A stretch of DNA of 28,010 bases, from the IMG/VR virus record IMGVR_UViG_3300046809_000656, positions 1-28,010 of that record; one strand, 5' to 3'. Within the stretch, counting starts at the first letter, position 1. The number at the start of each line of letters is the position of its first letter. The position numbers and the translations under genes were made by a program. Under the pieces are notes generated by a model. That model did not search any database, was not told where the DNA came from, and was given only the letters and a program-made list of their open reading frames with translations. Source of the DNA: a virus. This document shows positions 1 through 28,010 of the stretch, piece by piece.

Positions 1-1063
1 CCGCGAAGACCTGATCCTGCACAGCGTGGTCAGCGAGGAACTCCTTCGGGGACATCCTGGGCAACCCAGCCTTCGCGAGGTACTCAGGCAGGTCCTCCTC
101 CATGACCTGATAGGCCCCCAGGGCGCGACCATGACGAGTCATCACCCCGATGGAGTTGTAGTTCCCACCGGACTCGATCTGCTTGATCGCACTCGCGGCG
201 GCTCGGATGTCGACTTGCCCTTCGCCCCAGCGGCCATTGGCGCCTGTGGAGATATCATGCGAGATCATCCGCGCACCCACGGTGTGGTTGGCATTCTGCG
301 TGAGATTGGTCAGCTTAGCGATGTCCTGCCCACGGACTTCGCCTTTTTTGATTGCATCCTCTAGCATCTCACCTGCGCGAATGGGCTCAGACTTCGCAAG
401 GCCCTGAATCCGCTGCGACCACAGCCAGGACTTCCGCTGTCGGATGGCTTCGTTGACCTGCTCTTCATCCCAGCCCTTGAGCCCACCCTGCGACCGGACT
501 TCGATCTCGACTTCGTTCAGGCCGTTGCGGAACGAGGCGTCATCCTGAGGCGCAGAAAGGGTATTATCCCCAATAGCCTGAATCCGCGACTCGCTCGAGT
601 TATTCGCATATACCTTATTCTGTGTAGCCGCGTGCCCAGCGCCATTGAACACCGTTCGCCCCATGGTACTAAGAGACTGGGTGTCGAAGAGCTTCTGAGA
701 CATCCCATTGGACAACCCATCGCGGATGCCAGAGCGAGCCTTGCGGAGGTCTTCGATGTACTGTGGATAGGCGTCGACTGCATCTTTGCCCTGCTTGCTT
801 GAAAAATCCGCATGGAGCTCCCCGGCCTGTTGCATGTATTTGGCATCGGCCTCCTGGGCTTCGCTGTGATTCGCAAGGTCCTGCATCGCAATGCCGCGCG
901 CGAAGATCTCACTCCCCACGGACTCGCCGGTCTTGCCAAGCCCCTCCACTGCCTGCCAGACATTGACCCCGAACGCGGCCGGCATCGCATCAGCCGTGTA
1001 CCTCGGCGTCGGCTCAAGCTGTGGCGCGACTTGAAGGGTGCCTGAATACGGAACTTGCGGCAT
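1..1063 (-). CDS. Internal virion (ejection) protein with lytic transglycosylase-like domain, C-terminus off window
   Basis: An open frame runs from ATG at 1063 to the left edge without a stop (354 codons), so the C-terminus is missing. The first ~280 residues are Ala/Gln-rich and probably helical. Around residues 285-330 there is a transglycosylase-like (SLT/lysozyme-fold) motif: IKQIESGGNY, with candidate catalytic Glu297, followed by GRALGAYQVM. In T7-like phages a large ejection protein carries such a domain to open the peptidoglycan during DNA entry, and the same role is inferred here. It is the last in a run of three internal-protein genes after the tail tube genes and starts 2 nt after the previous stop (TAACCATG). 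The domain sits inside the chain rather than at the N-terminus. The domain call is by motif only. Confidence 0.8.
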   Translation of the reverse strand, partial: MPQVPYSGTLQVAPQLEPTPRYTADAMPAAFGVNVWQAVEGLGKTGESVGSEIFARGIAMQDLANHSEAQEADAKYMQQAGELHADFSSKQGKDAVDAYPQYIEDLRKARSGIRDGLSNGMSQKLFDTQSLSTMGRTVFNGAGHAATQNKVYANNSSESRIQAIGDNTLSAPQDDASFRNGLNEVEIEVRSQGGLKGWDEEQVNEAIRQRKSWLWSQRIQGLAKSEPIRAGEMLEDAIKKGEVRGQDIAKLTNLTQNANHTVGARMISHDISTGANGRWGEGQVDIRAAASAIKQIESGGNYNSIGVMTRHGRALGAYQVMEEDLPEYLAKAGLPRMSPKEFLADHAVQDQVFA

Positions 1064-1065
1064 GG

Positions 1066-1626
1066 TTATGCACTCGCGTCGCTAGATGTACCCCACATAC
1101 CCATTTGCTTCCCTTGCAGCCACTTAGAGCTCACACTGCCCACGGTACCAAGGATCGACGACGCGGCGTTGATGTCGCCAGCAGTCCTTGCATTCGCGCC
1201 AGCCATTGTGTCCAGCGTGGCCTGATTGAGGTCCATCGTCGCCTTCGTGCTGAAATCATACGCCGTCTTAGCCGCATTGGATCGAATCTGCGTGAGGTCC
1301 ATCCGCGTGAGCAGGTTCTGCGATCGCACCACCTCGGCCGCCGAGCCCATCCCGATCGCAATATTCGATGCGCCTTGATCCGCAATGATCTGCCCACGCT
1401 GCTGCGCGGCCTTCATCCCAAACTGCTGCGCCTGTTGCTCGCCTTGATTCAACGCGTACTCGGCGTTCTGGCGATCGATCGTCGCATTGATTTGCGCGAC
1501 CTGCGCCTGGTAGTTATACATCTGTTGCTGGGCTTGCCCAGACTTCTCAGCGCCCTTGGCTCCAAGAAATCCTCCCATAAGCGAGGACCCAATCCCAATC
1601 ATCCCAAGCGTTGCTGGATCAGCCAT
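1066..1626 (-). CDS. Internal virion core protein (T7 gp14-like role)
   Basis: A 186-residue protein. The start chosen is ATG at 1626, overlapping the upstream gene's stop by 8 nt; an upstream extension would run through that gene. The N-terminus is Gly-rich and hydrophobic (GMIGIGSSLMGGFLGAKGA), like the opening of many phage internal core proteins. A long Gln/Ala-rich helical region follows (roughly residues 30-150). There is no Cys and no enzymatic motif. Size, composition and position between a gp13-like protein and the transglycosylase-bearing ejection protein match the T7 gp14 slot, which contributes to the channel crossing the outer membrane. The assignment rests on composition and gene order rather than a diagnostic motif. 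Confidence 0.65.
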   Translation of the reverse strand: MADPATLGMIGIGSSLMGGFLGAKGAEKSGQAQQQMYNYQAQVAQINATIDRQNAEYALNQGEQQAQQFGMKAAQQRGQIIADQGASNIAIGMGSAAEVVRSQNLLTRMDLTQIRSNAAKTAYDFSTKATMDLNQATLDTMAGANARTAGDINAASSILGTVGSVSSKWLQGKQMGMWGTSSDASA

Positions 1627-2047
1627 GATTTGCTCGAATCGTGAACGGGACCAAGCGGTCCTCTGGGGCGCCAAACTCGGCCCCGAGCCAGCGGAGCCAG
1701 CGGATGGACTTCGTTGCAGAGACCTCGCAGTGACCAATGATCGCGGGGAACTCCGTGAGCATCTCCGCGATCACCACCTGGGAATAGCGAACGAAAACAA
1801 AAACGTGTTCCTGCATGGCCTCCGTGGTGCGCAGCCATAGATAGGCCTGGTCAGACAGCAGGGTCGGCGGAATCAGCCCCATGTAGCAAAGCACCGCGTC
1901 GTCGTCCTTACCGATCCAGGTCCAAATTGAATTCCGCATGAAGTGACCAATGGTCGCGCGTTCATTTGCAGGCAGCATCGCCAGTTGCGATGGATAAAGC
2001 AAGCCATATGCCTCGGGACCCGGAACGCGAAGTAGTCGTGCAGTCAT
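1619..2047 (-). CDS. GNAT-fold-like internal virion protein (T7 gp13-like)
   Basis: A 142-residue protein starting at ATG 2047, with an ATGA overlap with the tail tubular protein B stop. The C-terminal third reads FPAIIGHCEVSA then SIRWLRWLGAEFG, the pattern I associate with the T7 gp13-like/DUF2833 family, which has an acetyltransferase-like (GNAT) fold. In T7, gp13 is needed for correct assembly of internal virion proteins. Whether this protein has acetyltransferase activity cannot be told from sequence. Its position directly before the gp14-like gene fits. Another reading is a phage acetyltransferase that modifies a host target. Confidence 0.7.
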   Translation of the reverse strand: MTARLLRVPGPEAYGLLYPSQLAMLPANERATIGHFMRNSIWTWIGKDDDAVLCYMGLIPPTLLSDQAYLWLRTTEAMQEHVFVFVRYSQVVIAEMLTEFPAIIGHCEVSATKSIRWLRWLGAEFGAPEDRLVPFTIRANHG

Positions 2048-4884
2048 CGCCGTACTTGCCCTCCATCGCCGAGGGTGATGTTGGGGACCACAGCCAAAAT
2101 GGTCGCGGGCAGCGGAGCGGACTGGCGAATGCAATACTGGCCCGGGACGGTGTAGGTGCCGTCAAGAATGGTAAGGCCTTGGCCGTTGACTAGATCGGTG
2201 ACCACTTGGGTGTCCTGTCCAGTCAGCATCGAGGACACATTGCCCTTCACGAAGTCCTTCATGGGCACAAGGCGATTGAACGAGGAGCCGATGTTAAGCC
2301 CCAAGGTGTCCGCCACCAGCACAGCCACATCGTTGATCCGCTTCACTTTGCCCTGCACTGTGGGATCACCAAGGTCAAGGGGAAGGGTCTGTAGATCACA
2401 GTTAAAGCCGATCCCTACGGTGACCTTGCTGGCCGCGGTGGGCAGTGTGAACACTCCGCTCGTCGGCATCACAAATGGAGGGATGACCACTCCGTCGGCG
2501 AGGCCAGTAACCGTGACCCCCGCCAGAAACTGGGCTCCGCTGAAATTTGTGGCAGGGGCACCGACATATTGGATTCCGCAGTCCACAGTCCATGCATCGG
2601 CCACGCCGCTAGGGAAAGTCCGCTCAGCCACGCGTTCAATGTACTGCACTGAGTGGCCGTTGATGATTCGCGCGACCACTGTGTATATGGCATCGACCTC
2701 TCCTGCGGTTGCAGTGTTCTCAACGATAGTGGCGACCGATTTAAAGGTTCCCCCGGTGGTGGCGGAGTGTGCCCAGCCAATAAATTCTTGCTCCTTGAGG
2801 AAGGTCAACGTCAACATGGTGCCATCGCTACGCACTGCCCAGACGACCTTGAATGGCTCCTCTGCCCAAGCCCACTCTTTGATAGTGTAGCCATAGAAGA
2901 GATGCGAAGCGATGGCCGAGATATCCGTGCCAGTGTAGACGTTGGCGTAGATGTTGTACACACTATCACGAACGATGGAGCCCTTGGCCTGAACATACAG
3001 CACATCAAAGTTGGCGATGATCGGCGGGACATCGCTGACGCCGTTGAAGGACTGAGCATTGGCCACCAGAGCAGATGGAGTGACCGCAGAGCCCTGTCCA
3101 GTGCCACCGTTGATGAGCCAATTATTCCGATCGGTGAACATGATCAACCCGGCCGACTGCGGAACCATGGACTTGATCGTGTTCAACTGCCCAGAGACCA
3201 AAGTGCCGGTGATGGAATCATCCGCCTGCGCAACGACCGAGACATCGAAGTTGAAATATTGTCCCGGCTTGGACATGTAGAAAGTCTGTGGTGCCGCCAA
3301 GGGTGCTGCTAGGATCAATCGCTGTTGGAAGAACCCCGGGACAGTGGGATTGCCGCTGCCGCTGGCAGAAAGCGTTGCGACTGCTGTGGCCGCACCCGCG
3401 GAGAAGGTAACGGTTGGAGTCGAGGTATAGCCACCGCCCGAAGCAGTAACGAAGACTTGGCCAACACCCCAGATGAGATTGGCGGTAGCGCTCGTGCCCA
3501 AACCAGAGGTCGCGATCTGTATTACCGGATTAGTAGGGGCAGATGACCCAGCGCCAGCAACAGAGCCAGCATTGGAACCTATGGTCGTTATGGGCTTCCA
3601 GGTGGCGACTGCACCGCCGCCGCCAATGGTGGCGACAATAAGCGTAACGCCGTTGGTAAAGGTGACAAGATCATCGATAACATAGCCAGTCCCACCCGCA
3701 CCAACAGTGGGGGTTCCCTGCACTTGCAGTATGGCATTGGCGGACGCCACAATCGTCGACCCGGCGCCAGTGAAGTTCACCGCAGGGACGATGGTGTAGG
3801 TCCCAGTCGCAGTGACAGCGACCGAGGCGACACCCGAGCCCACGCCCACAATGGGGTTCTTGGCAATGGGTGGTGTTTGGGAGAAATCGGCACTTATGTT
3901 GTCGTCGATGAAAGTCGTGTCTTTGGTGGAGCCGATGAAGCCATAGATAGACCCCGCGGGCAGGGTGCCGAAATAGCTTATATTGGTCTTATAGACATTG
4001 TATCCAACCGCCCCAGCAACTGCTCCCCACGCAATGGAAATGGTTCCTGCCACAGTGCGCAAATCATAAATCGGTCCCAATCCACCTGCGGCAGAGGGAT
4101 TGGATTCCTCCCCATCAGAGTTCACGGAGGTCACAACGTAGGAGTAGTACACTGACAGTGGCGCTGTTCCCGCAGCAGGAAAGCTAGCGGTAATCGTTGG
4201 CGTTCCAGGTGGGGAGGCTTCGGTGCCAATCACGATAGGAAGCAGCGACCAGTTGGTCGCTGTGACTATGGTCAAGACTTGTGGTGCGTGGTTGGGATGG
4301 CATATAATGAGTTGGTTGACGTTCTGTGCGAACTTAATCGTGGCGAGCTCAAAGGACTGGTATGGAGATGAGATGGTATAGACGCGTCGAGCGCTTGTAG
4401 GCAGAGTGAACGGATTGGTGTTGATAGCGGTGCCGAAGAGGTCGGTCAGGGTGAAGGTGTTGAGGGTTGCCCCGGCGACGATATAGTAGGCATTACCAGC
4501 GAATATCCAATCGTCATTGGCATAGCCATGCCCAGCATCGGTAAAGACCTCAGGTGGCCCAGTGGCTGCCGAGGTGATTGTGGTAGCGGTCTCGAGGACT
4601 GGGGCACCAGCGAAGAAAAAGCGAATGTACTGATCGCCGAACTCGAGGATATAGCCCACGGTGAAGGAGGCTTGGAAGGCGATTAGGCGAACCGTGGTTG
4701 CGGACTTATAGCACTGGAGGACGTACTTGGTTCCCGGACGTGTGCTAGCACCACCTCGGTAGTCAACGAACCAATTCAGCAATAGCGCTGCGCCTGAGCG
4801 ATACTTCGTAAGGTCAACCCGACCGTAGAGCTTAGGGCTCCATTCGCCGGAGTTGAATGAGGGTTGGATGTGCTGTTGGGTCAT
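2044..4884 (-). CDS. Tail tubular protein B-like, with inserted beta-rich repeats
   Basis: A 946-residue protein. The N-terminus (QPSFNSGEWSPKLYGRVDLT, ~7-26) is the signature start of T7 gp12/P22 gp10-type tail nozzle proteins, and YRGGASTRPGT (~42-52) belongs to the same family. Residues ~225-330 look like a fibronectin III-like domain (YYSYVVTSVNSDGEESNPSA, then WGAVAGAVGYNVYKT). At PPIAKNP (~338-344) the conserved sequence breaks off and resumes at GFFQQRLILAA (~517). Between them lie about 170 residues of Gly/Thr-rich repeats with GTGY..DDLVTF and GGGYTSTPTVTF motifs. This would form the distal tail tube. It starts 3 nt after the tail tubular A stop. The insertion is the odd feature and is shared in style with the neighbouring gene. 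Confidence 0.85.
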   Translation of the reverse strand: MTQQHIQPSFNSGEWSPKLYGRVDLTKYRSGAALLLNWFVDYRGGASTRPGTKYVLQCYKSATTVRLIAFQASFTVGYILEFGDQYIRFFFAGAPVLETATTITSAATGPPEVFTDAGHGYANDDWIFAGNAYYIVAGATLNTFTLTDLFGTAINTNPFTLPTSARRVYTISSPYQSFELATIKFAQNVNQLIICHPNHAPQVLTIVTATNWSLLPIVIGTEASPPGTPTITASFPAAGTAPLSVYYSYVVTSVNSDGEESNPSAAGGLGPIYDLRTVAGTISIAWGAVAGAVGYNVYKTNISYFGTLPAGSIYGFIGSTKDTTFIDDNISADFSQTPPIAKNPIVGVGSGVASVAVTATGTYTIVPAVNFTGAGSTIVASANAILQVQGTPTVGAGGTGYVIDDLVTFTNGVTLIVATIGGGGAVATWKPITTIGSNAGSVAGAGSSAPTNPVIQIATSGLGTSATANLIWGVGQVFVTASGGGYTSTPTVTFSAGAATAVATLSASGSGNPTVPGFFQQRLILAAPLAAPQTFYMSKPGQYFNFDVSVVAQADDSITGTLVSGQLNTIKSMVPQSAGLIMFTDRNNWLINGGTGQGSAVTPSALVANAQSFNGVSDVPPIIANFDVLYVQAKGSIVRDSVYNIYANVYTGTDISAIASHLFYGYTIKEWAWAEEPFKVVWAVRSDGTMLTLTFLKEQEFIGWAHSATTGGTFKSVATIVENTATAGEVDAIYTVVARIINGHSVQYIERVAERTFPSGVADAWTVDCGIQYVGAPATNFSGAQFLAGVTVTGLADGVVIPPFVMPTSGVFTLPTAASKVTVGIGFNCDLQTLPLDLGDPTVQGKVKRINDVAVLVADTLGLNIGSSFNRLVPMKDFVKGNVSSMLTGQDTQVVTDLVNGQGLTILDGTYTVPGQYCIRQSAPLPATILAVVPNITLGDGGQVRR

Positions 4885-4887
4885 CGA

Positions 4888-6027
4888 TTAGAACATTGGC
4901 CAATAGCTGCCCCAATCATAGCCTTGATATGGGCCGGAGTAGAGACCTTCGGTGAAGTTGACCCCGCGGATGCGCTGCCAGTCCGGGGTCACATCGTTGA
5001 TGGTGAGGCCTTCGTTGCCGTCATCGCCACGAGCAGCGCGGATGAGATCGTTGGCCTCGCGGACGAGGTCGTTCGCACGATCCCGATTGCCCACGAGGGA
5101 CATGAGCAGCTTCGCACCGCCGATGGTGTAGAGCGCTTCGCGGAAGCTGGGGTCCCACACATTGGGGTCGGTGACTTGCTGGGTGAAGGATAGTGTGGCG
5201 AATTCTTGATTGGTGAGGATGACGCGCTGGGAAGCCGGAGCGATGAAGGTCAGGGAGAACACAGCGCCAATACCGGCGCCGGTAGTTGAGCCTTGTGGAA
5301 CCGCGGCATTGGTGACGGTAGTGGCGTAGTCGTAGTAATAGGACCCGCCAAGCGCGACGCTTTCGTCTTCGATCTGAGTGACCACCGCTGCGGTTAGGAT
5401 GCCGCCAGTGCCGTTGATTGTGAGGACCTGGAGGACAGCGGGGGCACCCTGAGGGGCACCGATGTTGAAGGTGCCGATTTTGTTGGTGATGGTAACGGTG
5501 CAGGGCTCAAGCGCCAAGGTGACCAAATCACCAATGGCATAGCCGGTACCCGGAGTTGGCACCGTGACTGCACTGACAGTATAGAACGCGTCGTTTTGGA
5601 CCTTGTAGCGAATGGGTTGGCCCCACCAATAGGACGAGGCACCGCCGGTGACCGCGGTGGTGATGGGGATGCCGCCGCTGAAGCCGGTCTGCGTAGAGGG
5701 GATGATCCAGCGGGGCATCAGGCAATCGACGGGGTATTGGTATTCGTAGCTCCACGGCGGTGCCGGCTGCCCAGGGGACCAGAGCGTTGTGGATGCACTC
5801 TGGTTTTCGGGGGTCCCTGGAGAGGAGGTGATGAAGGTCAGATTGGCTGTCTTCATCGCCGAGTTCCAGGGGGCCATCCGCAGAAGGCGATCCCTGGTCT
5901 CGGCGTAGATGAGGTTGAACTGAATGGCCTCATTGGTGGTGTTGTTGGCCAGTTCGGCCGCGGTCACGGTCGTGCGGGTGCCGAGCACCTGAAGCATTCG
6001 GTTGGCAACGTCCGTGAGGGTGGTCAT
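4888..6027 (-). CDS. Tail tubular protein A-like, with inserted beta-rich segment
   Basis: A 379-residue protein. The helical N-terminus (VANRMLQVLG, then NLIYAETRDRLLRMAPWNSA, ~31-57) and C-terminus (DPNVWDPSFREALYTIGGAK, AND.VREANDLIR, PDWQRIRG) match T7 gp11/tail adaptor proteins that sit between portal and tail nozzle. Between residues ~150 and ~262 is a Gly/Thr/Val-rich segment with PGTGYAIGDLVTLA, absent from the compact family members I know. It resembles the repeats inserted in tail tubular B next door. The start ATG at 6027 overlaps the upstream stop as TGATG. Role: forms the ring joining tail to portal. Confidence 0.85.
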   Translation of the reverse strand: MTTLTDVANRMLQVLGTRTTVTAAELANNTTNEAIQFNLIYAETRDRLLRMAPWNSAMKTANLTFITSSPGTPENQSASTTLWSPGQPAPPWSYEYQYPVDCLMPRWIIPSTQTGFSGGIPITTAVTGGASSYWWGQPIRYKVQNDAFYTVSAVTVPTPGTGYAIGDLVTLALEPCTVTITNKIGTFNIGAPQGAPAVLQVLTINGTGGILTAAVVTQIEDESVALGGSYYYDYATTVTNAAVPQGSTTGAGIGAVFSLTFIAPASQRVILTNQEFATLSFTQQVTDPNVWDPSFREALYTIGGAKLLMSLVGNRDRANDLVREANDLIRAARGDDGNEGLTINDVTPDWQRIRGVNFTEGLYSGPYQGYDWGSYWPMF

Positions 6028-6227
6028 CAGTGGCGTCCTTGTGTCCCGCAGCAGCCGTGGTTGGAACCATGCAACCCCGGCGACTGCGGATCGTTGATGT
6101 TGCTGGGGCCCTTGGGTGGGGAGTAGTTCATCACATCGCGAGGGGTTTGGCGCCCACCATTGGTCGCACGAGACGCCTGTGGGGCGCCGCTATCGCGACC
6201 GTATTCGCTGAGGATATCATCGCTCAT
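6027..6227 (-). CDS. Small conserved phage protein, function unknown
   Basis: A 66-residue protein. It is Pro/Gly/Asn-rich with the segment YSPPKGPSNINDPQSPGLHG and a C-terminal NHGCCGTQGRH. I recognise this pattern as recurring in short phage proteins encoded next to tail tubular A, but know no function. No membrane segment or catalytic motif is visible, and the chain looks largely unstructured. It is coupled by ATGA to the gene upstream and by TGATG to tail tubular A. A structural or assembly helper is plausible from position only. Confidence 0.7.
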   Translation of the reverse strand: MSDDILSEYGRDSGAPQASRATNGGRQTPRDVMNYSPPKGPSNINDPQSPGLHGSNHGCCGTQGRH

Positions 6228-6532
6228 CGCTCTCTCCTGTCAGTAAGTTCAAGTCCCGCCCGCGGGGCACCGAGGTTGGGATCGACCTTGTGGTCGTCGT
6301 TGGGCCCCAGAGGCCTTTGCGGTGACACTCTAAGGTCCTTAGGCGACGCTTGCGCAGCCTCAGCCTGCTCGGCTTTAGCCTTCTCCTGGGCTGCGTCCTT
6401 GAGCTTAGCGTTCATTTTCATCAATTCGTCCGTGGCCCAGGACTGAAGGTTCCCAAGCTTGCCAGCGTGGGCGGCGGACTTTTCAACGATATGAAGAAGT
6501 TGATAGGCTAGTGTGGTTTCATCGGGGGTCAT
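6224..6532 (-). CDS. Small helical hypothetical protein
   Basis: A 102-residue protein. Residues ~1-65 are predicted helical, with a Lys/Ala/Glu-rich stretch (MKMNAKLKDAAQEKAKAEQA) that could form a coiled coil. The C-terminal third is Pro/Asp-rich and probably disordered. There is no Cys. ATGA overlaps at both ends show it belongs to the late operon. Such small helical proteins occur beside tail genes in podoviruses, but I do not recognise a family. Function unknown. Confidence 0.7.
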   Translation of the reverse strand: MTPDETTLAYQLLHIVEKSAAHAGKLGNLQSWATDELMKMNAKLKDAAQEKAKAEQAEAAQASPKDLRVSPQRPLGPNDDHKVDPNLGAPRAGLELTDRRER

Positions 6533-6732
6533 TTGTGCTTTCCTTGGCTGCCGCAGGGGTGGTTGGTGGCGCCTTGCATTGGGGCCTTGAGTCCGCGGCC
6601 CTCGTAGAGTGGGAGCGAGGTCGCGCGGACTACCTGAGTGCCGATCTCCGACACAGCGCCCGGGCTGACGGCGTGAGCGATCGGTTCTCGCTTCTGTCCA
6701 GAGTTGGTATTGCTGCCCATTCCTTGTTTCAT
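6529..6732 (-). CDS. Small conserved phage protein, function unknown
   Basis: A 67-residue protein starting at ATG 6732, preceded by an AAAGGAAC ribosome-binding site, one of the clearer ones in the operon. The N-terminus (MKQGMGSNTNSGQKREPIAH) and the internal VSEIGTQVV resemble short Gly/Asn-rich proteins I have seen between fibre-like and tail tube genes in related phages. No domain, signal peptide or membrane segment is visible. The 33-nt gap before it is one of the larger gaps in this part of the operon, so it may be partly re-initiated independently. Confidence 0.65.
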   Translation of the reverse strand: MKQGMGSNTNSGQKREPIAHAVSPGAVSEIGTQVVRATSLPLYEGRGLKAPMQGATNHPCGSQGKHK

Positions 6733-6765
6733 ATTGATGTTCCTTTCTTCATTGCCGCGCCGGGT

Positions 6766-9528
6766 TCACTTGTTCAGGTAAGCGTTCGTTATCGCCGTCA
6801 CTTGCGCTTGTGTCAATGCCACGTCGAAGATCATGATAGCTCCGACCGTGAAATTTCCTTCATCTTGCTCATATATATGGGACCATGTTGCAAATGTCGG
6901 AGCAGGCGCCCCCAAACTGGCTTTTGTATTAGTAGAGCCGCTGCCTACAAAAGCAGCTAATCCTTGCTGCCCAGTCGCACCTAATGTTGTCGTACTTAAT
7001 GACCCATCGATATTGGAATGAAGACTTGTGTCTGGACTGCCGGTCGCCGTGCCATCAGCGTAGACCTTCAACGTGCCCGTGCTTGTAGGCGTCGTGGCGC
7101 CAGTCGTATCAAATGTTCCGCATATGACATGCGTGCCAGTAGCAGAAGACATTGCTTGCGTGACGGTCTTGATTTGCACATCGTCTCTTAGAGAAAATGA
7201 GGCATTACCAGGAGAGCCAGCTGTGTGCTGAAGCTGCATGGTCGGGTTGGGAAAATCGGTTCCGCCAAATCCTATGAGCGTCGCCAATGCAGTTCCAGGT
7301 TTCGAATATGCAGCGCATACACTGAACTGAAACATGCGCCGGAGGTTGTTAATGCGACCTCCTGCGGTACCACCAAAATACGAATATCCTGCGGTGGAAG
7401 GATTTACCACTCCTGGGGCGTCGCCATTAAACGAAGTCGCTCCATAAACTGCTGTGCTTGCACCGTTGCAAGGATTTCCACCAGTGCAAAAAGTCAGATC
7501 GCCTCCACGCGGAAGCCGCGTCGTCCCGAGATCAAACACAATGCTGGTATTGTTGCTGCCATCTTTGACAACGCCAAAAGACGGATCGGCCCAGGTGCGC
7601 AGATTATTGGTCAGCCCTTGAGCCACCATCAGGCTCTGCACGCTGTCGAGCCAAGTGCGGTCGATGTTTGTCGCTCCAGCCGCCAGCGCCCGCGTCTCGT
7701 GGGCGTTCACGATGGCGGCCGAAGACGACACATAAGTGCCGACGACCCGAGATTGTTCCTCAGTGCCGCCATTGAGAGTGACCACCTTATAGTAAAGCAA
7801 GCCCGTGCTGCCCGGAGAGTAGGAATACGTAGTCCCAGCTACGCTTGAAGTTACAAGAGTTGTCTGACTGCCAGCCGTCGTTCCTGAATAGATTCGATAT
7901 GAGCGCCCCGCGTAGCAGTCGTCCCACGTAAGCGTCACCACACCAGCCGCAGCGCTAACCGCCACACCAGTCGGAGCAGCATTGATCGCAGCCGAAGCAT
8001 CAAACACATAGCAATAATGGCTCATGAATTGCTGATAAAGACCGTAATTGGCCCCGACCGTTATCCCAGGAACGAATTGAATTGATGTGTTTGATGCGCA
8101 ACCGCCCACTATACACGCAAAAAACCCGGTAATGGGATAAAAATGAGCAATACCATCTTCATTGTATTGACCTTGCCCTTGAAGAAATTGCGGACCCGGG
8201 AAACAAGAACTCCCGCCACTTGGACAATACAAGTCGGAGATGTTGATAACGGCAGGAGAAGTCAGCACGTTGTAGCTCCCATCTACCGGAGCCAAAACGA
8301 CGCGCTGTCCATCCAGGTTTGAATTGCTTAGGACATTGTAAGCGGCAGAATAAGTTAAATACGCCTGCCCTCCAACGGTGGTTATCCATCCCTCTGGAAG
8401 TGATGTGCCAAGGCCAAACAAAGTGCTCCCGTTCGCACAATTTATGTCGCCAGGAGGCGAATTGGCAGGAAGGCATGTATTAGCCAGGGCGCCTCCCCAT
8501 AAGAAATTTTTACCGTCTGAGCTTGTCCAGGTTCCGGCAGCTCCGATAACATGCACGTTATCGTTGGCTGTTCGGCCTATCGACTGCCATGTATTGACGC
8601 CGCTTCGATAGATTTGCATGCCAGTGGCTTGATCCGTGAACCCGCTATACAGCTTATGAGTAGTTCCATATACAGTGAAATTGACCAAATCGGGAGAGGT
8701 GGCGACTCCTGTAGCAAATTCAAACTGGCTTCCGAAGGTTTGCGCATAGAAATAGAAAGGATTTGTCATATCGTCGGGATTACAGACCAAATACGGAAAG
8801 AACATCATATAGACATTCGATTGAGTCGTTGTCATTGCAGTCGGCGTTCCGACATCGCCGCTGCTTGCGGACAAGGCGTAGGTTCCCGTCTGACCCCTCC
8901 CGGTGTTGGGTGCATTGCTGCCGGATAACGTTCCCGTACCACCTGAATATGTCAGAGGTTGGCCGAGTGATAATCCACCAGAAGACATTGAAGAAACATT
9001 CAAGAGCGAAGATGCGATTGTTCCTGTGAAAGTCGCCCCGGGCGCATTCGCCACAAGGTTTTGTTGAGGCCACCGAATTACAGGAGTCAGAATTGATGGA
9101 GGAATGCCGGGATCATTGCTGAACCCGATCATGAGGTCTTGTCCATCCGTCCAGTCGCGTCCATTGATGCCGGAGCCATGATCAGGAGTTACCGGCCATG
9201 CGTATCTCCCCTTGGACGCCGCGATAGCTGCGCCCGCAGCGCCACATGCCGATGATGTCAAATCAAGTGGGCGCATTCCATAGATGCCGTTTATGTGGTA
9301 ATAGTCTGCCGTACTCACGGCAGGACAACCAGAACCCGGCTTGTAATAGTCGGCTGGGGTTAGAGCCGCAGGAGAGCAACTGAAGTAGTTCTGTGCTCGC
9401 AGATATGGGCCGCCGCCATAGCCGGAACTTGGATTGGGACCGGCCACTTGAAACATTGCAAATTGAGCGAACGCAAACGATGTCGCAAGGACGAAAAAAA
9501 TTGCTGCGCTGATCAGATATTTCTTCAC
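6766..9528 (-). CDS. Large exported-type protein: propeller-like, FnIII-like and LamG-like domains
   Basis: A 920-residue protein. Residues 1-21 form a Sec signal peptide (KK, hydrophobic core, cleavage AFA/Q22), followed by QFAMFQ. Residues ~35-510 look like a glycosidase-type beta-propeller (VYMMFFPYLV; FATGVATSPDLVNFTVYG; TWTSSDGKNFLWGG). Catalytic residues cannot be fixed by eye. A Gly/Ser/Thr-rich segment at ~165-225 (LSLGQPLTYSGG, GQTGTYALS) looks inserted. Residues ~515-600 are FnIII-like (PTGVAVSAAAGVVTLTWDDC). Residues ~690-920 are LamG-like, ending GAIMIFDVALTQAQVTAI. There are 16 mature Cys, several in close pairs. The start overlaps the upstream stop as ATGA. Likely role: carbohydrate or receptor binding or degradation. 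Base composition is visibly more A+T-rich than the head genes. Confidence 0.7.
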   Translation of the reverse strand: MKKYLISAAIFFVLATSFAFAQFAMFQVAGPNPSSGYGGGPYLRAQNYFSCSPAALTPADYYKPGSGCPAVSTADYYHINGIYGMRPLDLTSSACGAAGAAIAASKGRYAWPVTPDHGSGINGRDWTDGQDLMIGFSNDPGIPPSILTPVIRWPQQNLVANAPGATFTGTIASSLLNVSSMSSGGLSLGQPLTYSGGTGTLSGSNAPNTGRGQTGTYALSASSGDVGTPTAMTTTQSNVYMMFFPYLVCNPDDMTNPFYFYAQTFGSQFEFATGVATSPDLVNFTVYGTTHKLYSGFTDQATGMQIYRSGVNTWQSIGRTANDNVHVIGAAGTWTSSDGKNFLWGGALANTCLPANSPPGDINCANGSTLFGLGTSLPEGWITTVGGQAYLTYSAAYNVLSNSNLDGQRVVLAPVDGSYNVLTSPAVINISDLYCPSGGSSCFPGPQFLQGQGQYNEDGIAHFYPITGFFACIVGGCASNTSIQFVPGITVGANYGLYQQFMSHYCYVFDASAAINAAPTGVAVSAAAGVVTLTWDDCYAGRSYRIYSGTTAGSQTTLVTSSVAGTTYSYSPGSTGLLYYKVVTLNGGTEEQSRVVGTYVSSSAAIVNAHETRALAAGATNIDRTWLDSVQSLMVAQGLTNNLRTWADPSFGVVKDGSNNTSIVFDLGTTRLPRGGDLTFCTGGNPCNGASTAVYGATSFNGDAPGVVNPSTAGYSYFGGTAGGRINNLRRMFQFSVCAAYSKPGTALATLIGFGGTDFPNPTMQLQHTAGSPGNASFSLRDDVQIKTVTQAMSSATGTHVICGTFDTTGATTPTSTGTLKVYADGTATGSPDTSLHSNIDGSLSTTTLGATGQQGLAAFVGSGSTNTKASLGAPAPTFATWSHIYEQDEGNFTVGAIMIFDVALTQAQVTAITNAYLNK

Positions 9529-11549
9529 GGATTAACTACGCCTTGATTAGTTGTCAGCGTTACCGTCAACGTTCCAGCCCAATCGAGTGTAGTTGCAGAG
9601 ATGTTTGGTTCGCTCGTGCCGGCCATCCAACTTACCGCTGCGGGCAGAGTAAGTCCGCTATCCGCTCCACCGCTGCCGGTTACTCCACTGGGAGTGATTA
9701 CTCTGGAACCAGCAGTGCGCAAATCGACAATAGGCGTATAGGTCGTTACCGAGCCTCCACTCAAAACAATGCCGTAACCGAATTGATAGAGCGGCGCAAA
9801 CGTATATGGATTGGTTGCCCCTGCATAAGCGCCTGTGACTGTAAACGTCAGATTTGACACGGTGCCCCACATGTCAGGTCCAGGAGTGGACGACACTGGC
9901 GTAGTTCTGTCGTAAACGACTTGAGAATATGAATATAGAGGAACTGCCGCAGGAGCGCTATTGTACTGCGTTATCAGGGCATTTCCAATGCACCCAGAAC
10001 ATGTAAATTTGGGTGCAGGATGCGCCCGAATTGTGAGCGTACCAGACGCGGCCGGAAGATTTCCACCGCTGCCGCAAACAGTCGTTGAGCCGACGCAATT
10101 GGTCGCAACGTAGGTGTTGGTCACGTCTTGCGTTACATCGCTGACTTGATAGACAAAAGTGCTCTCCTTGCTTCCATAAGACCACGTGAAGTTTGTCCCA
10201 GGAACAGCCCACGTCACCGCACCATGTGTATTTGGGATAGTGATGGTTCCGCCGCTCATCGTCGAATTATATGGACCACCACTCTGTCCAGACAGTCCCC
10301 AATTTCCAGATGACACCGTGCCCGACTCGCTGACTCCTCCTGTAGTGATCTGCGTTAGAGTGCATGTGGTGCAGACTATCTCGTTGGATCGTCCAAATCC
10401 ATAAGCGCCAGGTTCAAGATTGCCAATCGTCGAAGTTGAAATTACTGCCTTCTTCGGCGTCCCGACCAAACCATTAGATATTGTCGAGTTTGTTACAGTA
10501 AAAAGATCGGTGGATGAACTCGTGAAATCCACTCGAAAGAATGTGCTTCCGGTAAAAACCACTTGCCCTATGATTTTGTCTACCTCAAGCTTGGCACAGC
10601 CAGACATGTCGGTGTTGATGTATTGAATAAACAAATTTATGCTCGGAACGCCGCACGATGTGCTGGCGAATGTCACATCGCGAAACGTAATATTACGCCC
10701 TGTGATGCTTGCTTGTCCTGCGATGTTTCGTGTGTCGATTGTCACTCCACGATATTCAATTTGACTGTTCCAGCTTGGATGCAATTGATAAAGAGTGGCC
10801 GGACCTCCCTGATCGGGTTGGGTGCTGCTCCCCGCATCGTAAAGAGGCCACGTCGTTTTATAAGAATTGGTCAACGCAGGACTGAAACTGATGCTGCCTC
10901 CCGCGCCTCCACTACAATTATGCGTGGCGTCTATCCCGGAAACCAAAACATAGTCGAAATAATACGGATTAGTCGGCGATCCGCCGCTTTGCAGATCGAA
11001 GCCGCTCATGAAAGCCCATGTTCCAACCGCAAAAATAGTGTTCTGGGAAGGCGTCAGGAGATCGACACATGTTGCTCCGGCGGAGGCTGCTGCGGTGCGG
11101 GCCGAATGTGTGTTGTCGAAATACTCTCCAAACCCGCCGAGATAAAACCAGCGATCACTGGCGCTATTGTTCGTGATTGTCGCTCCATACCCAACCACCA
11201 CTATATTTTTAGGCGGATCGGTCAATGACCATAACCCGTGATTAGTTAAACTTGTCCAACTACAAATAGAACCAGCCGGGATATCGAGTTCGATCAATCC
11301 GGTATGTGCGCCTTGCCAGGTCGCAATGAACGTCCCAAGCGAAAGCCAAGACGGAGATGTGTCAGCCATTCCATCGCACGTCGCCGCAGTGAACACCCCA
11401 TTGCCGCCACCTGCGCCAACACAATTTCCTGTCGTAAATGTGCAAATAATCGCAGGGGCGTTACTCGATGCTTGAAACATGGCAAACTGCGCGAAATTTT
11501 GTCCTGTGAACAACAGGACAAGTATAGCACTATACAATGACCTCAACAT
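9525..11549 (-). CDS. Exported-type beta-helix protein (tailspike/pectate-lyase-like)
   Basis: A 674-residue protein starting at ATG 11549, 7 nt inside the previous gene. A TTG six codons upstream is less likely. Residues 1-20 are a signal peptide ending NFA/Q21, again followed by QFAMFQ. Residues ~75-420 show repeated short beta-strands typical of right-handed parallel beta-helices (YRGVTIDTRNIAG, NITFRDVTFASTSC, GQVVFTGSTFFRVDF, VTNSTISNGLVG). The C-terminal 200 residues are Gly/Thr-rich beta. Fourteen Cys occur, including CTTC and CSGC. Beta-helix proteins in phages are commonly tailspikes or depolymerases that bind or cut polysaccharide. No catalytic site can be assigned. The signal peptide is unusual for a tailspike. 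Confidence 0.7.
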   Translation of the reverse strand: MLRSLYSAILVLLFTGQNFAQFAMFQASSNAPAIICTFTTGNCVGAGGGNGVFTAATCDGMADTSPSWLSLGTFIATWQGAHTGLIELDIPAGSICSWTSLTNHGLWSLTDPPKNIVVVGYGATITNNSASDRWFYLGGFGEYFDNTHSARTAAASAGATCVDLLTPSQNTIFAVGTWAFMSGFDLQSGGSPTNPYYFDYVLVSGIDATHNCSGGAGGSISFSPALTNSYKTTWPLYDAGSSTQPDQGGPATLYQLHPSWNSQIEYRGVTIDTRNIAGQASITGRNITFRDVTFASTSCGVPSINLFIQYINTDMSGCAKLEVDKIIGQVVFTGSTFFRVDFTSSSTDLFTVTNSTISNGLVGTPKKAVISTSTIGNLEPGAYGFGRSNEIVCTTCTLTQITTGGVSESGTVSSGNWGLSGQSGGPYNSTMSGGTITIPNTHGAVTWAVPGTNFTWSYGSKESTFVYQVSDVTQDVTNTYVATNCVGSTTVCGSGGNLPAASGTLTIRAHPAPKFTCSGCIGNALITQYNSAPAAVPLYSYSQVVYDRTTPVSSTPGPDMWGTVSNLTFTVTGAYAGATNPYTFAPLYQFGYGIVLSGGSVTTYTPIVDLRTAGSRVITPSGVTGSGGADSGLTLPAAVSWMAGTSEPNISATTLDWAGTLTVTLTTNQGVVNP

Positions 11550-12466
11550 GATACTGAAGTTCCCCAATACGAAAATTGATTATGGCACATTGTTCCTCGC
11601 ACATCAGGGCTGATAAAATTGGAGTTCCAAAAACCAAATTCCGCCATGTATCCATCGTAAAAGCCGCTACCGCCATTTGGCGTTCCCAGGAAAAACGCAT
11701 GACCTGATGCCGTGCCGCTTCCGCTGAATGTGCCCGTTGTAATCGTTCCGTTGTCGACATAAACCTGGGATGCGCCCGCCCCCGATCCTGTATCTATCGC
11801 CTGCACAGCATGCCACGCACTATCCGAAGCAGTAGCGTCAATGACATTTGACCCATCAAACACTCTGAAAACATTAGCTCCGTTGGATTGTATAGAAACA
11901 CCAAAATACCCAAACCAACTGGAATCAGCCGTACGATCATATACCAATGAGAATGAAAGAGGTGGAGAAAGAGTAGCTGTAGCCCCATTTTGTAAATACT
12001 GTGAATTAGCCGCCACAAAAAACGCTGTTGGCAGTCCGCCAAGTTGGGTTGTAACCAACGTCGGCATGTTGCCGGCGGTCGCCTGAGTCAAATCATTTCC
12101 ATTGCCAGTTTGATCGTATAGCGTTGTTATATTTGTACATGCACTGCCGCCACATGCGGTAGCGCCGGGTAAGGTGATTGTTCCATTGGTGTTGGCAGTG
12201 ACGGTGGTGCAACTTGCGCCGGACGAATTGCAAAGCCGCACTACATTGCCATGGGCCGCTGCGTAGGCCGCACTGTAGGCCCGCAAGCCGACCCAAAAAA
12301 CAGCGCCGGCTGATTTAATATCACCTGGGCCTGTGTAGCTAACAGGCGGCGCGGGAAATCCAGCTCTGCCGCCAAAGACCCCAGGCGGGAAGTTATTGTA
12401 TTGCGCATAGGCTACGCTGAAGCATAGCCATGCCGACAGCAGCAGATATAGGAATACCCGGTGCAT
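11543..12466 (-). CDS. Exported-type LamG/concanavalin-like lectin protein
   Basis: A 307-residue protein. Signal peptide 1-21 ends AYA/Q22. The mature part matches the concanavalin-like pattern seen in phage fibre lectins and in arabinofuranosidase B-type domains: VGLRAYSAAYAAAHGNVVRL, then TTLYDQTGNGNDLTQAT, then GYMAEFGFWN near the end. There are six mature Cys, with close pairs in CNSSGASC and ACGGSAC. Probable role: binding a surface glycan, in or outside the virion. The TGATG overlap with the upstream gene and 7-nt overlap with the downstream one place it in the operon. No catalytic acid pair can be identified by eye, so an enzymatic role is open. Confidence 0.75.
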   Translation of the reverse strand: MHRVFLYLLLSAWLCFSVAYAQYNNFPPGVFGGRAGFPAPPVSYTGPGDIKSAGAVFWVGLRAYSAAYAAAHGNVVRLCNSSGASCTTVTANTNGTITLPGATACGGSACTNITTLYDQTGNGNDLTQATAGNMPTLVTTQLGGLPTAFFVAANSQYLQNGATATLSPPLSFSLVYDRTADSSWFGYFGVSIQSNGANVFRVFDGSNVIDATASDSAWHAVQAIDTGSGAGASQVYVDNGTITTGTFSGSGTASGHAFFLGTPNGGSGFYDGYMAEFGFWNSNFISPDVRGTMCHNQFSYWGTSVSC

Positions 12467-13917
12467 CAGGAGAACTTTCCGAAGCAGACGACGGTTTCAG
12501 CCGCCCCTGTCGTGACCTTCCACGCACCAGCCGTGCTAACCGCTCCCACGGGAATAGATATAGGAGAAAGATTGGAAAGCGTGCCGGTGGCGAATTCAAT
12601 TACAAGCGTCCCGGCAGCATCGGTGTTGTCAAACACATGAACAGAACCGGCGGCCGTCGTGGTCGGGTAGATGACGCAGTGGGAGAGATAATCTCCCGCC
12701 GCTCCGGTCGATGTTTGAAGCACAGTCGCAGTCTGCGAAGCTGCAACGTGCTGATAGGTGCTGCCGCCGTTGACGACCCCGACGCCGCCTTTGACGAGAG
12801 CAGCGCCCGCGTTCGTGGCCTGATCGGTCGAGACCGTGACGCGCTGGGCACCCGTGCCCGTGGCGCCCGTGCCGGTCAGCGTGGTGACACCGTTCACTTG
12901 AGCGGTATTGACGGGGAGCGTCGATTGATTATTCGCAATAACAACCGGCGAACTGGCCGCCATCGCGGCTTGTCCGAGCGCGGTTGCGTTCGTCACAAAG
13001 GCGTTGACGCCGATGTAGTTGCCCGTCGTCGGCGCGACGCCATACGCGGTGGGAACACCAAGGCTGGTCTCGGCCCAGGTGTTCATGTCGGTAAAGAAGC
13101 CTCGTCCCGCGGTCATCGCCGCGGTGCAGGCTTGACCTGTCGTGCAGGCGGTGGCGCCGCCTGTAGTGAACTCACCGCCAGTTAGGGTGAAGTTGGTACT
13201 GCTAACCGTCCATGCCCCTTTATCAGCGATTGCGGTTCCGCCGCTGCCGGCACCGGCCTTGATGTTCACCCATAAGCCGTTCGTCTCGTCGCCGACTAGG
13301 CGTCCGATGTTCGAGCCATTAAGCACGCCAACCGCCAGCGCATTTGCCGGATAGGTGGCCCCCACCACAGCGTCGAGCACACCGCCGCCATTGCCTAGAT
13401 TGCGGACGGTGCCGATGACCTTAGTTGTCTCGGCGCCGAGCGTAGCATTGGCGGTGACCAGCATCCGCCCAGCAGCGTCGATCTGGAAAGCACCCTCTTG
13501 GCCGTTCGTGAATGTAGGCGGAGTGGACAGATAGCGCGTGCCGATGATAAACGAGGTCGTAGCCAGCGCAGAGCCCGCCACGATGTTCGTAGCCGACGAA
13601 ATCAACCGATCAGTTCCGGGCTTGATGGCTGCGAGGTTGCCGCCGGCTTCAAGGGCGAGTAACGAGGTGTTGAGGTTGGTGCCCGCATTTGCCGTCACGA
13701 GCAAGGCACCGCCCGCCCCGACCGCAGCGCATTGGTTAATCGTCGTCGCGTCGCAGATGCCAACCTCGCTGATGACGGTGCCGCCACCGAAAGCGATCAG
13801 ATTTGCGGTCTTGCCACTGCCCGCTGTGACACCGATCGTGTCATTGAGCGCGAGCGCTGGGTGAGCAGCAATCAGCCATACGGCGACACATGCTACGATC
13901 TTGCGCAGGGTATTCAT
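12466..13917 (-). CDS. Exported-type fibre-like repeat protein
   Basis: A 483-residue protein. N-terminal signal peptide 1-24 with core VACVAVWLIAAHPALA; cleavage is probably after ALA, just before LND, so this is one of the few without Gln at +1. The rest is Gly/Ala/Thr-rich beta structure with fibre-like phrases (GRLVGDETNGLWVNIKAG, GAQRVTVSTDQATNAGAALV). The last ~110 residues (STYQHVAASQTATVL, GAAGDYLSHCVIYP, GAWKVTTGAAETVVCFG) resemble a C-terminal domain I have seen on phage tail and fibre proteins. Six mature Cys. ATGA and TGATG couple it to both neighbours. Likely role: surface or receptor interaction, by analogy only. Confidence 0.7.
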   Translation of the reverse strand: MNTLRKIVACVAVWLIAAHPALALNDTIGVTAGSGKTANLIAFGGGTVISEVGICDATTINQCAAVGAGGALLVTANAGTNLNTSLLALEAGGNLAAIKPGTDRLISSATNIVAGSALATTSFIIGTRYLSTPPTFTNGQEGAFQIDAAGRMLVTANATLGAETTKVIGTVRNLGNGGGVLDAVVGATYPANALAVGVLNGSNIGRLVGDETNGLWVNIKAGAGSGGTAIADKGAWTVSSTNFTLTGGEFTTGGATACTTGQACTAAMTAGRGFFTDMNTWAETSLGVPTAYGVAPTTGNYIGVNAFVTNATALGQAAMAASSPVVIANNQSTLPVNTAQVNGVTTLTGTGATGTGAQRVTVSTDQATNAGAALVKGGVGVVNGGSTYQHVAASQTATVLQTSTGAAGDYLSHCVIYPTTTAAGSVHVFDNTDAAGTLVIEFATGTLSNLSPISIPVGAVSTAGAWKVTTGAAETVVCFGKFS

Positions 13918-14141
13918 TGCGGAGGTTCCTTCTTCGGCGCCATCTCGGTCGCCTTGGCTTCAAGAGCGCTGATGCGCAGCTTCAATGTTTCGACCTGTGC
14001 CAAGGCGGTGTCGCGCTCGTTGGAGATCTGAGCTCGACTGACATTGCACCAGTATACAGGGTCAGAAGGTTGTTGGGAATATGCGATAGTGGCCCAGATC
14101 GGAAGACCGACTGCAAGACCGACTGCAACAAGCGACTTCAT
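13914..14141 (-). CDS. Small exported or membrane protein with coiled coil
   Basis: A 75-residue protein starting at ATG 14141 (TAATG with the upstream gene). Residues 1-22 are a signal peptide or signal anchor (MKSLVAVGLAVGLPIWATIA, then YSQQ). Residues ~35-65 form a heptad-like helix (RDTALAQVETLKLRISALEA), and the tail is charged and Pro-rich. The layout (N-terminal hydrophobic segment, then a periplasmic coiled coil) resembles small inner-membrane spanins, but no partner outer-membrane lipoprotein with a lipobox is visible. It could equally be an oligomerisation partner for the exported fibre-like proteins around it. It has only one mature Cys. Confidence 0.6.
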   Translation of the reverse strand: MKSLVAVGLAVGLPIWATIAYSQQPSDPVYWCNVSRAQISNERDTALAQVETLKLRISALEAKATEMAPKKEPPQ

Positions 14142-14347
14142 TAGAACAGTCCTCCATAGGCGAGCGCCTGAGCGCAACCGGTTGAGAGATCGAGAGCGCC
14201 TAGGCAAACGCTTGGCGCAACAGGACCAACGCCACCACCTGCGCCAGTCTGGGCAAGCTGGGCAAGGGCAGTGGCGGCACAGAGGCCTAGAACTGCGCAT
14301 AGGCCAAGCTGCCAGGCATACCAACGACGGCAGAGGTGACTGCGCAT
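14141..14347 (-). CDS. Small exported-type protein
   Basis: A 68-residue protein. The start taken is ATG 14347, giving a signal peptide (core LGLCAVLGLCAATALA, then Q) and a mature chain of about 38 residues: Gly-rich, then PSVCLGALDLSTGCAQALAY with one Cys pair. It overlaps the preceding gene by 61 nt in another frame, more than usual here, so the start is uncertain; a codon nine residues upstream is also possible. The mature segment has the S/T-G-C-x-x-A phrase seen near the start of some phage lectin-type proteins. Function unknown. Confidence 0.55.
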   Translation of the reverse strand: MRSHLCRRWYAWQLGLCAVLGLCAATALAQLAQTGAGGGVGPVAPSVCLGALDLSTGCAQALAYGGLF

Positions 14348-14682
14348 AGCGATGCTCCAGATGGAACGACCCAAAGGACACCAGAGCCATTGCCCTTGGT
14401 GAAGCCGACTTGGGCGATGAGGTTGTAGTTGCCGGTGACGTTAGCGGTGCCGGTTCCGCAGGTGGCGCCAGTGCCGGCGATGAATTGGATATTACCAGTG
14501 CCGGCGGCGATGATGTCGACCGCGGTGACGTAGATGCTTTTGCCGGTGATGCCAATGATGAGACGAGTTGTGGTCGCGGTGGAGATGGTGATTGGGATTG
14601 AAGCCTGGGTCAGCGGGATCACTGGCTGGGCCCAGGCTAGCGTTGGGAAGAGAAGCCAGAGAGGGATGAGAAGTCTCTTCAT
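14287..14682 (-). CDS. Exported-type fibre-tip-like domain protein
   Basis: A 131-residue protein. Signal peptide 1-18 (MKRLLIPLWLLFPTLAWA, cleaved before Q19). The mature part is one compact beta domain with GITGKSIYVTAVDIIAAGTG, TGNYNLIAQVGFTKGNGSGV and a final GSLAYAQF. I recognise this pattern as a domain recurring at the C-terminus of phage structural proteins. Two mature Cys could form one disulfide. The start codon at 14682 is preceded by AGGA about 10 nt upstream. Here the domain stands alone behind a signal peptide. Confidence 0.7.
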   Translation of the reverse strand: MKRLLIPLWLLFPTLAWAQPVIPLTQASIPITISTATTTRLIIGITGKSIYVTAVDIIAAGTGNIQFIAGTGATCGTGTANVTGNYNLIAQVGFTKGNGSGVLWVVPSGASLCAVTSAVVGMPGSLAYAQF

Positions 14683-14692
14683 GATGGCGGTC

Positions 14693-15097
14693 CTAGGGTT
14701 TGTGACCTTTGAAGGTTAGTCGCGCAGTGTGGTCCCAGCGATTGTCGGGGTCCGATGCCATCTCGCGGCGAAGCTTCTCGATGGCGCCACCGTCGGTGTT
14801 GTGGGCCTTGAGGACTTGGCGGTAGCGATCGTCGAGGCGTTCGATCTCGTTGAGGATGTGCTTTGGCGGAGTCTGGCCGTGCTCTTCGTACATGTATTTG
14901 ATGTCGTGGACATCGTGCATGTAGTTGGCGAAGCGGCGGAGGGACTCGGGGACTTCGACCTCGGCATCGCGCATGAAGCCGACCATCTCGGTGTTCTGGC
15001 GGCGGATGGTCACGAGCTCGCGGTGGATGCGGAAGAGGAGATCGCGCTCGGTGACGGAGTCGTCGAGTTTGAAGTCGGGCGCATTGGCATCGGTCAT
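14693..15097 (-). CDS. Cytoplasmic-type helical hypothetical protein
   Basis: A 134-residue protein. It has no signal peptide and no Cys, and is highly charged and helical (ERDLLFRIHRELVTIRRQNT; NEIERLDDRYRQVLKAHN), so coiled-coil formation is likely. It starts one base after the previous stop (TGAAATG) with GGAG about 10 nt upstream. It differs clearly in composition from the exported-type genes on both sides. I do not recognise the family. Position suggests a late structural or assembly function; nothing in the sequence defines it. Confidence 0.7.
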   Translation of the reverse strand: MTDANAPDFKLDDSVTERDLLFRIHRELVTIRRQNTEMVGFMRDAEVEVPESLRRFANYMHDVHDIKYMYEEHGQTPPKHILNEIERLDDRYRQVLKAHNTDGGAIEKLRREMASDPDNRWDHTARLTFKGHKP

Positions 15098-15098
15098 T

Positions 15099-15593
15099 TC
15101 AATACTCCAAAATTGGTTGCAGCAACGAAATCACCGAAGGAGGAATTGAGTTTTGCCCAGCGTTGTTACCCACTGCTAGTTCTGTCCATCTTATCGGATC
15201 GAGATGCACCTCGGCTGTAGTGGATAATATTTTCTTGTCTTCTTCTATGAACTCAACCATGTGTGACTCCGAGACCTTTCCTGTAGAAGGATCGGCCATA
15301 CTTCGTAGGAGCCGATTATGTGCATCTTGATAATACCGCGATACTTCTCTGGCTTTGGATAGGTTCTTTGCTATGATCAATACTAGACCACCACCAAATT
15401 TATACGGACGACAGATTTCTTTTTCGTTCACGCCGTCTTTGATTGTGTCCTTTATGCAATCAAGGGAGGATAGACCTTGCGCAACGGCCATGACTTGTTC
15501 AACGTTTAGATCAGGCAAATTGGACTTTAACTGCGCGGAGGCGCTGGTTGTTAAGAGCAACGATAGTATGAAAAGCGTAGTTCTCACAGGCAT
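15099..15593 (-). CDS. Exported-type helical hypothetical protein
   Basis: A 164-residue protein. Signal peptide 1-20 (hydrophobic core LFILSLLLTT, cleavage SASA/Q). Unlike the neighbouring exported beta proteins, the mature chain looks largely helical (VEQVMAVAQGLSSLDCIKDT; KNLSKAREVSRYYQDAHNRL). Two Cys (DCIKD, EICRP) lie about 16 residues apart and could pair. The 10-nt overlap with the preceding gene shows coupling. No catalytic motif is seen. A periplasmic protein acting on the host envelope, for example in superinfection exclusion, is one possibility, but no evidence singles it out. The DNA is more A+T-rich than flanking head genes. Confidence 0.65.
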   Translation of the reverse strand: MPVRTTLFILSLLLTTSASAQLKSNLPDLNVEQVMAVAQGLSSLDCIKDTIKDGVNEKEICRPYKFGGGLVLIIAKNLSKAREVSRYYQDAHNRLLRSMADPSTGKVSESHMVEFIEEDKKILSTTAEVHLDPIRWTELAVGNNAGQNSIPPSVISLLQPILEY

Positions 15594-16792
15594 GCTCCGG
15601 CGCTGGTTTTCAAGAACAACGCTCCCGTGGCGGAAGCACAGACACTATACGTTCCTGTTCCAGCAGAAGTTGAGACGCTGGTAAGTGTAACGCCTGTGTT
15701 TAGGATTATGCTGCCTGTGCCTTTGGGAAAGATATCAAGATTGATATTTGTGTCTGATCCTTGTGCCAAGATTCCTGCGGGTGCTCCAGCTGCCCCCATT
15801 TGGAGAACAATCCCATTGGCTAGGACATTATCAATAACGGATAAGCCGACATTGGTCGTGAGGGGAATTGACGAGATAGTCAACCCATGCGCAACGCCGC
15901 TACTATCATAAGTGGTAAATTGAACAGGAACGCTGGCGACGTTTGCTCCGGAAACGCTCTTTGCCCCGAAGATTGCTCCGAGGCCGTTAGATACAAGCGC
16001 TCCGTTATCGACGATGAACCCGTTAGTCCACTTGGCGGTAGAACTGGGGACGATAGAAACGTGAATAGCACTAGCACTGGCTGGGGTCCCGGGGCCTTGT
16101 ATAATCAATGGTATGCCCTCGAAAGTCGAAGCGCCATTGGCGGTGAAGTCTACCTCGTATCCAACACACACGCGATTGTTCAGAGTCGCTAGTCCGTTTG
16201 GTGTACTATCGTTGCATGAGGTATTTATGCCCCATGTTCTCGCTCCATCGACCCCATTGACGCCAACCACAAAGAAGCCTACTACATTCTTCTCATCTGG
16301 GGTTGCGCCCGTTGCGTTGTTATTGAATGTATACGCACCAAAAGCTGCACTATTTTGCACTGCGGCCCCTGGCTGCATGTCGAGTACGCTACGAGTCACG
16401 TCGTAGTAGGCCCAACCTGGGGGAACAATCGGCCCGTAGATATTGAACGCAGTCTTTGCGCTGTTTTGGAAAGTGAAGCCTGCGCCATCGGCTGTTGGGG
16501 TGTTGCTTAAGCCGATGAATAATGGTGTTAGAGTTACAAGTCCTGTGGATGTATTGATGGTAACAGCGCCGTTGGCTGTGAAGCCGCCAAGAGCTCCGGA
16601 GTTGTTGTATTGGATTTGGCCGTTGGTGCCGCCGGCTGCGCCAAGGAAGGCCGAGGGGTTGGTGGCGCGCGGGGTGTTGGCAGCGCCTGTGACATTGCCA
16701 CAAACGGTGTTGTTGGGGAAGACGCCATTGCATTGCGCGGAGGCGAGGGATGGAAGCAGTAGGAGTGCGAGAACAATCAGGAAACGTTTCAT
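15584..16792 (-). CDS. Exported-type tail-fibre-like protein
   Basis: A 402-residue protein. The start ATG at 16792 (ATGA with the upstream gene) places a clear signal peptide at residues 1-19 (MKRFLIVLALLLLPSLASA) before QCNGVF. Directly after come phrases typical of phage fibre N-terminal regions: NTVCGNVTGAANTPRATNPS, GGTNGQIQYNNSGALGGF. The middle is beta-rich (WGINTSCND, VCVGYEVDF). The C-terminus (DTNINLDIFPKGTGSIILNT, then AGTGTYSVCASATGALFLKT) is also fibre-like. Six mature Cys. Its likely role is surface binding, but a signal peptide on a fibre is unexpected since virions assemble in the cytoplasm. Confidence 0.75.
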   Translation of the reverse strand: MKRFLIVLALLLLPSLASAQCNGVFPNNTVCGNVTGAANTPRATNPSAFLGAAGGTNGQIQYNNSGALGGFTANGAVTINTSTGLVTLTPLFIGLSNTPTADGAGFTFQNSAKTAFNIYGPIVPPGWAYYDVTRSVLDMQPGAAVQNSAAFGAYTFNNNATGATPDEKNVVGFFVVGVNGVDGARTWGINTSCNDSTPNGLATLNNRVCVGYEVDFTANGASTFEGIPLIIQGPGTPASASAIHVSIVPSSTAKWTNGFIVDNGALVSNGLGAIFGAKSVSGANVASVPVQFTTYDSSGVAHGLTISSIPLTTNVGLSVIDNVLANGIVLQMGAAGAPAGILAQGSDTNINLDIFPKGTGSIILNTGVTLTSVSTSAGTGTYSVCASATGALFLKTSAGACL

Positions 16793-17220
16793 TGGCCTAA
16801 GGTCCATCCGCCGGTGTCGAGGAGGGGTTCGAGAAGTAAGGTGCCGTAGGGAGTGGCGAGTTGGACTTGGGCGAGGCCGGAGATCAACTCGCCACCGAAG
16901 GGATTCACGTTGACGGTCAGGGCGCCAGAGGCGGTGCCGCGGATGTCGACGATGATCACGGGGTTGTAGACCCATTGGCCTGGGATGGCCTGAGGGCCCT
17001 GGGTCGAGGCTTTGGAGGAGGGTAGGTTGATGGCGAGGACGCCAGCGGCGACGTTGAGCTTGACTAGGTTGGTCCAGCGCTGGAGGGTTAGAGTGCCAGC
17101 GCTGGTTTGGTTGATGATGGCTAGTACAGGTACGCTAAGCATACCAACGGAGGGCCCCATCCAGACCCGCGCGAATTGGCGAAAGGTGCCGCCTTGGTCT
17201 AGGTCTAGTTGGGAGGGCAC
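16789..17220 (-). CDS. Fibre-tip-like domain protein without signal peptide
   Basis: A 143-residue protein starting at GTG 17220, three bases after the previous stop, with AAGAAGGG in that gene's end as likely ribosome-binding site. It is a beta-rich domain: LTLQRWTNLVKLNVAAGVLA, QAIPGQWVYNPVIIVDIRG, QVQLATPYGTLLLEPLLDTG. The pattern resembles a domain found in phage structural and fibre proteins. There is no signal peptide and no Cys, which contrasts with the exported-type neighbours and makes it a useful internal control for the cysteine argument. Confidence 0.7.
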   Translation of the reverse strand: MPSQLDLDQGGTFRQFARVWMGPSVGMLSVPVLAIINQTSAGTLTLQRWTNLVKLNVAAGVLAINLPSSKASTQGPQAIPGQWVYNPVIIVDIRGTASGALTVNVNPFGGELISGLAQVQLATPYGTLLLEPLLDTGGWTLGQ

Positions 17221-17223
17221 GGG

Positions 17224-17373
17224 TTATTTGCCCTTCTTCGGCTTGATGCGGCCAGTGTCGGCACGATTGAATTCCTTGGCCACTTTCGTGGGGATGCCCA
17301 CTTTGCGGGCGAATTGAGGATTGTGTGCAGCAGCAGCCATGGTGCGGGCTTGCTTTGCGGATTTGCTGGGCAT
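17224..17373 (-). CDS. Small basic conserved phage protein
   Basis: A 49-residue protein. It starts at ATG 17373 overlapping the upstream TAA (TAATG). It is Lys/Arg/Ala-rich: MPSKSAKQARTMAAAAHNPQ, then KVGIPTKVAKEFNRADTG, ending in KPKKGK. I recognise the SK.AQAR.MAAAAHNP and GIP..VAKEF pattern as a common short protein of many phages, with no assigned function. The charge and size would fit nucleic-acid binding, but this is only inference. Confidence 0.8.
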   Translation of the reverse strand: MPSKSAKQARTMAAAAHNPQFARKVGIPTKVAKEFNRADTGRIKPKKGK

Positions 17374-17897
17374 TAGACCCTCCGCTCAGGGGACTTGGTG
17401 GTGAGGGCAGTGACTTGGGCTTTGAGTTCGTCGTATTGGGCCTGCGTGATGGCAGGGGTGGGCACTGGTGCTGGGGTAACGCGTTCGAAGGCTGCCATCA
17501 TTCGTTGCATGAACTCGGATTCTGCGGAGGTCATACCGCCATTGGAGGGGAGGCTTTCGATGGGGTGGTCCCACCGGGAGCGCATGGAGTCGGTGATGGC
17601 AAGGGCGGCGGGGTTGAGGGGTTCCATCTCGGGTGTGGGAGAGCCCTCGAAGATGATGTCTTGGGATAGGTTGGAGGCCCCGTCGACTGCGTGGGCGACG
17701 ATGATTTCGCCTGGGTAGTTGCAGTCGGCGAGGTCGGCAGGGTTGAGGAGGATGGGGACTGGGTAGAGCTTGCGGACCGTGCGCCCCGTTTCACGCGAGG
17801 TTTCTTTGTGTTCCCATTCGCAGCGGGTGCCATCGGGGAGTTCGAGGACCTTTAGGTAGTGGGAACTGTTCAGGCGCCAACGGGGGGCTTCGGTCAT
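17373..17897 (-). CDS. Hypothetical late protein, no signal peptide
   Basis: A 174-residue protein. ATG at 17897 is preceded by TAGGAAC at a good distance. The N-terminal half (~1-75) looks folded and beta-rich (YLKVLELPDGTRCEWEHKET; KLYPVPILLNPADL). Residues ~120-174 are helical with Pro-rich linkers (SEFMQRMMAAFERVTPAPVP; QAQYDELKAQVTALT). There is no signal peptide and only two Cys. It ends in a TAATG overlap with the small basic protein. I do not recognise a family; a minor structural or assembly protein is likely from its place after the cement protein region. Confidence 0.65.
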   Translation of the reverse strand: MTEAPRWRLNSSHYLKVLELPDGTRCEWEHKETSRETGRTVRKLYPVPILLNPADLADCNYPGEIIVAHAVDGASNLSQDIIFEGSPTPEMEPLNPAALAITDSMRSRWDHPIESLPSNGGMTSAESEFMQRMMAAFERVTPAPVPTPAITQAQYDELKAQVTALTTKSPERRV

Positions 17898-17908
17898 GGC
17901 TGGGGTTC

Positions 17909-18361
17909 CTAGCTTACGCTCGTGCAGAGGTAGGCGATCTGGGAAGAGGCGTTGGAGGTCTGGGTGATGGTCAGGGCAGTGGTGGAGGTTGCCCAGGACA
18001 TCGCGGCCAGGGGCCCGGTTTGCCAGGTGACGAGGCAGTTGGGTGCGGTTTGGAAGGCGGTGCCGAAGGTTACGACGCAGGAGGTGGAAGCGGTAGTGCC
18101 TCCGGTGATGACACCGGAGAAGTCGGTGCCGACGAGGGTGGGCGAGCCGCCAGTGACGCAGGCGGAGAGGACTGGAGCGGGGCCGATCCGCTTGGTGGAG
18201 AGTAGGTGGCCCGGGAGGTAGACACCGCCTTGGGTGGTGTCGTAGCCGATTGTGCCCGTGGGGTCTTGGGAGACCTGCATGGAGCGGTTAGCGGACTGGG
18301 CCCAGACGAAGGCAGAGCCGAGAGCCAGGGTGAGGAGGGTGGGGAGGAGGTATTTGCGCAT
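17909..18361 (-). CDS. Exported-type protein with phage fibre C-terminal-like domain
   Basis: A 150-residue protein with start ATG 18361, two bases after the previous stop (TAATCATG). An in-frame ATG six codons upstream would weaken the signal peptide. Signal peptide 1-22 (core LPTLLTLALGSAFVWA) is followed by Q. The mature part carries PVLSACVTGGSPTLVGTDFS, STSCVVTFGTAFQTAPNCLV and a final IAYLCTSVS. I recognise this four-Cys pattern (LSAC...TSC.VTF...APNC.VTW...Y.C) as a domain often at the C-terminus of phage fibre proteins. Here it is separate and exported-type. Confidence 0.7.
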   Translation of the reverse strand: MRKYLLPTLLTLALGSAFVWAQSANRSMQVSQDPTGTIGYDTTQGGVYLPGHLLSTKRIGPAPVLSACVTGGSPTLVGTDFSGVITGGTTASTSCVVTFGTAFQTAPNCLVTWQTGPLAAMSWATSTTALTITQTSNASSQIAYLCTSVS

Positions 18362-18363
18362 GA

Positions 18364-18999
18364 TTATTGCTCTGTCCATGTGATGTAGATGTCGAGGACA
18401 CCGGAGGTGACGGAGACGGCGTTGAGGTTGACGCAGTATTGCTGCGCTGCGCCGGCGGTGGACCGGGGTATGTCGAAGCCCCGGGAGAAGAGGCCGACGT
18501 ATTCACCGGCGTCCCATTCGAGTGGAGTGGGGCCGACCAAGGCGGAGGTGGTGTTGAGGGAGATCCAACCGGAGCGGAGGTATAGTGGGGCGGTGTCGAC
18601 GATGGTTGGATTGGCGGTGTAGGCGGTTAGGACAGCGACTGCCGCTGGGTCGGTGCTGAGATGGGGCGTGGCCACAGGGAGAGCAGTGGTGGTGGCGGCG
18701 GTACCGCCGGTGTCCAGGCTCGCGCGCCGCAGGAGGGTGAACGGCGCGGTGACGAGTGTGCCGGCGGTACCAGAGATGCGGATTCGTTTGATCGAGATCG
18801 TGCGCGCGGTGGAACCGGAGATGCAGAAGATGTCGGTGGCCGAGGCGGCGGGGACCAGAGCGCGGGAGACAGCGGAGTAGGTGTATAGCTTGGCGACCGC
18901 GCTGACGGTGCCGACCTGGGGGACGGTGTTGACTTGGGAGAGTGCCGTGGAGCAAAGGGCCAGAAGGCCCAATGCCGAGGCAAGGATGCGGTTCAGCAT
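18364..18999 (-). CDS. Exported-type protein, first of the signal-peptide block
   Basis: A 211-residue protein. The start ATG at 18999 is preceded by TAAGGA, which also holds the stop of the upstream cement protein. Signal peptide 1-21 (ILASALGLLALCSTALS/Q). The mature part is a single beta-rich domain (AKLYTYSAVSRALVPAASAT; RTISIKRIRISGTAGT; PLEWDAGEYVGLFSRGFDIP), ending DIYITWTEQ. Two mature Cys. Comparable domains occur in phage structural regions, function unknown. Being directly after the cement gene it could be a decoration protein, but the signal peptide argues for export. Confidence 0.7.
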   Translation of the reverse strand: MLNRILASALGLLALCSTALSQVNTVPQVGTVSAVAKLYTYSAVSRALVPAASATDIFCISGSTARTISIKRIRISGTAGTLVTAPFTLLRRASLDTGGTAATTTALPVATPHLSTDPAAVAVLTAYTANPTIVDTAPLYLRSGWISLNTTSALVGPTPLEWDAGEYVGLFSRGFDIPRSTAGAAQQYCVNLNAVSVTSGVLDIYITWTEQ

Positions 19000-19010
19000 T
19001 GGGGGATTCC

Positions 19011-19547
19011 TTAGTTGGCGATGGTGATGCCGGCGGGGTAGCCGCCCATGATGGAGTTGTCGGTGGAGGAGTAGAACTGGTCGTCGCGATCGAGGACGAG
19101 GTAGGAAGAGACGTTGCCCGCGGTCATCGTGGCGCCACCGACGGTGTAGAGGAGGCGGATGAAGCGGGGGATGGCGATGCCGTCCGGGGGACGGGGCATG
19201 TCCATGTCGAAGAGGCGAGAGCCTGCGTTGAGCGTGGCGAGGGCGAAGGCTGGAGAGGTCCACCAGGTGACGAAGGTGGAGGGAACGCCGGAGCCGTTGT
19301 CGATGGCGCCCTGGAGGGCCACGGCGAGAGTACCAGCGCCGCCCGAGGTGAAGGTTGTGGAGACCTGGACCACGAATTTCATCGCGGGGTCGTCGCCGAT
19401 GCCGATATCGCGAGCACCACCGCCGTTGGCGGAGGAGGGGATGCCGGAGGAGATGCCGAGGTCGATGACGTTGGTGGAAGCTTGGGTGCCGGCGGCGATC
19501 GCCAGGGACACAGCGGAGTCGAAGGTGAGGAGTCCGTCGAGGATCAT
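19011..19547 (-). CDS. Bbp16-like capsid cement/decoration protein
   Basis: A 178-residue protein with start ATG 19547 and a strong TAAGGAG ribosome-binding site. N-terminus MILDGLLTFDSAVSLAIAAG, then NVIDLGIS and ARDIGIGDDPAMKFVVQVST, later FDMDMPRPPDGIAIPRFIRL. This matches the Bbp16 family of Bordetella phage BPP-1, where the protein sits on the capsid surface and stabilises the shell. It has no Cys and no signal peptide. Position directly after the major capsid gene supports the call. Confidence 0.85.
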   Translation of the reverse strand: MILDGLLTFDSAVSLAIAAGTQASTNVIDLGISSGIPSSANGGGARDIGIGDDPAMKFVVQVSTTFTSGGAGTLAVALQGAIDNGSGVPSTFVTWWTSPAFALATLNAGSRLFDMDMPRPPDGIAIPRFIRLLYTVGGATMTAGNVSSYLVLDRDDQFYSSTDNSIMGGYPAGITIAN

Positions 19548-19559
19548 GATGTGTGCTCC

Positions 19560-20603
19560 TTAGGTTACTTGGGCCTCGTTGGAGAGGATGGCGTCACAGG
19601 TGCGTACTGGGATGCCGCGGAAGGTGGTGATGACCTTGCCGTTGAACTCCTCGAGGCGGAGGAGCACGTTGGTTTTGTTCATGGCCTGGAGGTCCAAATA
19701 GGTGCGGATGATGCGGTTGCAGTAGAGCATCACTCGGCCCATGTTAGCGCGGACCTCGGGAGTGTCGGAGGTTTGGATGGAGGTGGCGTTCGCGGGGGCT
19801 GTGGGAAGGCGATAGAGTGCGCGGACGATCAGGTTGATTAGGTTGGCGGCCGAGACGCCCGTGAGTTGGGTCACGTCGATGTTGGCGATACGAGCGGTGT
19901 AGCGCCAGTCGCGGAGGCAAAGGCCGACCTCCCATTTGAAGTGGTCGCGATAGGCCTGGTAGGTGTTGCCAGAGGCGTCTTGGACAGGCCACTCACCCAT
20001 GTCGCGGTGCTGGAGGCCGGTGATTTTGCCCTTGGGGAAGAGGCCGTGGATGGTGTCGGAGCCCCAGGTTACGAGCCACATGGAGGTGTTGGTATTGGAG
20101 GTGCCGCCACCATCGAGGACGTTGGCTGCGGTAGCGGAACTGGCGGTGGTGACGGTGGAGTAGCGGGGGGCGAAGCCGGTGAAGCGTTCGGGGTTGATGT
20201 GTTGGTTGCCGTAGATGAAGGTAGAGGCGACCTGCTGGGACATGCCCTCCAAGAATGCTCTGACCTCACTCAGACGGAACTCAGCGGTGTTGCCATTGAG
20301 GTCGGCGATGTCTTTGTCGATGACGGCGTAGGTCTCGAGGTTGCCGACGGTGTCGACGATCTGCGCGGTGGTGGACTTGGCGTTCGGGACGCCGGTGTTG
20401 AGCAGGCGCCAGGTGGCCTGCGGGAGGCCGGTGCGGACCGTAGTTTTGTGGCCCGTGGGGAGGTTGCCCTCCATGACGAGGACATCGTCAAGGATTTCGT
20501 TGGTCTGGGAGAGGAGTTCGATGATGGTGGAGAGGCGATAGCCGTCGTCCATCCGTTTGGCCCAGTCCGCGTAGGTCAGGGCGAGGTTACCTATGGTTGC
20601 CAT
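19560..20603 (-). CDS. Major capsid protein (BPP-1 Bbp17-like)
   Basis: A 347-residue protein. The N-terminus (NLALTYADWAKRMD; IIELLSQTNEILDDVLVMEG; HKTTVRTGLP) and the middle (FIYGNQHINPERFTGFAPRY; TWGSDTIHGLFPKGKITGLQ) are typical of the short-tailed-phage major capsid group that includes Bbp17 (HK97 fold). ATG at 20603 follows GGAG about 9 nt upstream. A 111-nt gap separates it from the scaffold stop, one of the longest gaps in the operon, and may allow separate control of this highly expressed protein. It self-assembles over the scaffold to form the head. Confidence 0.92.
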   Translation of the reverse strand: MATIGNLALTYADWAKRMDDGYRLSTIIELLSQTNEILDDVLVMEGNLPTGHKTTVRTGLPQATWRLLNTGVPNAKSTTAQIVDTVGNLETYAVIDKDIADLNGNTAEFRLSEVRAFLEGMSQQVASTFIYGNQHINPERFTGFAPRYSTVTTASSATAANVLDGGGTSNTNTSMWLVTWGSDTIHGLFPKGKITGLQHRDMGEWPVQDASGNTYQAYRDHFKWEVGLCLRDWRYTARIANIDVTQLTGVSAANLINLIVRALYRLPTAPANATSIQTSDTPEVRANMGRVMLYCNRIIRTYLDLQAMNKTNVLLRLEEFNGKVITTFRGIPVRTCDAILSNEAQVT

Positions 20604-20714
20604 TATTGGCTCCAGAGAAGGAGGGAAGGTGAAGGCGGTGGATGGGTCATTCTGCGATCCGATCTGGCCTTAGCGTTCAACCCTCTCTGGGGCTCGGAAG
20701 CGGGAATTGGGTGG

Positions 20715-21491
20715 TTAGCCTGCGCTGGGTAGGCCCGGGTAGAGGGCTTGGGCGGCGGAGGGCGGGCGGGCGCCTGGGGCACGTTGGCTATGGGATGAAG
20801 GTCCGTTACCGCGGACCGCGGAGCCCTCGACGACAAATGCGGAGAGCTTGTTGAAAGCGCGAACGAAGAAGGGGTTGTCACCGGCGCCGGTTAGGTCCAT
20901 GGCCTCGCGGAAGCCGGTGGCGAGGGCAGGGTCGCCGAGGGCGGTCAGGGCGCGGCCAATGTTGGCTTTGACGCCATCGATGCCGGTTTTGCCGGAGGCG
21001 CGATCGACGAAGCCAGAGATGTCGGGGTGGGTGGTAGTGGCGGTGCGCCAGTCGGAGCGAAGGGCATCGTAGGTGGCCTTGGGGGCCTTGGCGGACTCGA
21101 GCTCACGAGCGACTTGGAGGTCGATGAGGCGCTGGGCTTGGTCTTGGGAGAGGCCGAGCTCTTTGAAGATCGGGGTTGCGGACTCAAGCATCTTGGGGTC
21201 GAGAGTGTGGCCCTCGGGGGCCTTGAAGGTCGCGTAGGTGTCGGGCGCTTTGGCCTCGGGTTTGGCTTCGTCCTTCTTGTCGGTGAGAAGGGTTGAGCCC
21301 TCAGGGGGCTTAGTTGTGGCCGAAGCCGAAGGCTCTGTCGGACTCGCTTTCGTCTCCAGGGGGGTCGTAGGGGTCGTAGTCGTCGTGGCGGCTGGAGTCG
21401 CCGGAGTCTCCGTCACCGGTGGACGGGCGTCGAGGATCTCGCCCGTTGGGCTGCGGGCTGCTTCGTTGTTCGGCAAGGGTGTTTCGCTCAT
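20715..21491 (-). CDS. Capsid scaffolding protein
   Basis: A 258-residue protein. The N-terminal ~85 residues are a Pro/Thr/Ala/Glu-rich disordered tail. Helical segments typical of phage scaffolds follow: PEGHTLDPKMLESATPIFKE, LGLSQDQAQRLIDLQVAREL, then a helix ending FFVRAFNKLSAFVVEGSAV. There is no Cys. It lies immediately upstream of the major capsid gene, as expected. Its first 182 nt lie inside the end of the Bbp19-like gene in another frame, with only a weak ribosome-binding site (GCGAGA), so expression is probably coupled. It corresponds to Bbp18 of BPP-1 by position. Confidence 0.85.
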   Translation of the reverse strand: MSETPLPNNEAARSPTGEILDARPPVTETPATPAATTTTTPTTPLETKASPTEPSASATTKPPEGSTLLTDKKDEAKPEAKAPDTYATFKAPEGHTLDPKMLESATPIFKELGLSQDQAQRLIDLQVARELESAKAPKATYDALRSDWRTATTTHPDISGFVDRASGKTGIDGVKANIGRALTALGDPALATGFREAMDLTGAGDNPFFVRAFNKLSAFVVEGSAVRGNGPSSHSQRAPGARPPSAAQALYPGLPSAG

Positions 21492-21777
21492 GTGATTCTC
21501 GCATTGCTTGGATGTAGAGGTCGGGGCAGGCGGACATGACTTCGGCCAAGAGGGCGAGGCCGATGGAGCGCTGGCCCTCGGAGAAGGCGGAGGTGAGGGG
21601 ATCGCCGGTGAAGGTAGTGGAGAAGCAGTGGCAGGAGGAGAGGTGGTGCCAGAGCCAGGTGCGGCCCGGAAGAGTGGACATCATGGTGCGGACGAAGGCT
21701 TCGCGTTGGGCAAGGTCGACGGCGACCTGCTTCTCGAGGCGGCGGATGGATTTGCGATCGGCGGTGGAGTCGGGCAT
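21310..21777 (-). CDS. Bbp19-like phage protein
   Basis: A 155-residue protein. Residues ~35-95 carry the family signature: STLPGRTWLWHHLSSCHCFS, then FSEGQRSIGLALLAEVMSAC and PDLYIQAMRE. This matches the Bbp19-type proteins encoded between portal and scaffold in BPP-1-like phages; function unknown. The C-terminal ~55 residues are a charged, disordered Asp/Ser/Pro-rich tail, and this is the part overlapping the scaffold reading frame. The start ATG at 21777 overlaps the stop of an 11-codon frame (TAATG). Confidence 0.8.
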   Translation of the reverse strand: MPDSTADRKSIRRLEKQVAVDLAQREAFVRTMMSTLPGRTWLWHHLSSCHCFSTTFTGDPLTSAFSEGQRSIGLALLAEVMSACPDLYIQAMRESHERNTLAEQRSSPQPNGRDPRRPSTGDGDSGDSSRHDDYDPYDPPGDESESDRAFGFGHN

Positions 21778-21812
21778 TAGGCAGACTCGAAGGAGACTTT
21801 GATCTTGGGCAT
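21777..21812 (-). CDS. Possible 11-codon micro-ORF linking two genes
   Basis: ATG at 21812 overlaps the stop of the DUF4177-like gene (TAATG). The frame reads MPKIKVSFESA, and its TAA at 21777-21779 overlaps the ATG of the Bbp19-like gene (again TAATG). It fills the 34-nt gap exactly. It may be a coupling relay that carries terminating ribosomes to the next gene, a remnant of a longer gene, or chance. No strong ribosome-binding site precedes it beyond a GAGATGAT stretch. Confidence 0.35.
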   Translation of the reverse strand: MPKIKVSFESA

Positions 21813-22003
21813 TAGATCATCTCACGCATAAGCCATACTCGTGCAGACCAAGTTCCTAGGCTGGTTGGGGCTTCTACATTGCCAGGGTGCACGAATGAAA
21901 TGACCTGCCAACCATTCTTGCCGGCATCGTTGAGACGCGCGATTGCTGAGTCGATTGAACTGGAGTTGTCCAAGAGTAATGTGCTGTATTCAAAGTGTTT
22001 CAT
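21812..22003 (-). CDS. DUF4177-like small protein
   Basis: A 63-residue protein. The layout F-E-Y-x-T-L near the N-terminus, a helix (SIDSAIARLNDAGKNGWQVI) and a final strand (SARVWLMREMI) fits the small DUF4177-type fold, in which Gly-Trp-(E/Q)-(V/L) is the usual core. Function of the family is unknown. It overlaps the portal stop by ATGA. Its DNA uses more A/T-ending codons than the portal or scaffold genes, so it may be a recent addition. Confidence 0.7.
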   Translation of the reverse strand: MKHFEYSTLLLDNSSSIDSAIARLNDAGKNGWQVISFVHPGNVEAPTSLGTWSARVWLMREMI

Positions 22004-23736
22004 CCCGCGCCTCCAGGGGCGATGGCCGCGAGGTTGCCTGCGGATTTGGATAGCTGTTCCGCCATGGCGGCCTGCTGGGCTTGTTGCTGCTGCTGGGCTT
22101 CCTGGGCACGCATTTGGACTAGAGCCTCCGGACTTCGCATCAACTTGGGATCATTACCGTTTAGTTGGGAGTATTTGTCAAGTGCGTAATCGATGTCCAC
22201 GTTCATCATAGAGCCGGGTTTGATGCCCTCGAGTTCACCGGCAAGCTTTAGGAGGCCCTCGATGCCGCCGGCCGCGGAGGCCTCTTGAGCCTGTTTGAGC
22301 ATGGAGATGTAAGTGACGTTGATCATTCGGCCCTGAATTTCGGGCGGGGCTGGTGGGAGGATGCCGGCGCGGGAGGCGATGTCGAAGACGCGGTCGATGA
22401 CGATGTCGAGGCCTTCGTAGTCGATGCGATCGAGGGCGGGGCCGAGGGCGATCATGGACTCGGACTTGCGCATGTTCCATTCGAGTTGGGTGACGTTGGA
22501 GCGGGTTTCGTATTGGGAGGCCGTGAAGAGGACATCGTTGAAGAAGGTCTTGGTGAGGCGCTGGCGGACTTCGTTGAGGTCCTCGGTGATGTCGCGGACG
22601 GGGAATTGATGGGTGTCGTAGATGGAGGTGATGGCGGGTTTGCCGCCATTGGCGGACATGCCTTGCATGTAGGTGATGCCGCCGGGCAGGAGTGAGGCGG
22701 GTTGGTTCTTCAACTGGACATCGGCGACGAGTGGTGGGTTGACCATCTTGTCGATGGCTTGGGCTTTGCGACGGGTTTCGAGTTGGACTTGCTTTTGATC
22801 GGGCAGGGCGTCCATGCCGGGGGAGCGGCCATAGGCGTCGTTGGAGACTAGGTCCCATCGCCCAGTGATGTTGGGTTGGGAGTAATAACCTCTACGACGG
22901 AGGAATCCTTGTGGTTGATAATTACTTCCTTGAGGCGAGGCCGAGCCACCCCACTCCCAGTAGAGTTCTCGAAACGCATAACGATTTGAGAACCCAAACT
23001 CAGCGGCCCGGCCATCATCATTCGGTTCAATAGAGTGTGCAATGATGAGTTCGCGAGTGAGGTTAGCTCCTCCCGGATCATCGTAGAGGCTTTGGATGGA
23101 GGCAGAGCAGTTGTCATAGCCGAACTCATCGATGGTTGCGGAGACGGTGAGGGTGAATTCGCGATAGAGGATGCGCGGGCGGTAGTTGCCGTCGATGTCG
23201 ACGTAGTACTCGCCGAGGCATGGGTTGATGCAGTTGATGACCTTGTCGAAGTCTTCGTAGATGAGCATGGAGGCGGTGCCGAAGATGACGAGGTCGAAGT
23301 ACCACTGAGCGATGGCGTTGTAGAAGTTGGACTCGGAGAAGATCAGGTAGAGCAGGCGTTCGCACTCAGCAAGCCAGAGGGAAACAGGGGACGTCGTTGT
23401 AGAATCCACAGTTCCAACACGCAACTTGAACCACGGGCGGGTCGGAGATGATTTCCCACTCACGAGCCCAGAAGCCAGATTGCGCGCACATATGACACCG
23501 GTAGAATCTAATATGTGTTGATTGATTGGGGAGCCACGGGCCATCTGGTTCGGCGTGACGATCCATTTGTATCTCCGCGGGAGGAAGTAGTCGGCGAGTT
23601 CGCGCCAGTGGGTCCACCAGGAGTAGCGATTCACACGAAGGCCGAGGAGGCGACCCTGGGAGTAGGTGAGGGCGCGCTCGTCGGGGGAGCGGCCGTCGGA
23701 ACCGGTTAGAGGGAACTTATTGAGGGCGGTGGCCAT
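22000..23736 (-). CDS. Portal (head-to-tail connector) protein
   Basis: A 578-residue protein starting at ATG 23736 (TGATG with the upstream gene, AAGGA 13 nt before); a GTG one codon earlier is possible. N-terminal WWTHWRELADYFLPRRYKW and SPINQHILDSTGVICARNLA, then GLVSGKSSPTRPWFKLR, are classic for the T7-type head-to-tail connecting protein family. Residues after ~540 are Gln/Ala-rich (RAQEAQQQQQAQQAAMAEQL), as usual for its C-terminal helix. It forms the dodecameric ring through which DNA is packed and leaves. Two internal stretches (about 22860-23130 and 23380-23530) use noticeably different codons from the rest. Confidence 0.92.
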   Translation of the reverse strand: MATALNKFPLTGSDGRSPDERALTYSQGRLLGLRVNRYSWWTHWRELADYFLPRRYKWIVTPNQMARGSPINQHILDSTGVICARNLASGLVSGKSSPTRPWFKLRVGTVDSTTTSPVSLWLAECERLLYLIFSESNFYNAIAQWYFDLVIFGTASMLIYEDFDKVINCINPCLGEYYVDIDGNYRPRILYREFTLTVSATIDEFGYDNCSASIQSLYDDPGGANLTRELIIAHSIEPNDDGRAAEFGFSNRYAFRELYWEWGGSASPQGSNYQPQGFLRRRGYYSQPNITGRWDLVSNDAYGRSPGMDALPDQKQVQLETRRKAQAIDKMVNPPLVADVQLKNQPASLLPGGITYMQGMSANGGKPAITSIYDTHQFPVRDITEDLNEVRQRLTKTFFNDVLFTASQYETRSNVTQLEWNMRKSESMIALGPALDRIDYEGLDIVIDRVFDIASRAGILPPAPPEIQGRMINVTYISMLKQAQEASAAGGIEGLLKLAGELEGIKPGSMMNVDIDYALDKYSQLNGNDPKLMRSPEALVQMRAQEAQQQQQAQQAAMAEQLSKSAGNLAAIAPGGAG

Positions 23737-23903
23737 CACGCGGGTTCCTTCCCGCCGAGTTGTGGCGGGAGGGCTTCGGCCTCAGGCGCCAGCCGCCCGG
23801 CCTGGTGCATGGCCGCGGCCGCCATCATGGCGAAGGGCTCCGCGGGCGGGGGCTGCACTGGACGCTGGCCCTTGCGGCCTTTGGCGATCGGGACTACGGG
23901 CAT
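23736..23903 (-). CDS. Small Pro/Ala-rich protein between terminase and portal
   Basis: A 55-residue protein beginning MPVVPIAKGRKGQRPVQPPP, with a short helix (FAMMAAAAMHQAGRL) and ending GGKEPA, stop TGA overlapping the portal ATG. An AGTAGGAC ribosome-binding site lies 11-14 nt before the ATG. The tight coupling to portal and G/C-rich codon use like neighbouring head genes support it as real. No family recognised. Confidence 0.65.
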   Translation of the reverse strand: MPVVPIAKGRKGQRPVQPPPAEPFAMMAAAAMHQAGRLAPEAEALPPQLGGKEPA

Positions 23904-23912
23904 GAGCAATGT

Positions 23913-23970
23913 GTCCTACTCTTGAGGGCCTGCGGCCACAACGTCCTACTTTTGCAGGCTTCGCCGCAAG
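23913..23970 (-). repeat. Two imperfect 28-bp direct repeats, each hairpin plus AGTAGGAC
   Basis: Copies at 23913-23940 and 23943-23970 (30-nt period) lie exactly in the non-coding gap between the 81-residue and 55-residue genes. On the minus strand each has a small G/C hairpin (for example GGCCGCAGGCC in the second copy transcribed) followed by AGTAGGAC. The downstream copy supplies the ribosome-binding site of the 55-residue gene. It looks like a duplication of a translation-initiation element. Confidence 0.5.
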
Positions 23971-24216
23971 CTACTGGCCTAGGAGGGTTTTCTGGCCGGA
24001 CTGCTGGGGCACAGCAGCCCCGCCGAGGAAGGTTGGCTGTTGGCCCTGTGGGGCGGTCTTGGCGCCGGGTTGCTGTGCAGGGGCCGGGGACGCTGGGGGT
24101 GGAGTGGGTGTGGGGGCTGGAGCGGCCTGCGGAGTGCTGCTGCTGACGGCTTGGGAGCCAAGGAAACCAGCGGTGCCTGCTAGGGCGAGACCGGTGAGAG
24201 TGATGGGATCGACCAT
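23971..24216 (-). CDS. Small Pro/Gln-rich protein with hydrophobic N-terminus
   Basis: An 81-residue protein starting at ATG 24216, overlapping the terminase stop as TAATG. The N-terminus MVDPITLTGLALAGTAGFLG is a short hydrophobic Gly/Ala segment. The remainder is Pro/Ala/Gln-rich and disordered (PQAAPAPTPTPPPASPAPAQ), ending QSGQKTLLGQ. The hydrophobic stretch could be a weak membrane segment or a virion-peptide helix like those of internal proteins. Its place between terminase and portal is typical for small virion components. Function unknown. Confidence 0.65.
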   Translation of the reverse strand: MVDPITLTGLALAGTAGFLGSQAVSSSTPQAAPAPTPTPPPASPAPAQQPGAKTAPQGQQPTFLGGAAVPQQSGQKTLLGQ

Positions 24217-25805
24217 TAGGCTAGCATCCTTTCTGGGGCGTAGGGATCGTATTCGATTTCGACGAGGGGCTTGTGTGGATGGTCGCCACCGGCTTCGACG
24301 TTGTTGCGGGCGAGGGGACCGCCGAAGGTGCAGAAGAGAGCGTCGAGGTAGTCGAGTTCGAGGTCCGGGTTGTCGTCGAGGAGGTCCTCTTTGGCGACGA
24401 GTTGGATTTCCAGCTTTTTGGTGAAGATGTATTTGATGGAGAGCATGGCCGTGCGGAGGTCGGGGTCGGGTGGGAGGAGGCCGGTTTTGAGCCATGCACG
24501 AAGGGCGCCGGCCATAGCAGAGCGCTTGTTGACGTATTTCTCGCCTTGGTTGTCGAAGACGACGCCGGTGATGTCGTCCTTGCCGCCGAATTGGACTTCG
24601 TGAATGTAGAGGCGCTGGTTGCGACAGATGTCGACGACGCCGCCGCCAACGCCGCCGCCATCGATGAAGATGCCATCGGGGCGGTACTGGGTGAAGGCGG
24701 AGTGGATTTGGTTGGCGAGCTCGACGGTGCTAACGCCTTGGTACATGCGCTTGTCGATGGAGCGGGCATCGCGGCCTTTGCGGAAGGCGAGGATGGATTT
24801 GTTGCGACCGTAGCGGGCCACGTCGACGCCGAGGGCGAGTGGGGTGAAGGCGTCGACGAAGGCTTCGCGGTCGGGGGACATGGCCGCGTCGATGTCGGTG
24901 GCGGAGAAGAACTCCATTTCGCCAGTCTTGGGGAATTGACCGAGCCAGCGAATGCGGACGTAGTCGTTGTCGTCGCCATTGTAGGCGGCGATCTTCTTGG
25001 CGATGTATTTCTTGTCGGTGATGGCGACAGTGCGGGAGTCGATTTGGCGATGTTGCCACATGGCCTCGAAGCGGCCACCATCGAAGCATTCGCGGAAGCG
25101 CCCGGTGTTGCGAGTGGGGTTGCCGAAGACTAGCCAGATGCGCTGAGTGTCGGCATCGGAGAAGGCGCCCTCGATGGTTTCCCAGATGATGTCGGCGATG
25201 GTGGAGGCTTCGTCGAAGATGATGATAAGGCGCTTGCCTTTGTTGTGCATCCCGGCAAAGGCCTCGGGGTTGGTTTCGGACCAGGCGATCATGTCGATGC
25301 GCCAGGTGCGTTCGCGGGTGGGGTCTTTGGAGACTAAGCTGGTGGCGTTTAGGGTGAAGTGATCGCGGGTGAACCAGCAGAGGTTGAACCAGCGACCGAG
25401 TTCGGCCCAAGTTTTGGTCTTCAGTTGGGTTTCGGTGTTAGCCGTGACCACTCCCCTACAATCTGGATAGGTAGTAAACGCCCACAGGATAAGCATTGAA
25501 ACAAGAGCACTCTTTCCAACCCCGTGGCCGGAGGCCGTGGCGAGTTGGATTGCTTCGTCCATAGTACACAAGCCAAGCCGTACTTGCTCCATAATGTCTC
25601 GTTGCCAGTCGAGGGGCCCATCGAATTTCTCCAATACGGTGCCGGGTTCGCCCCAGGGGAAGGCGCCGAGGCAGAAGGCGAGGGGGTCGTCGGCGACAGA
25701 GGCTAGCCAGGAGAGGAGTTCGTCGGACATGCTGGTGGCGGGGTCAAGGGACCCAGCAAGATCAAGCCCGGGAGATGTCCGACGATCCGCAGGGCGATCT
25801 AGCAT
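24216..25805 (-). CDS. terL: Terminase large subunit
   Basis: A 529-residue protein from ATG 25805. Walker A is GHGVGKS (~93-99) and Walker B is LIIIFDEAS (~193-201). RNase H-like nuclease acidic residues lie in LGVDVARYGRNKS (Asp ~328) and IFIDGGGVGGG (Asp ~382), with a third probably in DYLDALF near the end. It drives ATP-powered DNA packaging through the portal and cuts genome ends. I chose the 25805 start because AAGGGA lies just upstream. An ATG at 25730 (before SDELLSWLAS) is the main alternative. The 14-nt spacer after the small subunit gene forms one arm of a perfect inverted repeat that would bury the ribosome-binding site. A stretch around Walker A (about 25440-25600) uses different codons. 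Confidence 0.93.
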   Translation of the reverse strand: MLDRPADRRTSPGLDLAGSLDPATSMSDELLSWLASVADDPLAFCLGAFPWGEPGTVLEKFDGPLDWQRDIMEQVRLGLCTMDEAIQLATASGHGVGKSALVSMLILWAFTTYPDCRGVVTANTETQLKTKTWAELGRWFNLCWFTRDHFTLNATSLVSKDPTRERTWRIDMIAWSETNPEAFAGMHNKGKRLIIIFDEASTIADIIWETIEGAFSDADTQRIWLVFGNPTRNTGRFRECFDGGRFEAMWQHRQIDSRTVAITDKKYIAKKIAAYNGDDNDYVRIRWLGQFPKTGEMEFFSATDIDAAMSPDREAFVDAFTPLALGVDVARYGRNKSILAFRKGRDARSIDKRMYQGVSTVELANQIHSAFTQYRPDGIFIDGGGVGGGVVDICRNQRLYIHEVQFGGKDDITGVVFDNQGEKYVNKRSAMAGALRAWLKTGLLPPDPDLRTAMLSIKYIFTKKLEIQLVAKEDLLDDNPDLELDYLDALFCTFGGPLARNNVEAGGDHPHKPLVEIEYDPYAPERMLA

Positions 25806-25819
25806 GCTGGGTCCCTTGA
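25744..25819 (-). promoter_or_regulatory. Perfect 14-bp inverted repeat enclosing the terL start
   Basis: Arms TCAAGGGACCCAGC at 25744-25757 (plus strand) and its exact reverse complement at 25806-25819. In the leftward mRNA the 5' arm is exactly the 14-nt spacer between the terS stop and terL ATG, and includes the AAGGGA ribosome-binding site. The 48-nt loop is the first 16 codons of terL, and the 3' arm is codons 17-21. The stem would hide the ribosome-binding site unless opened by ribosomes finishing terS. Confidence 0.6.
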
Positions 25820-26569
25820 TTAGACTCGGCGGAATGACGGTCGGGATGGAAGGGCGGTGGCGATGGTGTCCACCCCGACCGATTGAGGCGTCGGAGAACA
25901 CTGCGCCTCAATGATGGATGCAGCCAACCGAGAGGCCTCTACATTCCCCGGATTGCTCCGGTTAGCAGGCGTCGCACCTGCCGCCCCTGCGGTTGACTGC
26001 AACTCGAGAATACGAAGTGTTGGTGCGCGGCTGGCGCGACTGCGGGCAGCTTCGAGCTTCGCCGCGAAGTCGACGTTGACGTTGATGTTCTTGTTGACCT
26101 TGCCGTAGCCGGTGCGATCGAGACCGAGCTCGGCGATGCCGAGGAGGTCCCGGGTGGGGAGGAAGTCGTTGCGTTCGGCCGCGTCGTCGAGCTTGTCGGA
26201 GATCATGGCCTGGGCTTTGAGGGCGTTGGTGCGCATGAACTCGATGACGGTATCGGCTTGGGCCCACTCGGTGGTGAGGATGGCGCGGTAGTGGGCCACG
26301 AGTTCGACGAAGGCGGGGTCGCCGCGAAGGGAGTTGACACGCGAGATCGTTACGCCGCAGGTGGCGGCCACATCGGCGTTGCTCATGCCGGAGGCCACTG
26401 CACGGGCGATGCGATGGTGGTTGTCGCGGAGGGTTTGCACGACGGTGGCCCCGCGCTTCACGGTGAGGTGTGCGAGGTCGGCGCGGGTCACTTCGCGGAT
26501 GTCGGTGATCTCGGGGATTGGATCGAAGCCGGAGTTGTGACCGCGGCGCATGCGTACGTGGGTGTTCAT
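25820..26569 (-). CDS. terS: Terminase small subunit-like DNA-binding protein
   Basis: A 249-residue protein. A helix-turn-helix lies at ~50-85 (RIARAVASGMSNADVAATCG, then VTISRVNSLRGDPAFVELV). A helical middle (TVIEFMRTNALKAQAMISDK) may form the oligomerisation core. NKNINVNVDFAAKLEAAR at ~159-176 is a phrase I associate with phage small terminases. It would recognise the packaging site and feed DNA to TerL. Direct position before terL supports this. ATG at 26569 overlaps the GIY-YIG stop (ATGA). The C-terminal 70 residues look disordered. Confidence 0.8.
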   Translation of the reverse strand: MNTHVRMRRGHNSGFDPIPEITDIREVTRADLAHLTVKRGATVVQTLRDNHHRIARAVASGMSNADVAATCGVTISRVNSLRGDPAFVELVAHYRAILTTEWAQADTVIEFMRTNALKAQAMISDKLDDAAERNDFLPTRDLLGIAELGLDRTGYGKVNKNINVNVDFAAKLEAARSRASRAPTLRILELQSTAGAAGATPANRSNPGNVEASRLAASIIEAQCSPTPQSVGVDTIATALPSRPSFRRV

Positions 26570-26973
26570 ATTCGTCGCTCGAACTTGAGAGCAGAGGGTT
26601 GGGGCAAGAGTAGGGCGACCGCCACCGGCGATGGGGACTTGATGCGGATGTTATACCGCGGCTTGTAGAGTTCGATCATAGCGGCTTCGACGAGATCGAG
26701 GTCCTCGATCCGGCAGGGGAGGATGTGGACTTCGTCGAACAGGACGCCGCGGAGGGAGGCCGGCATCCACGCGGGCATGGCCTTGCGACCCCAATTGGAC
26801 TTGTGCGCGGAGATGCGCGAGAGTGGGCGACGAGATTGGCCGACGTACACAACGACCCCGCTCCGCACCAGTGCGTACACTCCTGGCATCAAAACCGTCG
26901 ACACGTTCACAAACCCGTCCAACACCGCACAATCCTCCATGATCCACACCCACCATGACCCATCCGCACCCAT
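26566..26973 (-). CDS. GIY-YIG family nuclease
   Basis: A 135-residue protein. PGVYALVRSGVVVYVGQSRR (~30-49) fits the GIY-YIG core (here GVY...VYVG), with Arg in SRRPLSRISAHK. A later Glu in LVEAAMIELYKPRYNI fits the metal-binding Glu and the common N-x-P-like end (YKPRYN). Single-domain GIY-YIG enzymes nick or cut DNA. In this place, just before terminase, a role in genome processing or repair is possible. A homing function is less likely as no intron or intein is visible. The ATG at 26973 has GGGGGT upstream; an ATG at 26940 is an alternative. Confidence 0.8.
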   Translation of the reverse strand: MGADGSWWVWIMEDCAVLDGFVNVSTVLMPGVYALVRSGVVVYVGQSRRPLSRISAHKSNWGRKAMPAWMPASLRGVLFDEVHILPCRIEDLDLVEAAMIELYKPRYNIRIKSPSPVAVALLLPQPSALKFERRI

Positions 26974-27001
26974 TTGTCAACCCCCACCACCTGCCTTCGC
27001 G

Positions 27002-27030
27002 TACATACGTTTCAAATTTTGGGCGTGCAA
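27002..27030 (-). promoter_or_regulatory. Candidate promoter for the late operon (weak)
   Basis: On the minus strand, TTGCAC (27030-27025), a 17-nt spacer and TATGTA (27007-27002) lie about 20 nt before the GIY-YIG start, in the only non-coding gap between the upstream terminator and the late genes. Each box matches the sigma-70 consensus at only three of six positions. The stretch is A+T-rich relative to its surroundings. A phage-specific promoter could be here instead. Confidence 0.3.
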
Positions 27031-27061
27031 TTTAAAGAGGGTGCGCGCGAGCGGGCAAGAC

Positions 27062-27099
27062 AAAAATTTGGGCCCCGGGGGGTCGAAGCCCCGAGGCCC
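27062..27099 (-). terminator. Rho-independent terminator, leftward
   Basis: On the minus strand GGGCCTCGGGG pairs with a downstream CCCCGGGGCCC (one G-T pair), with a short loop containing TTCG, followed by AAATTTTTG. It lies 17 nt after the stop of the 79-residue gene and before the GIY-YIG gene. No T-run follows it on the plus strand, so it should act on leftward transcription. Confidence 0.75.
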
Positions 27100-27116
27100 T
27101 GGATGGATGACGCAGG

Positions 27117-27356
27117 TTAGTCCTTGGTGGCGAGCAGGCTGGCGTTCGCGGCCATGAACGCCTTGATCTGATCGGTGGCGGCGAGCAGGCGCTCCCATTG
27201 GCCAGCGTAGAGGGTGACGGGGAAGCGGCCTAGGCCGTAGATGCTGAGTGCGCCTTTCTCGGACACCTTGAGGGTCAGGGCCTTGGGTTGATTGGACGCC
27301 ATCAGCATGGCGATGAGTTGCTCTTGCGTCAGCTTGGTCAGATCTTGATGGGTCAT
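27117..27356 (-). CDS. Small conserved phage protein
   Basis: A 79-residue protein. ATG 27356 is preceded by TAGGAG. The core KALTLKVSEKGALSIYGLGR followed by FPVTLYAGQWERLL is a pattern I recognise from small phage proteins without assigned function. The helix at the C-terminus is amphipathic. It is transcribed leftward and closed off by the terminator at 27062-27099, so it forms its own unit between the divergent control region and the late operon. An early or regulatory role is possible, but nothing in the sequence proves it. Confidence 0.75.
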   Translation of the reverse strand: MTHQDLTKLTQEQLIAMLMASNQPKALTLKVSEKGALSIYGLGRFPVTLYAGQWERLLAATDQIKAFMAANASLLATKD

Positions 27357-27527
27357 GGGAATTGGCTCCTAGTGCATCGTCGGGGCGGGGTGCCGTCGAC
27401 CCGTGGAGAATGCGCCCGGTCGCCGCCAAACGCAAGCATCATGTTCGCATGGCAGCATTGCGCGGCGTGCATGGATCGCTCGCCCCCAATGGCATTGCTC
27501 TTGCACTTCTCGCGCCCTAGCGCCCTC

Positions 27528-27560
27528 TCATGAGGCTTTCATGAGGCTTTCATGGTCCTC
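27528..27560. repeat. Tandem 11-bp repeats, left flank
   Basis: Two exact copies of TCATGAGGCTT at 27528-27538 and 27539-27549, then a degenerate third (TCATGGTCCTC) at 27550-27560. The first copy lies in the 8-bp palindrome CTCATGAG. An 11-bp period would place the sites on nearly the same face of the helix, as expected for a cooperatively bound protein. Confidence 0.7.
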
Positions 27561-27715
27561 CCATAGACTCATCGGGACGGGGAGGGGTCGTAGCCGTCCG
27601 GCCACGTGTCCGAGCGCTTGCTTGCTAGTAAAATTACACACATATATAGCTAGATAGACAGTCAACCTAACCGACAGACGTGCACAGACCCTAGTTGACC
27701 CGATGAGTCTATGGG
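27560..27715. repeat. Perfect 17-bp inverted repeat around A+T-rich centre
   Basis: CCCATAGACTCATCGGG at 27560-27576 and its exact reverse complement CCCGATGAGTCTATGGG at 27699-27715, separated by 122 nt. With mismatches, the symmetry extends outward into the CATGAG repeats on each side, giving arms of roughly 40-45 bp. The symmetry centre is near 27637. Confidence 0.75.
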
Positions 27716-27720
27716 GGGCA

Positions 27721-27742
27721 CATGAGAGGCCCATGAGGGGGT
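27721..27742. repeat. Tandem 11-bp repeats, right flank
   Basis: CATGAGAGGCC (27721-27731) and CATGAGGGGGT (27732-27742), then a weaker GTGAGGGACGA. These mirror the left-flank 11-mers on the other side of the 17-bp inverted repeat. Confidence 0.5.
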
Positions 27743-27822
27743 GTGAGGGACGAGGATAGTGGCGTGGAGCAATAAACCATGTGAATGCCTCTGGTGAGCC
27801 CTGAAATGGTGGAAGATTTAGC

Positions 27823-27851
27823 TTGCAATCTGCGGATGAGTGTGGTACAAT
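27823..27851 (+). promoter_or_regulatory. Sigma-70-type rightward promoter
   Basis: TTGCAA (27823-27828), a 17-nt spacer, then TACAAT (27846-27851). The expected start near 27858 gives a leader of about 18 nt before the ATG at 27877. The -10 box matches the consensus at five of six positions and the spacing is ideal. Confidence 0.65.
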
Positions 27852-27876
27852 AAGAGCACAATCAAGAGGCAATCCC

Positions 27877-28010
27877 ATGCGCGGAAGCACATACCGACTG
27901 ACCTGGATTGATAGTTCAGGCGAGCGGCTTGAGTTGGGCTTAGATTTCAACAACTTCAGCGAGTTGATACTGTATGTGGATAGGTTGTACCCATATCACA
28001 CAAGCTATGG
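27877..28010 (+). CDS. Rightward gene, N-terminal fragment, cut by window edge
   Basis: ATG at 27877 with AAGAGG about 8 nt before it, just after the promoter at 27823-27851. The 44 visible codons begin MRGSTYRLTWIDSSGERLEL and continue GLDFNNFSELILYVDRLYPY, without a stop before the edge. It is the only gene read rightward, so it probably starts the phage's other transcription unit (early or middle genes). The family is not recognisable from this length. Confidence 0.6.
   Translation, partial: MRGSTYRLTWIDSSGERLELGLDFNNFSELILYVDRLYPYHTSY

Follow-up and report, generated by a model that had tools for sequence, protein, structure and literature searches.

The stretch of DNA analysed here (the window; 28,010 nucleotides, positions 1 to 28,010 of IMG/VR record IMGVR_UViG_3300046809_000656) derives from a BPP-1-like podophage, as its capsid, portal and tail tube genes are homologous to those of this group and follow the same order. 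With the BPP-1/phiV10-like podoviruses it shares terminase, portal, protease/scaffold, capsid, cement, tail tube A and B and internal virion proteins, again in the same order. The prophage relatives compared show the succession cement, small gene and tail tube A, with fibres encoded elsewhere, whereas the window phage carries a block rich in signal peptide (SP) genes between cement and tail tube A (Table 1; genes are named below by their higher coordinate). Searches of cultured phages revealed no homologues of the 9528, 16792 and 18999 proteins or of the fam8 adaptor, and a PDB sequence search with two small families returned nothing. The host leads are weak: capsid matches of 85% in a Telmatospirillum MAG contig and 79% in a Terriglobia MAG contig, both of which might reflect misbinning.

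Table 1 Genes of the late-operon block and its borders. A slash marks the predicted cut; SP scores are from the custom scorer.
Feature	Coordinates	Strand	Length (aa)	Cleavage site	SP score	Remarks
Major capsid protein	19560..20603	-				phrog_212 4.7e-82; 47% to BPP-1 Bbp17, 52% to phiV10
BPP-1-type cement-like protein	19011..19547	-				phrog_427 2.6e-20; family SP 0/78; upstream block border
SP protein 1	18364..18999	-	211	...CSTALS/QVNTV	11.1	family SP 28/28, all Q at +1
SP protein 2	17909..18361	-	150	MRKYLLPTLLTLALGSAFVWA/QSANRS	11.8	4 Cys; groups with fibre family; family SP 84/88
Conserved late protein, non-exported	17373..17897	-	174		-25.4	family SP 0/50
Basic ORF, non-exported	17224..17373	-	49			family n=13, SP scores weak or none
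Putative fibre-docking protein (adaptor), non-exported	16789..17220	-	143			family SP 0/23
Predicted Sec-exported tail fibre	15584..16792	-	402	...SLASA/QCNGVFPNNTVCGN	16.9	
SP protein	15099..15593	-	164	...TTSASA/QLKS	10.9	2 Cys
Late protein, non-exported	14693..15097	-	134		-31.8	family SP 0/18
SP protein, small domain	14287..14682	-	131	...TLAWA/QPVIP	12.1	family SP 57/57
SP peptide	14141..14347	-	68	...TALA/QLAQTGAG	11.1	
SP peptide	13914..14141	-	75	...IAYS/QQPS	5.1	1 Cys; family SP 3/3
SP protein	12466..13917	-	483	...HPALA/LNDT	10.7	6 Cys; without +1 Gln
SP protein	11543..12466	-	307	...SVAYA/QYNN	12.2	6 Cys
SP protein	9525..11549	-	674	...GQNFA/QFAMFQ	2.4	14 Cys
SP protein, GTG start	6766..9528	-	920	...SFAFA/QFAMFQ	15.2	16 Cys
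Tail tube proteins A (6027-4888) and B (4884-2044)	2044..6027	-				phrog_394 5.8e-28, phrog_376 1.1e-152; downstream of block

Signal peptides were called with a scorer written for this analysis, which combines terms for the n-, h- and c-regions and for positions -3, -1 and +1. Twenty classical E. coli signal peptides used for calibration had a median score of 13.5 and a lowest score of 3.9, and the 99.9th percentile of random sequence was 3.2. Eleven late-operon genes scored between +2.4 and +16.9, while each of the remaining 19 window genes scored -5.4 or lower. All coding-strand starts scoring at least 10 belonged to these SP genes; of the 468 candidate starts on the other strand, none reached this value. 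The SP-gene starts are preceded by Shine-Dalgarno sites and/or ATGA overlaps, and a gene caller blind to signal peptides chose exactly the same start for eight of the eleven. The proteins have the positive n-region, hydrophobic core and small residues at -3 and -1 of Sec/signal peptidase I substrates, and none carries Cys at +1, which argues against lipoproteins. The weakest signal peptide of the block is that of the 11549 protein, with Asn at -3 and a borderline score. Little beyond this single borderline case favours an artefact, in which starts were called wrongly or hydrophobic N-termini arose by chance at high GC; the control frames, the random sequence, the 19 negative neighbours and the conservation across families lead us to reject this explanation as exceedingly improbable. 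Dual-start genes yielding an exported and a cytoplasmic form were also rejected, since a strong second start after the signal peptide was present in only 1 of 261 SP genes. The earlier note had counted Sec signal peptides on eleven of fifteen block genes, and this count holds only if the 49-aa ORF is included among the fifteen. Its proposal of export is strongly supported by the SP scores, the A-x-A cut sites and the paired cysteines (see below), and judged from these sequence features Sec export of the eleven proteins is nearly certain.

The earlier note had also suggested a search for conservation of the signal peptides in related phages. Such conservation was present among 80 related soil phages, where possession of a signal peptide is all-or-none within each gene family of the block. 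Of the genes lying downstream of the capsid gene, 260 of 637 scored as SP genes, versus 21 of 493 upstream. The residue following the predicted cut is Gln in 10 of the 11 window proteins, which agrees with the nine or ten noted before; the exception is the 13917 protein (LALA/LN). A profile of 224 unique N-termini contained Ala in 76% at -3 and in 92% at -1 and Gln in 85% at +1. In the relatives, 87% of mature ends were Gln versus 16% in 50 alphaproteobacterial signal peptides (Fisher p 2.6e-22), a difference that led us to reject host habit as the cause, although the alphaproteobacterial set may not represent the true host. The +1 Gln is a real, phage-specific trait, and protection of the mature proteins by N-terminal pyroglutamate is possible.

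Cysteine counts point to the compartment in which the mature parts fold. In dereplicated clusters, 35 mature SP proteins had an even and 5 an odd number of cysteines, compared to 12 and 15 for non-SP phage clusters, 27 and 7 for host SP proteins and 234 and 370 for host non-SP proteins. The cysteines are even in number, conserved and co-varying, as in periplasmically folded disulfide proteins: C38 and C168 of the 18999 protein are invariant across 24 sequences, and C57 and C95 of the 14682 protein are invariant as well, while a second pair there (A4) comes or goes as a unit. Since paired cysteines suggest folding in the oxidising periplasm, these patterns strongly support disulfide-bonded folding of the mature domains there. 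A simple CxxC scan detected no phage-encoded DsbA-like enzyme.

The 18999 protein is predicted to form a single jelly-roll domain of beta fold (AF2, pLDDT 83.8); the model matched uncharacterised phage proteins in BFVD (1.7e-11) and nothing in the PDB below 1e-3. Lectin-like mature parts, as proposed in the earlier note, found sub-threshold matches for the 12466-11543 protein (LamG/concanavalin-like, PF13385 0.0012 and PF09206 0.00024, below cut-offs; phrog_10356 2.8e-5). The adjoining 11549 and 9528 proteins have the mature start QFAMFQ in common. The 15593, 14347 and 14141 proteins look unlike fibres. The mature start of the 14347 peptide, QLAQTGAG, recurs in the 302-aa protein L032_5, and this peptide is possibly a truncated fibre remnant; the mature 14141 peptide comprises 53 residues and is not a fibre. 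Profile searches detected no tail-fibre domain above cut-off in the window proteins; such domains are present in the exported fibres of relatives (PF07484 4.5e-13, phrog_863 6.8e-22, phrog_38233 9.2e-26). They are shared with tail collar/fibre proteins such as that of Sinorhizobium phage phiLM21, which, unlike these exported fibres, has no signal peptide.

The 16792 gene overlaps that of the 17220 adaptor by ATGA, and conservation of its product is confined to the first ~100 residues, followed by a variable C-terminus, as in receptor-binding fibres. The first 12-17 fibre residues include a predicted cysteine staple, either Q1-C2...C12 (all three invariant in the A1 N-terminus) or QNxxC...NAC. 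A comparison of the A2 fibre N-terminus with 385 Alphaproteobacteria gave three marginal matches. Fibre type and type of the non-exported adaptor were matched in 93 pairs (61+32) with no cross-pairs, the 17220 type pairing only with QCNG fibres, and on the capsid tree at least three switches are forced and about seven inferred. Part of this co-variation could stem from adjacency and joint transfer. The adaptor model (AF2 and Foldseek) matched the KP1 gp10-like baseplate protein (8.7e-5), the CBA120 TSP4 N-terminus (3.6e-4) and T4 gp10 (2.6e-3), and although of moderate confidence (pLDDT 79, TM about 0.56) it predicts a T4 gp10/CBA120 TSP4 fibre-docking fold, placed as in those systems beside the fibre thought to dock. 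Known gp10/TSP-docked fibres are cytoplasmic, whereas the window fibre is predicted to be Sec-exported and disulfide-stapled. Complete genomes contained no fibre gene besides the exported ones.

Prophages of Acetobacteraceae offer a direct comparison, as their TTA-fibre-TTB slot holds fibres without (L087, ...YPKWSQNYIPTVLEW) or with a signal peptide (L303, ...PAHA/QSTPNWRQNYVPSVKEW; L305; L106) that share one docking motif. The motif lies just after the cut in the SP fibres and at the N-terminus in the SP-less homologues. L106 is the prophage of Bombella pluederhausensis TMW 2.2543 and L084 that of Saccharibacter floricola DSM 15669, with predicted mature fibre starts of QVSPARW and QVPPQKW, respectively. 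The lipoprotein status of L084 is ambiguous (MVGC). Furthermore, Mx8-like podophages, a second lineage, carry the same cassette of adaptor and SP fibre, and a relative has a fibre without signal peptide. The fibre-export trait appears to occur in a widespread soil-phage group and in related prophages of acetic-acid bacteria.

In the classical view the cytoplasm is where virion fibres are assembled, which would favour reading the hydrophobic N-termini as membrane-active or assembly segments retained in the virion and not as export signals. The conserved A-x-A/Q at the predicted cut, the paired cysteines and the motif position in SP and SP-less fibres make this very unlikely. The main rival to virion docking is modification of the infected cell's surface: the exported proteins would not be virion parts but would remain in the periplasm or arrive at the surface; by binding or covering newly made LPS or receptors they would prevent superinfection, or keep progeny from re-adsorbing to debris. 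In line with this, the block of nine relatives includes a gene for an O-antigen-ligase-like membrane protein, an envelope-directed enzyme (PF04932 8.5e-9 in L015), each genome carries many different lectin-like domains, and lambda Lom is a precedent for a phage-encoded exported envelope protein (PMC12309495). Cell-directed proteins would, however, leave complete genomes without a receptor-binding protein, and they fit poorly with the strict pairing of fibres with a non-exported gp10/TSP4-like docking protein and with the slot and motif shared with SP-less fibres of sister prophages, so that we consider this use improbable. The outer-membrane barrel or lipoprotein character of Lom/Llp-type host-modifying proteins was not recognised: the cut sites lack a lipobox, family searches gave no match, and the 18999 protein, the one modelled among the exported proteins, is a predicted jelly roll.

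It may also be speculated that the main fibre enters the virion, whereas lysis sets most of the remaining SP proteins free as soluble lectins or depolymerases that clear slime or act as decoys. The number of accessory SP genes differs widely among relatives, with many singletons, and the low GC3 of the 15593, 12466, 11549 and 9528 genes (0.45-0.50 vs 0.72-0.87 in the core) fits recent separate acquisition. The +1 Gln and cysteine habit of all SP proteins nevertheless suggests one common pathway, and no enzymatic domain was found above cut-off in the window, which renders such a division of labour still less probable than action on the cell.

The explanation we favour, with a probability of about 0.66, is that the receptor-binding fibres undergo export, cleavage and disulfide bonding and dock onto the virion when the holin opens the membrane. 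By sequence, the fibre and accessory proteins carry Sec signal peptides with a signal peptidase I site behind A-x-A, mostly giving Gln as the new N-terminus, and the mature domains most probably fold in the periplasm with disulfides that include the staple near the fibre N-terminus. The adaptor, translated just before the fibre and lacking a signal peptide, would be built into the particle inside the cytoplasm. Opening of the inner membrane would mix both pools, the stapled N-terminus would plug into the docking protein, and virions would gain their fibres at or after lysis. Genetic linkage, predicted fold and genomic exclusion support a place in the virion for at least the 16792 fibre, while the smaller SP proteins (18999, 18361, 14682 and others) may follow this route as accessory domains for binding or decoration. 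The earlier note had left a choice between coating or remodelling the host, blocking superinfection and joining virions after lysis; joining virions is favoured because of the adaptor co-variation, the absence of another fibre gene, the fibre domains in relatives and the SP and SP-less slots with one docking motif, and coating or a superinfection block is less favoured. The broader notion of a two-compartment assembly has slightly better than even odds: capsid and tail would be cytoplasmic, the stapled fibres with N-terminal Gln periplasmic and possibly glycosylated, docking would occur only at lysis, and the cassette of adaptor and exported fibre would have spread between unrelated podophage lineages.

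Tailed-phage products such as the fOg44 endolysin and lambda Lom likewise use host Sec and signal peptides, but the former is a lysis enzyme and the latter a host outer-membrane protein, and neither is a virion fibre. We found no report of a Sec-exported tail fibre of a tailed phage in the open-access literature. If true, fibres could make use of disulfide bonds and periplasmic modification, virions would mature at or after lysis, and fibres may pass between particles of one lysate. Many 'secreted hypothetical' proteins of soil phages would gain a function, and the combination of signal peptide, Gln, early Cys pair and gp10-like neighbour would serve as a sequence rule by which receptor-binding proteins overlooked in annotation could be recognised. 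With prophages of this kind in Bombella and Saccharibacter strains that are in culture, the export route would be directly testable.

The 28,010-base contig is viral and derives from a BPP-1/phiV10-like podophage. All clear genes lie on the minus strand, in the order terminase, portal, protease/scaffold, capsid, cement-like protein, a block of genes with Sec/signal-peptidase-I signal peptides (SPs), tail tube A, tail tube B and internal virion proteins. No close DNA match was found among 50,697 phage records, while IMG/VR contains 572 capsid relatives. The nearest capsid matches in genome assemblies were a 36-kb contig in a Terriglobia MAG (L082, 79%), which also carries an SP block, and a locus in a Telmatospirillum MAG (L083, 85%); host assignment from these MAGs is uncertain because misbinning is possible. 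A short ORF (26973-26566) adjoins the terminase genes, and its start (GVYALVRSGVVVYVGQSRRPLSRISAHK) resembles a GIY-YIG nuclease as judged by eye alone.

Features of the window and of related loci (L-numbers) with their database matches
Feature	Location	Strand	Match
Portal		minus	phrog_332
Protease/scaffold		minus	phrog_458
Capsid		minus	phrog_212; 47% to BPP-1 Bbp17, 52% to phiV10
Cement-like protein		minus	phrog_427
Tail tube A and B		minus	phrog_394, phrog_376
O-antigen ligase/polymerase-type protein	L005:12563-13654, L007, L008, L015:5279-6256, L016, L017, L035, L037, L040		PF04932 (L015, L005)

The earlier note had proposed that eleven genes of the block begin with SPs, nine or ten of them with Gln after the cut. 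Using a scorer based on general signal-peptide statistics and calibrated with 20 E. coli signal peptides, these eleven genes (+2.4 to +16.9) were set apart by a wide gap from the 19 remaining genes (all −5.4 or lower), and Gln occupied position +1 in ten of the eleven, so that both proposals held. No opposite-strand start in the window scored 10 or higher, and ribosome sites and ATGA overlaps back the start positions. Independent evidence that the block proteins leave the cytoplasm comes from paired cysteines. Mature SP proteins contain 1.7% Cys versus 0.7-0.9% in other phage proteins, and their Cys count is even in 195 cases and odd in 11. After clustering at 40% identity, the even/odd counts were 35/5 for SP and 12/15 for non-SP clusters; bacterial controls behaved as expected (exported 27/7, not exported 234/370). 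In the family of gene 14682 (genes are named by their upper coordinates) one Cys pair is invariant and the alignment shows a second (CNK...CGW) that is either complete or missing altogether, while the 18999 family has invariant C38 and C168. Export and cleavage of the block proteins are almost certain, and disulfide-bonded folding in the periplasm is very likely.

Of the 637 genes that follow the capsid gene in 80 related loci, 260 scored as having an SP, versus 21 of 493 upstream of it; in outgroup prophages just 3 of 235 downstream genes carried one. Families were nearly all-or-none, with SPs in 57/57 (14682 family), 28/28 (18999 family), 45/46 and 85/89 members, and in none of the cement (0/78), tail tube A (0/49) and 17220 (0/23) families or of one further family (0/50). 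The cut-site profile shows A at −3 (76%) and −1 (92%) and Q at +1 (85%). Gln at +1 occurs in 87% of phage SPs versus 16% of 50 alphaproteobacterial signal peptides, a reference group that may not be the host's, and therefore looks like a phage trait. GC3 is 0.45-0.53 in several SP genes (15593-15099, 12466-6766, 16792-15584) versus 0.72-0.87 in the core, which suggests that these accessory genes have come from elsewhere by acquisition. In L013, the sixth gene after the capsid gene (MKLIKPTRRKFLTGAAATLF...) has a twin-arginine-like signal instead of the plain Sec signal, and a conserved, basic, non-exported ORF of ~50 aa (window 17373-17224; MPSKSAKQARTMAAAAHNPQFARKVGIPTKVAKEF...) recurs in or near the block of about a dozen relatives.

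The tail collar domain of phages (PF07484, 4.5e-13) and matches to tail-fibre PHROGs (6.8e-22, 9.2e-26) occur in SP proteins of the relatives. Two N-terminal fibre types were found, namely QCNG.F..N..CGN with invariant Q1, C2 and C12, which includes the window's main fibre (16792-15584), and QN.TC.TRP.GDNSNACASTAFV (NACA). In two scans, 98 of 100 fibres of both types carried an SP; the other two look truncated or start-miscalled. The strongest rival explanation is that the exported proteins modify the host surface, but this would leave the phages without a recognisable receptor-binding protein: the complete 48-50 kb genomes contain no other fibre candidate, their remaining late genes encoding internal virion and lysis proteins. 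We favour, with a probability of about 0.75, the main fibre being part of the virion. Exported block proteins are rich in Thr/Ser. In the block of relatives, though not in the window, a multi-membrane protein of ~360 aa is encoded among the SP genes. It resembles O-antigen ligases/polymerases (8.5e-9 in L015, with a weaker match in L005) and could modify LPS or glycosylate exported fibres.

The gene immediately preceding the fibre lacks an SP and belongs to one of two families. Family 7 precedes QCNG fibres in 32 of 32 assignable cases and family 8 NACA fibres in 61 of 61, with no cross-pairs. The capsid tree indicates about seven type switches, at least three of them forced by well-supported branches, and at each one this candidate adaptor and the fibre change together. 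The predicted model of the window adaptor (17220-16789, pLDDT 79) matches fibre-docking proteins, namely those of Klebsiella phage KP1 (a gp10-like baseplate protein, 8.7e-5), CBA120 (TSP4 N-terminus, 3.6e-4), Pa223 (capsid spike, 8.8e-4) and T4 (gp10, 2.6e-3). Because capsids form in the cytoplasm, elimination leaves lysis as the somewhat likelier moment of docking, when the compartments would mix.

Fibres with and without SPs occur naturally in other lineages. In Acetobacteraceae prophages of the same family, the fibre gene lies between tail tube A and B, and this slot holds both versions (L303-L306, L294-L302, L084, L106), some in cultured species. The Acetobacter musti prophage (L087) encodes a fibre without SP that starts ...YPKWSQNYIPTVLEWQVWFSCK; the same motif follows an SP in L303 (MKKALLLVMAMCAFHAPAHA|QSTPNWRQNYVPSVKEWEDWWSRK), in Bombella pluederhausensis L106 (MKKFLWLVAFLAAFPSTGVA|QVSPARWTQNYAPTLADWQAALLYK) and in L305, which stems from a 3-Mb chromosome contig. 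The conserved motif thus stands directly after the SP or, in SP-less fibres, at the N-terminus. A second podophage lineage (L196, L199, L202, L214) with a distantly Mx8-like capsid (phrog_9953) carries the same cassette of a family-8-like adaptor and one SP fibre, while a related spring phage has a fibre without SP.

Receptor-binding fibres and Sec export are each known already, and lysins and membrane proteins that phages export have been described. As the literature searched contained no Sec-exported tail fibre, we regard it as an unusual assembly route, for which the Acetobacteraceae prophages with and without SP offer a good experimental entry.

Follow-up and report, generated by a model that had tools for sequence, protein, structure and literature searches.

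Between the early and the structural genes of an uncultured phage lies a mirrored array of short repeats, the layout of which is kept among related phages. We give a probability of about one half to the reading that proteins bound along it in helical phase regulate the early promoter beside it.

A mirrored repeat in the window

The window analysed here is a virus record of 28,010 bases, in which the genes from endolysin to terminase all point leftward. A perfect 17-bp inverted repeat is formed by CCCATAGACTCATCGGG at 27560-27576 (left arm, - strand) and CCCGATGAGTCTATGGG at 27699-27715 (right arm, + strand), with 122 nt between them (27577..27698) and an A+T-rich centre at about 27628-27660. 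This repeat is enclosed in arms of 38 bp (27539-27576 and 27699-27736) that are complementary at 32/38 positions (84%), and the dyad score of the window, a simple match/mismatch sum, is 23, whereas no score above 15 arose when the full 28 kb was simulated 20 times with an order-1 Markov model. CATGAG units follow at an 11-bp step, at 27529 and 27540 on the left (minus strand, 27527-27543) and at 27721 and 27732 on the right; with one mismatch allowed, this repeat pattern gives 3 matches where 0.17 are expected. The earlier note had described the perfect repeat, a symmetry continuing imperfectly for about 40 bp per side, CATGAG-core 11-bp tandem repeats outside each arm, and an A+T-rich centre with gene units facing away on both sides, all of which are borne out. 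The genome search it had proposed for the 17-mer and the CATGAG 11-mers found no further copy elsewhere in the 28,010-base record, in which the site is thus single-copy. The reading of the arms as promoters of a single-subunit RNA polymerase was rejected, the inverted 17-mer occurring nowhere else in the record; a search for such a polymerase with PF00940 gave no match, and its control was also silent.

CATGAG turns out to be one form of a less strict box, ATNAGGG, the copies of which are spaced first by 8 bp on the inner side and then by 11-bp steps. The left array (27525..27572, - strand) reads ATGAGTC, ATGGGAG, ATGAAAG, ATGAAAG and ATGAGAG at spacings of 8, 11, 11 and 11 bp leftwards, and the right array (27703..27750, + strand) reads ATGAGTC, ATGGGGG, ATGAGAG and ATGAGGG plus a degenerate outer box, at 8, 11, 11 and about 10-11 bp. 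In a comb model, the two 17-bp arms would carry the inner boxes, facing left and right, respectively.

Layout and sequence among the relatives

An exact search with the 17-mer retrieved two near-identical contigs, which have the 544-bp region of the window unchanged. Relatives were gathered by searches with TerL (28 loci) and with p79, the first leftward gene (79 aa; 27117..27356, - strand), which is conserved beside the array (80 loci). Most of them have a long imperfect inverted repeat of other sequence 1.6-2.9 kb upstream of TerL. A mirrored array with a dyad score of at least 15 is present in 35 of the 42 distinct loci that combine this gene neighbourhood with an equally oriented p79; because 9 of 69 control stretches on the downstream side of p79 also reach 15, this threshold alone is no proof for single weak arrays. 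The strongest dyad among the relatives scores 56.5, with arms of 134 bp, and in four of the five long (near-)complete genomes the array is the best dyad, the fifth contig being broken inside it. The arms of these phages, which are related to one another, were aligned outward and their boxes called with a hand-set matrix; in general form, each arm contains about 4-6 ATNAGGG boxes at 8, 11, 11 and 11 bp, with an AT-rich centre between the arms. Autocorrelation along the arms reaches 0.387 at 11 bp and 0.352 at 22 bp versus about 0.25, with side peaks at 8, 19 and 30, and A+T content in 32 relatives peaks at the array centre (0.57-0.61 over 40 bp, flanks 0.38). The earlier note had counted a lack of conservation in sister phages against the site; what these phages keep is the architecture, while the letters differ. 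BLASTN of the array region against phage records gave no match, and Rfam at its gathering threshold found nothing in three relatives. We describe a conserved regulatory architecture in an uncultured phage lineage, of a kind that sequence searches alone would miss.

Within a phage the two arms have an identity of 0.69, whereas the same arm compared between phages has 0.43-0.48, and this range holds even where TerL is 80-90% identical. Mirror-partner box units are identical at 0.70 and other pairs at 0.58, so that the likeness of the arms goes beyond the shared box, though only partly. It appears to be the signature of inverted-repeat concerted evolution, which is known to come about when replication switches template from one arm to the other (PMC8604942, PMC7202029). 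Template switching or gene conversion probably keeps the arms alike while the box sequence drifts, and such matched natural arms provide material on inverted-repeat concerted evolution and on the turnover of binding specificity.

The arms covary between phages, the RNA fold of the region has a z of -5.7, and mismatches compatible with G-U pairing are in mild excess on one strand (174:122), as might be seen if this were a structure-forming inverted repeat, with paired arms that make a cruciform in DNA or a hairpin in RNA. Nevertheless, about one quarter of the positions are mismatched, more than half of these mismatches being transversions, the loops measure 30-200 nt, and the 11-bp periodicity is left unexplained. 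Moreover, the predicted promoters fire outward, so that the array would go untranscribed, and we regard pairing of the arms as highly improbable.

Other hairpins occur in the neighbourhood. A second conserved one, GGGATTGCA..TGCAATCCC, lies past the right end of the window (L003 12368-12440) and is found in several relatives at roughly 0.7-1.2 kb from the array in the direction of the early genes; with a predicted RNA fold of -41.8 kcal/mol (z -4.3) and no Rfam match, it is possibly a structured RNA. Near the start of TerL, a perfect 15-bp inverted repeat has its halves at 25744-25758 and 25805-25819, 46 nt apart, and many relatives have differing hairpins 30-250 bp before the TerL match.

The main rival to the regulatory reading is a replication origin, at which a phage initiator would bind the mirrored boxes as iterons, melt the A+T-rich centre and start bidirectional replication. 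Each genome has one array, its A+T-rich centre is flanked symmetrically by iteron-like boxes, and it lies at a switch of GC skew. We rejected the skew as origin evidence, since the switch is explained by an excess of C at third codon positions in both gene blocks, and its polarity is the reverse of that of a bacterial origin. DnaA boxes are lacking (8 one-mismatch matches versus 11.2 expected), classical iterons are longer than the 11-bp units found here, and an origin does not predict the phase with the early promoter described below; no recognised replication initiator was found among the phage genes. Of the iteron origin offered as an alternative in the earlier note, the A+T centre and the symmetric iterons stand, but DnaA boxes are missing and the skew reflects codon usage, and we consider an origin unlikely.

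The early promoter and the p79 side

The first rightward (early) gene begins at 27877 (27877..28010, + strand; only its start is in the window, and it is complete in L003). Upstream of it lies a predicted sigma70 promoter, TTGCAA-17-TACAAT with TG before the -10 (27823..27851, + strand), which is conserved in about 30 of 34 relatives. An unsupervised motif search on the early side yielded TTGACA-17-TATACT, with TGTGG before the -10 and pointing away from the array, in almost all phages. The mean score of the predicted early promoter is 14.1, compared with 5.5 for random windows (99th percentile 13.6). The distance from the -35 to the first box falls into clusters of 48, 56-59, 69-70, 78-79, 84-91, 96-103 and 120 bp, and these distances are in phase at steps of 10.25-10.5 bp (R 0.60-0.62, n=28, permutation p 0.0001; equalled by 0 of 5000 smooth random sets) in a test that was devised post hoc, after inspection of the data. 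The phasing weakens to p 0.03-0.07 when the set is thinned at 80% TerL identity to 15 phages. No such phase is seen in the controls, which were the distance between the arms, the distances of the centre from the -35 and from the box, and the palindrome on the TerL side.

The distance between the arms, 94-221 bp in 28 phages, has no helical phase (R 0.11-0.27). Since the array is phased to the early promoter and not arm to arm, we infer that it acts in cis on RNA polymerase, with the arms working independently, rather than through a loop. The earlier note had suggested a looped operator for a regulator controlling both directions: the regulator site in the divergent region gains from the predicted sigma70 promoter helically phased to the array, and the looping loses by the unphased arms of the 28 phages. 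In such a bidirectional operator, proteins bound to the arms would contact each other over the centre and so hold the two divergent promoters shut, like the p4-p6 hairpin of phi29, which is a precedent (PMC3100819). Mirror symmetry, a site between divergent operons and an A+T-rich possible hinge would agree with this, and long flexible loops are compatible with unphased arms; still, phi29 p4 sites are absent, and we hold the loop to be improbable.

In the regulatory reading that we prefer, the array would be a single-copy cis-regulatory element separating the early operon, which runs rightward, from the structural operon, which runs leftward. Copies of one putative protein would occupy the ATNAGGG boxes at each turn of the helix, and may form on each arm a short, outward-pointing filament on one face of the DNA. 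On the right, this filament would come up against the RNA polymerase of the host at the early promoter, a strong one of sigma70 type, which the accumulating protein would most likely shut down, or tune. Shut-off seems likelier than activation because the early promoter is near consensus; against repression, the array can sit 10-70 bp upstream of the promoter, which is less usual for a repressor. The left arm would be a mirrored second filament site towards p79 and terminase. It speaks against this reading that the left promoter is weak, has its own palindrome and is unphased with the array.

For the leftward p79 gene, a weak promoter-like sequence, TTGCGT-17-CATTCT, lies at 27407..27435 (- strand) and has a counterpart motif in relatives, where a palindrome on the TerL side (ATCACGATTTCGTGAT or GCAT type) abuts a weak TTGCAN-17-CATNNT promoter. 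The mean promoter score on the TerL side is 6.2 (early side 14.1, background 5.5), and the weak promoter may be p79's alone. The palindrome travels with p79 where p79 is turned round and is therefore probably p79's own. L066, L083, L089, L093, L107 and L119 have p79 turned round so that it is part of the early operon, and they lack the mirrored array; some of these loci retain the p79 palindrome-promoter. The idea that the array is part of the p79 gene was rejected, given bacterial p79 loci without the array and turned-p79 phages without a mirrored one; since the bacterial homologues lack it, the array belongs to the phage locus. The p79 family (KVSEKGALSVYGLGRFPVTLY) occurs in more than 500 bacterial genome loci, mainly MAGs, from Acidobacteria, Bdellovibrio-like and other groups, the relatives in Acidobacteria and Bdellovibrio-like MAGs giving a hint only of the host. 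The predicted fold of p79 is weakly PC4-like (Z 3.8), for which we make no family claim. L113 and L114, which are without this TerL neighbourhood, have upstream of p79 a 29-bp inverted repeat (28/29); its halves are separated by 145 bp, and its centre is at -168 relative to p79.

The terminase genes are near the array, and the array might be a pac or cos site for packaging, recognised by the small terminase subunit, the gene of which is 1 kb away. The TerS candidate does have the highest partial correlation with box variation, although it is non-significant (0.15, p 0.072). Mirror symmetry gives no direction for packaging, and where contigs end at the array, the assembly seems to have broken at the repeat or at low-complexity DNA, which leaves a packaging site very doubtful. 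The array as a physical genome end was likewise rejected: G005 ends symmetrically within both arms with the middle missing, which looks like an assembly break. Box variation tracks none of p79, TerS, TerL and p222. No clear DNA-binding fold match was obtained for p79 or p222, structure comparison of p222 gave no match, and no recognised regulator was found among the core genes. An HTH_3 (XRE-type) domain is encoded in an early gene of G002 (44129-44236) and was not found in the other four genomes. The array can serve as an anchor for finding the regulator or initiator of the lineage.

Carrier phages and related systems

The array carriers look like a lineage of podovirus-like, lytic-looking soil phages of 49-50 kb, whose genomes encode DNA polymerase A, a UvrD-like helicase, a PD-(D/E)XK nuclease and AAA genes. 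Integrase and serine recombinase (PF00589, PF07508) are absent from five (near-)complete relatives, with controls that matched, and ParA-type PF13614 is absent from the phage genomes, with a good control; it is because none of these was found that the phages look lytic. The PF06406 search for ParM gave no match, nor did its control, and the search for winged-helix RDF proteins gave one sub-threshold PF12728 match in G003 and none for PF05930. A virion-side protein of 1,933 aa with an LPD22 domain (L033 6655-12456) has relatives in all five long genomes.

Three known systems come nearest to the array, those of phi29 and of Apl/Xis being the closest in the way they work. R1-type parC centromeres have a promoter with a block of 11-bp repeats on either side, and resemble the array in having two 11-bp repeat blocks around an A+T-rich centre; the R1 repeats all run in one direction, whereas those described here are mirrored, and a ParA-type ATPase is absent. 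The A2c/A2b-A3 early-late region of phi29, controlled by p4 and p6 (PMC3100819), is likewise a single site that divides early from late operons and has promoters of host sigma70 type, which are predicted for the array; its cooperative nucleoprotein control would correspond to that proposed here. In phi29 the early promoter is strong and the late one poor; the mean predicted scores beside the array are 14.1 and 6.2, though the weak promoter may be p79's alone. Unlike the array, phi29 has no mirrored arms of 11-bp direct repeats, and no concerted arms are described for it; its p4 sites are CTTTTT-N15-AAAATG inverted repeats, of which the window has 6 matches (up to 3 mismatches), fewer than chance, and the array none.

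In phage 186, the Apl operators, like other arrays for excisionases (Xis/Cox), consist of direct repeats at the helical turn (PMC7498355). They have direct repeats 10-11 bp apart between opposed phage promoters, as does the present array with its autocorrelation at 11 and 22 bp, and the cooperative head-to-tail binding of Apl would be a further likeness to the proposed filament. However, the Apl array is one-directional and comes with att sites and an integrase, while the present array is mirrored and no integrase or recombinase was found. No mirrored array was found described in the literature consulted, which lay mostly outside subscription papers. We tentatively suggest an undescribed class of phage control element, namely mirrored phased arrays, one per genome, that may act as the early/structural master switch, with the specificity of a DNA-binding protein co-evolving and with concerted evolution of the two arms so rapid that sister phages have the layout in common but not the sequence. 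In its working the array resembles a phased operator array, and we class it as a variant, not a member, of the known helically phased operators.
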